From NCBI RefSeq assembly GCF_029639405.1, contig NZ_CP121274.1, positions 1-64,000 of the forward strand: a stretch of DNA of 64,000 nucleotides, given 5' to 3'. The DNA comes from Microbacterium proteolyticum (lineage in GTDB: Bacteria; Actinomycetota; Actinomycetes; Actinomycetales; Microbacteriaceae). Each line of letters opens with the position of its first letter. Position 1 is the first letter of the stretch. Under the pieces are notes generated by a model. That model was not told the origin of the DNA. It made no database searches and was given only the letters and a program-made list of their open reading frames with translations. Shown in pieces: positions 1 to 64,000 of this stretch. The position numbers and the translations under genes were made by a program.

Positions 1-1656
1 GTGAGGTCGAGGGTGGAAGAGTTCGCCGAGATTCGTCGTGCGGCGCGGGTCGAGGGGTTGTCGATCAACGCGCTGGCGAAACGGTTCCGAGTGCATCGAC
101 GCACGGTCCGTCAGGCGTTGGAGTCCGCAGAGCCGCCGGCGCGGAAGACCCCGGTCCGGGCAGCGCCGAAGCTCGATGGGGTGCGGGAGCTTATCGACGG
201 GATGCTGCGGCAGGACATCGACGCGCCGCGGAAGCAGCGGCAGACCGCGACCCGGATCTGGCACCGGCTCCTGGACGAGCACGGCGCCGATGTCGGCTAC
301 CCGACGGTGCGTGACTACGTGCGGTGGCGGCGGCCGGAGATCCTTGGCACCAGCGGGGTGTCGCGAGCGATGGTCCCGCAGGAACACGCGCCCGGCGCTG
401 AGGCGGAGGTCGATTTCGGGGAGCTGTGGGTGATCCTCGCTGGGGTGAAGACAAAGTGCTACATGTTCGCGTTCCGCCTCTCCCACTCGGGGCGTGCCGT
501 GCACCGCGTCTACCCGACGCAGGCGTTGGAGGCGTTCCTGGAAGGCCATATCGACGCGTTCGAGGAACTCGGCGGTGTCCCAACGCTGCAGATCAAGTAC
601 GACAACCTCTCACCCGCAGTCACGCAGGTTCTCTCCGGCCGGGCGCGGGTAGAGACCACACGGTGGGCGTTGTTCCGATCGCATTACGGGTTCGACGCGT
701 TCTACTGCGAGCCCGGGATCAACGGGGCGCACGAGAAGGGCGGCATCGAGGGCGAGGTTGGCAGGTTCCGCCGCACCTGGCTCTCACCCATGCCCGTCGT
801 CGCGTCCCTCGCCGAGCTCAACGCCCGGATCCGTGAATGGGATCTGCGGGATGAGAGACGGCGGATCGGGCAGAAGATCAGCACTGTCGCCCAGGACCTC
901 TCCTCCGATCGGGAGCATCTCGCGCAGCTGCCGAGGGATCGGTTCGACCCGGGCCTGGAGCTCTACCCGCGGGTCGACAGGTCCGGGCTGGTGACGGTGC
1001 GGCAGGCGAAGTACTCCGTCCCGGTCCGGCTCATCGGCCGCAAACTCCGCGTCTCGCTGCGCGCGTCTGAGCTCGTCGTATTCGACGGCCGGCAGGTCGT
1101 GGCCCGGCATGAGCGGGTCATCGAACGCTACGGGCAATCCGTCCAGCTCGATCACTACCTCGAGGTGCTCCAGCACAAGCCCGGCGCTCTCGGCGGCTCC
1201 ACCGCCCTCGCCCACGCCCGCAACACGGGCGCGTTCACTGGGCTGCATGAGGGGTTCTGGGCGGAATCGAGGAAGGTCAACGGTGATGCAGCCGGCACGA
1301 GAGAGCTCATCGACGTGCTCCTGCTGCACCGCACTATGCCGACCCCGGCGGTGCTCGCTGGAATCAGTGCCGCGCTCACCGTCGGCGCGGTCACTGCCGA
1401 CGTCGTCGCCGTGGAAGCGCGCCTCGCGGCGGCCCAGCTCGAGAAAAATGACATCGCGCTCATCGAGGCGCCGACGTTGCCGAAGGTGGTGTCGCTCACG
1501 CAACGTCGTCTCACCGACCCGGCCGCGGTCATCGCCGGCCTCCCGCAAGACAACCGGCCCCTCCCGTCCGTCGCCGGCTACGACGCATTGCTGACCAAGA
1601 GAGCCGCGAAACACGCGGTTACCGCATCCATGAGTGAAGGAGCCTCCGGCGCATGA
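1..1656 (+). CDS. istA: IS21 family transposase IstA
   Basis: The DDE transposase of the IS21 element cuts and joins DNA together with IstB. The 551-residue protein starts with a helix-turn-helix (residues about 15-45, SINALAKRFRVHRRTVRQAL). An RNase H-like integrase core follows, with acidic residues in AEVDFGELW (D138), KYDNL (D201) and the EKGGIEGEV stretch near 245-252. The C-terminal third contains the usual Mu-transposase-like beta region. The GTG at base 1 gives the normal family N-terminus (MRSRVEEFAEIRR), so the gene is probably complete even though it begins at the window edge. Its last four bases overlap the istB start (ATGA), implying translational coupling. It looks intact and probably active. 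Confidence 0.93.
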   Translation: MRSRVEEFAEIRRAARVEGLSINALAKRFRVHRRTVRQALESAEPPARKTPVRAAPKLDGVRELIDGMLRQDIDAPRKQRQTATRIWHRLLDEHGADVGYPTVRDYVRWRRPEILGTSGVSRAMVPQEHAPGAEAEVDFGELWVILAGVKTKCYMFAFRLSHSGRAVHRVYPTQALEAFLEGHIDAFEELGGVPTLQIKYDNLSPAVTQVLSGRARVETTRWALFRSHYGFDAFYCEPGINGAHEKGGIEGEVGRFRRTWLSPMPVVASLAELNARIREWDLRDERRRIGQKISTVAQDLSSDREHLAQLPRDRFDPGLELYPRVDRSGLVTVRQAKYSVPVRLIGRKLRVSLRASELVVFDGRQVVARHERVIERYGQSVQLDHYLEVLQHKPGALGGSTALAHARNTGAFTGLHEGFWAESRKVNGDAAGTRELIDVLLLHRTMPTPAVLAGISAALTVGAVTADVVAVEARLAAAQLEKNDIALIEAPTLPKVVSLTQRRLTDPAAVIAGLPQDNRPLPSVAGYDALLTKRAAKHAVTASMSEGASGA

Positions 1657-2462
1657 GTCCGACCCTCACGAACGTTACGACCACGCTCCGCCACCGCCGC
1701 GGCCTGACTGAGGAAGCCGCCGCGGCCGCCGTCGACTCCGCCTGCCGACGGCTCCGGCTGCCGACGATCCGGGCGGTGATGGAAGAGGCGACGCAGACCG
1801 CGAAACGGGAGCAACTGTCCTACCTCGGCTACCTCGCCGAGCTGCTCCTCGCCGAGGTCGACGACCGGGACCGCCGCTCCATCACGCGCCGGGTCCAGAA
1901 CGCCGGCTTCCCGCGGCAGAAATGGTTGGGCGACTTCGACTACGACGCGAACCCGAACATCAACCCCGCCACCATCCACACCCTCGCGCAAGGCGACTGG
2001 ATCCGCCGCGGGGAACCCCTCTGCCTCATCGGCGACTCCGGCACCGGCAAGTCGCATCTCCTGATCGGGCTCGGCACCGCCGCAGCCGAAAAGGGCTACC
2101 GGGTCCGATACACGCTCGCGACCCGGCTCGTGAACGAGCTCGTCGAAGCCGCCGACGATATGCAACTGAACCGCACCATCGCCCGCTACGGTCGCGTCGA
2201 CCTGCTCTTGATCGATGAACTCGGCTACATGGAACTCGATCGCAGAGGCGCCGAACTCCTGTTCCAAGTCCTCACCGAGAGAGAAGAGAAGGCATCCGTG
2301 GCGATCGCGACCAACGAAGCCTTCAGCGGATGGACGAAGACATTCACCGACCCGAGACTCTGCGCGGCGATCGTCGACCGACTCACCTTCCACGGCACCA
2401 TCATCGAGACCGGGACCGACTCATATCGACTCAACCACACCAGGAAGACGCCAGCGCGCTAG
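1653..2462 (+). CDS. istB: IS21 helper ATPase IstB
   Basis: This is the AAA+ ATPase that assists IS21 transposition and target choice, a DnaC-like protein. In 269 residues it shows a Walker A motif (GDSGTGKSH, residues 127-135) and a Walker B motif (LLLIDELGYM, 184-193). The N-terminal region is helical, as in other IstB proteins. It starts in a four-base overlap with istA. The length is normal for the family and nothing is broken. Confidence 0.94.
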   Translation: MSPTLTNVTTTLRHRRGLTEEAAAAAVDSACRRLRLPTIRAVMEEATQTAKREQLSYLGYLAELLLAEVDDRDRRSITRRVQNAGFPRQKWLGDFDYDANPNINPATIHTLAQGDWIRRGEPLCLIGDSGTGKSHLLIGLGTAAAEKGYRVRYTLATRLVNELVEAADDMQLNRTIARYGRVDLLLIDELGYMELDRRGAELLFQVLTEREEKASVAIATNEAFSGWTKTFTDPRLCAAIVDRLTFHGTIIETGTDSYRLNHTRKTPAR

Positions 2463-2548
2463 CGGTCCAGACGGCCGCCAGCATCCAGATCTTGTGCTCC
2501 TCATCTGGTACAACTTGTGATAGACAAGTGGCACAAGAGATTGGATGA

Positions 2549-3595
2549 GTGATGTTGATGAGCGGTGCGCGCATGTTCGACCCAGCCCAGTTGATCGCAG
2601 GAGCGTTCTCGCTACCTGCAGTCTCGTTCTTCGTGGCATTGGTCCTTGCGGCAGGTATAGGTCTCTACACGTCACGGGCTTCTGCTGCTGCACGGCCGCT
2701 TACCGCAGAGCCGCGATCAGTTCGAGCGCGATACGCACCCGAGCGGCGTGCGATTGGATGGGCCGCGGCCGGGGTGCTCGTCTTTTTCTTCGTTGACTAC
2801 GTGATCCGCGGCTACATCCTCACTGGTGCGGATCGTCTTCATTGGTGGCGATTCACCACCCCGATCGCGTGCGCCATCATCGGTCTCGGCATCGTCCTCG
2901 CTTTCATCGTGACGAGGGGGACGACCCCGGCGGAGGTTCCCGTGATTTCGGCCGAACGTCGAAGCTGGGTGAGCTTCAGCTCCCGGTTCGCGCTCATCAG
3001 CCTGGGGCTCACGGCTCTGATCCTCGTGGTGACGACCGTTGCTGCCGGTCTCGCATCGTCACCCAACGTGCAGGGCCAATACGTCTGGCTCGTCATTCCC
3101 ATCCCCAACGAAAGCACGATCGACCCGATCCGTCTGCCCTTCTACGGGTGGACCTACGGGCTGCCGGTGCTCACCAGCCTGGGTGCCCTGCTCGCCGTCG
3201 CCTGGTCCGCGTTCGATCGCAATGCGGCGCGCCCATACCTCCACACCGAGACCCTCATCGCCGAGCGGGCTGCGCGTCGAGAGGCCGCGCGCAACGTCAC
3301 ACGCGTGACAACGGCGGCGGTTCTTCTCACACTCGCCGGCGCCTGGCGTTTCATCGCAAACTCGGGATCGGTTTCCCACCTGACCGTCACGGGGCAGAAC
3401 GGGGACAACCCCTACGACGCCGCCTGGCGATACGCCGAGCTCGCCGTCGCCGCGGGATGGTGCGCTCCCATTCTCGAGATCACCGGGTTCGTGCTGCTAC
3501 TCCTCGTCGCTGGCAGTGGCCTGCGACGCCGCCCAGCGACCCGCCAACCATCGGCTCCGACCGAGACACCGGCGACCCTGGAGGCAACGCGATGA
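2549..3595 (+). CDS. polytopic membrane protein of unknown function
   Basis: The 348-residue protein has about six or seven hydrophobic segments, including residues about 20-40, 68-88, 100-120, 145-165, 200-220, 253-270 and 300-322. These are separated by short basic loops, and the C-terminal tail is hydrophilic and rich in Pro, Thr and Ala. I do not recognise the family. The GTG start is followed closely by other possible starts (ATG at 2552, ATG at 2558), so the exact first residue is uncertain. The last four bases overlap the start of a short GntR-type regulator, an arrangement typical of YtrA-like regulators and the membrane or transport proteins they control. A role in export or stress sensing is inference only. 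Confidence 0.72.
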   Translation: MMLMSGARMFDPAQLIAGAFSLPAVSFFVALVLAAGIGLYTSRASAAARPLTAEPRSVRARYAPERRAIGWAAAGVLVFFFVDYVIRGYILTGADRLHWWRFTTPIACAIIGLGIVLAFIVTRGTTPAEVPVISAERRSWVSFSSRFALISLGLTALILVVTTVAAGLASSPNVQGQYVWLVIPIPNESTIDPIRLPFYGWTYGLPVLTSLGALLAVAWSAFDRNAARPYLHTETLIAERAARREAARNVTRVTTAAVLLTLAGAWRFIANSGSVSHLTVTGQNGDNPYDAAWRYAELAVAAGWCAPILEITGFVLLLLVAGSGLRRRPATRQPSAPTETPATLEATR

Positions 3596-3981
3596 CATCG
3601 CACGTCGTCGTCACCACACCCGAAGAGAGCAACCCAGCGATCGACATCTACCGGCAGCTTCGCGGGCTCATCGTCTCAGGCCAATTGGGCGCGAACGAGC
3701 GGCTTCCCACGGTGCGCCAGACCGCCGCAGACCTCAAAGTCGCGCAGGGCACCGCGGCGAAGGCCTACAAGATGCTCGAGCAGGATGGACTCGTCGTCAC
3801 CCGGACCGCGGCCGGGACGCGCGTGGCAGACTCCGCCGCAGTGCTGCCTCAATCGGTGATCCGGCGAATCCGCGAACTCGTCGACGAAGCCGCCGCCACG
3901 AACACGGACCACGACGACGTGATCAATGTCCTCCGCGCGATACTGCAAACTCGATCCGGCAACGCGCACCATCCAGCCTGA
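3592..3981 (+). CDS. short GntR (YtrA-type) transcriptional regulator
   Basis: This 129-residue DNA-binding regulator has a GntR winged helix at residues about 15-80: AIDIYRQLRGLIVSGQLG, then the recognition region LPTVRQTAADLKVAQGTAAKAY, then the wing DGLVVTRTAAGTRVA. The remaining roughly 45 residues are helical and too short for an FCD or UTRA effector domain, which places it in the YtrA-like subgroup. The ATG overlaps the stop of the membrane protein gene by four bases. The two probably form one autoregulated operon. Confidence 0.88.
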   Translation: MTSHVVVTTPEESNPAIDIYRQLRGLIVSGQLGANERLPTVRQTAADLKVAQGTAAKAYKMLEQDGLVVTRTAAGTRVADSAAVLPQSVIRRIRELVDEAAATNTDHDDVINVLRAILQTRSGNAHHPA

Positions 3982-4176
3982 CGAACACAGCCCTTCAGAA
4001 GACACCATCTTGGATGGGCCAAATCAGGCCGTCCCCCCTGGGCCACAAGACGTTGACAAAGCCAGGAAACGGTGAGGTGCACGCGCTCGATAGTCGGCCG
4101 CATGCTCAGACATTATCCCCATCGACGCAGGTCCCGTGCCGCATCTGCGCATCGCGTGCGGCCCTACAATCCGGTC

Positions 4177-4464
4177 ATGGGAAAGCTGGGCTACGACGCC
4201 GCCGCGAGCTTCGAGATCGAAGACCGCGTCCTGGCACACCTGAGGGTGGTAGCGATGAACAAGCTCCGCCGCGGCGAGAGCTTCATGGTCCAGATCAGCA
4301 ACGCCACCGGCGGACGCACCTGGATCTTGCTCAGCCCATCCATGCCCCTGTGGTTCCAGTTCTACGGAAGCCGCGGACCACACCTGGACACCGAACTCCT
4401 CGAAACCATGATGCGCGCCGCCAGCGGCCCCGACGGGCTCAACCTCGCGGCAATGAATCTGTGA
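4177..4464 (+). CDS. DUF7882-type small protein of Microbacteriaceae
   Basis: The 95-residue protein begins MGKLGYDAAASFEIEDRVLAHL and continues with KLRRGESFMVQI, a WILLSPSMPLWFQFYGSRGP core and a C-terminal LNLAAMNL. From memory this matches the small DUF7882 proteins common in Microbacteriaceae, which are sometimes mislabelled as DNA ligase. Their function is unknown. I chose the ATG at 4177 over the upstream in-frame ATG at 4072 because MGKL is the usual family start and the upstream part is arginine-rich and unlike the family. It stands alone between the GntR pair and the protease gene. Confidence 0.75.
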   Translation: MGKLGYDAAASFEIEDRVLAHLRVVAMNKLRRGESFMVQISNATGGRTWILLSPSMPLWFQFYGSRGPHLDTELLETMMRAASGPDGLNLAAMNL

Positions 4465-4706
4465 CAGGGACGAGCAAGCAACGTCGTCTGAGGCCGACCA
4501 GCTCCCCGTGGACCGGTAGCGGGCGGGTCTTGTGCAATCATCCCGCTGGAGCTGACCCAGCCCGAAGCTGGCACCCCCGGCGCAGGCCGGCATCGATCGG
4601 ATGAACACGGCCTGAACCTTCTCCGTGAAAGCTATCGGCGGGCGACTCATAGCGGATTCAATGGCCGCGCATCACCTCCGAGTCCCTGCCACGAAAGCAG
4701 ACCTCC

Positions 4707-5741
4707 ATGCGTGCGCCCACGTTCAAGCCCCTCGCCGTCCTGATCTTGTCCGCAGCGCTCCTCACTACGGGGGTCGTCTCCGCTCACGCCGAGGATGCGG
4801 CCCTCGCAAACGCGCCGCTGTGTTCCGCTCCCGACCCCTCGACCGTGATCGTTGACCCTGACGTGGTCGACGGTCTCGACCTGGACACGTGCGACGTCGT
4901 GGGCGTAACCGTCGAAGCTGACGGTGTGGGCGTGACCGTCCCTGAGGCAGGGATGACGGTGACTGCCGTCGGCGAGGTGGATGGCGGCGATGCCTCCTAC
5001 CTTGAAGTCGACGTCGACGACAGCGGTGAAGTGTCCGTGTCGACGACCGAACCGGAAATGGAGTATGCCGAGATCCTCCCGGACGGCTCCTTCGTCGAAC
5101 TCAATGCCGAGCAGGCAACGGCCGCGGCGGCCGCGGCCGCGTACTCCCGCTGCAACGACTATTCGTACAGCTTGCTGTCGGGCAACTGGCGCCCGGGCAC
5201 TCTGTACCTCAACAGCAACGAACGGCTGCCCGGGAATGTCTCCAAGTCGACGTTCGAGGCCATGACGGTGGCTTCGCTGAACGTGTGGAAGCGCGGCACC
5301 AACTCATGTGGCCTGTCGCGATCCCTCAACGTCCCGGGCGCGATCAGCTACGGCAACTGGACGTTCGACGCCAACATCAACGGCGATAACACCTGCGCGG
5401 CGCCCGACAGCCGCAACGTCATCGACTTCGGCTCACTGTCGGGCAACCTACTTGGCATCGCATGCACGTGGTATTCAGGAGGTGTGCCAACGTACGCAGA
5501 TGTTCGCTTCGACACGTCGAACAGAAGCTGGGTGACCTCGACCACCGGCTGCGCGGGCGACAAGTACGACCTCCGATCCGTTGTCACTCACGAACTCGGA
5601 CACGTCCTCGGACTCGGCCACGCCACGGAGTACGGAGGCAACGACCTGACCATGAGCCCCAACCTCACCCCCTGCAACGCCGCCTCGCGCAGCCTCGGCG
5701 CAGGCGACCTGGCAGGACTTTATGTCAAGCACCGCGGCTAA
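4707..5741 (+). CDS. secreted matrixin-like zinc metalloprotease
   Basis: The 344-residue exported protein has a classic signal peptide (residues 1-28, cleaved after SAHA). A propeptide-like acidic region of about 100 residues follows, rich in Asp, Val and Gly. The catalytic domain carries the zincin motif HELGHVLGLGH at about residues 297-307 and a downstream Met (LTMSPN) that can serve as the Met-turn. The motif HExxHxxGxxH is characteristic of matrixins and other metzincins. An Ala run (AAAAAAA, about residue 140) separates the pro-region from the catalytic part. The substrate is unknown. The 3' end overlaps the next lipoprotein gene by 20 bases, so the two are probably co-expressed. Confidence 0.85.
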   Translation: MRAPTFKPLAVLILSAALLTTGVVSAHAEDAALANAPLCSAPDPSTVIVDPDVVDGLDLDTCDVVGVTVEADGVGVTVPEAGMTVTAVGEVDGGDASYLEVDVDDSGEVSVSTTEPEMEYAEILPDGSFVELNAEQATAAAAAAAYSRCNDYSYSLLSGNWRPGTLYLNSNERLPGNVSKSTFEAMTVASLNVWKRGTNSCGLSRSLNVPGAISYGNWTFDANINGDNTCAAPDSRNVIDFGSLSGNLLGIACTWYSGGVPTYADVRFDTSNRSWVTSTTGCAGDKYDLRSVVTHELGHVLGLGHATEYGGNDLTMSPNLTPCNAASRSLGAGDLAGLYVKHRG

Positions 5742-6147
5742 GGCTGCAGCGACCGCCATCGCGGTCGTCGCGCTGCTCGCGGGGTGCGCCAGCCCCGGTC
5801 CGAACCCCACCTCGCCGGGAGTCCCTGCCGAGCAGGCATGCGCCGAACCGCACGCCACACTGTCCCGTACAACGATCGAACCGGGTGGTTCCGTCACGAT
5901 CGAGGGAAGCGATTGGTCCGCGTGCGTCGACACACCGGACGACTCTGCGCCCTCCGCCTGGACGAGTGTCGACCTGAGTTTCTCGCAGGAGGGAACCCCA
6001 CAGCCCCTCGGAAGCGCGCCGCTGTACAACGGCACATTCACCGCAACGGTCACCGTCCCCGACGACGCGCAGCCTGGTGAAGCACGTGTCGATCTGACCA
6101 GCAACGGCTTCTCGACCAGTATCACGGTCGAGATTAGCAACGGATGA
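5722..6147 (+). CDS. small secreted lipoprotein with Ig-like fold
   Basis: The 141-residue protein has a lipoprotein signal peptide ending in the lipobox LLAGC (residues 18-22), so the mature protein should be anchored at Cys22. The mature part (ATLSRTTIEPGGSVTIEGSDW, then a C-terminal beta-rich stretch ending STSITVEISNG) resembles a single Ig-like or bacterial adhesion-type beta sandwich. No enzymatic motif is visible. The start lies inside the end of the protease gene (20-base overlap), which suggests translational coupling and a functional link such as an inhibitor, chaperone or receptor for the protease. That link is inference. Confidence 0.78.
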   Translation: MSSTAAKAAATAIAVVALLAGCASPGPNPTSPGVPAEQACAEPHATLSRTTIEPGGSVTIEGSDWSACVDTPDDSAPSAWTSVDLSFSQEGTPQPLGSAPLYNGTFTATVTVPDDAQPGEARVDLTSNGFSTSITVEISNG

Positions 6148-6170
6148 GGGTGCCCGCGAGACTGCTGCGA

Positions 6171-6212
6171 GCCGTCGGCCGCAGTTGCTGGGGGAGAACC
6201 GCGACCGACGGC
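6171..6212 (+). terminator. hairpin downstream of the protease-lipoprotein pair
   Basis: GCCGTCGGCCGC (6171-6182) can pair with GCGACCGACGGC (6201-6212), 11 of 12 positions, across an 18-base loop. It lies 24 bases after the lipoprotein stop. There is no T-run, which is common for terminators in high-GC actinobacteria. The loop is long, so this is a weak call. The rest of 6213-6453 contains no gene I can support. Confidence 0.35.
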
Positions 6213-6453
6213 GAGCAGGAGACATCTCACCGCTCAACGGAACCGTATCGGCGCCGCGTTACCGACGTGTGAAGTGATGCTCTCTGCGCGGTGATGTTCC
6301 GCCGCTCCCTCGCGCTCCGATCGGACGGTTGGCGTGGCGCGCAATTCGTCGTTCACTGGAAGAGCGCGACACAGCTCCCTCGTTGCTGGACCGCGGTCTG
6401 TAGAGAACCATTCGAGTTCTCGGCCGCACCCGTCAAGGAGGTGACCCGCCCAC

Positions 6454-6801
6454 ATGAGCGAGTCCAACGTCAACACCCCGCCCGCCTCGGTCTCGTCCGC
6501 CAATGGACTCGGCTACGGACCGATCAAACCCCTGGCGGTGAGGCTCAACGAGTCGACCCGCACCCAACTGGACATCATCGCGCAGCTCAACGACCGGACC
6601 GTCACCGACGAAGTCCGCCTCGCCATCGAAGCCTGGATCGACAAAACCAAAGCCGACCCAGCCATCCAACGCCGCGCGAATGACGTCCGCGACGAGATCG
6701 AACGCGAGGCAGCGGGCAAACGTGACGCCATCGCCGCCATCTTCGACTCGCGCCCCGAGCCGAAGACCCCGCGCACGCCACCGAAGCCCCAGGGCACCTG
6801 A
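6454..6801 (+). CDS. ribbon-helix-helix-like DNA-binding protein
   Basis: The 115-residue protein contains a ribbon-helix-helix core at about residues 27-65 (KPLAVRLNESTRTQLDIIAQL, then TVTDEVRLAIEAWIDKTK). A charged helical tail follows, ending in a Pro-rich segment. Such proteins act as antitoxins, plasmid or ICE copy control proteins, or relaxosome accessory factors. No toxin gene is adjacent: the next gene encodes a DUF3846 protein. The start is preceded by AAGGAGGTGA at 6436-6445, a near-perfect ribosome binding site, which supports ATG 6454. Confidence 0.75.
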   Translation: MSESNVNTPPASVSSANGLGYGPIKPLAVRLNESTRTQLDIIAQLNDRTVTDEVRLAIEAWIDKTKADPAIQRRANDVRDEIEREAAGKRDAIAAIFDSRPEPKTPRTPPKPQGT

Positions 6802-6971
6802 CGGCTCCACCTCGACGGGCGGCCGGCTCGAGCGACGTCCCTCTAGGACGCTTGCTCGCCGGCCGCCCGCCTCATCCTCGCCCCGAGCGATGAAAGTGCC
6901 TCGTTTGTGCTCTGCGATTTCACGAGAACCATCCCGGTTCCCGGTCGCACGCACAAAGGACGAACACCACC

Positions 6972-7478
6972 ATGGTGCAGGGCATCATCATCCCGGCAGA
7001 CAACACCGCACCCCTCAAGACCGCCACGTTGGATTCGCTCCAAGACTTCCAGCGGGCCGTGGGCGGCTGGATCGAAGCGGTCGACATCCCGGACCTCGGC
7101 GTCACGATGTACGTCAACGACGAGGGGCTCATCCGCGACTTGCCGTTCAACCGCCGCGCCACGTTCCTGTGGCGATTCCACGTCCCGCAGGCCCGCGACG
7201 CCCGGCTTGTCGGCGATGTCGCGGTTGTTGGAGTGGCCGACGGCGAGGGCGAGAATACCGAGCTGCCAATGGACCTTCGGAGGCGGTTGATCGAGCCTGG
7301 CGTCTATCGAGTCCGGACCCGCCAGCGCGGCGGGAGTCGCTGGCAGGAGGAACCGGTCGACCGTGACGACTACGTCGAGACGGTGATCTGGGCGGCGCTC
7401 CTGCAGGAGATGTCGCCAGCTCTAGAGGTACGTGTCGAGCGCGTTGAAGACAGTGCGGGCGGAAGCAACCGGCCTTGA
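6972..7478 (+). CDS. DUF3846 domain protein
   Basis: The 168-residue protein matches the DUF3846 pattern in its first 100 residues: LQDFQRAVGGWIEAVDIP, then YVNDEGLIRDLPFNRRAT, then GDVAVVG. This family is common on actinobacterial plasmids, phages and conjugative elements, and its biochemical role is unknown. The C-terminal 60 residues are charged and variable. A strong hairpin follows directly after the stop, so it ends a transcription unit. Together with the preceding RHH gene it hints that part of this island derives from a plasmid or integrative element. Confidence 0.78.
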   Translation: MVQGIIIPADNTAPLKTATLDSLQDFQRAVGGWIEAVDIPDLGVTMYVNDEGLIRDLPFNRRATFLWRFHVPQARDARLVGDVAVVGVADGEGENTELPMDLRRRLIEPGVYRVRTRQRGGSRWQEEPVDRDDYVETVIWAALLQEMSPALEVRVERVEDSAGGSNRP

Positions 7479-7481
7479 CGA

Positions 7482-7511
7482 AGGGCGGTGGTCACTTACG
7501 ACCACCGCCCT
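7482..7511 (+). terminator. intrinsic terminator-like hairpin after the DUF3846 gene
   Basis: A perfect 12-bp inverted repeat, AGGGCGGTGGTC / GACCACCGCCCT, with a six-base loop starts three bases after the stop codon at 7478. It is a convincing terminator for the upstream gene. It also argues against the GTG at 7488, inside the hairpin, being the start of the next gene. Confidence 0.7.
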
Positions 7512-7676
7512 CTTCCATATCGTCGGCACCTGCGGCGCGGCTCGGCCCACCCGTCCACCAGGTTTCAATTCGTCGCCAACCGAGCCTCCACCTGCGCGAT
7601 AGCCGCCCCTGCCGCATCGAAGCGTTGTCATTTCTACGTCTTCCCAGTCGCTCCCAAACATCTCATAGTCAAAAGC

Positions 7677-8192
7677 ATGAAAGACGAACGGCTCGATGAC
7701 ACTCAGCGGATAGCGCGCTCCCCGGCGGAGTTGGCTAGCCTCGTCAACATTTTCCTTGACCGACTCGCCGAGCTGGATGAACGGTTCCTCGCTGCATATA
7801 CCCCGGGCACAGAATACGTGGACTTTCCGGGCCGACTCGAAGTGGCGGACGACATCGATGCTATCGGGACTAATGACAAGGAACTGGGCCGCGCCATTCG
7901 CGACGAACTCTCCCGCAGATATCCAGACCCGACCGATTTCATGCAGGAGTGTGTTGACAGCCTGGATGTCTTTCTGGAGGCCGATGAGGAACTCGCCATT
8001 GCGGAGTCCCTCGACGATTCGCGTGCTGCAGTGACTGCCTGGGCGCTGACCAACGGACACCACGTAGGCACTCAGGGTCGACTCCCCCGCGCCGTCCGCG
8101 ACGCCTATCGCCTCGCGATGGTGCAAGAGATGCGCAGTGAGGCGCTGGCAGCATTCAACGCCTTGCATGCCGTTCGTGGCTCACGTCAATAG
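7677..8192 (+). CDS. protein with C-terminal Lsr2-like DNA-binding segment
   Basis: The 171-residue protein has an acidic helical N-terminal part (residues 1-110) that I do not recognise. Residues about 115-147 (RAAVTAWALTNGHHVGTQGR, then LPRAVRDAYRLA) closely follow the pattern of the Lsr2 C-terminal DNA-binding domain, usually written REWAxxNGxxVxxRGRIPxxVxxAY. In Lsr2 this domain binds the minor groove of AT-rich DNA and silences foreign genes. The N-terminal Lsr2 dimerisation domain is not present. I chose ATG 7677 because the longer frame opening at 7488 begins inside the preceding terminator and has non-coding-like composition. The role could be regulation or silencing of the island; this is inference. 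Confidence 0.65.
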   Translation: MKDERLDDTQRIARSPAELASLVNIFLDRLAELDERFLAAYTPGTEYVDFPGRLEVADDIDAIGTNDKELGRAIRDELSRRYPDPTDFMQECVDSLDVFLEADEELAIAESLDDSRAAVTAWALTNGHHVGTQGRLPRAVRDAYRLAMVQEMRSEALAAFNALHAVRGSRQ

Positions 8193-8330
8193 CCTCCCTC
8201 GTCGCACCGGCGGTGGGGGGTGGATGTTGCTGACGTCATTGAGCTGAGCAGATGCCCGATCTCCGGTTGCTCATGTCGCAGGAAGGCGCAAGCCCTCGAA
8301 TCCGGCCGGTTTCTTGATCCACCCTGAACT

Positions 8331-8666
8331 GTGGATACCCCGAAGCTGCCGGGCGCAGCACTCCAAGAACAGATCGCCGCTGATCTGGCTGCCCGAGGTT
8401 ACGCGAATGCTGAGATCGCCGACCTCACCGTCACTGTCGACTTATGGCGTCAGATCGCTCGACAAGCGGCGCGGAGCCTCGGCCGGCCCGTGCAGACCCT
8501 CATGGTCGGCGGGAGAATCGTCACGGCCGTGTTGAGGGACTGGCCCGCGACACCCGCAGAGCAGGCCGTACATAATGCGGCGCTGCGAGCTGCTATAGAC
8601 CAACTACCGCCCATCGTGGTCCCGAAAAAGTCGGGCCGCGCGGCCAGATCGAACCCAATCACGTAG
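8331..8666 (+). CDS. small hypothetical protein
   Basis: The 111-residue protein starts with GTG. Its sequence (ALQEQIAADLAARGYANAEI, then LWRQIARQAARSLGRPVQTL) is mostly helical, with a basic C-terminus (PKKSGRAARSNPIT). It has no signal peptide or membrane segment, and I do not recognise the family. The arginine-rich second half and small size would suit a nucleic-acid-binding accessory protein. It is convergent with the PIN-like nuclease gene. Confidence 0.55.
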   Translation: MDTPKLPGAALQEQIAADLAARGYANAEIADLTVTVDLWRQIARQAARSLGRPVQTLMVGGRIVTAVLRDWPATPAEQAVHNAALRAAIDQLPPIVVPKKSGRAARSNPIT

Positions 8667-8690
8667 CGCACAAGCCGCCGCTCCGTCCAT

Positions 8691-8726
8691 CGGCCGCGTG
8701 GCCCCGTAGCCACGCCTGTTCGGCCG
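8691..8726. terminator. bidirectional hairpin between convergent genes
   Basis: GCGTGGC (8696-8702) and GCCACGC (8709-8715) form a 7-bp stem with a CCCGTA loop. Flanking CGGCC and GGCCG can extend it with a bulge. It sits between the convergent ends at 8666 and 8739 and could end transcription from both sides. Confidence 0.4.
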
Positions 8727-8738
8727 TCCGGTCGGCTC

Positions 8739-9962
8739 TTAGCCACCGGCTGCCACTGGACGTATTACCAGTCGGCCGAGATCGTCAATCAGGCGCAGCT
8801 TGGCCCCAGCAAGCTTCTCGTCGTACATCAGGGTTCCGGGGGCGTCAAAATGGTACTCGCCGTCGTTCGGTCCAAGTTCATCCCAGCCCGTTGATGTGTC
8901 GGCCGCACTGTTCGAAAGAAGATCGAGCTGATCTGGAAGTTTCTCAAGCGACGCGATCACCGCTGTCTCGTGACGCTTGTCCGCTCCTGTTCGACGCAGG
9001 AGTGATGTCGCGTCACGATCGGCCACCACGAGGTGACAGTACGGCACTGCAATGCTGAGCGCGTCAATGTCCCTCAACATGTTCCAGGACCAGCGTCGGT
9101 TCCTGTTACGAAACACCTCGACTTTGAGGTCGACAGATATTCGCGCGGTGGGAACGCGTTCTGTGAACGCGATGGCCTTCGCTCGCATCGCCATGCCCGT
9201 ACTGCCGCCGGCGATTGTCGCAAAGGACACCCGGTACTCCTTAAAGAGCTCGCCGAGGAGCTGAGAGTATTCATGGTCGACCTCCCGGGCCATCACAACC
9301 GCGCGAAGCTCATCGAGGTCGCGAGGCTCCTCAGTCAGCCGCTGGATGAGCCACTCCTCGTAATCCACGCGGCTGCCTTCGCACTTCTCTAGTTCTTGTG
9401 GCATGACGTACCCCAGTTCGAGCAGGCTGGGGAGCTCGTCCGGCATCGGACCCGCCAAGACTGCAGCCTCGCCGTACTGATTGAGATGACGCAACCAAGC
9501 GCCATCCACGGACTGGATGACTCGGCCGGTCGGATCGAGGACCTTGAAGAATGCCTGCACACCGGCGAACGCCCAGTACACGCCGATACCGATCACCTGC
9601 GGTTGCGTTGGGCGGAACGTGGGTCGACCTACTGTCTCGTGCAGGGCCACTAAGAACTGATGGCGCAGCAACGAGCTGTGGCTTCGGAACGTCTGCATCT
9701 GCGAGATCGGCGCCATAACGCGGGCCAGTTCGCGGCGCCGCTCCGCGGATCCAATCCGGGTCGTCTCCTCATAGTGTGTTGATGAGAGCGGGAACCGGAT
9801 ACCTCGCTCTGCAGCAGCCCGGACCGCTTCGAGAACACGCAGGTCGTCTCGCTGCAGGGGCTTTCCGATGTTCGCCTTCGCGAGCCGGATCCACACCCAC
9901 TGATCGAGGTAGACCGTTGGAGGGCGAAGCTTTAGAGACGCCTGTGCCTGCTCCTCCATCAC
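8739..9962 (-). CDS. PIN-like nuclease partner of the KAP NTPase
   Basis: The 407-residue protein shows the spaced acidic pattern of a PIN-like RNase. There is a first strand with Asp (VYLDQW, D20), a conserved Glu in a helix (STHYEETTR, E65/E66), and near the end RDIDALS followed by VPYCHLVVADRDAT (D298, D300, D315, D317). The last part resembles the PIN core strand in which a predicted nuclease keeps two Asp residues. PIN proteins usually cleave RNA. The long insert (about residues 80-290) is helical and unassigned. The gene starts in the stop codon of the KAP NTPase gene (GTG 9962 or ATG 9959), so the two are translationally coupled. By analogy with ATPase-nuclease defence pairs, the NTPase may sense or trigger and this protein may act as effector. 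That role is inference. Confidence 0.72.
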   Translation of the reverse strand: MMEEQAQASLKLRPPTVYLDQWVWIRLAKANIGKPLQRDDLRVLEAVRAAAERGIRFPLSSTHYEETTRIGSAERRRELARVMAPISQMQTFRSHSSLLRHQFLVALHETVGRPTFRPTQPQVIGIGVYWAFAGVQAFFKVLDPTGRVIQSVDGAWLRHLNQYGEAAVLAGPMPDELPSLLELGYVMPQELEKCEGSRVDYEEWLIQRLTEEPRDLDELRAVVMAREVDHEYSQLLGELFKEYRVSFATIAGGSTGMAMRAKAIAFTERVPTARISVDLKVEVFRNRNRRWSWNMLRDIDALSIAVPYCHLVVADRDATSLLRRTGADKRHETAVIASLEKLPDQLDLLSNSAADTSTGWDELGPNDGEYHFDAPGTLMYDEKLAGAKLRLIDDLGRLVIRPVAAGG

Positions 9963-12178
9963 TCGCTCTCGGGTCCTGCTTCGCTGATGTCGGAGGAAAG
10001 CTCGCGTCGTCGTCGCTCTCGGTCGAGTTGGGAGAGCATGACTGCCCGGCGGTTCTCGTAGGTGTCCTCCAGGCGCCGCACATCCGGGTCGATGTGGTCG
10101 GCAGTGGTGATGTCGTCGTGAAGGGACGCGACTACGTCGTCGACTCCAAGCAGACGGTCGAGTAGCTCGATGTTAAGGTCCCCGACGGTCCAGGGTGCGT
10201 CTGGCACGCCTACAAGCCTCCGCGTTGAGACGAACCGCGTCAGAACATCGGTAAGTGTCCATGCGCCCGATTCGATCCGTGACTTGATCCAGGCACTGGC
10301 GTCTGCTTGATCGATGATCTGCCAATAGTAGAGGAGCCTCCACGTGTCAACTGGAACGTCGAGAACAGGGACGATTGCGTACTGGTCGAATCGAGCGCGC
10401 ACCGCCGCGGCGAATCGAAGTGCTGCACTGTCGAAGTGCGGGGCCCGTTCTGGTGACCAACGGACCGACTGATCGTTCGCTGCCGCTGAGACGAGATGCG
10501 ATGCAAGCTCGAGTCCGCCTTCTGTCGCTGCAAGCGCATCTATCGCGCCGGGGAGGTCCTTGACCGGCAGAAGCAGATACACCCGCTGGGCAGCCCATCG
10601 AGACCGCATCTCCGGGGTGAACATACCGTCTTCATCAGTCGAGAGCTTGGCCCTTTGCCGCGCGATCCAATCAAGGAGTGCAGCTCCCCCAACGAGATCT
10701 GCTTGATAGACGGCGGTCATTTTGCCGAGGGCGAGTGCGAGATTGTTGGTGTCTTCGGTGATCTTCGACTCCACCAGTGCGCGCTCGCTCCCGTCCTCGT
10801 GCGTCACGATCTGCTGGAGCGCGGCCCTGGCATCTAGGTCGGAGATGTCCTCTGGGGGTACTCGGAATGCGAAGTAGCGGTCGAAGTAGTCGGAGTTTTG
10901 GAGGCGGCGGGCCGGGGGTGGGCTCGACGGTTGGTTCATGTCCTCTCGGTTCCAGTGAGCGTGGAACCGCGGAAAAAGCAGACCGATGAGATCGGCTACA
11001 CCCTCCATGTGCAGCCTAGACACGCGCGCGCCCTCGAGACGGAGGGCCCAGAACTCGCGAAGGCGATCCTTGTCCGGTTTGCCGAAAAGGTCAGCGGTCT
11101 CAATGTTCTTGATCTCACCGAGGAGTGCTGAGCGCTCTCGCTCGATCATGTCGTAGACGAGTGGCTCAGCGGTCCGGAACCAGGTCAGGACAAGAATGTC
11201 GACGGCGTCGATCTCTTCGTGCACGTCGCCAAGGAACGCGTCGACTTGCCCGAAGTAGCGCTTCATCGCACGGGGAGTTGTAAGCCTCTCTCGGATATGC
11301 CCGTAGAACGCGTGTTGCAGACGACGTTGCGCATCGCCTGCAAAATCGAGCTCATACCGCTCCTGGAGGTTGAGTAGCGAACGTTCCACCCATTCGTCGA
11401 GTTGGTGCTGTCGGACGGGAGGAACATCGAGTCGAACCTGGATGATTTTCTCCAAGTAGTCCACGCCCCGCCGCGGGTCATCTCCGACGAGCCCGGTCCG
11501 GCTCAGGCAGTCGAGCAACGTCTCCTCGTCGTAGGCCACGATGTAGTACACGTTCGGCAAGCGTCCGATGAGGCGAATGAGCTTGAGCGTCAGAAGCAAT
11601 TCATCAGGGGCCAGTCGATCCAAGTCATCCAACACCATGAGCACCGGGCGCCCGAGTTCATGCAGTGTCTTCTCGAGCTGAGCCTGGATCTTCGTCGCGC
11701 TCTCGTCTGGGGAAATCAGACTGCTGATCGCCTGCACCGGCTTGGAGAGGTCAGGGCCGCCCAGCAGCGCGGCAAGGGAACCAAGCGGTGCGACCGCGTT
11801 ACCGAACTTCGCGAGCAACTTGCGGGCATTCTTGCCCTTGCCGTGCCCCGGCAGCGCCGAAGCAAGTTCGCGGAAGAACGCCATCTGCAATGTGGCCATG
11901 TCCTGATAGAGCCACGGGTTGAATGTAGAAATGAGCCAGTCGCCGTCGCTTGCGTTCTCCGCTTCGAGCGTCGACTTGATCATGTTGAGCACGCTCGTCT
12001 TCCCGCCACCCCATGGACCGACGAGTCCGACGACGGACGAGACGCCCGAGTGTCGCAGATCGTCAAGCACCTGGGCTGCGGACCTCGCGAAGTCACGGCG
12101 TCCCAGCTGGTCGGCCTGGACGTCATCCCCGACAATCGGGTCGTCGTTGATCACAGCACCTCGCGTCCGCAGATTCAT
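9959..12178 (-). CDS. KAP family P-loop NTPase
   Basis: The 739-residue protein has the KAP NTPase layout. Walker A is GPWGGGKTS (54-62), followed by the NPWLY motif (87-91) typical of the family. Residues 124-156 form a moderately hydrophobic insert (AVAPLGSLAALLGGPDL), where KAP proteins often carry membrane segments, and Walker B is VLMVLDDLDRL (179-189). The remaining 450 residues are helical and variable. KAP proteins are membrane-associated signalling ATPases; bacterial members occur in defence islands, for example QatA of the Qat system. Here the only coupled partner is a PIN-like nuclease, and the QatB, QatC and QatD genes are absent. Confidence 0.88.
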   Translation of the reverse strand: MNLRTRGAVINDDPIVGDDVQADQLGRRDFARSAAQVLDDLRHSGVSSVVGLVGPWGGGKTSVLNMIKSTLEAENASDGDWLISTFNPWLYQDMATLQMAFFRELASALPGHGKGKNARKLLAKFGNAVAPLGSLAALLGGPDLSKPVQAISSLISPDESATKIQAQLEKTLHELGRPVLMVLDDLDRLAPDELLLTLKLIRLIGRLPNVYYIVAYDEETLLDCLSRTGLVGDDPRRGVDYLEKIIQVRLDVPPVRQHQLDEWVERSLLNLQERYELDFAGDAQRRLQHAFYGHIRERLTTPRAMKRYFGQVDAFLGDVHEEIDAVDILVLTWFRTAEPLVYDMIERERSALLGEIKNIETADLFGKPDKDRLREFWALRLEGARVSRLHMEGVADLIGLLFPRFHAHWNREDMNQPSSPPPARRLQNSDYFDRYFAFRVPPEDISDLDARAALQQIVTHEDGSERALVESKITEDTNNLALALGKMTAVYQADLVGGAALLDWIARQRAKLSTDEDGMFTPEMRSRWAAQRVYLLLPVKDLPGAIDALAATEGGLELASHLVSAAANDQSVRWSPERAPHFDSAALRFAAAVRARFDQYAIVPVLDVPVDTWRLLYYWQIIDQADASAWIKSRIESGAWTLTDVLTRFVSTRRLVGVPDAPWTVGDLNIELLDRLLGVDDVVASLHDDITTADHIDPDVRRLEDTYENRRAVMLSQLDRERRRRELSSDISEAGPESE

Positions 12179-12316
12179 AGGTTCAGCTTGGCCGACGGCG
12201 CCGTCATTGGCGCCAGCACATTCGGAACACCACGACGGCGTCAGTCCGACGGCGGGATCCGTACCGCGAATGCGCCCACTTGCTGTGGATGCCCGCAGCC
12301 GTGGCCAGGTTACTGA

Positions 12317-12345
12317 TTGACTTATCGAACATAGTTTCGCATACT
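12317..12345 (+). promoter_or_regulatory. sigma70-type promoter for the small gene and RhuM-Fic
   Basis: TTGACT (12317-12322) and CATACT (12340-12345) are separated by 17 bases. AGGGG follows at 12348-12352 as ribosome binding site, and the ATG is at 12355. The spacing is ideal for the housekeeping sigma factor. It would drive the 12355-13508 pair, and the KAP-nuclease operon is transcribed in the opposite direction from the same gap. Confidence 0.5.
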
Positions 12346-12354
12346 CAGGGGCAG

Positions 12355-12555
12355 ATGAATGCTTCCTCTTTCGCCTGCCCCACTCCCCCGCAGCAGCACG
12401 GCATGCTCCTGGCGATGCAGATTCGTAACGCGATGGAGGACTTCCACGACCCGAACTTCGTCCGGAACCTCAGCTACCGCATCTCCATGATCCCGGACTA
12501 CTGGGAAATCCCGGGGCAGGATGGGAATATGCAGGATCGGACGAACGCGGCATGA
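12355..12555 (+). CDS. small protein coupled to the RhuM-Fic gene
   Basis: The 66-residue protein (MNASSFACPTPPQQHGMLLA at the start, MQDRTNAA at the end) overlaps the next start by four bases (ATGA). It has good ribosome binding site spacing from AGGGG. Its middle, with FVRNLSYRISMIPDYWEIPG, looks like a folded small protein. I do not recognise it. Its position directly before a Fic-domain gene, and its coupling to that gene, make an antitoxin-like role possible, as with small inhibitors of Fic proteins. The Fic inhibition motif [ST]xxxE[GN] is not obvious in it. Confidence 0.6.
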   Translation: MNASSFACPTPPQQHGMLLAMQIRNAMEDFHDPNFVRNLSYRISMIPDYWEIPGQDGNMQDRTNAA

Positions 12556-13508
12556 GCGACCCCCGGCCATCCGGCGAGGTGATCCTCTACACGCGCGAAG
12601 ACGGCGCCCCGGCCCTCGACGTCCGACTCGAAGCCGAGACAGTCTGGCTGAGCCAACAGCAGATCGCGGAACTATTCCAGACCACCCGCGAGAACATCAC
12701 CATGCACCTGCGCAACGTCTACAGCGAGGGAGAACTCGACCGCGGAGCAACGAGTAAGGATTTCTTACAGGTTCGCGTCGAAGGCTCGCGCTCCGTTCGT
12801 CGAGCCGTTGCACATTACAACCTGGATGCCATCCTCTCGGTCGGCTACCGCGTCAAGAGCACCACAGCCACCCAGTTCCGCATCTGGGCCACCGCGAAAC
12901 TCCGCGACTACCTCGTGCGTGGTTACGCGCTCAACGAGCAACGCCTGAAGCAACTCGGCACGATCGTGCATATCCTCGGCCGCTCCAGCGACGAGCTTGT
13001 CGCCGGTGTGGCCGACGTGCTCCAGAGCTACCTCCCCGGACTTACTCTCCTCCGCGACTACGACGAAGGACACATAGAAGCCCGTCCCTCAGTCGCTCCT
13101 GGCTGGGAACTGACCCACGCAGAGGCGCGCAGCGTCATTGAGCAACTCCGCGTTGAGTTTCCCAACGATGCGCTGTTCGGTCGGGAACGTGGCGAGGGCC
13201 TCGCGGGAATCATCGCAGCGCTGTACCAGAGCTTTGGGGGCCGGGAGCTATACCCGACCGTCGAGGAGAAGGCAGCTAACCTGCTATACCTCGTCGTCAA
13301 GGACCACCCGCTATCCGACGGCAACAAACGCACCGCTGCGGCCCTCTTCGTCGCCTTCCTCGCCCGAAACGGCATCCTCAATAACGCTGACGGCACCCCG
13401 CGCGTGTCCAACAACGCGTTAGCAGCTACCACGCTGCTCATCGCCATGAGCGACCCGAAGGAAAAGGACGTCATGATCGCGCTGCTGGTGAGGATGATGG
13501 CGGAGTAG
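12552..13508 (+). CDS. RhuM family protein with C-terminal Fic/Doc domain
   Basis: The 318-residue protein has an N-terminal RhuM region (about 8-130, including VWLSQQQIAELFQTTRENIT and QFRIWATAKLRDYLVRGY), formerly linked to Salmonella virulence islands. Its C-terminal domain carries the Fic/Doc motif HPLSDGNKRT (252-261). Fic enzymes transfer AMP or other groups, and Doc-type members phosphorylate EF-Tu. The central Phe of HxFx is Leu here, which is common in the RhuM-Fic group. Such genes are typical of accessory islands, often near restriction or toxin systems. The protein is intact and translationally coupled to a small upstream gene. Confidence 0.86.
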   Translation: MSDPRPSGEVILYTREDGAPALDVRLEAETVWLSQQQIAELFQTTRENITMHLRNVYSEGELDRGATSKDFLQVRVEGSRSVRRAVAHYNLDAILSVGYRVKSTTATQFRIWATAKLRDYLVRGYALNEQRLKQLGTIVHILGRSSDELVAGVADVLQSYLPGLTLLRDYDEGHIEARPSVAPGWELTHAEARSVIEQLRVEFPNDALFGRERGEGLAGIIAALYQSFGGRELYPTVEEKAANLLYLVVKDHPLSDGNKRTAAALFVAFLARNGILNNADGTPRVSNNALAATTLLIAMSDPKEKDVMIALLVRMMAE

Positions 13509-13548
13509 GGGCCCGCTCCATCGTCAGCGAGTACGTGCTGAACTGCGT

Positions 13549-14532
13549 CTATTGGCTCAGGCGCCAGCCGGGTGGGGTCCCGAGGTCCGCACGCATCCAC
13601 CTGACTGCGGGGTTTAGCGCGCGCTTTGCGACTACATCGAGCAGATCACCCATCAGAGTCAGCGCAACATCGAGAGATAGTAGGACAATTTCCTCCTTCG
13701 CAGTCATCCGCGCATGGGAGATGCCCGGTTCCGACGTATCGGTGAGCTGGAGATCCGATGCTTGGATTGCCCGAAGCTGCGACGGATGGGCCAGGCCAGA
13801 GAGGTACTGCCAAACGGCTCGAAGGGATGCCTCGGGTGTGGGGTGCAGCTCGTCGACCTCGTCGAGCAAAGCACGCATTGATTGGACGCCGTTCCTCACC
13901 TCCTTCACGTCGAGTTGCGCCACCTTTGCCACGTCGACGATGCGGTCGACCCGTTCGGATTTGGTCGCTTGCTCCTGCCGCTGGCGAGCCTTGTACTTGC
14001 GTTTCTCCGGCATATCCTTCGGGCGGTCCTCCAGGAATGCAGCAACCAGCCTTGATTCCTCTCGGGCTTCTTGGATCTGCGCTCGCAGAGCGCGGGTCCG
14101 TCGCACCGCAGGGCTCGCCGGCCCGACAACCCACAGGCCCATCGCCGAAGCCTCGAGAGCCTGCCGCGCAACCGGATACACACCGAAGAGCGGGATACGC
14201 AAGCTGCCGGATGGGTCCCGAAGAATCAATTCAAGGGTGCCAAGTGCGTCGAGGGCCATGGCAATGGAGTGCCCCGCTAGATGCGATACCTGGAACGGCT
14301 GCAAGACCTCATCATCCGCGCGCATATCCGAGTCGACGGACGCAAGGCCAGAGATCCCTTCCCCAAGGTGCCTCCGCAGAGAGGCAATCATGTCGAGGCG
14401 ATAGCTGAGTCGCTGGCGGAGAAGCAACGTCGGCTCGAGCTGGTCACCGAACCACTCGAATCGCGGCTCGCGATTGCCGCGACCTGCCGCTCGACGGAAC
14501 GACTCAATGCCCATGCGATCGATCCTCTCCAC
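13549..14532 (-). CDS. hypothetical protein of defence-like island
   Basis: The 327-residue soluble helical protein has no signal peptide, membrane segment or recognisable catalytic motif. Features include a charged central segment (EDRPKDMPEKRKYKARQRQE) and a C-terminal part with WQYLSGLAHPSQLRAIQASD. The phrase LSGLAHPS resembles sequences in DUF5677-like or HEPN-like helical proteins that have a conserved His in a helix end. I cannot confirm that assignment. It is convergent with the RhuM-Fic gene, with only 40 bases between them. Coding composition is convincing. Confidence 0.6.
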   Translation of the reverse strand: MERIDRMGIESFRRAAGRGNREPRFEWFGDQLEPTLLLRQRLSYRLDMIASLRRHLGEGISGLASVDSDMRADDEVLQPFQVSHLAGHSIAMALDALGTLELILRDPSGSLRIPLFGVYPVARQALEASAMGLWVVGPASPAVRRTRALRAQIQEAREESRLVAAFLEDRPKDMPEKRKYKARQRQEQATKSERVDRIVDVAKVAQLDVKEVRNGVQSMRALLDEVDELHPTPEASLRAVWQYLSGLAHPSQLRAIQASDLQLTDTSEPGISHARMTAKEEIVLLSLDVALTLMGDLLDVVAKRALNPAVRWMRADLGTPPGWRLSQ

Positions 14533-14997
14533 TCGACCCGCACCGGATCGTGAGGGTCAACAGCCGCCCATGGGCCAACTCAAGTCTTGACCGCGAGCGG
14601 ACACGCTGGCGGAACGGGTGACAATACCGGGACGGCCTCTACCCTGAGGCAACGACCATCTCGCTCTGAGCGTAGCCTCGGTCGGACCGCACCAGCCCGA
14701 TGAACAGCGACTCACTCGCCGCCTGATCCCGCTGACTCCGCCGGGAGCGCGAAAGCCTTGGCTAGCGAAGGCTCTCAAGGCGTTCGGGCAGGCCTGGCCA
14801 ATACCGTCGCGTCGAGTCCCAGACCGACCATCCTGCGCGCCGATATCGCCTGCTGGGGCTGCAGACGTGAGCCGATATCGTGTTCCAGCATCGAACACCA
14901 AAAGGACGATCTGGCGCCGTCTGGCAACGGCGAGCCCCCACCGAACGGTGCCGTCACCATCAGCTTCGGGGCAAGCAACGCAGCGACCACACACTCG
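14533..14997. other. intergenic region without a supported gene
   Basis: The 465 bases hold open frames on both strands, but their translations are rich in Arg, Gly and Cys and look random. I see no convincing hairpin, tRNA or promoter pair. Composition is less GC-biased at third positions than in the neighbouring genes. It may be degraded gene remnant or regulatory space for the two minus-strand genes on either side. Confidence 0.4.
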
Positions 14998-15414
14998 TCA
15001 GCGTGCAAGCTCGATCATCGCGCCGACGAATCCCAACCACGAGCTGATCGGATCGGTGGATCGCGGCACCAGCGCAAGATCGTCGAGCTCGATCCGGGCT
15101 GGAGAAACCATCTCCGGCAGCACCTCCACGCTGTGCTCTTGCGCCCACACTTCGTAGCCATTACGCCATGTGCGATAGTCGAGGCAGTTTGCGCAAGTAT
15201 CCTCGATCACGCAGTCACGCAACGGTGGGATGGGATACATCTTCTGTGCCGGGTAGTAAAGCGTGCTGCGCATGATGTAGCTATCGCGGCCCAGCACCTG
15301 TGTCGCCAGCACCCTCGGGTGAATCTGCGTCACAACGGCTCGTACAAGGCCCGAAAGTTCGGCCGCCTCCCGACGCTCGCCGCTGTCGAATCGACGTCTC
15401 AAACTGATCCTCAT
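14998..15414 (-). CDS. small hypothetical protein
   Basis: The 138-residue protein has plausible composition. There is a basic N-terminus (MRISLRRRFDSGERREAAEL), a central QVLGRDSYIMRSTLYYPAQK, a short cysteine pair (CVIEDTCANC) that might bind metal, and a hydrophobic C-terminus (SSWLGFVGAMIELAR). I do not recognise it. An overlapping frame exists on the plus strand, but its translation lacks protein-like character. The 295 bases between 15415 and 15709 have no supported gene. Confidence 0.5.
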   Translation of the reverse strand: MRISLRRRFDSGERREAAELSGLVRAVVTQIHPRVLATQVLGRDSYIMRSTLYYPAQKMYPIPPLRDCVIEDTCANCLDYRTWRNGYEVWAQEHSVEVLPEMVSPARIELDDLALVPRSTDPISSWLGFVGAMIELAR

Positions 15415-15709
15415 TTCCGGGCGCCTCTGGTGGGGCCGCGGACGAGGAGTTTACAGCCCGTAAGGGATCTGACTTCTCTGCGCGGTTCAGAACGCGCGGC
15501 GACTCAAGCGAGGCCGAAGGTATCCGTGCCACCCGAGACTGCTGCACTGAAGCGCTGAGCGCAACAGGACCCGACTGTCGTACGTCCGGTTACAATCGCG
15601 ATGACGAATGAATTGTGGCGCATTTACGGCAGATGTGCATACCAGGTTCGCCCGTCATTCGAGCACGTCAACCTCGTGTGAGGTGCAGACAACTGGGCTC
15701 ATTCAAGCG

Positions 15710-17431
15710 CTAACACAGGCTCCAGCCCAGCATGCCCAGGAACGAGCATCCACCTACGATCAGGTCTGGCGGTGGGTTTTGCGTCGCCCACAACGTCACC
15801 AGCGCCACGACAAGCGATGCAGCAGATACCCAGATCGCGACGCGCTGAACACGGCGCGAATCGAGAGATGCGCCTAACGAGGCAACGGTGCTGAGCACCT
15901 CGCGGTATTCCGCATCAAACTCGACCAGCTCCCGGGCCAGACGTTTTTGAAGCTTTCTTTCTTCCCTATTCAAATTGACGGGCCGGAATCGCTTGCGACC
16001 AGCTTGTTCGTCCCGCTTCTTCAACCAAGCCGAGTAGTCGAGATAGAAGTCAGGCTCCCGGTCCCTCCAACGCCGTGTGTTGTAGCTCTTAATGTCGGCC
16101 TCGAGTGTCGCCAGGTCAAGGCTCGTGGTGAGGGTGCGGAGGCGCAGACGTTTGAGGTCGCGGCTTGTCGTGCCACCGTGTAAGCGACGAGCGTTATCGT
16201 GAGCAGTTGACGCGTTGCTTCGTAGGAGTCGCAGCAGCGCCGTGAGACCAAACCGGGCCATGAAATCTGTCGTGTACGAACCCACGAAGTACCCTGCGGC
16301 GTTCACACCGCTATGCCCAGTTTTCGATGTGAGGAGTGAAATTGCGCGGCGATTGCCCCAGAACGACCACACGTTCTCGGAGATATCCGGCGCCCAGTCC
16401 CCGCGCCCCGGGAGCTCCAGGTGGAGACCTGGGAGTTCGTCGCTCGTTACGCGATATACCGAATGCTCTGCCACCCCCACCGCGCGCAGCGCGTCGTTCT
16501 CCACCCGATGATCGCTCGTCTCGGTAACAGCAGGATCGGCGACATTGAAGAAGATGACCTCGAAGAGCGGGTGAGGATGGTGGGCGCGCGCAAAGGCGCC
16601 CGGCAACGAACGGCTCATCCATCGCCGAAGCCCCCGATGCACTTTGTGCCGGGCGCGCTGAACCCGGTAATGAACCACAGCTTTGGGCCCCTGCGACACT
16701 GCCATCTGCCCATTCCGCCGGATGACTTCAAACCGATGCGGCTTATTCAGTTGATCATTGAGTCCCTCAGATACCGCCTCTTCGAGCGAGAACCCCGCCA
16801 CGACAGCAGTGAGCCCCTTGCCGACAGAAACCCCGATCAAGCTGATACTCTTGACCCCACTCGGCAACCTAGTCCGGTGGGCTTCGATCGACGCGTACGC
16901 AGCGGACCACGAGGTCAATTCCGCCATCCTCCACCACGTACGACCATCCCCGCGGCGCGATGAGATGACAGATTCTGTGCCGCCCGGATCATTGCCCAGA
17001 AAGCGAGCACCGTCCCATCCATACCGTCGAATTCGACGGTAGAGTTTTTCGATACCGCTCGCCGTGAAGTACTCCACAACCCAGACATATGGCATCGCCA
17101 CGCCTTCGCCGTTCGGAATTTCGATCTTGTCGAACCGATACAGGTCTTGACCATGGCGCCGCTCGCGTGTGTGGTGCGTCTGAAACAAAAAGTTGTTCAC
17201 TTCGCGAAGCTTCACTCGCCAGCGACCGGGAATCCACCGATCCATGCGAGCGCGCTGCAGTGCCCGAAGTGCTAGGTAGGGAAGATCGTACCAGCGAAAC
17301 CCCTTGCCGATATCAGGGATCCCTTGTTTGCTGGGCGGCGTCGCGGTGTATTCACTTTCGTCGACCGGCGAGGAATCCGGGGCAGGTACATCCGGTGGGC
17401 CTTGAGGTCGTTGTGCCCGACGTGGAGTCAT
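15710..17431 (-). CDS. large hypothetical protein with C-terminal membrane hairpin
   Basis: The 573-residue protein has a disordered Pro-rich N-terminus (about 40 residues) and a long soluble region containing many Trp and Arg residues (RWYDLPYLALRALQ, WIPGRWRVKLREVNN). The C-terminus has two hydrophobic segments, VAIWVSAASLVVALVTLW and LIVGGCSFLGMLGW, which probably form a membrane hairpin. A charged helical region around residues 470-510 (KKRDEQAGRKRFRPVNLNRE) precedes them. The sequence SLIGVSVGKGLTAVVAGFSL could be a buried core rather than a nucleotide-binding loop. I do not recognise the family. A large cytoplasmic part tethered to the membrane next to other defence-like genes would fit a membrane-acting effector; this is inference. 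Confidence 0.6.
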   Translation of the reverse strand: MTPRRAQRPQGPPDVPAPDSSPVDESEYTATPPSKQGIPDIGKGFRWYDLPYLALRALQRARMDRWIPGRWRVKLREVNNFLFQTHHTRERRHGQDLYRFDKIEIPNGEGVAMPYVWVVEYFTASGIEKLYRRIRRYGWDGARFLGNDPGGTESVISSRRGDGRTWWRMAELTSWSAAYASIEAHRTRLPSGVKSISLIGVSVGKGLTAVVAGFSLEEAVSEGLNDQLNKPHRFEVIRRNGQMAVSQGPKAVVHYRVQRARHKVHRGLRRWMSRSLPGAFARAHHPHPLFEVIFFNVADPAVTETSDHRVENDALRAVGVAEHSVYRVTSDELPGLHLELPGRGDWAPDISENVWSFWGNRRAISLLTSKTGHSGVNAAGYFVGSYTTDFMARFGLTALLRLLRSNASTAHDNARRLHGGTTSRDLKRLRLRTLTTSLDLATLEADIKSYNTRRWRDREPDFYLDYSAWLKKRDEQAGRKRFRPVNLNREERKLQKRLARELVEFDAEYREVLSTVASLGASLDSRRVQRVAIWVSAASLVVALVTLWATQNPPPDLIVGGCSFLGMLGWSLC

Positions 17432-17502
17432 ACTTTTCCGAATCGCTCTGAGATTCTATTCAATACCGCGTCGCGCGCAATTTGCGCAGACGCAGGTGTG
17501 GA

Positions 17503-18003
17503 CTACGCGATATTGGACGCCACAGTCACCAGGTCCTCTGAGAACTGAATCCCGGTTCGCGCCTCGACTTCTGAGATGATCGCCGTCGTTGCTACATCGC
17601 CCCGAGCCCACAAGGTCAGCACCTCCATCGCCTGACCGAGCATATTCTCGACGGCCAGACTTGGATTCCCTTGAACCATGGCGAACATCAGCATCAGCAC
17701 CTGCGAGACCGGTTCTTCATCCGCCGTGAGCCTCACCATCAGCCGATTCCGCGCAGCAGCAAAGCGCGTTAGTGCTGCGGCGCGGTCCGGTTCGCCAGGT
17801 CTTGCTTGTCGCATCTCCAACAGGGCGTCCATAGCTAACAGCAGGTTCTGCCGCCGTTCATCGTCGAGGCGTTCGCGGGCATCCCTCCTACGATCGATAG
17901 AGTCACGCACCCACGGCACGATGACTGTCCCAATCAGGGAGACGAGCGCGCCAACACCTACGCCGACCAGCCCAAGGACCGCTGCGTCAACGTATGAGTT
18001 CAC
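17503..18003 (-). CDS. membrane-anchored hypothetical protein
   Basis: The 166-residue protein has an N-terminal membrane segment (AAVLGLVGVGVGALVSLIGTVIV, residues 7-29) followed by a long charged helix (RDSIDRRRDARERLDDERRQ, about 33-52) and a helical domain. The topology is short N-terminus, one membrane span, then a cytoplasmic coiled coil. I do not recognise the family. It precedes the 573-residue membrane protein gene in the same direction with a 71-base gap, so the two could form an operon. The 232 bases after its start, up to 18235, hold no supported gene. Confidence 0.6.
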   Translation of the reverse strand: MNSYVDAAVLGLVGVGVGALVSLIGTVIVPWVRDSIDRRRDARERLDDERRQNLLLAMDALLEMRQARPGEPDRAAALTRFAAARNRLMVRLTADEEPVSQVLMLMFAMVQGNPSLAVENMLGQAMEVLTLWARGDVATTAIISEVEARTGIQFSEDLVTVASNIA

Positions 18004-18235
18004 GACATGAACCTAGCGGGACCGAGACCTGCGCTCGACAACAGCTCGCCGGGAAGCCAGCGATCGGTCGCAGGATGCACTGTGGTCAGGAGCCGAGCGG
18101 AAGACGCTGGATGGCCCGAGACCTCAAAGAACAGCTGCATGAGGAAGCGTGGCACTCGAACGCCGTAAATCGCCCGTATGCATCTGAACCCGGCGTTGCT
18201 TGACACACTGTCCTCATGTTCGTATTGGAAGTTCT

Positions 18236-20086
18236 ATGAAACAGCCGGCTCGTGACCAAATCGGTGAAGCAGGCCAGAACGCAGTGATGCTCTTCTTCAA
18301 CGACCTGGGCTGGGGACCGCTCCCGACCGGCAAGCACGACCTCGGCACCGACCTTTTCGTTCAGGTCAGGGCACCCGACCTTGTCGACCTGGGCACACTT
18401 CTTGGCGTTCAGGTGAAGACAGGAGATAGCTGGTTTCGCTACCCGACGATGGTCGACGGCAAGCGGGGTGGTGGTTCCGAGAGAGTGACCGCGCCCATGA
18501 GGCATATTGGGCGAACCATCACATCCCGCACCTCCTCGTCATGCAGGACTCCACTCGCCAACGACGATTGTGGGCTCGCCTGGATCGCACGACCATCCGG
18601 CGCACGAAGAAGGGGCTACGCGTGTTCGTGCCCGATGACCAGCAGCTCGGTGACGGGGCCGCGGCCGAGTGGACGAGGCTGGCTGCAAGCGCTCGGGAGA
18701 CGTACTCACTCGAGGGTGCTCGATGGAAGTTCAGCATCCGCGACGTGCCCGAGGAAGAGTGGGCGAGATACGCGTTGATCGCTTCGCGTATCGTGGCTCC
18801 CCACCCGAATCAGGGGATCGGCAATCAGTTGCTGTGGCCTGAAGCGGTGGCTCTCTGTCTGCAAGCTACACCTCATTACTGGCGTGAGGCGTCTGCGCGG
18901 AACGCCGAGATCATGACACCGAACGCGGCGGCGGATTCAACAGATCCGGGATGGCAATTCGCGTCCGCCGTTTATCAATTGATGAACGGAGATACAACAC
19001 GGCTGGAGTCTCTCGTCGCTGAACAGCTTCCTGACCACATCGCCGTTGCACGAGCTGTATGTCTCTCGTTGATCCGTCTGGACGCGGACGATAGGTCCGG
19101 CGCAATCGAACTGCTCCGAAGTGTCAGGAACTCGGAGACCTCCCTCGAACAGGCGTGGGTAGCGATCCAGCTCGGCTGGGCACTCTATGACAACGGGGGT
19201 ATAACAGAAGCCCGCCAACAGTTCGCGGCCAGCCTCGCCATGCACGACTCGTTCGCGTCAGGGCCCATCAACTCTGCAATCAGGTCTGCGGGAATACTTG
19301 CCCTCTTCGACCTGGCTCCCGATTCCGGCGATCTCGCCGCTGCAGTTCAGGCTTTCGATACGACTCTTTCGTGGTGGCGTGCGCAGCAGTTTGAGGCAGC
19401 GCTGAACGATTACCTCCGACGGGGGTTCAACCGGTGGGGAAACGATCGATCTAGGATCATCGGTGGCAGCGACGTCACACACAACGAACTCGTTAGCGCC
19501 GAATGGTCGGCCCGGCTCGTAGGCAACCAACGCTCGAGCCGTTACGCAAGATATCTTCGCGCGATCGCGGGTTTATCATCGCCCGGCGCTGCCCTCGTGA
19601 GCCCTTCCCAGTATCTAGCGCTTCTCCGACGTGCGGGATATCCTGATGAACTCGAGCTGGCGGTTCGCAACTTTCGCACCGCGGGCCCACTTGCCGTCGT
19701 GACTGACTACATGGTCGAGGTCACCCTTGCTAACTCGACGCCGACGTCCGTCCGTGCGGACCTCAGGTCGCTCGACATCGCCGGCAGCTACTTGACATCC
19801 GACGTAGCTCAGGAATGGGTCCCATACCTCCTTCGTGCGGTCAACGATCCGACAGAATTCTCGGCACGCTTCAATCTGAGCTACTGGCCAGTCGGCGATG
19901 TAATGTCCGCGTTGGCAGGCCTCGGACTTCATTTGACTCCAACGCAGCAAGTCGCGGCGCTCGACGTGCTGCTCAATCTCGCTTCAGACACTTCACAACT
20001 CCTTGAACGACCCGCGCACAGAATCATCGACTCCGTGGACTCGAGTCTCATCGAATCGCGGGCCGATGCAATCGTTTCGCGGGCGC
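18236..20086 (+). pseudogene. DUF4365 nuclease-like gene, 5' part, frameshifted and cut by IS256
   Basis: Reading starts at ATG 18236 (MKQPARDQIGEAGQNAVML). It shows a PD-(D/E)xK-like pattern of DUF4365: E11, GTD (D39) and GVQVKTG (Q59, K61). In the G-run at 18465-18468 the frame shifts by one. Restoring a single G would join DGKRGWWFRE to the downstream frame, which reads through WANHHIPHLLVM into a roughly 500-residue repeat-like helical region. At 20086 the coding sequence stops against an IS256-type element and resumes in frame after it at 21512. The intact ancestor would have been about 923 residues. The shift may be real, phase-variable or a sequencing error. Proteins with DUF4365 plus long helical domains occur in defence islands. 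Confidence 0.85.
20078..20086. repeat. left copy of 9-bp direct repeat flanking the IS256-type element
   Basis: CGCGGGCGC at 20078-20086 is repeated at 21503-21511 on the other side of the element. An 8 to 9-bp target duplication is normal for the IS256 family. Removing the element and one copy restores an open reading frame across the join (SRA-LGMESS), which independently proves the insertion site. Confidence 0.88.
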
Positions 20087-21502
20087 CTGGAGTCCCGCGG
20101 GGTGGTGGTCTTTCGGGCCCGCGGCGTCGTGACCGCGACGGGGTGAGCCATCGTGCGATGGTCAGTGAGAACGACCAAGAACTCACACAGAAAGACGACA
20201 CCGCACGATGGCTCTTGACCAGTCTGCCCTCCTCGAGCTGCTCGGGGAACTGAAGCTCACCGGCACCACCGACCGCATCCGAGCCGCGACCGAGCGGCTC
20301 TACCAGGAGCTGATCGACGCGGAGACAGCCGCATTCATCGGCGCCGCCCCCTACGAGCGCACGAGCGAGCGCACGACTACCCGCAACGGTTCCCGGCCGC
20401 GGGTGCTGTCGACCACGGCTGGGGATCTGGAGTTGCGGATCCCGAAGTTGCGGCAGGGGTCGTTCTTCCCGTCGCTGCTGGAGCGGCGCCGCCGGGTCGA
20501 CCAAGCCTTGTTCGCGGTCGTGATGGAGGCCTACCTCCACGGCGTCTCAACCCGGAAGGTCGATGACCTCGTCAAAGCGCTCGGCGCTGACACTGGCATC
20601 TCGAAGTCCGAGGTGTCCCGCATCTGCCAAGGGCTCGACGCCGAGGTCGCATCGTTCCGCGACCGCTCGCTGTCTGACATCGCCTACCCCTACGTGTTCC
20701 TCGACGCGACCTACTGCAAGGTCCGCATCGACCACCGTGTCGTGTCCCAGGCGGTCGTCGTCGCGATCGGCGTCGCCGCTGACGGGCGGCGGGTCGTGCT
20801 GGGCTTCGATGTCGGAGACAGCGAGACCGAGGAGTTCTGGAAGCAGTTCCTGCGCTCGTTGAAGACACGAGGTCTGGGCGGGGTGAAGCTGGTGATCTCC
20901 GACGCCCACGCCGGACTGAAGAAGGCCGCAGCGACCGTGTTGCAGGGCGCCGCCTGGCAGCGCTGCCGCGTCCACTTCATGCGCAACGTCCTGACCGCCC
21001 TCCCGAAGGGCCGGCAGGAGATGGTCGCCAGCGTGATCCGCACGATCTTCGCCCAACCCGACGCCGAGCACATCGATGCCCAGTTCGACGAAGTCGTGCG
21101 CATGATCGAGCGCGTCCACCCCAAGACCGCCGTGATGCTCACCGACGCCCGTGACGACATCCTCGCGTTCAAAGCGTTCCCCGCCCGGCATTGGCGACAG
21201 ATCTGGTCCACGAACCCGCTGGAACGCCTCAATCGGGAGATCAAGCGCCGCACCGACGTCGTTGGCGTGTTCCCGAACAACGCCGCCCTGCTCCGCCTGG
21301 CCGGCTCCGTCCTCGTCGAGCAACACGACGAATGGGAAGCCGCCGACCGCCGCTACTTCTCCGAAGCCTCCATGACCGAGCTCACCGCGACCACCCCCAC
21401 CATCGACGAGGCGGTGATACTCCCCGAGATCACCGCCGCCTAAACTAACGACAGCTGATCATCGCAACGAAGCGAAAGACCACCACTCAAACGGACGCGG
21501 CC
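20087..21502 (+). mobile_element. IS256-family insertion sequence
   Basis: The element is about 1,416 bp with one transposase gene and imperfect terminal inverted repeats. The left end has GAGTCC then GTGGTGGTCTTTCG, and the reverse complement of the right end has GCGTCC then GTGGTGGTCTTTCG, 14 identical inner bases in a row. It is flanked by the 9-bp repeat CGCGGGCGC at 20078-20086 and 21503-21511. The matching repeats and intact transposase indicate a fairly recent insertion into the DUF4365 gene. The exact outermost base is uncertain by one or two positions because the repeat and the end are both GC-rich. Confidence 0.9.
20208..21443 (+). CDS. IS256 family (mutator-type) transposase
   Basis: The 411-residue DDE transposase has conserved residues where expected: D in YVFLDATYCKVR, D in LVISDAHAGLKKA, and E in NPLERLNREIKRRT. 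The CxxH-like block (QRCRVHFMRNVL) typical of mutator transposases is present. The N-terminal region (GDLELRIPKLRQGSFFPSLL) also matches the family. The gene appears intact. The broken upstream gene reads into the element in another frame and stops at 20253. Confidence 0.95.
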   Translation: MALDQSALLELLGELKLTGTTDRIRAATERLYQELIDAETAAFIGAAPYERTSERTTTRNGSRPRVLSTTAGDLELRIPKLRQGSFFPSLLERRRRVDQALFAVVMEAYLHGVSTRKVDDLVKALGADTGISKSEVSRICQGLDAEVASFRDRSLSDIAYPYVFLDATYCKVRIDHRVVSQAVVVAIGVAADGRRVVLGFDVGDSETEEFWKQFLRSLKTRGLGGVKLVISDAHAGLKKAAATVLQGAAWQRCRVHFMRNVLTALPKGRQEMVASVIRTIFAQPDAEHIDAQFDEVVRMIERVHPKTAVMLTDARDDILAFKAFPARHWRQIWSTNPLERLNREIKRRTDVVGVFPNNAALLRLAGSVLVEQHDEWEAADRRYFSEASMTELTATTPTIDEAVILPEITAA

Positions 21503-21511
21503 CGCGGGCGC
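21503..21511. repeat. right copy of 9-bp direct repeat flanking the IS256-type element
   Basis: CGCGGGCGC, identical to 20078-20086. The next codons (GGA ATG GAG, after CTA shared with the repeat) continue the interrupted gene in frame. Confidence 0.88.
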
Positions 21512-22431
21512 TAGGAATGGAGTCATCGTCGTGGGTTCGCCGGATGCTGCTCAACACAGTCGCGCGGACAGTCGAGGCGGCCCGCAACGACGTCCACGAC
21601 CGAATCATGCGGGGCGAACTCACGACGCTACCAAGCGGGTTCACTGTTGACTCGCTATCCCCAGCCGAAGGCGGCGCGATAGTCGCAGAGTGCGCGCGAG
21701 TCATGGACGGCTATACGACTCGATCAAGCGGCATCGCCATAGGCGGGCTTGATCCGTACTACTTCACCGCTCAGCTTGCGGTCTACGGTCCGACTGCCAC
21801 CCGCGCAGCTGCGTGGGAACTGATCACCCGCGGCATCGCTGAACGCCATGCCCTGCACGAGCGCAAGACAGCAGCGGTTGAATTTCTTGCCGAACACCAC
21901 AGTGCAATACCTCGGCTCTGCCGTGAGCCACTTCGGCTGGCTGCCCACGATCTGACGACAGCGAGTCGGAGCGATGCAAGTAGTCTCTTCGCGGGTTTCT
22001 TCGGAGATCCGGGTCCGGCATTTGCGTGGCTATACCTAGAGCTCGCGGACCCTTCCCCTGAGTGGGACAGCCGGCTCACGGACTTACTATCAGGCAACGA
22101 GCAAGAGCGTCGGACCGCCATCCGAGTGATGACCGGGCGCGCAGGTTATGACAACGCATTGCTCGCCTTGACGCGTGAGTCCAACACAGAGGTGCGTGCA
22201 GAAGCTGTTCAAGCTCTGGCGTTCGCGGCTGCGCACGACGGCGCCCTGGCCATGAGAGTTTGCGCACCGCTGCTCATGCTGCTCGAAGCCGAGGGTGAGG
22301 AAACCGCCATCCGCGTTGGTAGCGGGATTCTTCGTGCTGAAAGCCGCAACGAGGGGATTGAGCCAGTGATAGCCGCCTTGCGACACCACGACTCGCTTCA
22401 CATCCGAAGCATCAGCGTGGATCTCGCTTGA
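21512..22431 (+). pseudogene. 3' part of the interrupted DUF4365 gene
   Basis: This is the C-terminal third, about 306 residues, of the gene that starts at 18236. The frame across the excised IS is continuous (IVSRA + LGMESSSWVRR). The sequence is helical and repetitive. Its last part (NALLALTRESNTEVRAEAVQ, then ALAFAAAHDGALAMRVCAPL) has HEAT-repeat character. An ATG at 21517 could give a separate 304-residue product, but there is no good ribosome binding site, so I treat it as a fragment. Confidence 0.82.
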
Positions 22432-22626
22432 TCGTTCGACTCCAGTGTTTACGGCCGCAGGCGACCAGGCCCGTACGACCGTACCGGCACACGCTAAGAG
22501 AGCGTTGCAACTCACGCAGGCGCTATTGGTGAGCGGCCGGGGCCTCGCACCTCAGTTTGACCCGCGGTAACGAACGATGAGGAAAGCAAGCGGCTGGGCC
22601 ATGGGTAATGGCGACCCACCCATGTC

Positions 22627-22944
22627 TCAGCGACCAGTCGCAGGACGCAGCCTGACGCCCGCTGCCTTGAGGGCCAACCGGATCGTGTCCTGCTTGAGCG
22701 ACAACTCGGCTGCGACCCGCGATAGCGACCGTCCAGATTCGTAGAGCGCGGCGGCCTGCGACACCTGCTCGGGCGTTAGCGGTTGTCGCCGAACCACCAC
22801 GTTCGCCTCACGCAGGATGCTGAGGATGGTGGACTTCGCGACTCCGTACTCACGAGCAAGAGCGATGGACGTCTCCCCTGCCTCGTAGCGCTGCGCCACG
22901 AGGACACGCTCGGACGGAGTGAGGCGCTTCCAGCGACGAGCCAC
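22627..22944 (-). CDS. tandem helix-turn-helix protein
   Basis: The 105-residue basic protein contains two helix-turn-helix units: LAREYGVAKSTILSILREAN (about 29-48) and LSRVAAELSLKQDTIRLALK (about 73-92). The architecture resembles the DNA-binding tail of serine recombinases or small HTH_23/resolvase-type proteins. There is no catalytic domain. It starts with GTG at 22944. It is the last gene before the island/core boundary and could be a remnant of a recombinase or a regulator of the island. Confidence 0.7.
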   Translation of the reverse strand: MARRWKRLTPSERVLVAQRYEAGETSIALAREYGVAKSTILSILREANVVVRRQPLTPEQVSQAAALYESGRSLSRVAAELSLKQDTIRLALKAAGVRLRPATGR

Positions 22945-23056
22945 CGGCCCCCTCGGCTCGGCTCGAGGTTCTGGCTCCGATAGAATCGAGGCCAGTCTTG
23001 CGCGGTCTACCCCTGTTGCTGAATTTTGGGAACAGAGGGTAACTAGGCCGACCGCA

Positions 23057-23086
23057 GAGAGGCTCCACCATCAGGTGGAGCCTCTC
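23057..23086 (+). terminator. strong hairpin at the island/core boundary
   Basis: GAGAGGCTCCACC (23057-23069) and GGTGGAGCCTCTC (23074-23086) form a perfect 13-bp stem with an ATCA loop. It lies 41 bases before the GTG start of the HAD gene, so it is not that gene's own terminator. It probably ends a transcript reading in from the left, or originally ended a core gene now replaced by the island. No tRNA-like fold is present. Confidence 0.65.
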
Positions 23087-23127
23087 GTGTACCGAGATAC
23101 CGCCTTCACCCCGCCCTCAGGAGCCTC

Positions 23128-23901
23128 GTGTCCGATACCTCGCCCCGTCTCGTCGCCTTCGACCTCGACGACACCCTCGCGCCGTCCAAGACCGCGATCG
23201 ACCCGCGCATGGGTGATCTGCTGCTGGCGCTCGCCGACCGCGTCGAGGTGGCGATCATCTCGGGCGGTCAGCTGCAGCAGTTCAAGTCCCAGGTCGTCGA
23301 GCGCCTGCCCGAAACCGACTCGGGGCTGCTGTCGCACCTGCACCTCATGCCGACGTGCGGCACGCAGTACTACCGCCTGAGCACCGACGGCATCGAGACG
23401 GTCTACGCGCACTCGCTGACCGACGACGAGAAGTCGCGCGCGCTCACCGCCGTCCGCGAAGAGGCCGAGCGCCTGGGCCTGTGGGAGGCCGAGCCCTGGG
23501 GCGAGATCCTCGAGGACCGCGGCTCGCAGATCACGTTCTCCGCCCTCGGTCAGAGCGCTCCGCTCGAGGCCAAGATGGCCTGGGACCCGACCGGCGAGAA
23601 GAAGAACAGTCTGCGTGAGGCCGTCGCCGCCCGCATCCCCGACCTGGAGGTGCGCTCGGGCGGATCGACGTCGGTCGACATCACCCACCGCGGCATCGAC
23701 AAGGCCTACGGCATGCAGAAGCTCGCCGAGGCCACCGGGATCGACCTCGACGACATGCTGTTCGTCGGCGACCGTCTCGACCCCGACGGCAACGACTACC
23801 CGGTCCTCGCGATGGGTGTCGAGTGCCACGCGGTGCACGGTTGGGAAGACACCGCCGACTACCTCGACGCGCTCATCCCCACCCTGCCCGAGCGCGCCTG
23901 A
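23128..23901 (+). CDS. HAD-IIB phosphomannomutase-like phosphatase
   Basis: The 257-residue HAD enzyme has motif I FDLDDTLAPSK (about 11-21), motif II around AIISGG (44-49) and motif IV VGDRLDPDGND (about 211-221). The cap is of the C2b type seen in eukaryotic-type phosphomannomutases and sucrose-phosphate phosphatases. The DLDDT motif retains both catalytic Asp residues. In actinobacteria such proteins are annotated as phosphomannomutase or HAD phosphatase, and the true substrate is not fixed by the sequence. It starts with GTG at 23128 and is the first core gene after the island. Confidence 0.85.
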   Translation: MSDTSPRLVAFDLDDTLAPSKTAIDPRMGDLLLALADRVEVAIISGGQLQQFKSQVVERLPETDSGLLSHLHLMPTCGTQYYRLSTDGIETVYAHSLTDDEKSRALTAVREEAERLGLWEAEPWGEILEDRGSQITFSALGQSAPLEAKMAWDPTGEKKNSLREAVAARIPDLEVRSGGSTSVDITHRGIDKAYGMQKLAEATGIDLDDMLFVGDRLDPDGNDYPVLAMGVECHAVHGWEDTADYLDALIPTLPERA

Positions 23902-23969
23902 CGCCGGCGACCGTCGGTGTGACGCGCGCGTAGCCCGCGCGCCGACGACCGGCGGCGAACCCCGGAGGG

Positions 23970-24791
23970 TCAGAGGATCTTGCCGATCGGCTCGCGCTTC
24001 TCGGCCTGGAAACGGTCCTCGGTGCGGCCGTACGCCCAGTAGCCCGACAGGGACACCTGCGACCGGTCCAGCGCCCACGCGTTGAAGAACACGTCGCGCA
24101 GGGCCTTCATCGCCTCACGCTCCCCGTGCGCGAAGACGTGTCCGCGACCATCGGGCACCGTCCACGCCGCGACGGCCTCGACCAGCACGCGCGACGTCCC
24201 CGGCACCGCGTCGCCGCGGTGCAGCCACACGATCTCGACGCCGTCGGGCGCGACGAGCGCGATCTCGTCGGCGGGACCGGCCGTCTCGAGGAACGCCGTA
24301 CCGCGCGCTTCCGCGGCCAACGATTCCAGCGCCGACGCGATGGCCGGCAGCGCCGACTCGTCTCCGGCGAACAGGTGCCAGGATGCCGCGGGGTCGGGGG
24401 CGTACGCGCCGCCCGGCGAGGCGACCACGAGCCGGTCCCCCGGCTGGGCCCGGGCCGCCCACGGCCCCGCGAGCCCCTCGTCGCCGTGGACGACGAAGTC
24501 GATCGCGAGTTCGTCGCCCGCGACCTCCCGCACGGTGTACGTGCGCGTCACCGGCAGATCCTCGGGAGCGAGGGTCTCGCGCAGAGCCGCCAGGTCGTAC
24601 GGCGGCTCCAGACCGAGCTCGGGCTTGACGAAGGTGATCTTGACGTACCGGTCGGTGTACGGGCTCTCGCGGAACGCGGTCAGATCGGCGCCGCGTGCGC
24701 GCACCCGCACCAGGTGCGGCGTCAGCCGCTCGGTCGAGACCACCTCGAGCACGTGCTGGGGGCGCGGGGGCCGCGCGGGACGGTCGTTCAT
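23970..24791 (-). CDS. siderophore-interacting protein (ferric reductase type)
   Basis: The 273-residue FAD-dependent protein reduces ferric siderophores in the cytoplasm. It contains the flavin-binding motif RTYTVRE (about residues 79-85) and a region YVKITFVKPE in the N-terminal barrel. The family-typical C-terminus is SLSGYWAYGRTEDRFQAEKR. Its length is normal. Its start overlaps the stop of the FadR-type regulator by four bases (ATGA), so the regulator and this gene are co-transcribed. That regulator may therefore respond to something other than fatty acids. Confidence 0.92.
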   Translation of the reverse strand: MNDRPARPPRPQHVLEVVSTERLTPHLVRVRARGADLTAFRESPYTDRYVKITFVKPELGLEPPYDLAALRETLAPEDLPVTRTYTVREVAGDELAIDFVVHGDEGLAGPWAARAQPGDRLVVASPGGAYAPDPAASWHLFAGDESALPAIASALESLAAEARGTAFLETAGPADEIALVAPDGVEIVWLHRGDAVPGTSRVLVEAVAAWTVPDGRGHVFAHGEREAMKALRDVFFNAWALDRSQVSLSGYWAYGRTEDRFQAEKREPIGKIL

Positions 24792-25525
24792 GCGGCATCC
24801 ACTCCGTTCATCTCAGGACGGACGCCCAACACGTCCGCGACCTCGGCCGAGTACCCGGCGATGTGGGCCCGGACCCGTTCACGCGCCGCGGCGCCGTCAC
24901 CCGCCTCGACGGCGGCGACGATCCCGCGATGCTCGGTGCGCAGCCGCGCCGACGTCGACTCCCAGTCGGCCAGGAGCGCGGCCCCGGCCTGCGTGTACGA
25001 CTCGATCGAGCTGCGCAGCCCCGCCATCATCGCCGCGACCACCGCGTTGCCCGACGCCTCCGCGAGCGCCTGGTGGAAGCGCGCGTCCAGGGCGAGGAAC
25101 TCGTGACGGTCGAGGCCGGCGGCATCCATGGCATCCAGGATGCCGACGATCTCGGCGAGGTCGGGCGCGCTCCCCGCGAGGTTCTCGACGACGTCGGACT
25201 CCAGCACGATGCGGGTGCGCACGACATCGGTGAGCGGGAACCCGCTGGCCGCGACCTGCAGGCGGAGGAACGCGGCGAGTCCACCGCGCGGCGTCGTCAC
25301 GATCATCGCGCCCGAGGAGGGCCCCGACCCCGTGGCGGTGCGCACGACGCCGAGGACCTCCAGAACGCGGATGGCCTCGCGGACGCTGGACCGGCCGACA
25401 CCGAGCTGGGCGGCGAGCTCGCGCTCCGGGGTCAGGCGATCACCCGGGGCGAGGCGCCCTTCGCGCAGGTCCGCCTCGATGCGTTCGAGTACGACCTGCC
25501 ACGCGCGCAGTCCGGAATCCGGCAC
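24788..25525 (-). CDS. FadR-subfamily GntR transcriptional regulator
   Basis: The 245-residue regulator has an N-terminal GntR winged helix (LTPERELAAQLGVGRSSVRE, then AIRVLEVLGVVRTATGSG) and a C-terminal FCD ligand-binding domain. The FCD metal-site residues appear in DARFHQALAEASGN and near LRTEHRGIVAAVEAGD. I chose GTG 25525, preceded by GAGAGGGA six bases upstream, over the upstream GTG at 25567. The upstream one lies inside a palindrome that looks like this protein's own operator. The gene is followed by the siderophore-interacting protein gene with a four-base overlap. Confidence 0.86.
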   Translation of the reverse strand: MPDSGLRAWQVVLERIEADLREGRLAPGDRLTPERELAAQLGVGRSSVREAIRVLEVLGVVRTATGSGPSSGAMIVTTPRGGLAAFLRLQVAASGFPLTDVVRTRIVLESDVVENLAGSAPDLAEIVGILDAMDAAGLDRHEFLALDARFHQALAEASGNAVVAAMMAGLRSSIESYTQAGAALLADWESTSARLRTEHRGIVAAVEAGDGAAARERVRAHIAGYSAEVADVLGVRPEMNGVDAA

Positions 25526-25553
25526 GGCATCCCTCTCGACGACCGCAGGCCGC

Positions 25554-25568
25554 TGTGGCCTGACCACA
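25554..25568. promoter_or_regulatory. putative FadR-type operator
   Basis: TGTGGCCTGACCACA is a perfect 5-5-5 inverted repeat (TGTGG, five-base spacer, CCACA). It resembles FadR-family sites of the form TGGTCNGACCA. It lies 28 bases upstream of the chosen start of the regulator gene and just after the galE stop, consistent with autoregulation. Confidence 0.55.
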
Positions 25569-25587
25569 CAACCTTACGCGGAAGGAC

Positions 25588-26616
25588 TCAGGCGTCGGCC
25601 GGGGTCGCGTACCCTGCGGGGTTGCGGGTCTGCCAGTTCCAGTAGTCGCGGCACGCGTCGTCGATGCCCAGTCGCGTCCGCCAGCCGAGCACCTCCGCCG
25701 CCTTCGTGGGGTCGCAGTACGTCGCCGCGACATCTCCGGGACGGCGGGCGAGGATCTTCTTGGGAAGCTCGCGTCCGACCGCCTTCTCGAACGAGGCGAC
25801 GAGTTCGAGCACGCTCACCGGACGCCCGGTGCCGAGGTTGAAGACCTGGTGACCCGGCTGGGCCTGCTCGAGGGCGACCACATGCCCCTCGGCGAGGTCG
25901 ACCACGTGGATGTAGTCCCGCAGGCCCGTGCCGTCGGGAGTGTCGTAGTCGTCGCCGAACACGCCGATCTCGTCGAGCGTGCCGATCGCGACGCGCGAGA
26001 CGAACGGCATGAGGTTGTTCGGGATGCCGGCGGGGTCTTCGCCGATGAGACCGGACGGGTGCGCGCCCACCGGGTTGAAGTACCGCAGCACCGTGACGTT
26101 CAGATCGGGGTTCACGCGGGCGACGTCCGCGAGCACGACCTCGTTCATGCGCTTGGACTTGCTGTAGGCGTTGGAGAGGTCGATGCTCGTGGTCGACTCC
26201 TCCGTGAACGGCAGGTCGGCCGGGTCGGAGTAGACCGTCCCCGTGCTCGAGAACACGAACGAGCGGATGCCGCGGGCGATGCCGACCCGCAGGAGCGCGA
26301 ACGTCGTGTCGAGGTTGTTGGAGTAGTACTCGAGCGGCTTCTGCGTGGACTCCCCCACGGCCTTGAAGGCGGCCAGGTGGATGATCGCGTCGATCGGGCC
26401 GTACTGGTCGAACACGTCGGTGACGACCGCGTCGTCCGCGGCGTCGCCCACGACGAGCGGGGCCGGCTTGCCGGTGATCTTCTCGACCCGCTCGGCGGCG
26501 ACCGCGTGGGTGCCCGACAGGTCGTCGAGCAGGACCACGTCGTGGCCCGACTCCAACAGGGCGACGGCCGTGTGTGTTCCGATGTAACCGGCACCGCCGG
26601 CCAGAAGTACGCGCAT
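25588..26616 (-). CDS. galE: UDP-glucose 4-epimerase
   Basis: This NAD-dependent short-chain dehydrogenase-like enzyme interconverts UDP-glucose and UDP-galactose. The 342 residues include the Rossmann motif GGAGYIGTH (7-15), the catalytic Ser/Thr region FVFSSTGTVY and the YxxxK pair in NAYSKSKRMNE. The C-terminal substrate loop is DYDTPDGTGLRDYIHVVDLA. The family and length fit GalE closely. It precedes the FadR-type regulator gene with a short gap and is probably transcribed from its own promoter. Confidence 0.95.
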   Translation of the reverse strand: MRVLLAGGAGYIGTHTAVALLESGHDVVLLDDLSGTHAVAAERVEKITGKPAPLVVGDAADDAVVTDVFDQYGPIDAIIHLAAFKAVGESTQKPLEYYSNNLDTTFALLRVGIARGIRSFVFSSTGTVYSDPADLPFTEESTTSIDLSNAYSKSKRMNEVVLADVARVNPDLNVTVLRYFNPVGAHPSGLIGEDPAGIPNNLMPFVSRVAIGTLDEIGVFGDDYDTPDGTGLRDYIHVVDLAEGHVVALEQAQPGHQVFNLGTGRPVSVLELVASFEKAVGRELPKKILARRPGDVAATYCDPTKAAEVLGWRTRLGIDDACRDYWNWQTRNPAGYATPADA

Positions 26617-26656
26617 GCGTCCAGGCTATCGGCCGCGGCCCGCCGGTGCCGCCGCG

Positions 26657-27262
26657 TCAGCGACCGTCGAGCCGCCCGCCGGACTCGCGCAGGTAGCAGG
26701 TCGCGCACATCGACTCGTACGTCACTTCACCCGAGATCTGCGCCTCGTCGATCGCCACCTGGTCGCCGTCGAAGACGAAGCGCCCGCCGACCAGACGGGC
26801 GTTGAACACCGCTTTGCGCCCGCATCGGCAGATGGTCTTGAGCTCCTCCAGGCTGTGCGCGATCTCGAGCAGACGCGCCGACCCCGGGAACGCCTCGGTG
26901 CGGAAGTCCGTGCGGATCCCGTAGGCGAGCACCGGGATGCCGTCGAGCACCGCGATCCGCAGGAGGTCGTCCACCTGGCCCGCGGTGAAGAACTGCGCCT
27001 CGTCGACGAGGAGGCAGGCGACCGGCGCTTTCCCGGCCGCCTCGTGGAAGACGGCGCGCAGGTCGTCGTCGTGTCCGACGAGGAAGTCGACCGGTCGGCT
27101 GACCCCCAACCGGCTGTCGATCTGGTCGGCGCCCTTGGTGTCGATCTCGGGCTTCGCGAGCAGCACCCGCTGTCCGCGCTCCTCGTAGTTGTACGCCGCC
27201 TGCAGCAGCGCCGTCGACTTGCCGGAGTTCATCGCTCCGTAGCGGAAGTACAGCTTCGCCAT
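26657..27262 (-). CDS. tdk: thymidine kinase
   Basis: This thymidine salvage enzyme phosphorylates thymidine with ATP. The 201 residues show the P-loop GAMNSGKSTALL (about 8-19), the DEAQFF motif (LLVDEAQFFT) and a zinc site made of CRCGRKA and CATCYL. I start at ATG 27262 (MAKLYFRYGAMNSGKS), the normal family N-terminus. The longer frame to 27304 would run into the mqo stop. It lies 7 bases after mqo in the same direction and is probably co-transcribed with it. Confidence 0.94.
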   Translation of the reverse strand: MAKLYFRYGAMNSGKSTALLQAAYNYEERGQRVLLAKPEIDTKGADQIDSRLGVSRPVDFLVGHDDDLRAVFHEAAGKAPVACLLVDEAQFFTAGQVDDLLRIAVLDGIPVLAYGIRTDFRTEAFPGSARLLEIAHSLEELKTICRCGRKAVFNARLVGGRFVFDGDQVAIDEAQISGEVTYESMCATCYLRESGGRLDGR

Positions 27263-27269
27263 GTACGCG

Positions 27270-28742
27270 TCAGGCGTTGATCGCGAGCGCCTGGGCCGTG
27301 GCATCCAGTTCGGCGCGCGCCGCGTCGGGACGCGTGTTCAGCGTCTCGCCGTAGCTGGGGATGAGCTGCCGCAGGCGCGGCTCCCATTCGGGCATGCGCT
27401 CGGGGAAGCAGGTCTTGATGAGGCCCAGCATGATCGAGACGGCCGTCGACGCGCCCGGCGAGGCGCCGAGCAGACCCGCGATCGAGTGGTCGGCGGAGGT
27501 GACGACCTCGGTGCCGAACTGCAGCACGCCGCCCTTGTCCTTGTCGCGCTTCATGACCTGGGCGCGCTGGCCGGCGTCGAGGAGCTCCCAGTCCTCGGCC
27601 CGGGCCGTGGGCATGAACTCGCGGAGGCTGTCGACCTTCTTCGCGTGGGTCTTCAGCAGCTCGCTGACGAGGTACTTGATCAGGCCCGGGTTGTCGACGG
27701 CGACCTTGAGCATCGGGAACAGGTTGTGCGGACGCACCTGGGTGACGATGTCGAGCATCGACCCGTTCTTGAGGAACTTGGGGCTGAAGGTCGCGAACGG
27801 ACCGAACAGGAGCGAGGTCTCGCCGTCGACGACACGGGTGTCGAGGTGCGGCACCGACATCGGCGGAGCGCCCACCGACGCCTGCGAGTACACCTTGGCC
27901 TTGTGCTGCGCGACGATCGCGGGGTTGGAGGTCTTCAGCCACTGCCCGCCGATCGGGAACACGCCGTAGCCCTTGATCTCGTCGATGCCGGAGCGCTGCA
28001 GGAGCTTGAGCGCCCAGCCGCCGGCGCCGACGAAGACGAACTTCGCCGTGATCGAGCCGGGGGTGTGGCCGATCGTGTGGCGGTAGGTCACGTCCCACCG
28101 ACCGTCCTTGCGCTTCTTCAGCTTCTTGACCTCGTGGTTGGTGACGACCTCGACGCCCTTCTCGCGGAGCCCCGCGAAGAGCTGGCGCGTGAGCGACCCG
28201 AAGTCGACATCGGTGCCCGCGGGCACGCGCGTGGCGGCGAACGGCTCGCCCTTGCGACGCTTCTGCATGAGCAGCGGCGCCCACTGGTTGATGACGCGGG
28301 AGTCCTCGCTGTACTCGATTCCGGCGAACAGCGGCTGCTGCTTCAGCACCTCGTAGCGCTTGCGGAGGTACGCGACGTCCTTCTCGCCCCGCACGAACGT
28401 CATGTGCGGGGTGGGGTTGATGAAGGTCGAGGGCTCATCGAGGACGCCCTCGGACACCAGCGACGCCCAGAACTGGCGGCTCTGCTGGAACTGCTCGTTG
28501 ATCGCGACGGCCTTCGACGGGTCGAGCGCGCCCTTCGGATTGTCGGGCATGTAGTTGAGCTCGCAGAGCGCCGCGTGACCGGTGCCGGCGTTGTTCCACG
28601 CGTTCGAGCTCTCCTGCGCGACGTCGCTCAGTCGCTCCAGCACCGCGATCTTCAGGTCGGGCTGGAGATCCTTCAGCATCGTGCCGAGGGTGGCGGACAT
28701 GATGCCGCCTCCGATGAGGAGAACGTCGACGTTTTCGGTCAC
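27270..28742 (-). CDS. mqo: malate:quinone oxidoreductase
   Basis: This FAD-dependent, membrane-associated enzyme oxidises malate to oxaloacetate and passes electrons to the quinone pool, replacing or complementing malate dehydrogenase in the citric acid cycle. The 490-residue protein has the FAD-binding motif DVLLIGGGIMSATLGTMLKD near the N-terminus. Mqo-type blocks include NAGTGHAALCELNYMP, YLRKRYEVLK and LLGASPGASTAVSIM. It starts with GTG 28742. A -10-like TAGAAT ends six bases before the start codon, so the mRNA is probably leaderless. Two palindromes overlap the promoter. Confidence 0.95.
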   Translation of the reverse strand: MTENVDVLLIGGGIMSATLGTMLKDLQPDLKIAVLERLSDVAQESSNAWNNAGTGHAALCELNYMPDNPKGALDPSKAVAINEQFQQSRQFWASLVSEGVLDEPSTFINPTPHMTFVRGEKDVAYLRKRYEVLKQQPLFAGIEYSEDSRVINQWAPLLMQKRRKGEPFAATRVPAGTDVDFGSLTRQLFAGLREKGVEVVTNHEVKKLKKRKDGRWDVTYRHTIGHTPGSITAKFVFVGAGGWALKLLQRSGIDEIKGYGVFPIGGQWLKTSNPAIVAQHKAKVYSQASVGAPPMSVPHLDTRVVDGETSLLFGPFATFSPKFLKNGSMLDIVTQVRPHNLFPMLKVAVDNPGLIKYLVSELLKTHAKKVDSLREFMPTARAEDWELLDAGQRAQVMKRDKDKGGVLQFGTEVVTSADHSIAGLLGASPGASTAVSIMLGLIKTCFPERMPEWEPRLRQLIPSYGETLNTRPDAARAELDATAQALAINA

Positions 28743-28810
28743 CCGTCGATTCTAGGTGCGGGCTGCGAGGTGTCTCGACATCGAGAGATTCGACGGTTCG
28801 ATATCGAGAC
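28743..28810 (-). promoter_or_regulatory. leaderless mqo promoter with two palindromic operator sites
   Basis: On the minus strand TAGAAT (28754-28749) ends six bases before the GTG, the usual layout of leaderless actinobacterial promoters. Site 1 is TCTCGACATCGAGA (28773-28786), a 6-2-6 palindrome sitting where the -35 box should be. Site 2 is GTTCGATATCGAGAC (28796-28810), containing the perfect palindrome TCGATATCGA. Their centres are 23 bases apart, close to two helical turns, consistent with two dimers of one repressor. I cannot name the repressor. Confidence 0.6.
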
Positions 28811-28844
28811 AACCCCGGGCCCCGGCATCCGGATGCCGGAGAGG

Positions 28845-29951
<1,107 letters not shown>

Positions 29952-29995
29952 CTAGCGGGACGCGACACGCCGGTCGGATCGACGCCGATCCCGCG

Positions 29996-30583
29996 TCACG
30001 CCAGCGCGGCCGCGCCGAAGGACACGGAGAACCGCTCGCACCACAGATCCACCGCGCGGAACACCGACAGGTCGACATCCGCGGGGATGTCGTACAGCTG
30101 ATCGCCGAGGTTGCCCTTGATCGGTCCGAGATCGATGTGGTCGTACCCCCCGGCGGTGTACCACCCGTCACGACCCTCGACGACGGGGCCGGCGCTCAAC
30201 CACACGTGCACGTCGGGCCCGTTGGAGGTCTGAAGACCGACGAGGGCGAGCTGGCGCGATCCGTCCGCGTTCTGGATGACACGGACCGACCCGGTCGTCT
30301 CGTGCTCGTGGCTGACGAAGGAGCCGGAGAGGAGATCGACGGGTCCCGGAGCAGGTGCCGGCGTCACGTCATCGACAGGCTCCATGGTGGAGGCTGCCGA
30401 GGGCGCGGGGGCAACCGTCTCCGCCGTCGATCCGGCGGGGGCGGGGAGCGCGTCGTCCACGCGCACGTCGACGAACAGCAGCCAGGGTTGGAAGATCAGA
30501 CCCGCGATCACGGCGGCGACCACGGCGGCGCCCCCGCCGATCCACCACCAGCGCGCCCGACCACCCGTTCGCGAGCGGACCAT
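29996..30583 (-). CDS. membrane-anchored DM13 domain protein
   Basis: The 195-residue protein has an N-terminal membrane anchor (WWWIGGGAAVVAAVIAGLIF, about 13-32). A Pro/Ala-rich linker follows, and then a DM13 domain (LLSGSFVSHEHETTGSVRVI, then LQTSNGPDVHVWLSAG and IPADVDLSVFRAVDLWCERF). DM13 domains are thought to act in extracellular redox or electron-transfer chemistry, and the single Cys before ERFSVSF is the conserved one. I chose ATG 30583 because GGAGGGTGAC immediately precedes it. The gene lies between lysC and asd, 66 bases after lysC. Confidence 0.86.
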   Translation of the reverse strand: MVRSRTGGRARWWWIGGGAAVVAAVIAGLIFQPWLLFVDVRVDDALPAPAGSTAETVAPAPSAASTMEPVDDVTPAPAPGPVDLLSGSFVSHEHETTGSVRVIQNADGSRQLALVGLQTSNGPDVHVWLSAGPVVEGRDGWYTAGGYDHIDLGPIKGNLGDQLYDIPADVDLSVFRAVDLWCERFSVSFGAAALA

Positions 30584-30649
30584 GTCACCCTCCGTTCCGT
30601 GGCCGAAACGTAGCGGGCGCACCTGCGGGCGCGCTGACAGTGCGGAGGG

Positions 30650-31936
30650 TCAGCGACCGGTGCCGGCGTGGACGGTCGCCTCGTCGTCGCCGTCGAGACC
30701 GTACGCGGTGTGCACGAGGCGCGCGGCTTCGGCGAGGTCGACTCCCCGCACGACGACGGAGATGCGGATCTCGGACGTGGAGATCATCTCGATGTTGACG
30801 CCCGCCAGGCTCAGCGCCTCGAACAGGGTCGCCGAGACGCCCGAGTGCGTGCGCATGCCCGCACCGACCACGGAGAGCTTGCCGATCTGGTCGTCGTGCA
30901 CGAGGCTCTCGAACCCGACCTCGGACTGCTCGCCGGCGAGCGCCTTCAGCGCGGTCGTGGCATCGGTCTTCGGCAGGGTGAAGGAGATGTCGGTGCGGCC
31001 GGTGGCGGCGGCGGAGACGTTCTGCACGATCATGTCGACGTTCGCGCCGGACTTCGCGACGATCTTGAAGATGTCGGCGGCCTTGCCGGGGACGTCGGGC
31101 ACGCCGATGACGGTGATCTTCGCCTGGCTGAGGTCGGTGGCGACGCCGGCGACGATGGGCTCTTCCATGGTGGCTCCCTCGGGGACGAGCGGGGACTTCT
31201 TCGAGGCGTCGAGCACCCAGGTGCCCTCGCCCGAGCTGAACGTGGACCGGGCGTGGATGAGCACCCCGTGGCGGCGCGCGTATTCGACGGCGCGGATGTA
31301 GAGGACCTTCGCGCCGTTGGCGGCGAGCTCCAGCATCTCCTCGCTGCCGACGCGGTCGAGCTTCCGCGCCAGCGGCACGACGCGCGGGTCGGCGGTGAAG
31401 ATGCCGTCGACGTCGCTATAGATCTCGCATACGTCGGCGTTCAGCGCGGCGGCGAGCGCGACGGCGGTGGTGTCGGAGCCGCCGCGGCCGAGCGTGGTGA
31501 TGTCGCGGGTGTCGCGGTTGAACCCCTGGAAGCCGGCGACGATGACGATCGCGCCCTCGTCGAGCGCTTCGCGGAGCCGCACGGGCGTGACGTCGACGAT
31601 GCGGGCCGCGCCGTGGGTGGCATCCGTGATCATGCCCGCCTGGCTGCCGGTGAAGGACCGCGCCTCGAAGCCCATCGAGTGGATCGCCATGGCCAGCAGC
31701 GCCATCGAGATGCGCTCCCCGCTGGAGAGGAGCATGTCGAGCTCGCGCGGCGCGGGGATCGGAGCGACTTGACCTGCGAGGTCGAGCAGCTCGTCGGTGG
31801 TGTCGCCCATCGCGCTCACCGCGACGACGACCTCGTGGCCGGCGCGGCGGGTGTCGACGATGCGCTTGGCGACGCGCTTGATGCTCTCGGCGTCGGCGAC
31901 GGACGAACCGCCGTACTTCTGGACGATCAGCGCCAT
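30650..31936 (-). CDS. lysC: aspartate kinase
   Basis: The first committed enzyme of the aspartate pathway phosphorylates aspartate with ATP. The 428-residue protein starts [15 protein letters not shown] with the kinase motif KYGGSSV. It has the [20 protein letters not shown] loop, and the C-terminal third carries two ACT domains (starting near [20 protein letters not shown]) that bind lysine and threonine for feedback control. The longer frame to 31996 lacks family character. Actinobacterial lysC often has an internal start producing a beta subunit from the C-terminal half. A -10-like TAAGAT is present at 32014-32009. Confidence 0.95.
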
Positions 31937-32008
31937 AAGAGGAACTCCCGGGAGGGTCGGGCGTCGGGATGCCACGACGGGGCGTTCGGATGCCACGCCC
32001 GAGGGTTC

Positions 32009-32073
32009 ATCTTAGAGGCGCCCGCATGCCGCCGACGTCATGCGGCGGGCACCGAGGCGGGCGCGGATAGGAT
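32009..32073. promoter_or_regulatory. divergent promoter region of lysC and the ThrE-type exporter gene
   Basis: The gap 31937-32108 separates the divergent lysC and exporter genes. A -10-like TAAGAT on the minus strand (32014-32009) would serve lysC, and a -10-like TAGGAT on the plus strand (32068-32073) would serve the exporter. GCCGC (32029-32033) and GCGGC (32042-32046) form an inverted repeat between them. Sharing a control region makes sense, because ThrE-type proteins export threonine and serine made by the aspartate pathway. Confidence 0.4.
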
Positions 32074-32108
32074 CGTGGCGTTCCACCCCTCCCCCGAGAG
32101 CGACCCGG

Positions 32109-33506
32109 ATGCCCCCCACCCCCGCTCGATGGCTGTCCTCCTTGCGTCGTCTGGTCCACGCCGAGGACGCCCTCGCCCCCGAGACCCAGCTGATCGCCGT
32201 CATCGACGCGACGCTGGCCACCCGCATCCTGGATCTCGCCATCCGCATCGGCGAGACGATGCTCGTCGTCGGTGCGTCGGCGAGCGATGTGACCGCCACG
32301 ATCGTGCGAGTGAGCCGCGCGTACGGTCTGGACCCGGTGCACGTCGACGTCACCTACAACTCCGTCACGATCGCGCACAGCCTGCCGGGCGCCGCGCATC
32401 CCACCACGCTCCTGCGGGTGGTGCGCGGGTCTGTCCCGGATCACGCCAAGCTGCAGCGCCTCCAGGCGCTGGTGGCGGACATCACCGACGGCCTCGACCT
32501 CGACACGGCGGTCTCCCGGTGCCGCGCGATCCGACGTCTGCCGTTCCGGTACCGCCCCGCGGCCATCATCGTCGCGCAGGCGACGCTCGCGCTCGGCGTC
32601 GCCGTGATGTTCGGGGCGAACTGGCTCGCTCTCGTGCTGTCGTTCACGGCCGCGGCCCTGGCGGCGTCGACGCAGCACCTGCTCGCGAAGGCCCGCGTGC
32701 CGTACTTCTTCGCGCAGATCGCCGGCGGATTCGTCCTGACCGTCGTCGCCGCCCTGTCCCCGCTGCTGCGCTACACCGGACTCGACGCGGCCGAGACGAT
32801 CCGCCCGTCGGTGATCGTGGCATCCGGGATCGTCCTGATGCTCGCCGGACTCACCGTGGTCGGGGCGGCTCAGGATGCCATCGACGGCTTCGCCCTCACC
32901 GCCACGGGCCGCATCCTCGAGCTCACGACGCAGACGCTCGGCGTGGTGCTCGGGATCCTGGCGGGGCTGGAGACCGTGCGGGTGCTCGGGCTCGGGATGT
33001 CTCCGCCGTCCATGGCGCTGCCGCTCGGGCCGCTCCCCCTGCAGTTCGCCGGCGCCGCGATCATCGCCGTGGCGGTGGCGATCTACAACGGCGCGGGCAT
33101 GCGCATCGTGCTCGTGAGCGCGGGCCTCAGCCTGGTCGCGTGGGTCGGGTACACGGGCGCGTCGGCGATCGGCTTCGAGGTGGCCGCGGCCAGCGGCGTG
33201 GGGGCGTTCGTCGGCAGCTTCGTGGGCATCGTGGTGGCGTACCGGCTGCACGTGCCGTCGGTCGCCGTCACGACCGCGGCGATCCTGCCGATGGTCCCGG
33301 GAGCGGCGGTGTTCCGCGGACTCCTCGGCGTCGTCGAATCCGGCGAGGATGCCGCGGTGCTCATGACCGGCGTCACGACGCTCGCGGGCGCCGCGACGAT
33401 CGGCATCGCCCTCGCCGTCGGCGCCTCCCTGGGCATCTACCTCGGTCAGCCGGTGCGCGCGACCCTCTCGGGGGTCGTGCGATCGCGGGCGCGGGCGCGG
33501 CGGTAG
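32109..33506 (+). CDS. threonine/serine exporter, ThrE family
   Basis: The 465-residue membrane protein fuses the two ThrE parts. The N-terminal soluble and membrane domain has LDLAIRIGETMLVVGASASD near residues 38-57 and VHVDVTYNSVTIAH. Multiple membrane segments follow, and the C-terminal half consists of about five further spans (VVGAAQDAIDGFAL, MVPGAAVFRGLLG). ThrE of Corynebacterium glutamicum exports L-threonine and L-serine by proton antiport. I start at ATG 32109, since the upstream frame from 32040 is Arg/Pro-rich. The neighbouring divergent lysC supports the assignment. Confidence 0.9.
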   Translation: MPPTPARWLSSLRRLVHAEDALAPETQLIAVIDATLATRILDLAIRIGETMLVVGASASDVTATIVRVSRAYGLDPVHVDVTYNSVTIAHSLPGAAHPTTLLRVVRGSVPDHAKLQRLQALVADITDGLDLDTAVSRCRAIRRLPFRYRPAAIIVAQATLALGVAVMFGANWLALVLSFTAAALAASTQHLLAKARVPYFFAQIAGGFVLTVVAALSPLLRYTGLDAAETIRPSVIVASGIVLMLAGLTVVGAAQDAIDGFALTATGRILELTTQTLGVVLGILAGLETVRVLGLGMSPPSMALPLGPLPLQFAGAAIIAVAVAIYNGAGMRIVLVSAGLSLVAWVGYTGASAIGFEVAAASGVGAFVGSFVGIVVAYRLHVPSVAVTTAAILPMVPGAAVFRGLLGVVESGEDAAVLMTGVTTLAGAATIGIALAVGASLGIYLGQPVRATLSGVVRSRARARR

Positions 33507-33516
33507 CGGGCCCGAT

Positions 33517-33532
33517 GCCCCGGGATCGGGGC
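33517..33532. terminator. short hairpin between convergent exporter and LmeA-like genes
   Basis: GCCCCG (33517-33522) and CGGGGC (33527-33532) form a 6-bp GC stem with a GGAT loop in the 28-base gap between convergent genes. It is a plausible shared terminator. Confidence 0.4.
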
Positions 33533-33534
33533 GA

Positions 33535-34353
33535 TCAGGGGCAGGAGCCGGGCGCGCGCCCCTCGGCGGTGTCGGATGCGGCCAGGTCGACGTCGAACTC
33601 CATGCGCAACTGCTGGTCGGTCACGCGCACGTCGCGGGGATGCAGGAAGCTCGGCATGGTCTCGGCGACGCACGCGGGAGCGGGCTGCAGCGTCGAGAGG
33701 TCGATGCCCGCCTGCGCGGCGACCTCGTCGAGGGACAGGGTCTTGTCGCCGACCGTGAGGGAGGAGAACGCCGCGCTGACCCTCCCGTTCTCGAAATGCG
33801 GCGTCACGGCCGCACTCACCGTCACGGGGGTCGTCCCGGCCAGGACGGAACCGCTCACGACCATGTCGCCATCGGAGAAGCCGACCCTCATCTCGCCCTG
33901 CGCGTCCGCCGGGAGGAGGAGCGCCGTGGCCTGAGCCGCGGTGAGGGTGACCGCGCCGGAGACGTTGTCGGCCAAGATGGCATCGTCGACCCGCCGAGCC
34001 CCCTCGATCGTCATCGTCAGATCCGCGTTCGCCCGTCCGGTGGGGAAGCTGTAGACCGTGACCCCGATGCGGTCGTAGCGGCCGACGAGCTCCTGCAGCA
34101 GGACGGATCCCGCGATGTCGACCTCGATGCGCTCGCTCGCGGGGGCGTCCAGCCGGGCGCGGACCTCCTCGACGCCGATCCGCTGGACCTCGGCCCGCGC
34201 GACCGTCTCCGCGATCACGCCCAGGGAGGCCACCAGGATCAGCAGGAGGCCGGCGAGGGCGACGATCAGCAGCCCCCACCGCGGGCGCGCGGGTTCGGGG
34301 TCCTCCGTCTCCGGCGGCCGCGGCAGCACGTCGGTCTGGTCGAGGTGGGTCAT
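33535..34353 (-). CDS. LmeA-like (DUF2993) phospholipid-binding membrane protein
   Basis: The 272-residue protein has a Pro-rich cytoplasmic N-terminus and one membrane segment (LLIVALAGLLLILVASLGVIA, about 28-48). The extracellular DUF2993 domain includes VRARLDAPASERIEVDIAGS, LLQELVGRYDRIGVTVYSF and VTPHFENGRVSAAFSSLTVG. LmeA of mycobacteria binds phospholipid and acts in lipomannan elongation. GGAGAAGG precedes the start as ribosome binding site. It follows the second pstS gene by 35 bases in the same direction and may be the last gene of the pst/surface locus. Confidence 0.8.
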   Translation of the reverse strand: MTHLDQTDVLPRPPETEDPEPARPRWGLLIVALAGLLLILVASLGVIAETVARAEVQRIGVEEVRARLDAPASERIEVDIAGSVLLQELVGRYDRIGVTVYSFPTGRANADLTMTIEGARRVDDAILADNVSGAVTLTAAQATALLLPADAQGEMRVGFSDGDMVVSGSVLAGTTPVTVSAAVTPHFENGRVSAAFSSLTVGDKTLSLDEVAAQAGIDLSTLQPAPACVAETMPSFLHPRDVRVTDQQLRMEFDVDLAASDTAEGRAPGSCP

Positions 34354-34388
34354 GCGCCGTGCCTTCTCCGTTGCATCCGTGGTCCGGG

Positions 34389-36086
34389 TCAGAGCCCGAT
34401 GAGCGTGAGCGTCACCGTGGAGCGGTAGCGACCCACCGCGGCATCCCGGGGGATCCGCAGGCTCAGATCGGCGTCGAAGGTCGCGCCCACGAGCGTGGTG
34501 GTCGTGCCCGGTTCGCCGGTGGCGAGGATCATCGGGTAGACCGCCTGGCCCGCCTCCTGGCCGCCCGCGATCGACACGCCGTCCTGATGCGTGGTCTCGT
34601 GAGGCGCGATCCCCAGGAAGGTCGACGAGACCCTCGCCGCCGCGTCGTCGATCCCGACGAAGTCGCTGACCGAGAACTGCAGGCTCCAGCCCCCGAGGCG
34701 GTTGCGGTCGTCGACGACGCTGAAGCGCCCGAGGGACCGAGCGACCTCTCCACCCCCGCGTCCCAGGTCGCCGAAATCGATCGACGTCGAGGTGGGCGCG
34801 GTGAGTTGGAAGAGATCGGATGCCGTCACCGTGGCGGACACATTCACCCCGTCGACCTCGTCGGCGCGGGGTGCGGGTCCGGGATGCCGGTCGCTGTCCG
34901 GCGGCATCGGCGCGGTGCGCAGAAGAAGGTTGTCGCTCGCGGTGTCACCGGGGGCGAACGTCGGGTTCCGGCATCCGTCCAGGTCGATCGTGCCGGACGA
35001 GCCCGGGATCCGGGAGACCCCGTCCGCCACGATCCGGGCGAGCGGCAGCGGCAGGGCGCCGTACCCCAGGCCCGGCAGCTCCTGCTGCCCCTCGCAGGCC
35101 GCGTACTGCACGAACCGGGAGAGGGTGCGCCCCTTCTCGACGGTGAAGATCCTGTTGGTCGCGGTCGGCGCGATCAGATAGGACACCGACGAAATCGGGT
35201 ACGCGCGGGGGTCGAGGCTGCGGTGCACGCGCCTCAGATCGAGCGTTCCGTCCGGGCCCGGTGTCGCCGCCAGGAGCGCGATCGACGCCGCGGCCGGAGT
35301 CGGTGCGACGTAGTACCCGGCGTCGTTGAGCACCTTGGCGACAGGGAGACCGGCATTCGCCGCGTACGACGCTTCGACATAGGTGATCGCTCCCCGGCCG
35401 TAGTCCTGCGAGACGTATCCGGCGACGCCGAGGGAGCCGTTCTGCGTCCGGAACGAGTCGGCGATGTGCGGGAAGACCGACCGCGTCCCGTACGTCCAGA
35501 TGCTCGGATACCGGTCGGCCATCCACCCGGTCAGCTGAGCACTCGAACCGGAGCCGTCCGCCCGCACGACCGGCGTGATCGCCTGATCGGGCATCGTCAG
35601 CGCCGGGTTGTCCGCCTGGATCTCGGGGTCGTTCCACCGCGTGATCCGCCCCGCGAAGATCCGGGCGACGACGGCGCCCGACAGACGCAGATCGGTCACG
35701 CGGTGACCGTCGATCCAGAGGTTGTACGCGAGCGCCGTGCCGCCGGCGAGCAGGGGCAGGTACTCGTACGGCGGCATCCCCGCCTCGGGGGTCGGGCTCT
35801 CGGCCGTCGCCTCGGTCTGGAACGGGACGTCGCTGACCGCGAAGTCGACCGTCTCGGCGATGAAGTCCCTCCGCCCGGCCGAGGAACCGGTGCCGGAGTA
35901 GTTGACGGTGATCGCGTCCGTCCGAGCGACGTCTCTCCGCCACACGTCCAGACCGTTCTGCCCCCATGTCGAGCCGGAACCGGAGAGGGGGGCGAAGGAC
36001 TCGGCCGCCTGCGCGGGAGCCGGCACCGCCAGAGCCGTGACAATTGCCGTGACCAGGAGGAGCGCCCCCCGCACCCCGCGGATCAT
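34389..36086 (-). CDS. PstS-type phosphate-binding protein fused to a WxL-like domain
   Basis: The 565-residue protein has a signal peptide (1-28, cleaved at AQA-AE). A PstS domain follows ([56 protein letters not shown]), a close paralogue of the PstS at 45998-47605. After about residue 400 the paralogue's tail is replaced by a domain with [40 protein letters not shown] and a C-terminal [13 protein letters not shown]. This matches the C-terminus of the WxL-like protein at 40356-41948. It has no lipobox and no membrane anchor, so retention at the surface would depend on the WxL-like domain. It starts in the pstB stop codon (ATGA). Confidence 0.83.
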
Positions 36087-37330
36087 CCGAATCGACCGTT
36101 CACGTAATCGTAGGTCCGCGGGTCGATCGGCGAATCGAACATCGCCTCGGTGTCGCCGTGCTCGACGATGTGGCCGGGCTGACCCTGGGATGCCAGGAAG
36201 AACGCGCACTGCTGCGACACGCGCTGCGCCTGCTGCATGTTGTGCGTGACGATGACGATCGTCAGCTCCTTCTGCAGCTCCCCCATCGTCTCCTCGATCA
36301 CGCGCGTCGAGGTCGGGTCGAGCGCGGAGCACGGCTCGTCCATCAGCAGCACCTTGGGCTTGATCGCGAGCGACCGGGCGATGCACAGACGCTGCTGCTG
36401 TCCGCCGGAGAGACCGCCGCCGGGCGCTCGCAGGCGGTCCTTCACCTCTTTCCACAGGCCCGCCGAGGTGAGCGAGCGCTCGACGAGGTAGTCCTTCTCG
36501 TCGCGCGAGGCGCGCATGCCGGTGAGCTTCAGTCCCGCGATGACGTTGTCGTAGATCGACATGGCCGGGAACGGGTTCGGCTTCTGGAACACCATGCCGA
36601 TGTGCTTGCGCGCGTCGATCAGGCGGTGCCCCGAGTCGTAGATGTCGTCGCCGTCCAGCCGCACCTCGCCGGCGAGGGAGGCCGACGGCACCAGCTCGTG
36701 CATGCGGTTGAGGATGCGCAGGAACGTCGACTTGCCGCAACCGGAGGGGCCGATCAGCGCGGTGACCTGGCCGGCGGGCATCGTCAGCGAGACATCGAGG
36801 AGCACCTGGTGGTCGCCGAACCACGCCGAGATGGAGCGGGCGTCGAGCTCGGACAGGTCGGGGGCGTCCGCCAGGAGGCGCTCGGCCTCGGCGAGGCGCT
36901 CGGCCGTCGCCGACGCCCCGCCCAGCAGCGACACCGACGACGCCCGCACCGATGCCCCCGACACCGTGTAGCCCGCCGACGTCGTGGCGTACGCACCGGC
37001 GGTCGGCGACGCGGGGTCGGGCGCACCGGGGGCGGGGATGACGCTCGTGACATCGTCGGCGCCGGCCGCGGGGACCTCCGCCCCGCGACGACCGAAGAAC
37101 GCGCCGCGGCGCGCGCGCCGGTGGGAGATGCCGAGGCCCGCGCGCGTGGCATCCGGGGTCGGCTCCGCGACGGGGGCGACCGTCGTGACCTCGCCCGCCG
37201 AAGCGGACTCCAGGTCCTGCAGAACGGCGACGTCGTCGGCGCTCAGCACGTCGGTCATGAACGGGTCGGCGGTGTCATCGCCCGAGGGAGCGGCGGCGCC
37301 CTCGAGATCGGGATCGCGGCGGTCGGTCAT
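36083..37330 (-). CDS. pstB: phosphate ABC transporter ATPase PstB with long N-terminal extension
   Basis: The 415-residue protein has about 160 residues of low-complexity, acidic, Ala/Pro/Asp-rich sequence before the normal PstB fold. The ATPase part shows Walker [10 protein letters not shown] (194-202), the PstB-type FQKPNPFP Q-loop, signature [15 protein letters not shown], Walker [14 protein letters not shown] and the H-loop THN. Usual PstB is about 255 residues. I chose ATG 37330 because the frame upstream is Arg/Pro-rich and overlaps the previous gene. The extension may be regulatory or bind the surface apparatus; this is unknown. pstB is far from pstC and pstA here, separated by surface genes. 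Confidence 0.92.
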
Positions 37331-37344
37331 GTTCGGCTTTCGGG

Positions 37345-38301
37345 TCAGAGGAGGTTCGGGAGGAGTCGGATCAGCTGGTCCGAGACGAACACGCTCGCCA
37401 GCAGCAGGACGGGGGCGAAGACGATCCACGTCTTCTGCCACCCGACGCGGCGGTACGCCCAGACGGCCAGGAGCTCGGCGACGACGAGGAACTGCAGGGC
37501 GAAGACGAGCGCCCACACCGTGGTGACGTCCGTCGCCATCGCCTTGGCCTGCGGGGGCAGCGACATGGATGTCGTCTGACGGGCACCGGTCGCCTTCGCG
37601 TCACCGGTGGCCTTGGCATCCACGTAGACGACGCCGGTCGGCAGGTACGGGGCCCCGCGCGCGGCCATGAGGATCAGACGGCTCTCGCCGCGCACCGGCG
37701 CGGGAGGAGTCGGATCGCCCGCGTAGCGCACGCCCAGCACTTCGAACGTCTGCTCGCCCTGCCCTGTGCGCACGGTGAAGTCCTCGCCCGGTTGCAGGGT
37801 CTGGATGCTGCGGAACGGCCCGCCGAACGCGGCGGTCCGGCCCATGATGACGCTGACTCCCGCCTGCCCGGGCAGCACGGTGTCGCGACGGTGACCGGGA
37901 CCCCCCATGAGGACGCCCGAGGTCGTCCCCTCCGCCACCACCTCGTCGATGCCGAGCTGCGGGATCGAGAGCAGGGCGACGGGCGCACCGTCGTCGAGCA
38001 GGTGATCCTCGAAGTCGCCCTCGCTGACCGGCGCGGTTCCCGCCGACAGCTGTGCCCGGAAGGTGTCGCGCAACTCCTGCTGCGACGCGAAATGCGTGAT
38101 GTGGCTCACCAGCAGCACGTTGCCGAGGAACACCAGGATCAGCACCGAGATCGACACCAACGTCCCGCGCAGGAACACCTGCACCGGTGTCAGCGGCGCG
38201 TACTGGGGACGGCGCCGCGGGGGGCGACGCGGAGGCTTCGGCGGGCGCGGCGGGAGGGGGCGCGTCGGCGCCTCGGCGGCGCGGTCTTCCTGAAGGGTCA
38301 T
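37345..38301 (-). CDS. catalytically dead sortase-fold membrane protein
   Basis: The 318-residue protein has a Pro/Arg-rich cytoplasmic N-terminus, a membrane segment (about 46-66), a sortase-like barrel (about 107-232) and two more membrane spans (262-284, 292-310). The barrel follows the class E-like pattern: [40 protein letters not shown] and [19 protein letters not shown]. The catalytic His block, normally AGHRTxxGxPF, reads [11 protein letters not shown] with Arg at the His position. The Cys block, normally LTLITC, reads LILMAA. The following Arg region is also absent. It cannot be a transpeptidase and may act as a scaffold. It overlaps its upstream neighbour by four bases. Confidence 0.78.
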
Positions 38302-39083
38302 GTCGTGGCCGCCACGGGGACCGGGGGCAGGGCATCGCGGACGACCCGCACCGTCACCCACGCGATCGCGACGATGACCAGGATCGCGAGGATCAGCCAC
38401 GGGAAGAGCAGGAAGAATCCGTCGCGCGTGACCGGCGACAGCGCGGTGCCGTCGACGGACTCCGGCGGGGTCAACGTCACGTGCCCCGTGAGCAGCGTCC
38501 ACTGCCCGGCCCCGTGCAACGACGCGGACACGACGCGGGTCTCGCCGGGCTGGAGCGCCGTGATCGCCACGTCACTGGTGGTGTCGAGGCGGTTGGAGAA
38601 CAGGGCCCCGTCGACGGAGAACTCCGCCGTCGCGTCGATGACGGACGTCGAGGCGTTGCGCACGGTGAACCAGAGGTCGACGGTCCCGTCGGCGGGATTC
38701 ACGGACGGAGCCGTGGACCCGTTCAGGCCTCCGACGTAGAGCATCCCGGCCACGCTCACCTCCCCCGCGGTGTTGGTCTGCGGCTGCGTCGTCCCGCCGC
38801 CCGTCCCGCCCGCGCTGCCGCTGGAGCCGGACGTGGTCCCGCCCGACGACCCCCCGACCGACGACCCGGTGCCCGATGACCCCGAGCCCGAGCTCGAACC
38901 GGTGGGTCCCGTCGACGTGCTCGCCGTCGGCGTCGGCGTGGATCCGTCGGTGATCGTCACGGACAGCGGGGTCCCGGCCTCCTGATCGTCGGCTGCGACC
39001 GCCGGGGCCGCCGCGCCCACCACCGAGGCGAGCAGCACGGCGGCGACGACGAGACGCGGTGCGACCGAACGGCTGGGTCTCAC
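38298..39083 (-). CDS. surface protein with Gly/Ser-rich stalk, short relative of the DUF916 protein
   Basis: The 261-residue protein has a signal peptide (up to about AVAADD) and a low-complexity stalk of Ser, Gly and Thr (about 45-105). A beta-sandwich follows (VDLWFTVRNASTSVIDATAE, then GAGQWTLLTGHVTLTPPESV), then a membrane anchor (FPWLILAILVIVAIAWVTV). The motif SPVTRDGFFLLFPWLILAIL matches SPITRDTVTFGVPWMLLILL in the next gene, so both C-terminal halves are homologous. The GTG start overlaps the DUF916 gene stop (GTGA). It is probably the second WxL-interacting component. Confidence 0.72.
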   Translation of the reverse strand: MRPSRSVAPRLVVAAVLLASVVGAAAPAVAADDQEAGTPLSVTITDGSTPTPTASTSTGPTGSSSGSGSSGTGSSVGGSSGGTTSGSSGSAGGTGGGTTQPQTNTAGEVSVAGMLYVGGLNGSTAPSVNPADGTVDLWFTVRNASTSVIDATAEFSVDGALFSNRLDTTSDVAITALQPGETRVVSASLHGAGQWTLLTGHVTLTPPESVDGTALSPVTRDGFFLLFPWLILAILVIVAIAWVTVRVVRDALPPVPVAATT

Positions 39084-40186
39084 GACGATCCCGACTTCGC
39101 GGCGCCCGCGAGGCCCTCGGCTTCGGCGGCCGTCGCCCGCTCCATGTAGTCGACCCACTCACGCGCACGCTCTTCGTCGCGGCGGCGGCGCCACCGCAGC
39201 AGCAGGAAGATCACCGCGGCCAGGGCGAGCAGGATCAGCAGCATCCACGGCACCCCGAAGGTCACGGTGTCACGGGTGATCGGTGAGACCGTGAGCTGCT
39301 GGGAGCTGTCGGGCGAGTCGACGAACGGGTTCAGCACGGTGGACGGGTTGAGGTACAGCCACTGCCCGACCCCGCCGACGGTGAACTCGTACGTCGCGGT
39401 GTTGCCGGGGAGCAGCATCGGGATGCTGCCGCCCTGCAGGCCCGTCGCGGGGATGCCGAACCAGGTCGCGACCCCCGAGGTGAGGTTCGCGGCGAGCGCC
39501 ACGTTGCCCGGGTTCGAGACGGTGTAGTGCAGCTTCACGCTGCCGCTGAACGGGTTCCACCAGTCGCCCTCGTAGGACGCGTCGTAGCTCGTGATGCTCA
39601 GCGCCGGCTGGAGGTCGCCGGACACCCGGGCGAAGATCGACGTGGCGACGCGGCGGTCGACGCTGACCTGCTGCCCCTCCTCGACGACGGATGCCACGAG
39701 GCCACCGACGTGATCACCGGGGGTCGCGTCCGCGGGGAACGCGATCGTGAAGGACAGGAGCCGGACCTCGTCGGGCTCGAGCGAGAACTTGACGCGGTCG
39801 CTGCCGTCGTCGAAGCGCAGCCACGCACCGACCGCGGTCGGGGTGTCGGCGGTCGCCAGGAGCGAGAACGCGCCGTCGCCCCCGTTGAAGGCATCCGTGG
39901 CGTACACCGTGAAGTCCTGGCGCGCGGTGCCGGTGTTGCCGACGAGCACGCGATCGGTGACCGTCTGCCCCGGGTCCGCGGTGTAGGTGAAGCGCGACCG
40001 GCCATCGGGGCGACCGTCTTCGCCGGCGGGACGGGTGGCGACACCGACGGTGGCGGGGGTGGCGGCGGCATCGCCGTCATCGGCCCGCGCGGGGGCCGTG
40101 GGAGGAAGGAGGGCCAGCGTCGCCGCCAGGGCCAGCAGTGCGACGCCCAGAGCCGGGAGGCGGCGACGCGAGGTGAAGGAGAGCAC
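39080..40186 (-). CDS. DUF916 (WxL-interacting protein) membrane-anchored surface protein
   Basis: The 368-residue protein has a signal peptide (ending PARADD). Its DUF916-like domain corresponds to the peptidoglycan-binding part of WxL-interacting proteins (RFTYTADPGQTVTDRVLVGN, TDAFNGGDGAFSLLAT, FPADATPGDHVGGLVASVVE). A second beta domain (VKLHYTVSNPGNVALAANLT) precedes one membrane span (VPWMLLILLALAAVIFLLLRW) and a charged cytoplasmic tail. In Firmicutes such proteins (CscA type) hold WxL proteins at the wall. The GTG at 40186 has GCGGAG upstream. Longer starts would include an Arg/Pro-rich region. Confidence 0.82.
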   Translation of the reverse strand: MLSFTSRRRLPALGVALLALAATLALLPPTAPARADDGDAAATPATVGVATRPAGEDGRPDGRSRFTYTADPGQTVTDRVLVGNTGTARQDFTVYATDAFNGGDGAFSLLATADTPTAVGAWLRFDDGSDRVKFSLEPDEVRLLSFTIAFPADATPGDHVGGLVASVVEEGQQVSVDRRVATSIFARVSGDLQPALSITSYDASYEGDWWNPFSGSVKLHYTVSNPGNVALAANLTSGVATWFGIPATGLQGGSIPMLLPGNTATYEFTVGGVGQWLYLNPSTVLNPFVDSPDSSQQLTVSPITRDTVTFGVPWMLLILLALAAVIFLLLRWRRRRDEERAREWVDYMERATAAEAEGLAGAAKSGSS

Positions 40187-40292
40187 GGTATATCTCCGCA
40201 GACTGCGGCGACGTAGGTATGTCGCGCGGGTGAACGAGGGCTGATCCGAGGGGATCGGAGGCGTATCGGCCAGACCCGGGGCCGGACGCACC

Positions 40293-40324
40293 GTGTGGGG
40301 AGATCGGAACCGATCCCCCCACAC
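40293..40324 (-). terminator. long hairpin between WxL-like and DUF916 genes
   Basis: GTGTGGGGAGATCGG (40293-40307) pairs with CCGATCCCCCCACAC (40310-40324), a 15-base stem with one mismatch and a tiny loop. It follows the WxL-like gene start region's downstream partner by position: on the minus strand it lies in the leader of the WxL-like gene's neighbour, between the DUF916 gene start (40186) and the WxL-like gene stop (40356). It could be an attenuator or an mRNA-stabilising hairpin that sets a high level of the upstream gene. Confidence 0.6.
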
Positions 40325-40355
40325 GGGTTTACTGCGGGTCGAACAGACCGTCAGC

Positions 40356-41948
40356 TCACTTGGAGGCGAGCGTGATGGTCAGGGTCGACTTGTAGTCACC
40401 GGTCTGGGCGTCCTTGGGAGCCTGGAAGGTGAGGTCGGCGTCGAAGAGCGCACCGCTGGTGAGCGTCGAGACGGCCGTCGAGGTCGCCAGCTGCGAGCCG
40501 GTGCCCGTCGTGATGCCGGCCAGCGGGGTGTAACCGGCGTAGAAGCCGGGCACCACGGTGAGGGCGGAGGACGGGATGACGTCGTTCGCGGCGTTCGTGA
40601 AGTCGCTCACCGCAGCGGTGAGGTTCCAGCCCTTGAGGACGTTGCGGTCGTCGACCACGGTGACCTTGCCGAGCTTCTTGCTGACGCTGGCGTTGCGCGC
40701 GACGTTGCCGAAGTCGACCGCGGTGGCCTCGGCGTTGAGCGACCACAGGTCGCTCGCGGTCACGGCAGCGGTCAGGTCGACCGTGTCGGTGAGGGTGTCA
40801 CCGGCGGCCGAGACCTTCGAGAACGTGCCCCACGCCTGGACGGCGAACGTGCCGTCACCCGGGAGGGTGAGGGCGACGGTGTGGTCACCGGCGGGGAGGC
40901 CCGAGATGTCGACGATGGCGTTGCCGTTGGCGTCGGTCGTGACGTTGCCGAGGTTGGTCGGGTCGGACCAGGCCCACGCCGTCAGCGTCTTGTTGGCGTT
41001 GGCGATGCCGGCGGGCACCGTGACGGTCGTGTCGCCCTTGGCGGGCGCCGTGATCGTGACCTGGTTGGCGTCCGAGCCGGCCGGCTTGGTCGGGGCGGTC
41101 GGGGCCGGAGCCGAGACGGTGCCCGAGAAGGCCTTCTCCGCGGAGCCGGCGGTGTTCGTGGCGACGAGCGTCACGTTGTAGGCACCGGCCGTGGTGGGCG
41201 TGCCCGAGATGACACCGGTGGTGCCGTCGAGGGCGAGACCGGCGGGGAGCGCCGTGCCCGACTTGACCGCCCACGTGATCGGCGCGGTGCCGTCAGCGGT
41301 GAGGGTCTGCGAGAAGGCGGTGCCGACCGTCGCGGCGTTGAGCGCCGCCGTGGTGACCGTCGGAGCCGTCGCGGGCGCCGTCGGCGTCGCGAAGGTCCAG
41401 GTCGCCAGCTCGGGCCGCTGGTTGGCCGTGACCGTGATGTAGACGAAGTCCACCTCGAGCACCTGGTTGCCGTTGAAGAACGCGATACCGAGCGAGTAGT
41501 CGCCACCGGCCTGCGCGACCGCGGAGCTGCCCGAGGGCGAGCCGAGGCCGGCGCTGGTGTTGCCGCTGGGCATGGCGTTCGGGAGCAGGATGCCGCTGGG
41601 CGTCAGACCCAGGGGGCCGTAGGCGTTCCACGCGTTGACGTTGGCCTCCTGGCCACGCGGCGAGAGGAACTTGCGGACCTGGCCGGTGTTCTCGGGAACC
41701 GTGAAGACGCTGTTGTAGTCCTCATCGCTGGGCTCCGGCGAGAACAGCGCCGAGTCGTTCCAGCCGAGCACGGTGCCGGCGGGGATCTGGGTGCCGTCGA
41801 GGTCCGAGAGCAGGTAGACCGGGTGAGCGGAGCCCACCGTCGGGACGATCGCAGCCGACGCCGTGGCGGCGGGGACGATCGACAGCGCGGCGGCGGTCAC
41901 CACGGCACCGAAGCCGAGGATGCCGCGCTTCGCGAGCGAGATCTTCAT
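40356..41948 (-). CDS. secreted WxL-like surface protein with Ig-type repeats
   Basis: The 530-residue exported protein has a signal peptide (cleaved near ATASAA). An N-terminal beta-rich domain (about 32-200) contains [21 protein letters not shown] putative-Ig domain ([20 protein letters not shown], then [20 protein letters not shown]) is followed by another beta domain. The C-terminal WxL-like domain (about 390-530) contains [40 protein letters not shown] and [14 protein letters not shown]. The same domain ends the PstS at 34389-36086. No anchor motif or membrane span follows, so it is probably held by the DUF916 proteins encoded just downstream. Confidence 0.78.
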
Positions 41949-41980
41949 GTGAGTTCGTGTCTCTTTCTCGTTTGTCAGGA

Positions 41981-43147
41981 TCAGTTGTTGCGGGTGACGA
42001 CGGTGCCGGTGGGAGCGCCGAAGCCGAACTTGGCCTTGACGGCCTTGGTCGTGGTCGGCGAACCCGAGGCGCCCCAGTAGGTGAGGCTCGAGGTGGAGGA
42101 GGAGTTGACCAGAGCGGCGACACCGGCGTCGTACGCCGTGTTGTCGGAGGTGATCTTGGCGGTCGGGACCACGATGTAGACCGTGCGACCCCAGTCGGCG
42201 CTGTTGTAGTAGCTCGTGCTGGGGACGAGGGACGGAGCGGTACCCGTGAAGGCGGCCACGCCACCGATGGCGCCCACCGAGACACCCGAGAAGGTGTTGA
42301 TGCGAGCGGCGCCGTTGGACTGACCGATGTAGTTGGCGACGGAGAGCGGGATGATCTGGATCTCGTTGTCGGCGGGCGTGAGGACACGACCGTCGTTCTC
42401 GGGGATCGAGTTGCTGCGCGTGTCGACTGCGGCACCGAGGGTGGTGGTGCTGAGGCCGATCTTGCCGAGGAAGGTGGTCCACGTTCCCGAGCTCGACTGG
42501 AGGCCGAGCGGCTTGAGCGTGAAGCCGGTCCCGGAGAGGACCGAGCTCGCGGACGAGCCCGACGTCGCCGAGTAGATGCTGGTCAGCTGGTCCTTCGTCA
42601 GGTCGTTGATCGCGTTGGTCGCCGCCGCCGCGTTGGCGCCGCCGGTGGCGTTGCCGAGCTTGAAGGCGTAACCGATGGCGTCCTGGCCGAACGGAACGTA
42701 CGTCAGGAGCGTTCCGGCCGTGCCGCCGACCGACGAGCTGCGGGCGAAGTCGACCTGGTCCTTCACGTTGACGCTGTTGTAGGTGAAGGCCGAGCCGCTC
42801 ACACCACCGATGGAGGCGATGAGGGCGTTACGACCGGCGCCCGAGCCGTTGGGGCGGTCGAAGACGGGGCCGAAGGCCTTCGTCTGGATGCTGCCGACAC
42901 CGCCGGCGACGCCGAGCGTGAAGGCATCCCAGGATGCCAGCGACTTGCCGTTGCCGGACACCTTCACCGACGCGCCGGAGATGGTGGTGCCGTTGGCGAG
43001 GGCGCTGACGGCGTCCTGCAGGGTGTCGGAACCGACGATCGAGTAACCGTCGGTGATCGGGTCGGCGTTGGCCGCCGACGCCATGCCGGCGCCGGCAAGG
43101 GCGACACCAACAGCCGCGCCGAACGCGACGATTCGCTTGAGCTTCAT
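41981..43147 (-). CDS. PstS-like secreted substrate-binding protein
   Basis: The 388-residue exported protein has a signal peptide (up to ASAANA-DP). It carries the phosphate-binding-type blocks [33 protein letters not shown] and VDFARSSS, which match the actinobacterial PstS-like group. The C-terminal half ([20 protein letters not shown], then [14 protein letters not shown]) is typical of the fold. No lipobox or anchor is present. It precedes the WxL-like gene by 32 bases and probably works with the surface complex. The ligand could be phosphate or another oxyanion. Confidence 0.78.
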
Positions 43148-43208
43148 TTCTTCCTGTCTTTTCGGGTGCAGAGGGTGGGTGCTGCGAAGAAGCCGGCTGG
43201 TGCAGGCT

Positions 43209-45842
43209 TCAGGTGACCCGTCTTCTCAGACGGGTGATCAGGGGCACACCGACGGCACTGACCAGACCGGCCAGCACGCTGATGGGCAGGGCGGCGCCGA
43301 TGGCACCGCCGTCGGGATCGTCGGGGGTCTTGCCCCCGGCGAGGGCACCGCTGGACGCTCCGGTCGCGGCGGCGGGGGTGGATTCGGTCGCCGCGGGAGC
43401 GACCGGAGCCGAGGCGGCACCCGAGGAGCCCGACGAGACGACGCCCGTCGAGGCCGCGGCCTGCTGCGAAGGGATGTAGGAGCCCCCGGACGACGGCGCG
43501 GGGGATGCCGTCGCCTTGGGTCCGTTCTGCATCACGTCCGCGGCTTCCTTCGCCTGTTCGATCCACGCCGCCGGAAGTGCGACGTAGCCGTCGGGCAGCT
43601 CCCCCACCCCGGTCCCCGGGGTCTGGGCCTGGGTGCCCACCGCGAACCGGACGAGGTTCGCGTAGGCCGCGCGCAGCGTGGGATCGGTCAGGGTGGCGTT
43701 GGTCGCCGCGTACACCGGCATGGTGAGCGGGTACGCGTCCCGCGCGCCGGCGGCCACCGACGAGGTGGGGTCGAACGCGACGACGCGGTCCCCCGCGCCC
43801 GCCGGCGTCATGACGTCGGCGGCGGCCCGCATCGCGGTGCTCGACGGAGCGGTGAACGTGCCGGCGGGGTTCCGCAACGACGCCGTGACGACCTGGAAGC
43901 GCGCGGCGGCGGCGGCGCTGGTCAGGCCGAGCAGACGCTGGCTCCCCGGGAGCATGCGGGGGTTCTTGCCGTACTTGGGCGGGATGGAGTTCGGGTCCCA
44001 CTGGCCGGGGCCCTGACCGTCGCCGCGGAGCGTCAGATAGGCGATGGCGGAGAGGTCGTTGGCGTAGGGGCGCCACGTCACGAGGTTGATGGGGGCCTGA
44101 TTCGCGGGCACGACCTCGACAGGGTCGGCCTTGGGGAAATCGTCGCGGTCGAGCGAGAAGGGCACCTTCGTCGGGTTGACGTCCGCGTCCGTGGAGTACC
44201 AGGGGTTCACGATCATGCCCCACGGGTCGGGCTTGCTCGCGAGGAAGTCCATCGCGTCCTTGTCGGAGGAGATGTACTTCCAGACCGCGCGGGCGGCATC
44301 CGATCGGCCCTGCGGGACGATGACGTCAGCGATGGCGGCGCCCTGGAGGTCCTGGGCCTGCCATTCCGGGTCGTTCACGGCGAGGAAGTCCGGATCCCGC
44401 GTGATGTTGTACTCGTTGGTCCCGGTCAGGTAGGTCTGGTCCGCCCCGGTCGGGATCGACGAGCGGTACGAGTAGCTGAGGAGCTTCGCGAGCAGCCGGG
44501 GCGTGAGGTTCACGCTGCTGAACGGGGTGCGCGCCTTGTCCTTCCACTCCTGCGGGACGGTCTTGTCGTTCGGGTTGGGCAGTCGGTCGATCGCGACCGA
44601 GATGGCCACCCCGCTCAGGGCGACGGGGGCGTACGTCAGCGGGTCCTTGCCCTCGGTCGAGAGCGCGTAGCTGGTGAGCGCGAGGGGCGCCTGGTCGTTC
44701 TTGGATGCCGAGAGGAGAGCGTCGGACTCGGCGCTGGTGATGAGGGAGTAAACGGATCCGCCCGTCTGGTTGCAGACGACCGGCTGCCACGACGCGACCG
44801 CGAGGGCGGCGAGCTCGCTGCCGGCCACCTGCCGCTCGGTCTGACCGATCGCGCATCCCGTTCCGACCGGGGCGAAGTCCAGCTTCACCGACAGCGCGTG
44901 CTGCCAGGAGTCGGCGAACAGACCGGACTGGGTGATGTTGGTGGAGCCGTTGTCCGAGGTTCCGCGCGGGAGGACGACGAGCCAGCAGGACGCGCCGACG
45001 GTGACACCCGAGGTCGTGACGGGGTTTCCGCATCCCAGGCCGTTGGACTGGACGGCGGTCTGCACCTCGAACGTGACGGACCCCTTTCCGTCGTCGCCCG
45101 ATCCGACCCAGGGGATCTCGTTGGTCGTGTAGGAGGTGAAGAACTGGTTGGCGTTGACGTCGACGGACGAGTCGATCGTCTTCTTGCCGGTCGTCGCGTC
45201 GCGTTTGATCGAGTCGACCCGGGTGCCGTCGCGGGCGATGAACGGGATCGACGTGTAGGGCGGGAAGATGAAGGAGCCGGGCGCGGTGTACTCGACGTCG
45301 GCCTCGGGCACCTCGTCGATGGAGGCGTAGTTGCGGTAGGCGTCGCGGGTCGCTCCGATGCTGCCCGCCCCGCCGTACTGGCAGGTCGTGCGGTCCGGTC
45401 GCTGCGTGTTCGAAGGATCGTCGCCCCAGCACATGAACACCTGGAGGAAGTTCTCGCCGCCGTTGCCGCCGGCCGACGGTGCGGTGGACTTCTTGCCGCC
45501 CGTCCAGTCCAGACGGATGCCCTGCGCGACCAGACCACGGGTCTGCGACACCGTGACCGACAGATCCGGCATCGGGGCCGTGTCGACCGCGGCATCCTGC
45601 TGCTTGGCGGTCACGGTCACCGCGGACGAGGACGCGGCGGCGGCGGACTGCCCGTCGGTCACGACACCGCCGGACACCAGCGCGAACACGGTGACCCCGG
45701 CGACGAGGCCCGCGGCCAGGGGCAGGACGGTGCGCCGCGCGCCCCGGTTCGCCGCATCGGCGTGCGCGCGGCGGATCCGGAGGCGGCGGCGCGACGGGGT
45801 CGCGGGGGCCTCGGCATCGCTGCGCTCACGGGAGTCAGACAC
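43209..45842 (-). CDS. large surface protein with PBP-like region, anchored at both ends
   Basis: The 877-residue protein has a basic N-terminus followed by a membrane or signal segment (VLPLAAGLVAGVTVFALVSG, about 37-56). Its long extracellular region has a conserved-looking start (SDLSVTVSQTRG-like, then GIRLDWTGGK) and a middle that resembles a PstS fold (LLAKLLSYSYRSSIPTG, GTNEYNITRDPDFLAVNDPE, MVNPWYST-like). A low-complexity Ala/Ser/Gly stalk (about 740-830) ends in a membrane segment and basic tail (ALPISVLAGLVSAVGVPLIT, RLRRRVT). The GTG at 45842 has AAAGGACTT upstream. I do not recognise the family by name. It may be the large scaffold of the complex. Confidence 0.75.
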   Translation of the reverse strand: MSDSRERSDAEAPATPSRRRLRIRRAHADAANRGARRTVLPLAAGLVAGVTVFALVSGGVVTDGQSAAAASSSAVTVTAKQQDAAVDTAPMPDLSVTVSQTRGLVAQGIRLDWTGGKKSTAPSAGGNGGENFLQVFMCWGDDPSNTQRPDRTTCQYGGAGSIGATRDAYRNYASIDEVPEADVEYTAPGSFIFPPYTSIPFIARDGTRVDSIKRDATTGKKTIDSSVDVNANQFFTSYTTNEIPWVGSGDDGKGSVTFEVQTAVQSNGLGCGNPVTTSGVTVGASCWLVVLPRGTSDNGSTNITQSGLFADSWQHALSVKLDFAPVGTGCAIGQTERQVAGSELAALAVASWQPVVCNQTGGSVYSLITSAESDALLSASKNDQAPLALTSYALSTEGKDPLTYAPVALSGVAISVAIDRLPNPNDKTVPQEWKDKARTPFSSVNLTPRLLAKLLSYSYRSSIPTGADQTYLTGTNEYNITRDPDFLAVNDPEWQAQDLQGAAIADVIVPQGRSDAARAVWKYISSDKDAMDFLASKPDPWGMIVNPWYSTDADVNPTKVPFSLDRDDFPKADPVEVVPANQAPINLVTWRPYANDLSAIAYLTLRGDGQGPGQWDPNSIPPKYGKNPRMLPGSQRLLGLTSAAAAARFQVVTASLRNPAGTFTAPSSTAMRAAADVMTPAGAGDRVVAFDPTSSVAAGARDAYPLTMPVYAATNATLTDPTLRAAYANLVRFAVGTQAQTPGTGVGELPDGYVALPAAWIEQAKEAADVMQNGPKATASPAPSSGGSYIPSQQAAASTGVVSSGSSGAASAPVAPAATESTPAAATGASSGALAGGKTPDDPDGGAIGAALPISVLAGLVSAVGVPLITRLRRRVT

Positions 45843-45963
45843 GGGTGAAGTCCTTTGGTTCTGCGGGTGGCTGGACACCCTCGTCGAGCTAAAAGCGCGC
45901 GGGTGACGTCCGGATGAACGTGCCCACAACGAGATACCGATGCGGTGTGCTCCAGACGCGAAC

Positions 45964-45986
45964 GCTTCCGGCGGCGGGCCGGAAGC
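45964..45986 (-). terminator. hairpin after pstS, probable partial terminator
   Basis: GCTTCCGGC (45964-45972) and GCCGGAAGC (45978-45986) form a perfect 9-bp stem with a GGCGG loop, 12 bases after the pstS stop. Such hairpins after binding-protein genes often stabilise the upstream message or allow only partial read-through, so that binding protein exceeds transporter. The 155-base gap beyond it may also hold a secondary promoter. Confidence 0.6.
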
Positions 45987-45997
45987 CGACGGCTGCG

Positions 45998-47605
45998 TCA
46001 CCGACGGTTCGAGCGCGCGCCGGAGCGCCGCGAGACCACGGGCGGGATGACGATCGCGGCGACCACGAAGAGAGCGGCGACGAGCATCATGTACTGCGGC
46101 GGGCCCCACACGTCGTCGGCCAGCGTGAACGGTGACGACACGGCCGCGTTCGCCGCGGCCCCTCCCCCGGAGACCAGGACGCCGTTCGCGTCGTACACCG
46201 GGTCGGACGCGGTCCCGGCCGCCGCGTCAGCGGTCCCCGCAGCCGCGCCCGAAGCTGCTGCCGCCCCGCCCGCGGCCGCCGCCGCGTCGGCGCTGTTCGC
46301 GCCCCCCGACACTCCACCCGAACCGGTCGCGGGCGTGGCCTCCTGGGCTCCACCGGTTCCCTCGACGCACTGCGTCGCGCCCTGCTTGTCGCAGTCCGGC
46401 GGATTGGGCGCCGAAGCGGCGAGCTGGTTGTTCGCGGGTGAGTCGCCCGGCTTGAAGGTGGGGTTGTTGCACTTGTTGAAGTCGACCGGTCCCTCGGTGC
46501 CGGGAATGGCCTTGAGCACCTCGGAGCCCGCCTGCACCAGGTTCATCGGCAGGGGCGAATAGCCCAGCGCCGAGGCCTGCTGCTGACCCTCGCACAGCAT
46601 GTAGTTCGCGAACCGGCTGAGGGTCTTGCCCTTCTCCGTCGTGAAGAGCTTGTTCGTCTGCGTCGGGACGATCATGTACGAGTAGCTCGACATCGGGTAC
46701 GCGCGCGGATCCGTGCTGTTGTACACGCCGTCGAGGTTCTGCGTGAGGTCGGGGTTGATCGCCGCCGACATCAGCGCCACGGCGACCGACTGGTACGTCG
46801 GCTCGACGTAGTACCCGGCCTTGTTGAGCACCTTCACCACCGGGAAGCCCGACTTCATCGCGTAGGAGTACTCGACGTAGGTGATGGCCCCCTCGCCGTA
46901 GTCCTGGCTGACGTATCCCGCGACGCCGAGCGAGCCGTTCTGACCCTTGAACGAGGCGTTGATCTGCGGGAACTGCGACCGCATGCCCTGCGTCCAGATG
47001 TTGCCGAACTGCTTCGACATCCAGAGGGTGAACTGCGCGCTCGTGCCGGAACCGTCGGAGCGGTAGACCGGCGTGATGCCGCGGTCGGGCATCGCGAGGG
47101 CGGGGTTGTCGGCCTGGATCGCGGGATCGTTCCACTTGGAGATCTGCCCGCTGAAGATCTTCGCGATCACCTCGCCGGAGAGGCGGAGGTTGGTGACGCG
47201 CTTGCCGCCGATCTTGAGGTTGTACATCAGGGACGTACCACCGGCGACGATCGGCATGTACGCGAACCTGCCCTGCAGCGGCGTGCCGTCGCTGAACGTC
47301 GTCTCGGGCGCCGAGCCGTCCTCGGGGTTGTCCTGGAACGGGATCTCGCTGATCGCGAAGTCGACCGTGCTGTTGCGGAAGTCGGTGCGACCAGCGCTGG
47401 ATCCGGTGCCGGAGTAGTTCACCGTCATGCCGTAGTTGCTCGCGACGTTCTTGCGCCACTGGTCGAGCGCGTTCTGCGACCACGTCGAGCCGGAACCGGA
47501 GATCGGGACGTACCCGTCGGCGTGCGCGGGCGCCGGGATGAGCGCGACGAGGGAGACGGCCGCGAGCACCGCGGCGAGGCGGGCCCAGCGGGGACGGGAT
47601 TTCAC
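45998..47605 (-). CDS. pstS: phosphate-binding protein PstS with C-terminal membrane anchor
   Basis: The 535-residue protein has a signal peptide (cleaved near PAHA-DG). The PstS fold is clear: [60 protein letters not shown] and [20 protein letters not shown]. Instead of the usual lipobox it ends in a long Ala/Gly/Ser stalk, a membrane segment (PQYMMLVAALFVVAAIVIPP) and a basic tail, so it is anchored at the C-terminus. The GTG start overlaps the pstA stop (GTGA). It is paralogous to the PstS at 34389-36086. Confidence 0.92.
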   Translation of the reverse strand: MKSRPRWARLAAVLAAVSLVALIPAPAHADGYVPISGSGSTWSQNALDQWRKNVASNYGMTVNYSGTGSSAGRTDFRNSTVDFAISEIPFQDNPEDGSAPETTFSDGTPLQGRFAYMPIVAGGTSLMYNLKIGGKRVTNLRLSGEVIAKIFSGQISKWNDPAIQADNPALAMPDRGITPVYRSDGSGTSAQFTLWMSKQFGNIWTQGMRSQFPQINASFKGQNGSLGVAGYVSQDYGEGAITYVEYSYAMKSGFPVVKVLNKAGYYVEPTYQSVAVALMSAAINPDLTQNLDGVYNSTDPRAYPMSSYSYMIVPTQTNKLFTTEKGKTLSRFANYMLCEGQQQASALGYSPLPMNLVQAGSEVLKAIPGTEGPVDFNKCNNPTFKPGDSPANNQLAASAPNPPDCDKQGATQCVEGTGGAQEATPATGSGGVSGGANSADAAAAAGGAAAASGAAAGTADAAAGTASDPVYDANGVLVSGGGAAANAAVSSPFTLADDVWGPPQYMMLVAALFVVAAIVIPPVVSRRSGARSNRR

Positions 47606-48942
47606 GACGGGTTCTCCTCGGAGGGTGGGGCGGTTCGTTTGGTGAGGGCGCGCTCGGCGAGGCGCCACTCGAGATCGACGGGGGGCTTCCCCTTGGGGGG
47701 ACGGACCTTGCGCGCGGCACGCGTCGTGGGCGGGGTGTCCGAGCCCCCGCTGATGCGCTGCAGGTCACGCGCCGACGCGACGGCCGCGGCGCGGCGCTGG
47801 CGATCGGAGAGCTGCCCGGGTCCGCGGCCGCCGATCAGGCGGGCGATGATGAACAGGGTCAGCACGAGCAGGACGAGGGTGGCGGCCGCGCCGAAGCCGC
47901 GCGCGATCATGTTCGGTTCGGGCGACTTGACGAAGTCGAACACCTGCAGCGGCAGCGAGATCATCGGACCCGAGAAGGGGTTCAGGTTCATCTCGGCCGT
48001 CACGCCGGAGGTCAGCAGCACGGGCGAGGTCTCCCCGATCCCGCGGGCCGTGCCGAGGATCACGGCGGTCACCAGGCCCGAGCGCGAAGTCGGTAGGACG
48101 ACGCTCCACACGGTCTTCCACCGGCTCGTCCCCAACGCGTACGAGGCCTCGCGCAGGTTGTTCGGCACGAGCCTCAGGACGACGTCGGAGGCCCGGATGA
48201 TGATGGGCAGCATCATCACGCTGATGGCCAGGGATGCCGCGAATCCGGAGCGCTGATTGGTGATGAGGGTCACCACGGCGGCGTAGACGAAGAGGCCGGC
48301 CACAATCGAGGGCAGCGCCGTCATGGCATCCGAGATCGTCCGGACGAACCGGGCGAACGGGCCGCCGATCTCGTTGAGGAAGACCGCGGTGGTCACCCCG
48401 AGCGGGATCGTGATGATCAGCGCGATGCTGATCTGGATGAGGGTTCCCACGATCGCGTGGGCGATGCCGCCCATCGTGAGGGGGTCGAGGGGTCCGGCCA
48501 GCTTCATCGTCTCGGCGAAGAAGTTGAAGTGGACCAGCGCCGATGACCCGCGCACGAGCGTGAAGAAGACGACGAACGCGAGAGCACCGAGGAGGACCAC
48601 GCCCGCCGAGTAGAACAGCGCCGTCATGATGCGTTCGCTGATCGCCAACCGGTCCGCGCGCATCGCCGTCATGACGGCGTAAATGCCGAGGAACCCGATG
48701 AACGACAGCACGATCCACCCGACGACACCCGTCATCGGCGTGAGCCAGCCGAACATGAGGCTGGACAGCGCGATGCCCGCCGCCGCACTGCCGATCAGAT
48801 CGAACCGGTCGCCGAAGGGCACCGTCCGCACGTCTCGCCGTTCGCCGACGGTCCCGAGCCGCACCGGGATGGAAGTCCGGGAGCGGCTCGACTCGTCGTC
48901 GTCGGGCGTGGACGGCGGCGCTTCGGTGGTGAGGATGGCCAT
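47602..48942 (-). CDS. pstA: phosphate ABC transporter permease PstA
   Basis: The 446-residue permease has an N-terminal disordered stretch, two extra membrane segments (about 47-90), then the normal PstA membrane domain. That domain includes ITIPLGVTTAVFLNEIGGPF, the EAA-type loop NNLREASYALGTSRWKTVWS and GIGETSPVLLTSGV. A C-terminal cytoplasmic tail of about 70 charged residues follows. Typical PstA is about 290-300 residues, so both ends are extended. The start overlaps the pstC stop by one base (TGATG). Confidence 0.93.
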   Translation of the reverse strand: MAILTTEAPPSTPDDDESSRSRTSIPVRLGTVGERRDVRTVPFGDRFDLIGSAAAGIALSSLMFGWLTPMTGVVGWIVLSFIGFLGIYAVMTAMRADRLAISERIMTALFYSAGVVLLGALAFVVFFTLVRGSSALVHFNFFAETMKLAGPLDPLTMGGIAHAIVGTLIQISIALIITIPLGVTTAVFLNEIGGPFARFVRTISDAMTALPSIVAGLFVYAAVVTLITNQRSGFAASLAISVMMLPIIIRASDVVLRLVPNNLREASYALGTSRWKTVWSVVLPTSRSGLVTAVILGTARGIGETSPVLLTSGVTAEMNLNPFSGPMISLPLQVFDFVKSPEPNMIARGFGAAATLVLLVLTLFIIARLIGGRGPGQLSDRQRRAAAVASARDLQRISGGSDTPPTTRAARKVRPPKGKPPVDLEWRLAERALTKRTAPPSEENPS

Positions 48943-49961
48943 CAGTTGCTCTCCGCTCCGGACCGGCTCCGCGCGACGATGGTGGATGCCGTGAAGTTGA
49001 CGATGAGCGTGATGATGAACAGCACGAGACCCGCGGCCATGAGCGCCGAGAGGCCGAACTGGCTCGCCTCGCCGTAGCGGAGCGCGATGAGGGCGGACAC
49101 CGAGTTCGTGCCGGTCTTCAGCACCTGCGGGTTGATCGTGAAGATCGGCGAGATGATCATCACGACGGCGATGGTCTCGCCCAGGGCGCGGCCGAGGCCG
49201 AGCATCGTGCCGCCGATGATGCCGCCGCGGCCGAACGGCAGCACGACGGAGGTGATCATGCCCCACCGCGTGGAACCGAGCGCGAGCGCGCCTTCGCGCT
49301 CGCCGAGCGGAGCCTGCGAGAACGCCTCGCGCATGACCGAGGTCTGCGTCGGCACGACCATGAGCGCCACCACGATGCCGGCGATGAAGGCCGAGGACGT
49401 GAAGGCGCCGGCCTCGGTCAGACGCGCACCCGACGGGTCGGTGACCGCGAAGATCGGGATCCAGGCGAAGTAGGTGGAGATCCACTGCGCGACCGGGATC
49501 ACGCCCGACTGCAGGAAGAACACGCCCCACAGGCCGAACACGACGCTGGGGACCGCGGCCATGAGGTCGACCATCGTGATGAGGAGCGACCGGGCCCGCA
49601 CCGGCACGATCTCGCTGATGAGGAGGGCCGTCCCCATCGCGAGCGGCACGGAGACCGCCATCGCGATGAGCGCGATCGTGACCGTTCCGAACAGCACCGC
49701 CGCAACGCCGAAGCTGCCGGTCTCGGGCGACCACTCCTGCGTGGTGAGGAACGACGGCCCCGCGACGCTGAGCGCGTCACCCGCGCGGATGCTGAGGAAG
49801 ATGCCGACCGCGAGCATGATCGCCACGGTGATCGAGCCCGCGGAGTAGGCGGCCCCGCGGAAGACCCGGTCCGCCTGCACCGGACGGCTCTTCAGCGAGC
49901 GGCGGACCGGAGCCTGCTGCTCGGATCGAGGAGGAAGAACCTCCGTGGTGGTGTCCGTCAT
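48942..49961 (-). CDS. pstC: phosphate ABC transporter permease PstC
   Basis: The 339-residue permease pairs with PstA to form the phosphate channel in the membrane. It has about six spans (AYSAGSITVAIMLAVGIFLS onward) and the EAA-type loop EREGALALGSTRWGMITSVV. Other blocks are FGRGGIIGGTMLGLGRALGE and VVPTQTSVMREAFSQAP. I chose ATG 49961 (MTDTTTEVLPPRSEQQ), with GGAG at about 8 bases upstream, instead of the in-frame ATG at 50003. It is the first gene of the locus. Confidence 0.93.
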   Translation of the reverse strand: MTDTTTEVLPPRSEQQAPVRRSLKSRPVQADRVFRGAAYSAGSITVAIMLAVGIFLSIRAGDALSVAGPSFLTTQEWSPETGSFGVAAVLFGTVTIALIAMAVSVPLAMGTALLISEIVPVRARSLLITMVDLMAAVPSVVFGLWGVFFLQSGVIPVAQWISTYFAWIPIFAVTDPSGARLTEAGAFTSSAFIAGIVVALMVVPTQTSVMREAFSQAPLGEREGALALGSTRWGMITSVVLPFGRGGIIGGTMLGLGRALGETIAVVMIISPIFTINPQVLKTGTNSVSALIALRYGEASQFGLSALMAAGLVLFIITLIVNFTASTIVARSRSGAESN

Positions 49962-50211
49962 GCGCTCTCCGTCGGTCGCGTCGGGCAGGTCGTGCAGAGG
50001 CACCGCGACGGTGTCCCGCGGGGCGGGTCCGGCCTCGCGGCGGTGTCCGGACGACCGGCGACGCGAGGCGCCCGTTGTCCCTCGTACCGGCTCGGGAGGC
50101 CGGCACTGGCGACGCTAGATCCGGGTCGTGAACGCCGCCGGGAGCGACCGCCCACGCCGCCTGGCCGGGAGGTGAACGAGGGATGCCGAGCCCCGACCGG
50201 CCGGAGACGGC
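49962..50211 (-). promoter_or_regulatory. leader of the pst/surface locus with GTTCAC words
   Basis: The 250-base gap between the kinase gene and pstC should hold the promoter of the locus. On the minus strand the word GTTCAC occurs at 50133-50128 and at 50177-50172, exactly 44 bases apart. GTTCAC begins the 11-base unit of the actinobacterial PHO box, and 44 is four such units. The intervening units do not match, so PhoP control is possible but weakly supported. No clear -10 or -35 pair was found. Confidence 0.3.
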
Positions 50212-51855
50212 TCACGGCGCGCCCGGACTCGGGGTGGGCGTGGCCGTCGGCGTCGGGCCCGCCGTGGTCGTCGGGGTCGGGGTCGGCGTGGGCACCGCGG
50301 CGCGGCCGCTGGACACGAGCAGGCGGATCGTGGACCCGACCTGCGCCGACGCACCGGGGGCCGGCGTCGAGCCGATGACGGTCCCCGCGGGGCGGTCCGA
50401 GACGGTCGCGACCTCCTCGGGGACGAACCCCGCCGCGCGCACCGCGGCATCGGCGTCGCCGGTCGCCCACCCGTCGATCGGGGGGACGGTGTTCGTCCCG
50501 GATGCCACGACCAGGCGCACCGTCGAGCCGCGGGGCACGGTCGTGCCGGCGGCGGGATCCGACGAGAGCACCGATCCCGCGGCGAGCGCCGAGTTCTGAG
50601 AGATCACGGGGCCGGCGACGAGCCCCGCGGCCTCGATGGCGGAGAGTGTGTCCTGCAGCGAGCCGAGGTCGGGGACGACCGCGACCTCCGCGGTCGGCGT
50701 CGCGCTCGGGCTGGAATCGGCTCCCGGATCACTGCTGGGCACGGGGGTCGCCGCCGCGGTGGGGGCGGCCCCCGGCTCGGGCCGACCGGCGGAGGCCATG
50801 AGCGGCACGGCGACGGCGACGAGCGCGAGGACGGCCACGATGACGATCGCGGTCACCCAGCCGGGACCCGAGTCCCGGAACCGTCCGGGGGCACCGGCCG
50901 GTTCCGGAGCGGGGTCCTCCACGACCGTCGCGGTGACCCTCGGCGTGGGACGCAGGACCCGCGTCGCCGCGACCGGAGCCGGGGCGGGGGCCGCGGCCTG
51001 CAGCGCCGCGCGCATCTCGGCGGCGTCGGCGAAGCGGTCCGCCGGGTCCTTGAGCAGCGCCCGCACGAGCACGCGGTCGAGCGCGGGCGACACCCCGCGG
51101 GCCCGCACCGAAGCCACCGGGGGTGGGGCGTGCAGCTGCGCCCGGACCACGGCATCCCGGTCTCCGCCTTCGAAGGGCGCGCGGCCGGTGAGCGCGAAGT
51201 ACAGCAGCCCGCCGACCTGGTAGAGGTCGCCGGCGACCCCCACCGGCTCGCCGCGCAGCTGTTCCGGCGAGGCGTACTGCGCGTTGCCGACGACGCCGGC
51301 CGTGGCCGAGGCGGTGCTGCGCAGCACGTCGTCGCCGCGGGTCGTCCGGCCCGCGGCATCCGCCAGCCCGAAGTCGAGCAGAGTCGCGCGTGCCGGCGTC
51401 GTCCCCTCGAAGCGGACGAGGACGTTCGCGGGAGACACGTCGCGGTGGACGAGCCCGCCCGCGTGCGCGGCCTCGAGGGCTCCGAGGATCATGTCGCCGA
51501 TGCGGCGCGTCGCCGCGGCGCCGAGGGGACCGTGGGCGAGGACGTGCTCGGCGAGGGTCGTCCCCTCGAGCAGTTCCTGGGCGATCCAGGCGATCGTGAC
51601 GGCGCCGTCCTGGAACGTCCCCATGTCGACGACCTCGACGATGCCGGGGTGCGCGACCGCGGCCGTGCGCCGGGCTTCGTCCAGGAACGCCGCGCGCACC
51701 GCCTCGCTCTCGGAGAGGTGGGGATGGAGCATCTTGATCGCCACGGGGCGATCCAGGACCGTGTCGGTCGCCGAGAACACCGATGCCGTACCCCCGGAGC
51801 CCAGCAGTCCCTCGAGGCGGAACCGACCGGCGATGAGTCCGGATGCCGTGGTCAC
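50212..51855 (-). CDS. PASTA-domain Ser/Thr protein kinase
   Basis: The 547-residue membrane kinase has an N-terminal kinase domain (about 10-275): glycine loop GSGGTASV (19-26), VAIK with Lys41, HRD (137-139) and DFG (161-163). A juxtamembrane linker precedes one membrane span (WVTAIVIVAVLALVAVAVPL). Outside are two PASTA repeats (VVPDLGSLQDTLSAIEAAGL and VPPIDGWATGDADAAVRAAG) and a Pro/Thr tail. PASTA repeats bind peptidoglycan fragments. The loop after HRD reads HRDVSPANVL, with Ser where most active kinases have Lys, so activity should be tested. The GTG start overlaps the upstream gene (GTGA). Confidence 0.9.
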   Translation of the reverse strand: MTTASGLIAGRFRLEGLLGSGGTASVFSATDTVLDRPVAIKMLHPHLSESEAVRAAFLDEARRTAAVAHPGIVEVVDMGTFQDGAVTIAWIAQELLEGTTLAEHVLAHGPLGAAATRRIGDMILGALEAAHAGGLVHRDVSPANVLVRFEGTTPARATLLDFGLADAAGRTTRGDDVLRSTASATAGVVGNAQYASPEQLRGEPVGVAGDLYQVGGLLYFALTGRAPFEGGDRDAVVRAQLHAPPPVASVRARGVSPALDRVLVRALLKDPADRFADAAEMRAALQAAAPAPAPVAATRVLRPTPRVTATVVEDPAPEPAGAPGRFRDSGPGWVTAIVIVAVLALVAVAVPLMASAGRPEPGAAPTAAATPVPSSDPGADSSPSATPTAEVAVVPDLGSLQDTLSAIEAAGLVAGPVISQNSALAAGSVLSSDPAAGTTVPRGSTVRLVVASGTNTVPPIDGWATGDADAAVRAAGFVPEEVATVSDRPAGTVIGSTPAPGASAQVGSTIRLLVSSGRAAVPTPTPTPTTTAGPTPTATPTPSPGAP

Positions 51856-52394
51856 GGAGCGTTCATGCCGACCCGGGCGCGGCGTCCCGACGCGGTACCG
51901 ATGCTCACGCCCTGCGCCACGGTCGCGGTGGCGAGCGCCGTGCTGGCGGCGCGCCCCGCGGCGGCGGCCTCGCTCGCCGATTCGTACCAGCGCGCGGCGG
52001 TGAGGACCGGCCGGTCGCCCCGGCGGATGACCCACCCGTGCGTGGTCGACTGCGGGCCGCGGACGGCGGTGACGGTCATCTCGTCGACGCGGGACTGCTC
52101 GGCGACGACCGCGTCGAATGCGGCCCGGGGGGAGACGAAGATGCGGGCGCAGCGCGCGAGCTCGCGGTTGTTGGTCGCGAGCAGACGCCAGACGCCGAAC
52201 ACTCCGAGCGGGGTGAGGGCTCCGTCCGGGGTGGTCTCGCTGAGGCTGCCGGCGGTGATCGACCACTCCGGGAGCAGATGCGAGCGGAACAGCAGCCACG
52301 CTGCCAGGCGGGGGTCGTGGATCGAACGGAACGTGTCGAACACGATCCGTGCGCGCCGCGTTGCGCGATCGGAGAGCGTCTCGCTCACGGGCAC
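51852..52394 (-). CDS. hypothetical protein coupled to the PASTA kinase
   Basis: The 180-residue protein lacks a signal peptide and membrane span. Its sequence (MPVSETLSDRATRRARIVFD, then SIHDPRLAAWLLFRSHLLPE) is helical at the start and mixed after that. I do not recognise it. Its stop overlaps the GTG of the kinase gene, so the two are translationally coupled, and it may be a partner or substrate. The 235 bases upstream to recR hold no supported gene. Confidence 0.65.
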   Translation of the reverse strand: MPVSETLSDRATRRARIVFDTFRSIHDPRLAAWLLFRSHLLPEWSITAGSLSETTPDGALTPLGVFGVWRLLATNNRELARCARIFVSPRAAFDAVVAEQSRVDEMTVTAVRGPQSTTHGWVIRRGDRPVLTAARWYESASEAAAAGRAASTALATATVAQGVSIGTASGRRARVGMNAP

Positions 52395-52629
52395 CCCTGT
52401 CTGACGGCCGCAGAGCTCGTGGGTCGGGCACCCGTGCTGCAGTCCGTAGGCAAGAAAATGGCCGCGCCCGGTTTCCGTAGGTCCATCGGGGGATGAACAG
52501 GCGGTACACGGGGGTTCAACGCTCGGAGATCACCCGCACGTCGGAGAGTTCTCACCCGCTGCGGGCGGGGCGTCGGGCCGCGCGGGGCGTCAGGGCGCGC
52601 GAGGACGCGTCAGCGGGTGCGGCGACGCG

Positions 52630-53223
52630 TCACAGGGTGCGGCGTCCCTCGAAGGCGCGGCCGAGGGTGACTTCGTCGGCGTACTCGAGGTCGCCGCCGA
52701 CGGGAAGACCGGATGCCAGGCGCGTGACACGGATCTCGAGCGTGTGCAGCAGCCGGCTGAGGTAGGTCGCCGTGGCTTCGCCCTCGAGGTTGGGGTTGGT
52801 CGCGAGGATCACTTCCTGCACCGAGCCGTCGGCGAGCCGCTGCATGAGCTGCGTGATGCGCAGGTCGTCGGGACCGATGCCCGCGATGGGGCTGATGGCG
52901 CCGCCGAGGACGTGGTACAGCCCGCGGAACTCGCGCGTGCGCTCGATCGCGGCCACGTCCTTGGCGTCTTCGACGACGCAGATGAGCGCCGGGTTGCGGC
53001 GCGGATCGCGGCAGATGGAGCAGCGGTCCTGCTCGGAGACGTTGCCGCAGATCTCGCAGAAACGCACCTTCTCGCGCACTTCCCCGAGGAGTTGCGACAG
53101 GCGGGAGACGTCGAAACTCGGCGACTGCAGGATGTGGAACGCGATGCGCTGAGCGGATTTCGGGCCGATGCCGGGCAGCCGACCGAATTCGTCGATGAGG
53201 TCCTGAACGATGCCGTCGTACAT
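52630..53223 (-). CDS. recR: recombination mediator RecR
   Basis: This DNA repair protein works with RecF and RecO to load RecA at gaps. The 197 residues include the helix-hairpin-helix ([20 protein letters not shown]), the four-Cys zinc finger ([18 protein letters not shown]) and the Toprim domain ([20 protein letters not shown], then [19 protein letters not shown]). Its ATG overlaps the dnaX stop by one base (TGATG), the standard dnaX-recR arrangement. Confidence 0.96.
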
Positions 53224-56030
53224 CAGTTGAACCTCGTCGGGGGCTCGTAGGGTTCGTCGCGGACGTAGTTCGCGCCGAGCATCTGGCGGACTACGGCCTC
53301 GCCGTAGCGCTGCACTCCCCCGCGCAGCGGCGCCATGCGCGGCACGATCACCGGCGGGACGGGGAGGTCCGCCGCGTCGTCGAGCGGAGGAATGACGTCG
53401 TCATCGTCGACCTCCTCGGGCGCGGGCACCGAGCGGGCGACATCGGATGAGGGAAGCACGGCGCCCTCGAAGGGCGGCGGAGCGATGCGCGGGGCCGGCC
53501 GGACAGCGGCCTCTTCGGGCTCATCGTCGACCGCGAGGGCGGTTCCGGCGGTGGATGCCGAGGCGGTCGCCGTCCCCACCGCGGGGGCCGCCGGCGCGGA
53601 GGCCGGCGACGCGGGCGCGGGCGACGGGGAGGACGCCGAGCGGGCGGCGGCGGGTGCGGATGCGCGGGGTGGCGCCGTCGGAGCGGGTGCCGCGGCGACG
53701 GGCGCCGGGCCCGCGGGCGCGCCGGGGATGGGAGCGACGGCCCAGTCGGTGACGGAGGCCGACGCGTACGACGCCGACGAGCGTTGCGGCGGGGTCGGGG
53801 AGGTGGCTCGCGCCTCACCGCCGGGGCCCGCGCCCGGGCCGCGCGGCGGCGCGCCGTCGGAACCGCCGGGGCCGCCGTCGCCCTCGAGGCGGGCGAGGTA
53901 CTTCACCCGGACGCCGAGGACCGACTGGATGGCACGGCGGAGGTCTTCGCTCGCGCCGCCGTCCGCCGTGCGGGTCTTGAACGCGGTCAGGTCGGCGCCC
54001 GTGCGGAAGCCCAGGGTGAGGACGTCGTCGTCGAAGGCGAGGACGGACGAGGTGGACACGACGAGCCACGACGCGCGGCTGAGTGCCTCGAGCTGACCGA
54101 GCACCTCGGGCCACGCGTCGCGCACGTGGGACAGCTCGATCGGACCGAGCGGGACGACCGGGGGCGTCGGCGCCGCGTGTTCGAGCGGAGAGGAGTCGTC
54201 GGTCGCAGCCGCGCCGCCGCTCGCCGCCGCGTCGGCGGGGGCGGCATCGCCGTCGGGCGTCGGGGCGGTGTCGAACGGGTGCGGAGCGGTCGGCGACGGG
54301 GCCGCCGAGGCCGGTGACGCGGCGTCGGGGCGCGCCGCCGCTTCGGGCGCTCGCGTCGCGGGACCCGTCGCGCCGGGCTCGGCATCGTCGAAGGGCGGCG
54401 GGGCGTCTTCGTCGTCGAGGGGCGGCGGGGCGTCGTCGTCGGACGGCGCGGTGGGCTCGGTCGTCGCGTGCGCCGGTCGGGACGCGGCGGGCCCGGCCGT
54501 GGCTGCGGACGGGCTCGCGGGACGCTCGGCCGGGGCGACGGCGGCTGCCGGCTCCGCGGTCGGTGCGGGGGTCTCCGGCGCGGCTGCTGGCTCCGCGGTC
54601 GGTGCGGGCGCCACCACGGGAGACGCGGCACGACCCGGCGCAGCGACGCCCGGGCGGGGGTTCGAGGCCCCCGGCGACGCCACGACCGGTGCCGCCACGC
54701 CCGGCGACGCCACCGCGGGAGCCGCGGTCGGAGCTGCGACACCCGGCGACGCCACCGCGGGAGCCACGGCCGGAGCCGCCACACCCGGCGACGCCACGGC
54801 CGGAGCAGCGACGGCGGGGGCGGCCGCCGCGGGAGCCGGCGTGCGGGCGGGAGCGGCGGCGCCGTGCTCGGCGGCGTGCGCCGAGGCGGACGCGGGCGAG
54901 ACGCCCTGCGACACACCCGCGTGAGTCAGTACCCGGGCGACGAGGAGCTCCAGCTGCAGACGGGGCGAGGTGGCCCCGGTCATCTCGTCGAGTGCGGCCA
55001 CCACGAGGTCGGCCGTGCGCGACAGACGGGCGACGCCGAACGCCGTGGCCTGGCGGGCCATGCGCTCGAGTTCGTCGTCGGGGACACCGCGGAGGACCGC
55101 GGAAGCCCCGGCACCGGTGGCCGCGACGACGATGAGGTCGCGCAGGCGCTCGAGCAGATCATCGACGAAGCGACGGGGATCCTGTCCGGTCTGCACGACA
55201 CGGTCGACTGCGGCGAAAGCGCCGGCGCCGTCGAGCGCCGCGAACGCGTCGACGACCTCGTCGAGGAGCTCCGAGTGCGTGTAGCCCAGCAGCGCCACCG
55301 CGCGCTCGTAGTTCACGAGCACGTGGCCGTCGGCATCCCGATCCGAACCGGCGATGAGCTGGTCGAGCAGCGAGAGGGTGTCGCGCGGCGAGCCGCCGCC
55401 GGCACGGACGACCAGCGGGAGCACGCCCGCCTCGACCGACACGCCCTCGGTCTCGCAGAGCTCTTGCACGTACTCGAGCATCGCGGCGGGCGGCACCAGG
55501 CGGAACGGGTAGTGGTGCGTGCGGGAACGGATCGTGCCGAGCACCTTCTCGGGCTCGGTCGTGGCGAAGATGAACTTCACGTGCGCGGGGGGCTCTTCGA
55601 CGAGCTTCAGCAGGGCGTTGAATCCCTGCTGCGTCACCATGTGCGCCTCGTCGAGGATGAAGATCTTGAACCGGTCGCGCGCCGGGGCGAAGATCGCGCG
55701 TTCGCGCAGGTCGCGGGCGTCGTCGACGCCGTTGTGGCTGGCGGCGTCGATCTCGACCACGTCGAGCGACCCTCCGCCACCGCGACCGAGTTCGACGCAG
55801 CTGTCGCACACGCCGCACGGAGTGTCGGTGGGGCCCTCCGCGCAGTTGAGGCAGCGGGCGAGGATGCGCGCGGACGTCGTCTTGCCGCAGCCGCGCGGCC
55901 CCGAGAAGAGGTAGGCGTGCCCCACCCGGTCACTACGGAGGGCCGTCATCAGCGGCTCGGTCACCTGCGACTGCCCGATCATCTCGCCGAATGCCTGCGG
56001 GCGGTAGCGGCGGTACAGGGCTGTCGTCAC
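53223..56030 (-). CDS. dnaX: DNA polymerase III subunits gamma and tau
   Basis: The clamp-loader ATPase has 935 residues. The AAA+ module shows Walker [10 protein letters not shown] (44-52), a zinc site (CLNC 60-63, then CGVCDSC 72-78), DEAH (ILDEAHMV) and the sensor ATTEPEKV. From about residue 375 a very long Ala/Pro-rich linker runs to about 640, including tandem VASPGVAAP repeats. After it comes the tau-type region ([20 protein letters not shown]) and more low-complexity sequence. The length is high because of the linkers. Frameshifting to make gamma was not examined. recR follows with a one-base overlap. Confidence 0.95.
54670..54800. repeat. in-frame tandem repeats in the DnaX linker
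   Basis: The word CCCGGCGACGCCAC starts at 54670, 54700, 54742 and 54784, so units are 30, 42 and 42 bases. They encode [13 protein letters not shown] repeats in the linker. As multiples of three, changes in copy number would alter linker length without breaking the frame. Confidence 0.8.
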
Positions 56031-56137
56031 TCCTCCAGCCTACGGCGTGCCACCGACATCGCGTCCGGCCCTCTCCCCCGCCCCGCGCGCCCCGCTTCGC
56101 TCCGCTCCGGCATCCGCCCGCGCCCCGCACCCTGAGC

Positions 56138-56203
56138 GGAGGAGATTCCGCGAAGGGAGGACCGCACCGGCCTCCGGCATCCTCCCCCCGCCGAATCTCC
56201 TCC
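56138..56203. repeat. nested inverted repeat between dnaX and the GH65 gene
   Basis: GGAGGAGATTC (56138-56148) and GAATCTCCTCC (56193-56203) form an 11-bp outer stem. Inside, GGAGGA (56156-56161) pairs with TCCTCC (56180-56185). The fold is a long interrupted hairpin of 66 bases upstream of dnaX. It lacks the conserved tetraloop and asymmetric loop of SRP RNA, so I do not call an RNA gene. It may be a regulatory leader or a terminator component. Confidence 0.55.
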
Positions 56204-56240
56204 CCCGCCCCGGCTGCCCGCAGCCCCCGGAAACGCCGAA

Positions 56241-56270
56241 CGCGGCGGCGCCCCGAAGGGCGCCGCCGCG
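56241..56270 (-). terminator. terminator hairpin of the GH65 gene
   Basis: CGCGGCGGCGCCC (56241-56253) and GGGCGCCGCCGCG (56258-56270) form a perfect 13-bp stem with a CGAA loop. It begins 13 bases after the stop of the GH65 gene on the minus strand and is a strong terminator candidate. Confidence 0.7.
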
Positions 56271-56283
56271 TCAGGACAGCGGG

Positions 56284-58812
56284 TCAGGCGTCGAGACCGA
56301 CGGACACGGGCTCGTCGTCGCTCGAGACCAGCGGGATCGTCGCGGTGACGATCGGCACGGATGCCGAAAGCAGGGTGCCGTCCTCGCGCACCGAACCCTC
56401 GAGCTGCCGGATCGACGGGCGTCCGGGGATCAGAGGACCCTGCCCGTGCAGCGCGACCCGCACGCTCTCGCCGGGCGCGACGGTGTAGTCGACGCCGCGC
56501 ACCGCGAAGTCGACCGGACCACCCTCGTCGCCGGCGTGGAGGGTCAAGGCGGTGGCCGTGAGCGTGACGTTCAGGCGCGTGCCGTGCCAGTGCAGCACGT
56601 ACGCCAGCTCGGGCCAGTCCGCGGGCAGACGGGGGTCGAACGTCAACCGGCCGAAGTGGTCGCGCATGCCGCCGAAGCCGCTGACCAGCGCCGTCCACAC
56701 CCCGCCCGCGGAGGCCACGTGCACCCCGTCGGCGGCGTTGTGGTGGAGGTCGCCGAGGTCGACGAACGCCGCCTGGCGGAAGTACTCCAGAGCGAGGTCC
56801 TGGTAGCCGACCTCGGCCGCGAGGATCGACTGGACGACCGCCGACAGCGTCGAGTCGCCGGTGGTGAGCGGGTCGTAGTACTCGAAGTCGGCGAGCTTCT
56901 CGGCATCCGTGAAGTGATTGCCCTGCAGGAACAGCGCGAGCACCACGTCGGCCTGCTTGAGCACCTGGTAGCGGTAGATGACCAGCGGGTGGAAGTGCAG
57001 CAGCAGCGGCCGCTGGTCCGGCGGGGTGTTCTCGAGATCCCAGATCTCGCGCTCGAGGAACACGGCGTCCTGGGGATGGATGCCGAGGGCCGGGCTGAAG
57101 GGGATGTGCATGGCCTCGGCGGCCTTCTCCCAGCGGTCGGGCTCGGAGGGGTCGAGGTTCATGCGGTCGGCCATGCGGCCGTACGCCTCGGGGTCGTTGT
57201 CGAAGAGGTCGCGCACCGTGCGCGCCGCGAACCGGAGGTTGAAGCGCGCCATGACGTTGGTGAAGAGGTTGTCGTTGACGACCGTGGTGTACTCGTCGGG
57301 CCCCGTGACACCGTGGATGTGGAAGGAGTCCTCCCCGTCGCCGTCGCCGTCGCTCGATCGCCAGAACCCGAGCGTCGACCACAGCCGGGCGGTGTCGACC
57401 GCGATGTCCACGCCCTCGCGCGCGAGGAACTCCTCGTCGCCGGTGGCGCGCACGTACTTCGCCAGCGCGAAGGAGACGTCGGCGTTGATGTGGTACTGCG
57501 CGGTGCCCGCGGCGTAGTAGGCCGAGGCCTCCTCGCCGTTGATCGTGCGCCACGGGAACAGGGCGCCGGCCTCGTTGAGCTGGTGCGCGCGCTTACGTGC
57601 CGCGGGGAGCATCAGGTACCGCATGCGCAGGGCGTTGCGCGCCCACTGCGGCGTCGTGTACGCCAGGAACGGCAGCACGTACACCTCGGTGTCCCAGAAG
57701 TAGTGGCCGCTGTAGCCCGACCCGGTGACGCCCTTGGCGGGGACTCCTTGGCCGTCAGCGCGGGCCGCGGCCTGCGCGAGCTGGAAGAGGCACCAGCGCG
57801 TCGCCTGCTGCAGGTCGGCCTGGCCGCCGATGCGGACGTCCGAGCGTTCCCAGAACGCGGCGAACCACTCGATCTGACGCTCCACGAGCGTGCCGACGCC
57901 GATGCTGCGCGCGCGGTCGACCGTGCGACGGCAGCGATCGACGAGCTCGCCCGCGGGCACGCCGCGCGAGGTGTGGTAGCTGACGAACTTCGTGATCGTC
58001 GTCGGCACGCCCGCGCGGGCGTCCACCCGGAAGACGTTCTTGGCGATGTCGGGCTCGACGAGGTGGCGTGATTCGTACGTGTTCTCGGTGTCGACCTCGT
58101 GGTCGGCCACGACCGCGATCGTCATGCCCGATTCGGTCGCCTCGTACGACAGCGCCGACCGGTCGCCGTCCTGCCAGTACTCGCGCGGCTGGAGCACGCG
58201 GTCGGTGAGCTTCTCGGTCTTGCGCGGGTCGAAGCCGGCCGACTTGGATGCCATCGGCGACCCGCCGTAGATCCCCTCGCCGTCCTGACGGTTCAGCAGC
58301 TGGCACGCCACCGTGACGGGGGCGTCGGAGTTCAGGACCGTGACGGTGAGGCGCATGACCACGAGATGCTTCTCATCGAACGAGACGAACCGCTCGTCCT
58401 CGATGCGCACCTCCTTGCCCGAGGGCGTCACCCACAGCAGGGTGCGGCGGAGGATCCCCTGGCGCAGGTCGAGCACGCGCTCGTACTCGCGCACGTCGGC
58501 GACGTCGAGGGAGAGCGGCTCGTCATCGACGTAGACGCGCATGACCTTGGCATCCGGGGCGTTGATGATGGTCTGTCCGACCTCGGCGAAGCCGTAGGCC
58601 TGCTCCGCGTGGCGGATGGGGAACGTCTCGTGGAAGCCGTTGATGAACGTGCCCTGCTCGTGGGCGAAACGGCCTTCGATGGAGTTGCCGCGCAACCCCA
58701 GATAGCCGTTGCCGACGGCGAAGAGGGTCTCGGTGACGCCGGTGTCGTCGACCGAGAACTCGGTCTCGACGAGACGCCATTCGTCGACGGGGAAACGATC
58801 GCGATCGATCAT
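56284..58812 (-). CDS. glycoside hydrolase family 65 disaccharide phosphorylase
   Basis: The 842-residue GH65 enzyme phosphorolyses an alpha-glucobiose (trehalose, maltose or kojibiose type) to glucose and beta-glucose 1-phosphate. Domains follow the family: an N-terminal beta sandwich (EWRLVETEFSVDDTGVTETL), the (alpha/alpha)6 barrel with YFWDTEVYVLPF and the catalytic Glu in GVTGPDEYTT (near residue 505), then C-terminal beta domains (GLDA end). The HFHPLVIYRYQVLKQADVVL block matches the phosphate-binding region. The exact disaccharide cannot be read off. The beta-phosphoglucomutase-like gene 54 bases upstream converts the product to glucose 6-phosphate, which supports the phosphorylase call. 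Confidence 0.9.
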   Translation of the reverse strand: MIDRDRFPVDEWRLVETEFSVDDTGVTETLFAVGNGYLGLRGNSIEGRFAHEQGTFINGFHETFPIRHAEQAYGFAEVGQTIINAPDAKVMRVYVDDEPLSLDVADVREYERVLDLRQGILRRTLLWVTPSGKEVRIEDERFVSFDEKHLVVMRLTVTVLNSDAPVTVACQLLNRQDGEGIYGGSPMASKSAGFDPRKTEKLTDRVLQPREYWQDGDRSALSYEATESGMTIAVVADHEVDTENTYESRHLVEPDIAKNVFRVDARAGVPTTITKFVSYHTSRGVPAGELVDRCRRTVDRARSIGVGTLVERQIEWFAAFWERSDVRIGGQADLQQATRWCLFQLAQAAARADGQGVPAKGVTGSGYSGHYFWDTEVYVLPFLAYTTPQWARNALRMRYLMLPAARKRAHQLNEAGALFPWRTINGEEASAYYAAGTAQYHINADVSFALAKYVRATGDEEFLAREGVDIAVDTARLWSTLGFWRSSDGDGDGEDSFHIHGVTGPDEYTTVVNDNLFTNVMARFNLRFAARTVRDLFDNDPEAYGRMADRMNLDPSEPDRWEKAAEAMHIPFSPALGIHPQDAVFLEREIWDLENTPPDQRPLLLHFHPLVIYRYQVLKQADVVLALFLQGNHFTDAEKLADFEYYDPLTTGDSTLSAVVQSILAAEVGYQDLALEYFRQAAFVDLGDLHHNAADGVHVASAGGVWTALVSGFGGMRDHFGRLTFDPRLPADWPELAYVLHWHGTRLNVTLTATALTLHAGDEGGPVDFAVRGVDYTVAPGESVRVALHGQGPLIPGRPSIRQLEGSVREDGTLLSASVPIVTATIPLVSSDDEPVSVGLDA

Positions 58813-58866
58813 CGGGGCATGCCTTCCGGGGTGCCGGGCTTCGGGTGCGTCGCGCGGGGCGACGGC

Positions 58867-59601
58867 TCAGTCTACGAACGCCTGGAGGTCGTCGACGACC
58901 ACGTCGGCCCCCGCGGCGACGAGGTGCTCGGCGCCGACGCCCCGGTCGACGCCGACGACGAGTCCGAAGCCGGCGGCGGATGCCGAGGCGACGCCGCTCG
59001 TGGCGTCCTCGACGGCGGCCGAGCGGGCCGGGTCGACGCGCAGCATGCGCGCGGCCTCGGCGAACACGTCGGGGGCGGGCTTGGATGCCAGGTGGTCGCG
59101 TTCGGCGACCACACCGTCCATCACGACGGGGAAACGGTCGCGGATGCCGGCGGCCTCGAGGACCTCGACGGCGTTCTTCGAGCTGGACACCACCGCGATC
59201 GGCGTGCCGGCGGCCTGCAGGATGTCCAGCAGCGCGACCGAGCCCGCGTACGGCGCGATGCCCTCGGCGCGGAGGATGCGCGAGAACACCAGGTTCTTGC
59301 GGTTGCCGACGCCGCAGACCGTGTCCAGCGACGGGTCGTCGGACGGGTCTCCCCAGGGCACCTCGACGTCACGGCTGCGGAGCAGACTCGCGACGCCGTC
59401 GTAGCGCTTCTTGCCGTCGACGTGGTCGAAGTAGTCGCGGTCGGTGTACGGCGGCTGGATGTCCCACGCCGCGAACAGCTCGTCGAACATCTCTTTCCAC
59501 GCCCGCATGTGGACTTCGGCGGTGGGGGTGAGCACGCCGTCGAGGTCGAACAGGACGGCGTCGAAGGAGGTGAGGTCGGGCAGGTCGCGGCTGTCGGTCA
59601 C
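58867..59601 (-). CDS. beta-phosphoglucomutase family HAD enzyme
   Basis: The 244-residue HAD-superfamily protein has motif I FDLDGVLTPTAEVHMRAWKE, a SSSKNAVEVL motif II region and KPAPDVF for motif III. The family converts beta-glucose 1-phosphate to glucose 6-phosphate. It is placed just upstream of the GH65 phosphorylase gene with a 54-base gap, a classical partnership. The GTG at 59601 is the start (VTDSRDLPDL); the longer frame is not supported. A gap of 85 bases separates it from nagA, so it is probably a separate unit. Confidence 0.9.
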   Translation of the reverse strand: MTDSRDLPDLTSFDAVLFDLDGVLTPTAEVHMRAWKEMFDELFAAWDIQPPYTDRDYFDHVDGKKRYDGVASLLRSRDVEVPWGDPSDDPSLDTVCGVGNRKNLVFSRILRAEGIAPYAGSVALLDILQAAGTPIAVVSSSKNAVEVLEAAGIRDRFPVVMDGVVAERDHLASKPAPDVFAEAARMLRVDPARSAAVEDATSGVASASAAGFGLVVGVDRGVGAEHLVAAGADVVVDDLQAFVD

Positions 59602-59686
59602 GGTGGCTCCAGATGGCAGGACGGGACTCACGGTCGCGACGGTGCGCCGCCCTCCCAGCGTAGTGGCGGGCGACCCCGTCGCGTCG

Positions 59687-60844
59687 TCAGCGTGTCGGGA
59701 CCGTGAGGGCTTTTCCGCCCACCCACACCCGGGACGGATGCCACGCGGCATCCCACCAGACGAGGTCGGCGAGAGCGCCCTCCGCGACGTGACCGACGTC
59801 GGTGCGTCCGAGCGAGCGCGCCGCGTTCTCGGTGCAGGCCGCGAGGACCGCGGCCGGGTCGAGCCCGGCGGCGATCATGCGGCGCACCCCCTCGTCCAGG
59901 ACGATGCCTGCACCGGCGATCGTGCCGTCGGGGCGGCGACCGAGGCCCCGCGCGTCGTTGGCGACCGGTTGGCCGCCGAATTCGTGCCACTGGTCGGGTT
60001 CGAGTCCGGCGGTCACGATGGCATCCGTCACCCCGACCGTGCGGCGCCCGGCCGAGCGCAGCACGAGCGCGACCACGCTCGGGTCGACGTGCTGGGCGTC
60101 GAGGATCGTGCCGACGAAGAAGCGGTCGTCGGCGAGGACGGCGCCCGCCACACCCGGCTCGCGGGCCTTCAGCGGGCGCTGGGCGTTGAAGACGTGGGTG
60201 CACATCGTGGCTCCGGCATCCGCGGCCGCGTACACCTGGACGGCCGTGGCGTCGCTGTGGCCGACGGCCACGACGTACCCCTCGCCGCTCAGCCGACGCG
60301 TGGCCTCGACGGCCCCGGGCAGCTCGGGGGCGAGGGTGACGGTCCGGAGCGCGTCACGCACCCCCGGGGCGGCCAGGAGCGCGTCGACGTTCTCGGCGCT
60401 CGGGGGGAGCATGCACGCCACCCGGTGCGCGCCCTTGCGGGCGGGCGAGAGGAACGGCCCCTCGAGGTGGGCCCCGAGGATGCGCGCGACGGGCTGGTCG
60501 GCGAACGCCCGGCGGGCCCGCCCGACCCGGTCCAGGGAGGCCGCGATGTCGGGCAGCGGCGCGGTGATGACGGTCGGCTCGATCCCGGTGACCCCGCGCG
60601 CGGCGAGTCCGGACAGGAGCGTGTTCCAGCCCTCGGCATCCGCCCCGGCGACGTCGACGCCGAACGAGCCGTTGACCTGCAGGTCGAGAAGACCCGCGCT
60701 GAGCGTGCCGTCGGCGAGGTCGTGGTCGACGTCCTCCGTGCCGTCCGCGGCCCGGATCCGGTGGATGCGTCCCGCGACGACCTCCACGACGACCGGTCCG
60801 ACGAATGCCCCGGCGATGAGCGCCCGCGCGGCGCGCAGCCGCAT
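59687..60844 (-). CDS. nagA: N-acetylglucosamine-6-phosphate deacetylase
   Basis: This amidohydrolase-superfamily enzyme removes acetate from GlcNAc-6-phosphate. The 385 residues include GLLDLQVNGSFGVDVAGADA, the metal-binding HLEGPFLSPARKGAH, VGHSDA, and THVFNAQRPL, a variant of the usual THLFNAM. GVTDAIVTAGL holds the catalytic Asp. It starts in the nagB stop (TGATG). Together with nagB it supplies fructose 6-phosphate from GlcNAc. Confidence 0.94.
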   Translation of the reverse strand: MRLRAARALIAGAFVGPVVVEVVAGRIHRIRAADGTEDVDHDLADGTLSAGLLDLQVNGSFGVDVAGADAEGWNTLLSGLAARGVTGIEPTVITAPLPDIAASLDRVGRARRAFADQPVARILGAHLEGPFLSPARKGAHRVACMLPPSAENVDALLAAPGVRDALRTVTLAPELPGAVEATRRLSGEGYVVAVGHSDATAVQVYAAADAGATMCTHVFNAQRPLKAREPGVAGAVLADDRFFVGTILDAQHVDPSVVALVLRSAGRRTVGVTDAIVTAGLEPDQWHEFGGQPVANDARGLGRRPDGTIAGAGIVLDEGVRRMIAAGLDPAAVLAACTENAARSLGRTDVGHVAEGALADLVWWDAAWHPSRVWVGGKALTVPTR

Positions 60845-61629
60845 CACAGTCCCTGCCCCGCGGGCTTGCCGGCGAAGGTCGTGCGGTAGTAGTCGACGAA
60901 GGCGAGCTGACTCGCGGCATCCTCGTCGACCACGATCGTGGCGTGTGGGTGCAGTTGCAGCACCGACGCGGGCCACCGCGCCGACAGCGGACCCTCCACC
61001 GCTTCGCGCACCGCCTGCGCCTTTCCGCGACCGAAGCCGAGCAGGATCGCGTGACGGCTGTCGAGGATCGTCGCCAGACCCTGCGTGAGGCAGTGCGTGG
61101 GGACGAGGTCGACGTCGCCGCCGAAGAAGCGCGCGTTGTCCTGCCGGGTGCGCGGGGTGAGCGTCTTTACCCGGGTGCGGCTCGACAGACTCGACATCGG
61201 CATGTTGAAGGCGAGGTGTCCGTCCGCCCCGATCCCGAGGATCTGCAGGTCGATGCCGCCGGCGGCGCGGATGGCCTCCTCGTACGCGGGTCCCGCCGCG
61301 AGCGGGTCGCGGCCGGCATCCCCCGGCCCGACGATCGCGTCGGGGGCGAAGTCGACGTGCCGCTCCAGCTCGGCGCGGATGAACTGGCGGTAGCTCTCGG
61401 GGTGCCCGGGCGGGAGCCCCACGTACTCGTCGAGCAGGAACCCGCGCGCCTCGCGGAAGCTGAGACCCTCCTCGCGGTGGCGGCGGATCAGCTCGCGATA
61501 CAGCGGCAGCGGCGTGGACCCGGTCGCGAGTCCCAGGACCGCGGTCGGGGTGGCGGTGAGCAGCGCCTGGTAGGCGTCCGCGACCAGGACGGCGGCGTCT
61601 TCGGCCGTGGGGACGACGACGACCTCCAT
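60844..61629 (-). CDS. nagB: glucosamine-6-phosphate deaminase with an altered active-site residue
   Basis: This enzyme converts glucosamine 6-phosphate to fructose 6-phosphate and ammonia. The 261-residue protein follows the family: GLATGSTPLPLYRELIRR, FLLDEYVGLP (catalytic Asp67) and ADGHLAF with Asp136 and His138. In place of the usual FNEPxSSL it reads FNMPMSSLSSRTRVKTLT, so the conserved Glu (E148 in E. coli) is Met143. That Glu assists the catalytic His in ring opening, so activity may be reduced or altered. The gene overlaps both neighbours by one base. Confidence 0.9.
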   Translation of the reverse strand: MEVVVVPTAEDAAVLVADAYQALLTATPTAVLGLATGSTPLPLYRELIRRHREEGLSFREARGFLLDEYVGLPPGHPESYRQFIRAELERHVDFAPDAIVGPGDAGRDPLAAGPAYEEAIRAAGGIDLQILGIGADGHLAFNMPMSSLSSRTRVKTLTPRTRQDNARFFGGDVDLVPTHCLTQGLATILDSRHAILLGFGRGKAQAVREAVEGPLSARWPASVLQLHPHATIVVDEDAASQLAFVDYYRTTFAGKPAGQGL

Positions 61630-63182
61630 CAGAGCGCCTCGAGGATGTCGTTCTTCAGCGACTCGGCCCGGGGGCCGAACACCGCCTGCACGTTGTCGCC
61701 GACCTCGAGGACGCCCGCGGCGCCCAGCTGCTTCAGGCGCGCGTGGTCGACGAGGGCGCGGTCGGCCACCTCCATGCGCAGGCGCGTGATGCACGCGTCC
61801 ACGTGGACGAGGTTGTCGCGTCCGCCGAACGCGGCGATGAGCTGCTCGGCCGTGGAGTCGTCGGCGGTCGCCGTCGCAGCCGTGGCGACGGGGGCGACGG
61901 GGGTGGCGGCGGTGGCCGGTGCCGCGGCATCCGGCTCCGGCCCGTCGGACGCCGGGGCCGAGAGGTCTTCGCGGCCCGGCGTGCGCAGGTTCCACCGCTT
62001 GATGACCAGGCGGAACAGCAGGTAGTAGACCCCGAAGTAGACCACGCCCATGACGACCAGGAGCCAGACGTTGTTCGCCGCGGGCGCCGTGCCGTAGAGG
62101 AGGAGGTCGAAGAGCCCCGCGGAGAACGAGAACCCGAGGTGGATGTCGAGCAGGTAGGCGACGGCGAGCGAGATGCCCGTGAGCACCGCGTGCACCACGT
62201 ACAGGGGGAACGCGACGAACATGAAGGCGAACTCGAGCGGTTCGGTGATCCCGGTCAGGAAGGCGGTGAGACCGGCGGCGCCCAGGATGCCGATCGCGGC
62301 CTTGCGCTGCGCGGGATTGGCCAGGTGGATCATGGCGAGCGCGGCGGCGGGCAGACCGAACATCAGGATGGGGTAGAAGCCGGACGTCAACGCACCCGCG
62401 GTGGGGTCGCCCGCGGCGAACCGCGTGAGCTCGCCCGTGACGACGCTGCCGTCGCCCTTCGTGTACGACCCCTGCAGGAACCACACGTACGAGTTCAGGA
62501 TGTGGTGCAGACCCACGGGGATGAGCATGCGGTTGGCGAACCCGTAGACGAAGGCGCCGATCGCGCCCGTGCCGCCGATGAAGGTGCCGAGACCCGTCAG
62601 GCCGGTGTCGAAGATCGGATAGAAGTAGCTGAGCCCGAACCCGACGACGAGGCTCGCGAGCGAGACGACGATGGGAACGAACCGGCGTCCGCCGAAGAAG
62701 CCCAGGTAGGAGGGCAGCTGGATGGTGTGGTACCGGTCGAACAGCCACGCCGTGAGCAGACCGATGACGATGCCGCCGAACACGCTGTAGTTGATCTGCA
62801 CCTGATCGCCCGCCGCGGTGGTCTGGCCCGCCAGCACGACCGGCGACATGACCTTGAAGACGTTCGCGAGCACGAGGTAGCCGACGACGGCGGCCAGCGC
62901 CGTCGAGCCGTCGGCCTTCTTGGCGAAGCCGATGGCGACACCGACCGCGAACAGCAGCGCGAGGTTGTCGAACAGCGCCCCGCCCGCGGCGCTCATCGCC
63001 TGGAAGAAGGGCCCGATGACGGGCAGGTCGATGCTTCCGAGCAGGTCGGGCTGACCGAGACGGAGCAGGATGCCGGCGGCGGGGAGCACCGCGATGGGGA
63101 GCATGAGGCTCTTGCCCAGGCGCTGCATCTGGGCGAAGCCCGGGATCGAACGCCGGCGCGGCGTGGGGGCGGTGACGGTCAT
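61629..63182 (-). CDS. nagE: PTS N-acetylglucosamine-type permease, EIIC-EIIB
   Basis: The 517-residue fusion has an N-terminal EIIC membrane domain of about ten spans (SLMLPIAVLPAAGILLRLGQ, ITEPLEFAFMFVAFPLYVVH). A Pro/Ala/Thr linker (about 410-440) leads to a C-terminal EIIB domain with the phosphorylated Cys in VDACITRLRMEV. The EIIC features and co-location with nagA and nagB fit GlcNAc uptake; glucose specificity cannot be excluded. The EIIA domain is encoded by the separate upstream gene. Its stop overlaps nagB by one base. Confidence 0.92.
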   Translation of the reverse strand: MTVTAPTPRRRSIPGFAQMQRLGKSLMLPIAVLPAAGILLRLGQPDLLGSIDLPVIGPFFQAMSAAGGALFDNLALLFAVGVAIGFAKKADGSTALAAVVGYLVLANVFKVMSPVVLAGQTTAAGDQVQINYSVFGGIVIGLLTAWLFDRYHTIQLPSYLGFFGGRRFVPIVVSLASLVVGFGLSYFYPIFDTGLTGLGTFIGGTGAIGAFVYGFANRMLIPVGLHHILNSYVWFLQGSYTKGDGSVVTGELTRFAAGDPTAGALTSGFYPILMFGLPAAALAMIHLANPAQRKAAIGILGAAGLTAFLTGITEPLEFAFMFVAFPLYVVHAVLTGISLAVAYLLDIHLGFSFSAGLFDLLLYGTAPAANNVWLLVVMGVVYFGVYYLLFRLVIKRWNLRTPGREDLSAPASDGPEPDAAAPATAATPVAPVATAATATADDSTAEQLIAAFGGRDNLVHVDACITRLRMEVADRALVDHARLKQLGAAGVLEVGDNVQAVFGPRAESLKNDILEAL

Positions 63183-63217
63183 GGGGTCTCTTTCGGGACG
63201 CGGGGAACGGGCGGCGG

Positions 63218-63667
63218 TCAGACGGAGAGGAACGGGGAGCCGGGGAGGACCGAGGCGCCCTCGGCGGCGGCGAGCGCGATGTCCTCGGGCGAACGCTCGA
63301 GGACGATGACGGGCACGATCGTGGACAGGCCGGCGGCGCGGACGGCGGGCACGTCGTAGGCGATGACGGGGGTGCCGGCGGTGACGCGGTCCCCCTTCGC
63401 CGCGAACGCCGTGAACCCCTCGCCGCCCAGCTGCACGGTGTCGATGCCGAGGTGGACGAGGACACCGAGACCGTCGTCGGTCACGACGACGAACGCGTGC
63501 GGGAAGACCTGCAGAAGGGTGCCGTCGACGGGGGCGACGGCGTCGACGACCTCGGCGGGCGGGTCGATGGCCGCACCCGGCCCCATGGTCCCGGCGGCGA
63601 AGAGCGCGTCGGGCACGGCCGACAGGGACTGAACGGTGCCCGCGAGCGGGGACAGGATGTGGGCCAC
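63218..63667 (-). CDS. crr: PTS glucose-type EIIA component
   Basis: The 149-residue EIIA-Glc-type protein carries phosphate from HPr to EIIB. It has the two active-site histidines (FPHAFVVV, and VLVHLGIDTVQL). It begins with GTG 63667 (MAHILSPLAGTVQSL), and the remaining motifs (GAAIDPPAEVVDAVAPVDGT) match the family. It is the first gene of the operon crr-nagE-nagB-nagA, 35 bases before nagE. Its promoter is shared with a divergent GntR gene. Confidence 0.92.
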   Translation of the reverse strand: MAHILSPLAGTVQSLSAVPDALFAAGTMGPGAAIDPPAEVVDAVAPVDGTLLQVFPHAFVVVTDDGLGVLVHLGIDTVQLGGEGFTAFAAKGDRVTAGTPVIAYDVPAVRAAGLSTIVPVIVLERSPEDIALAAAEGASVLPGSPFLSV

Positions 63668-63688
63668 GAGGACTCCTCAGCGAATCGG

Positions 63689-63786
63689 TGGTTCGGCGGT
63701 ACGAACCAGCGGGCGTGTCATAGATTGGGGAGGGAACAGCGCCCTCTGCACGATCAGACCACTGGCTCGGACTGGTACGTACCAGT
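63689..63786. promoter_or_regulatory. DasR-type operator sites between crr and the GntR gene
   Basis: ACTGGTACGTACCAGT (63771-63786) is a perfect 16-base palindrome. It fits the DasR/NagR consensus ACTGGTCTAGACCAGT in its outer bases. A second imperfect site, TGGTTCG-6-CGAACCA, lies at 63689-63708; it includes GGTACGAACCAG, one base off the core of site 1. Both lie in the 170-base divergent region. GlcNAc-derived phosphosugars would release the regulator. This predicts control of the operon and the regulator itself. Confidence 0.75.
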
Positions 63787-63836
63787 GAAAGTACGGGACC
63801 CGGTCGACCGTGTCAATACCGAAAGTCGACGCCGCC

Positions 63837-64000
63837 ATGCCCCACTCCCGCGCAGCCGACGCTCCCCCGGCCGCCGTGACCTCCGGCCCGATCCCCAAGC
63901 ACGCCCAGCTGCGGGCGATCCTGCTCGCCGACATCGGCACCACGTGGCCCGCCCACGCGGCCATCCCGTCCGAACGCGAGCTCACCGCCCGTTACGGCGT
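63837..64000 (+). CDS. GntR-family regulator (DasR/NagR type), partial at window edge
   Basis: The frame starts at ATG 63837 and is cut by the window end after 54 residues. The visible part (PKHAQLRAILLADIGTTWPA, then AIPSERELTARYGV) is the start of a GntR winged helix of the HutC/UTRA subgroup. Its position divergent from crr-nagE-nagB-nagA, with a dre-like palindrome between, makes it the GlcNAc operon repressor. The C-terminal UTRA domain should follow outside the window. Confidence 0.85.
   Translation, partial: MPHSRAADAPPAAVTSGPIPKHAQLRAILLADIGTTWPAHAAIPSERELTARYG

Follow-up and report, generated by a model that had tools for sequence, protein, structure and literature searches.

Genes and conservation of the locus

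The DNA studied here comprises positions 1–64,000 of contig NZ_CP121274.1 from Microbacterium proteolyticum (GCF_029639405.1), and this whole stretch is called the window. It harbors twelve genes in the order pstC, pstA, PstS1, BIG, PstS2, WXL1, DUF916, DUF916b, SRT, pstB, PstS3-WxL, and LmeA. All twelve, as listed in the initial annotation, are uninterrupted reading frames of the minus strand and have the coordinates given below. With the starts as chosen, five neighboring pairs overlap by 1–4 bp, and four gaps measure 14, 32, 35, and 61 bp. The junctions had been described as overlapping or short, which applies to nine out of 11; the exceptions are PstS1-BIG (155 bp) and WXL-DUF916 (169 bp). 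Together with a GTTCACC box in front of DUF916, these two gaps speak against a single simple transcript. A scan for sigma-70-type promoters returned none and a terminator scan only chance-level hits, and both are uninformative.

Some actinobacteria carry loci of this kind, and the gene order is identical in 53 of 66 of them, with the named loci being the best 80 of 385 stretches; as the loci are akin to each other, the counts overstate their independence. Operon-type pstC occurs in 12/59 Microbacterium genomes. Starting from this gene, 11 of 13 Microbacterium stretches reach BIG or beyond, and the other two end too early. In these 11 stretches from close relatives, the surface genes are neither missing nor located away from operon-type pstC, and the proposed combination of Pst with a WxL/DUF916-like apparatus is a conserved unit. 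BIG is absent from four of four congeners checked. Deviating orders occur in two relatives outside of the best-80 set, with SRT placed directly after BIG (L024/L025) or SRT-pstB ahead of PstS2-WXL-DUF916 (L191). The two long gaps and the moderate distance correlations between the gene families (Spearman 0.24–0.68) could be taken to mean that unconnected genes lie side by side by chance. A chance neighborhood is rendered highly improbable by the identical order in most loci and by the fact that operon-type pstC is followed by the surface genes in every sufficiently long stretch.

The Pst core and additional PstS-like proteins

The permeases PstC (48942–49961, minus strand, 339 amino acids) and PstA (47602–48942, minus, 446 amino acids) both score above the PF00528 cut-off. 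The phosphate-binding protein PstS1 (45998–47605, minus, 535 amino acids) passes the PstS equivalog model NCBIfam TIGR00975 (228.4 bits, cut-off 205) and matches PstS in the PDB at 4.7e-34. It ends in a transmembrane helix (TM) and lacks a lipobox, unlike the canonical PstS of the genome; among its relatives, 67/68 carry the C-terminal TM and 0/68 a lipobox. The ATPase PstB (36083–37330, minus, 415 amino acids) has a long N-terminal extension and stays slightly below the cut-off of its equivalog model TIGR00972 (335.3 versus 343.2 bits). In the relatives, PstB retains Walker A in 81/82 cases and three further ABC patterns in 82/82 each. The pocket motif R.DGSG[T/S] is kept in 76 of 81 PstS ORFs, accompanied by the first-loop (73/81), DF.. 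(71/81), and loose GS (79/81) patterns.

The locus is a second Pst system alongside the canonical one. Its PstC is 41% identical to the canonical PstC of the same genome and branches apart from canonical PstC in the tree, and a canonical-type pstC was found in 35/35 genomes. This coexistence counts against a capture function, as phosphate uptake is no unfilled need. It would also suit an importer for another anion or phosphorylated molecule (organophosphate, phosphonate, or arsenate-like) that is merely PhoP-controlled, as would the separate position of the operon PstC and a tryptophan in PstS1 at the position of a phenylalanine in the two PDB PstS compared. Such a ligand change is quite unlikely, however, given the PstS1 score above the equivalog cut-off and the widely kept Arg-x-Asp-Gly-Ser-Gly-Thr/Ser motif.

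Three further proteins resemble PstS to different degrees. BIG (43209–45842, minus, 877 amino acids) consists of an N-terminal hydrophobic helix, an N domain (about residues 70–330), a PstS fold predicted by structure modeling (332–778), and a C-terminal TM. Its description as a large double-anchored surface protein has to be corrected for the predicted PstS fold. In a profile alignment, the pocket of BIG keeps the arginine and lacks the Ser-Gly-Thr and the aspartate, which is why BIG may be unable to bind phosphate. PstS2 (41981–43147, minus, 388 amino acids) is a secreted PstS-like protein. PF12849 matches 9/35 members of its family (best 6.7e-11), the window copy not being among them, and the family profile matches PDB entry 9l8j at 5e-7; the profile alignments to PstS (0.0036 and 0.0071) are weak and too remote for a secure alignment. 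The PstS3-WxL fusion (34389–36086, minus, 565 amino acids) combines PF12849 with a C-terminal domain that aligns with WXL1, and it is followed by an LmeA-like protein (33535–34353, minus, 272 amino acids; PF11209, 47.3 versus 27.3 bits). Both are peripheral. They occur in 7/66 and 8/66 loci, respectively, a few of the 66 having short downstream flanks, and are lineage-specific additions; a role as core parts is not supported.

The pseudosortase and the WxL/DUF916 module

SRT (37345–38301, minus, 318 amino acids) is a class E-like pseudosortase with three hydrophobic helices in its hydropathy profile and a terminal LLPNLL; an LPNLL-like C terminus is found in nearly all copies. It exceeds the cut-off of the sortase family PF04203 (40.1 versus 26.6 bits) and matches sortases in the PDB at 4.5e-15, including 5uus and 5go5. 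Against NCBIfam class_E_sortase it reaches 59 bits, below the cut-off of 160. The catalytic histidine is replaced with arginine in 89/89 copies scored and the catalytic cysteine with alanine or serine in 88/88, with one gap, which agrees with the initial reading as a dead sortase-fold protein. The same substitutions are seen in 120/120 database proteins each (the best 120 of 3449 at E ≤ 1e-60). As both catalytic residues are absent there, proteins of this family that are labeled “sortase” are probably not enzymes. Across the phylum, 66/119 genomes match SRT at 1e-15, but a full-length match exceeding 170 bits is seen in only four, its own genome included; the remaining matches (at most about 100 bits) are presumably ordinary sortases. 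SRT and pstB are paired in 66/66 loci. The most distant relatives found keep Pst, the dead sortase, and further PstS-like proteins, with no WxL/DUF916 detected, which ties SRT to Pst and not to WxL.

The DUF916 (WxLIP PGBD-like) protein (39080–40186, minus, 368 amino acids) carries a C-terminal TM. Its assignment to DUF916 is supported at the family level, with PF06030 matching 33 of 36 members at E ≤ 0.01, the window copy included (best 9e-13); the window copy itself reaches 21.2 bits, under the cut-off of 27.3. DUF916b (38298–39083, minus, 261 amino acids) had been called its shorter relative; hhalign (3.3e-28) equates it with the C-terminal half of that protein, and it carries a TM. DUF3324/HBD is absent from the 14 Pfam families matched at E ≤ 0.01 across the 36 DUF916 members, a search that a diverged HBD would escape.

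WXL1 (40356–41948, minus, 530 amino acids) is composed of an N domain, a He_PIG/Ig-like stalk, and a C-terminal WxL-like domain. The Pfam WxL family PF13731 matches neither WXL1 nor the fusion, finds nothing in the genome at E ≤ 0.001, and matches 3/35 WXL family members (best 1.8e-4). A profile of the WxL-like domain retrieves 46 proteins at E ≤ 1e-5 from 8000 candidates scored, 15 of which carry PF13731, and hhalign aligns the domain to one PF13731-carrying protein at 5.1e-11; the proposed WxL relationship is upheld by this homology. At least 90% of 27 alignment rows retain the first-motif tryptophan. The second motif is TLTLTL-like and lacks its tryptophan in these rows, which leaves the dual Trp-x-Leu motif of WxL domains incomplete. 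Csc clusters are defined by at least two WxL proteins and one WxLIP (PMC10599100); the window has two WxL-like proteins, the second being the rare fusion. LPxTG/LAxTG is rare in the protein tails (5/68 PstS1, 1/73 DUF916b, 0/72 BIG, and 0/76 DUF916), so these proteins are not general sortase substrates. N-terminal signal counts were left aside, as they hinge on automatic start choice.

In the structure model of WXL1 (pLDDT 89, pTM 0.48), the stalk resembles SraP and cadherin domains; the structural matches span mainly the Ig stalk (residues 191–388), and the WxL domain fold is barely probed by them. When the WXL alignment was compared with PDB sequences, nothing matched. The stalk could point to a phosphate-tuned adhesion or attachment complex, in which the surface proteins would bind phosphate-rich polymers (teichoic-type, DNA, minerals, or plant and neighbor surfaces) and the Pst core would be a sensor or anchor and no scavenger. 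The apparently altered pocket of BIG fits such a role. WxL/DUF916 clusters have been proposed to act in host contact or polysaccharide use in the passages cited (PMC10599100, PMC1534035), and extracellular PstS makes appendages in Pseudomonas according to a section of a review (PMC7866108). Nevertheless, the transport core motifs are intact, pstB accompanies every one of the 66 loci, and only part of the WXL family showed Ig-type domains. An adhesion complex is regarded as unlikely.

Probable phosphate control, proposed function, and related systems

A PHO-box core GTTCACC (50171–50177, minus) lies upstream of pstC and is conserved in 8/10 aligned Microbacterium upstreams. A second PHO-like unit, GTTCACG (50127–50133, minus), follows 44 bp (4 × 11) downstream, and TAGCGT (50112–50117, minus), judged from its letters, is a possible -10 element. 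The PhoP regulon is described, in the part of the source cited, by 11-bp direct repeats with a GTTCACC core (PMC6283541). GTTCACC is the commonest 7-mer in the operon upstreams and occurs within 500 bp in 31/54 loci on the coding strand and 2/54 on the other strand, compared to a mean of 1.7 and a maximum of 6 in shuffles and 319/2879 windows of real sequence. Canonical pstS has it in 20/21 upstreams, 15/21 with tandem GTTCACC. It also precedes DUF916 (32/72), BIG (19/71), and SRT (16/81) above background. In the window, the possible internal PHO box before DUF916 (40229–40235, minus) lies between genes only with a DUF916 start at 40186 and would fall within coding sequence if a longer start were used. 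Phosphate control of the locus is thus favored by the enrichment of PHO-box-like sites, but GTTCACC is missing in 23/54 loci, its excess over background extends to the upstreams of BIG and SRT, 11-bp repeats with at most two mismatches are found in only 9/54 operon upstreams, and the two units in the window are not tandem. Judged from these sites, the locus is probably switched on by phosphate starvation.

A PASTA Ser/Thr kinase (50212–51855, minus; PF00069 and PF03793) is a frequent upstream neighbor. A gene of this type lies upstream on the same strand in 25/42 loci, many of which have short flanks, with the PASTA domain taken from the window copy. Pst systems also signal, and the second Pst, the pseudosortase, and the adjoining kinase could report wall or phosphate status without feeding the cell. 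Yet the kinase was not found in 17/42 loci, partly due to short flanks, and its presence may reflect a long-standing chromosomal location; dnaX likewise lies next to the locus L190. A signaling device is considered very unlikely.

The explanation that is moderately favored is a phosphate starvation-controlled accessory Pst importer with its own wall-anchored capture complex. Low phosphate would turn on the locus through PhoP-type regulation, with PhoP presumably binding to the upstream sites, and PstCAB would act as an ordinary ATP-driven importer. PstS1, held by its C-terminal helix and equipped with PstS pocket motifs, would pass its ligand on to PstCAB, be it phosphate or some phosphorylated compound. 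The membrane-tied BIG, the secreted PstS2, and, in some Microbacterium, a wall-bound PstS3-WxL would place PstS-like domains at different envelope depths. WXL1 and the DUF916 proteins may assemble with them and anchor the complex to peptidoglycan, by analogy with the role proposed for Firmicutes WxL complexes. SRT, with lost catalytic residues, a kept fold profile, and three hydrophobic helices, could be a scaffold beside PstCAB. Taken together, the arrangement suggests a capture machine that extends into the cell wall.

A more tentative extension, which is possible though doubtful, is a new architecture for ABC importers of single-membrane bacteria. Here, phosphate arriving at the outer wall would be relayed to PstCAB along a chain of PstS folds at different envelope depths. 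The pseudosortase would be a permanent part of the structure, and WxL/DUF916 would anchor it in the wall. A phosphatase would be displayed by a related WxL-DUF916 pair of this genome, which would form a wall-mounted phosphorus harvesting surface. How substrates pass through the thick Gram-positive wall to importers is seldom addressed, and the locus offers candidates for the parts involved, namely several receptors of the PstS type, an anchor in the wall, and possibly a scaffold derived from a dead enzyme, apparently under phosphate control. WxL/DUF916 proteins, described mainly from Firmicutes in the passage cited (PMC9772566), gain a testable nutrient-related role in Actinobacteria.

No description of this Pst-WxL system was found among the open-access papers listed. 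With the PstSCAB importer, the locus shares pstC, pstA, pstB, and PstS1, the pocket motifs, and PHO-core sites upstream. It differs in that six genes lie between pstC-pstA-PstS1 and pstB, PstS1 has a C-terminal helix in place of a lipobox, and additional PstS-like proteins, a pseudosortase, and a wall module coexist with a canonical copy. SRT shares the family profile and PDB matches with class E sortases, whereas its catalytic residues are replaced in all copies scored and the LPNLL-like C terminus is nearly universal. To our knowledge, the PstS proteins of Mycobacterium tuberculosis are lipoproteins with no wall module or pseudosortase. The locus has in common with this organism the presence of several PstS receptors, as reviewed in the section cited (PMC7866108). 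The Csc/WxL-WxLIP clusters of Firmicutes likewise contain a DUF916-type protein with a C-terminal TM that adjoins a large protein ending in a WxL-like domain, and the passages cited describe them as coding for surface proteins exclusively (PMC1534035, PMC9772566, PMC10599100). In contrast, the locus lacks the second tryptophan, a DUF3324 match, and a separate small WxL protein, and its surface genes are joined to an ABC importer.

Gene content and order of the locus

The window is the beginning of contig C2 in a genome of 3.97 Mb. Twelve open genes run on the minus strand from 49961 to 33535, and the identities and coordinates proposed for them in the initial annotation were borne out: pstC, pstA, PstS1, BIG (a large membrane-tied protein with a predicted PstS fold), PstS2, WXL1 (with a C-terminal WxL-like domain), DUF916, DUF916b (resembling the C-terminal half of DUF916 proteins), SRT (a class E-like pseudosortase), pstB, a PstS3-WxL fusion, and an LmeA-like protein. 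Pfam and NCBIfam back pstC, pstA, PstS1, pstB, the sortase domain, the PstS part of the fusion, and LmeA. The window's DUF916 protein scores 21.2 bits, under the Pfam cut-off of 27.3, and its assignment is secure at the family level (33 of 36 members); the WxL assignment is based on profiles, not on a Pfam score of the window's own protein. Among named relatives, the nearest one found, Microbacterium sp. CSI-V, has a 100% identical SRT.

A scan of the SRT alignment against a species-genome collection gave 385 stretches, the best 80 of which (L027-L106) were used, a selection that favors the nearest relatives of the window. The family models for the gene-order counts were built from these 80 loci and the first relatives. 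Flanks of 8.5 kb upstream and 0.9 kb downstream of SRT are available in 66 of the best 80 loci, where pstB directly follows SRT in all 66 and the exact order PstS-BIG-PstS2-WXL-DUF916-DUF916b-SRT-pstB occurs in 53. Individually, BIG, PstS2, and DUF916b are each present in 65 of the 66 loci, PstS in 63, DUF916 in 61, and the WxL-like domain in 60. By the family models, three Cryobacterium loci, one Leucobacter locus, and one MAG locus lack a recognized DUF916 and WxL domain; a gene in these loci fits the WXL1 model minus the WxL domain. The PstS-WxL fusion (7/66) and LmeA (8/66) are confined to Microbacterium among these loci, which belong mainly to Microbacteriaceae and also to Propionibacteriaceae, a Cellulomonas MAG, and Planotetraspora. 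Beyond the 80 loci, BIG is followed directly by SRT in L024 and L025, and SRT-pstB precedes PstS2-WXL-DUF916 in L191. The Pst and surface-protein gene set is a real unit.

A 3.4 kb contig labeled Stenotrophomonas maltophilia (L057) carries SRT, pstB, and lysC-like genes arranged as in Microbacterium and is probably contamination. Immediately upstream of the locus lies a PASTA Ser/Thr kinase gene (50212-51855); the same-strand upstream neighbor fits the kinase model in 25 of 42 loci, many with short flanks. The locus is bordered by a dnaX-like gene in the window (53223-56030) and again in a genome of a different class (L190:18979-19899), hinting at an old chromosomal position.

Distribution beside the canonical Pst system

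Of 99 genomes drawn from the order, 8 contain BIG (own genome included; one hit, at 6e-4, is doubtful); none of the four other congeners of that draw does. SRT is found at E<=1e-40 in 26/120 genomes of the family, own included, and at full length in 4/119 genomes of the phylum draw. Within the genus, 12 of 59 genomes harbor the operon-type pstC (76-100% identity), and 56 of 59, counted from the table, harbor the canonical type. Thirteen stretches were read from the eleven other Microbacterium genomes with operon-type pstC: eight contain the core through pstB (L207 without a DUF916b hit), in three the contig stops after BIG, PstS2, or WXL, and in two ahead of BIG. Where these close relatives have the operon, the surface genes thus accompany the Pst genes, and the copies are whole wherever visible. 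The genomes G110, G112, G117, G130, G131, G133, G408, and G412 already own an operon-type pstC and have an additional one that is more divergent (58-66% identity); of these additional copies, the one followed further, L207, keeps the core order without a DUF916b hit.

Canonical-type pstC (39-47% identity) is present, by manual count, in 35/35 operon-carrying genomes, which were chosen for the operon; the own genome has it within a pstS-pstC-pstA-pstB order. In a midpoint-rooted FastTree phylogeny (one short sequence dropped, no wider outgroup), the 77 PstC sequences split completely into 56 operon-type and 21 canonical ones; support at the root is 1.0 for the canonical side and 0.37 for the operon side.

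PHO-box-like sites

Streptomyces PHO boxes are described as 11-nt direct repeats with GTTCACC as the most conserved motif (PMC6283541, in the part consulted). GTTCACC is the commonest 7-mer upstream of operon pstC, occurring on the coding strand within 500 bp in 31 of 54 related, hence not independent, loci (other strand, 2/54) and missing from 23. Shuffling predicts 1.7 loci (maximum 6 in 100 shuffles); real 500-bp windows of named loci, the fairer comparison, contain it in 319/2879 cases (11%). Eight of ten aligned Microbacterium upstreams show GTTCACC, then GTTCAC(G/A), then TA(G/C)C(G/C)T, with 44 bp from first to second in the window. A further GTTCACC lies ~50 bp upstream of DUF916 in the window; 32/72 DUF916 upstreams contain the motif, with 27 of 37 sites within 150 bp. 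It also exceeds background upstream of BIG (19/71) and SRT (16/81); the other five genes tested have it in 4 to 13% of cases. Canonical pstS has GTTCACC within 600 bp in 20/21 cases and an exact 11-bp tandem in 15/21; tandem repeats with at most two mismatches occur in only 9/54 operon upstreams. This scarcity, the 23 loci missing the core, and the relatedness of the loci count against PHO regulation. From these motif counts, the sites are candidates through which phosphate may regulate the locus.

Proposed function and comparison with known systems

Import is favored by the PstCAB motifs and the PstS1 pocket motifs, and capture beyond the membrane by the additional PstS-like proteins and the wall module. 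The most distant relatives combine Pst with the pseudosortase and with more PstS-like proteins; in L189 one of these matches PF12849 at 28.5 bits, and there is a weak PstS2 match. WxL/DUF916 were not found in these relatives at the thresholds used. This suggests that the pseudosortase is part of the transporter and that the wall module is a later addition. The own genome contains two other WxL-DUF916 pairs, both without pst genes. One, on the minus strand at C2 ~987.5-990.7 kb (L192:7550-10704), consists of a purple-acid-phosphatase-like protein that ends in a WxL-like domain, followed by a DUF916 protein exceeding the Pfam cut-off, and apparently displays a phosphatase on the wall; its upstream region lacks GTTCACC and shows just a degenerate PHO-like repeat. 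In the second pair (C2 ~602-605 kb; L193:5097-8068, plus), the WxL-like protein has no Pfam match at E<=0.01. With pairs lying apart from pst genes and one of them including such an enzyme, WxL-DUF916 seems to be a display module of general use. Taken together, these features place wall-anchored phosphorus capture first, as a somewhat favored reading, and make phosphate-tuned adhesion, ranked second, rather unlikely.

The literature searched contains no paper that joins WxL to "phosphate ABC transporter" or PstS to "class E sortase"; WxL and PstS came up together in a paper on Enterococcus. The main text of a 2021 review of actinobacterial phosphate transport, as far as accessible, contains neither "sortase" nor "Microbacterium" (PMC7866108). 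Neither the combination of WxL/DUF916 proteins with Pst nor the conserved pseudosortase inside it was found described in that literature. The parts of the locus are members of known families. According to the sections consulted of the respective papers, more than 91% of WxL sequences are from Firmicutes (PMC9772566), WxL clusters are defined by a minimum of one WxLIP and two WxL proteins (PMC10599100), and Csc clusters encode exclusively surface proteins (PMC1534035).
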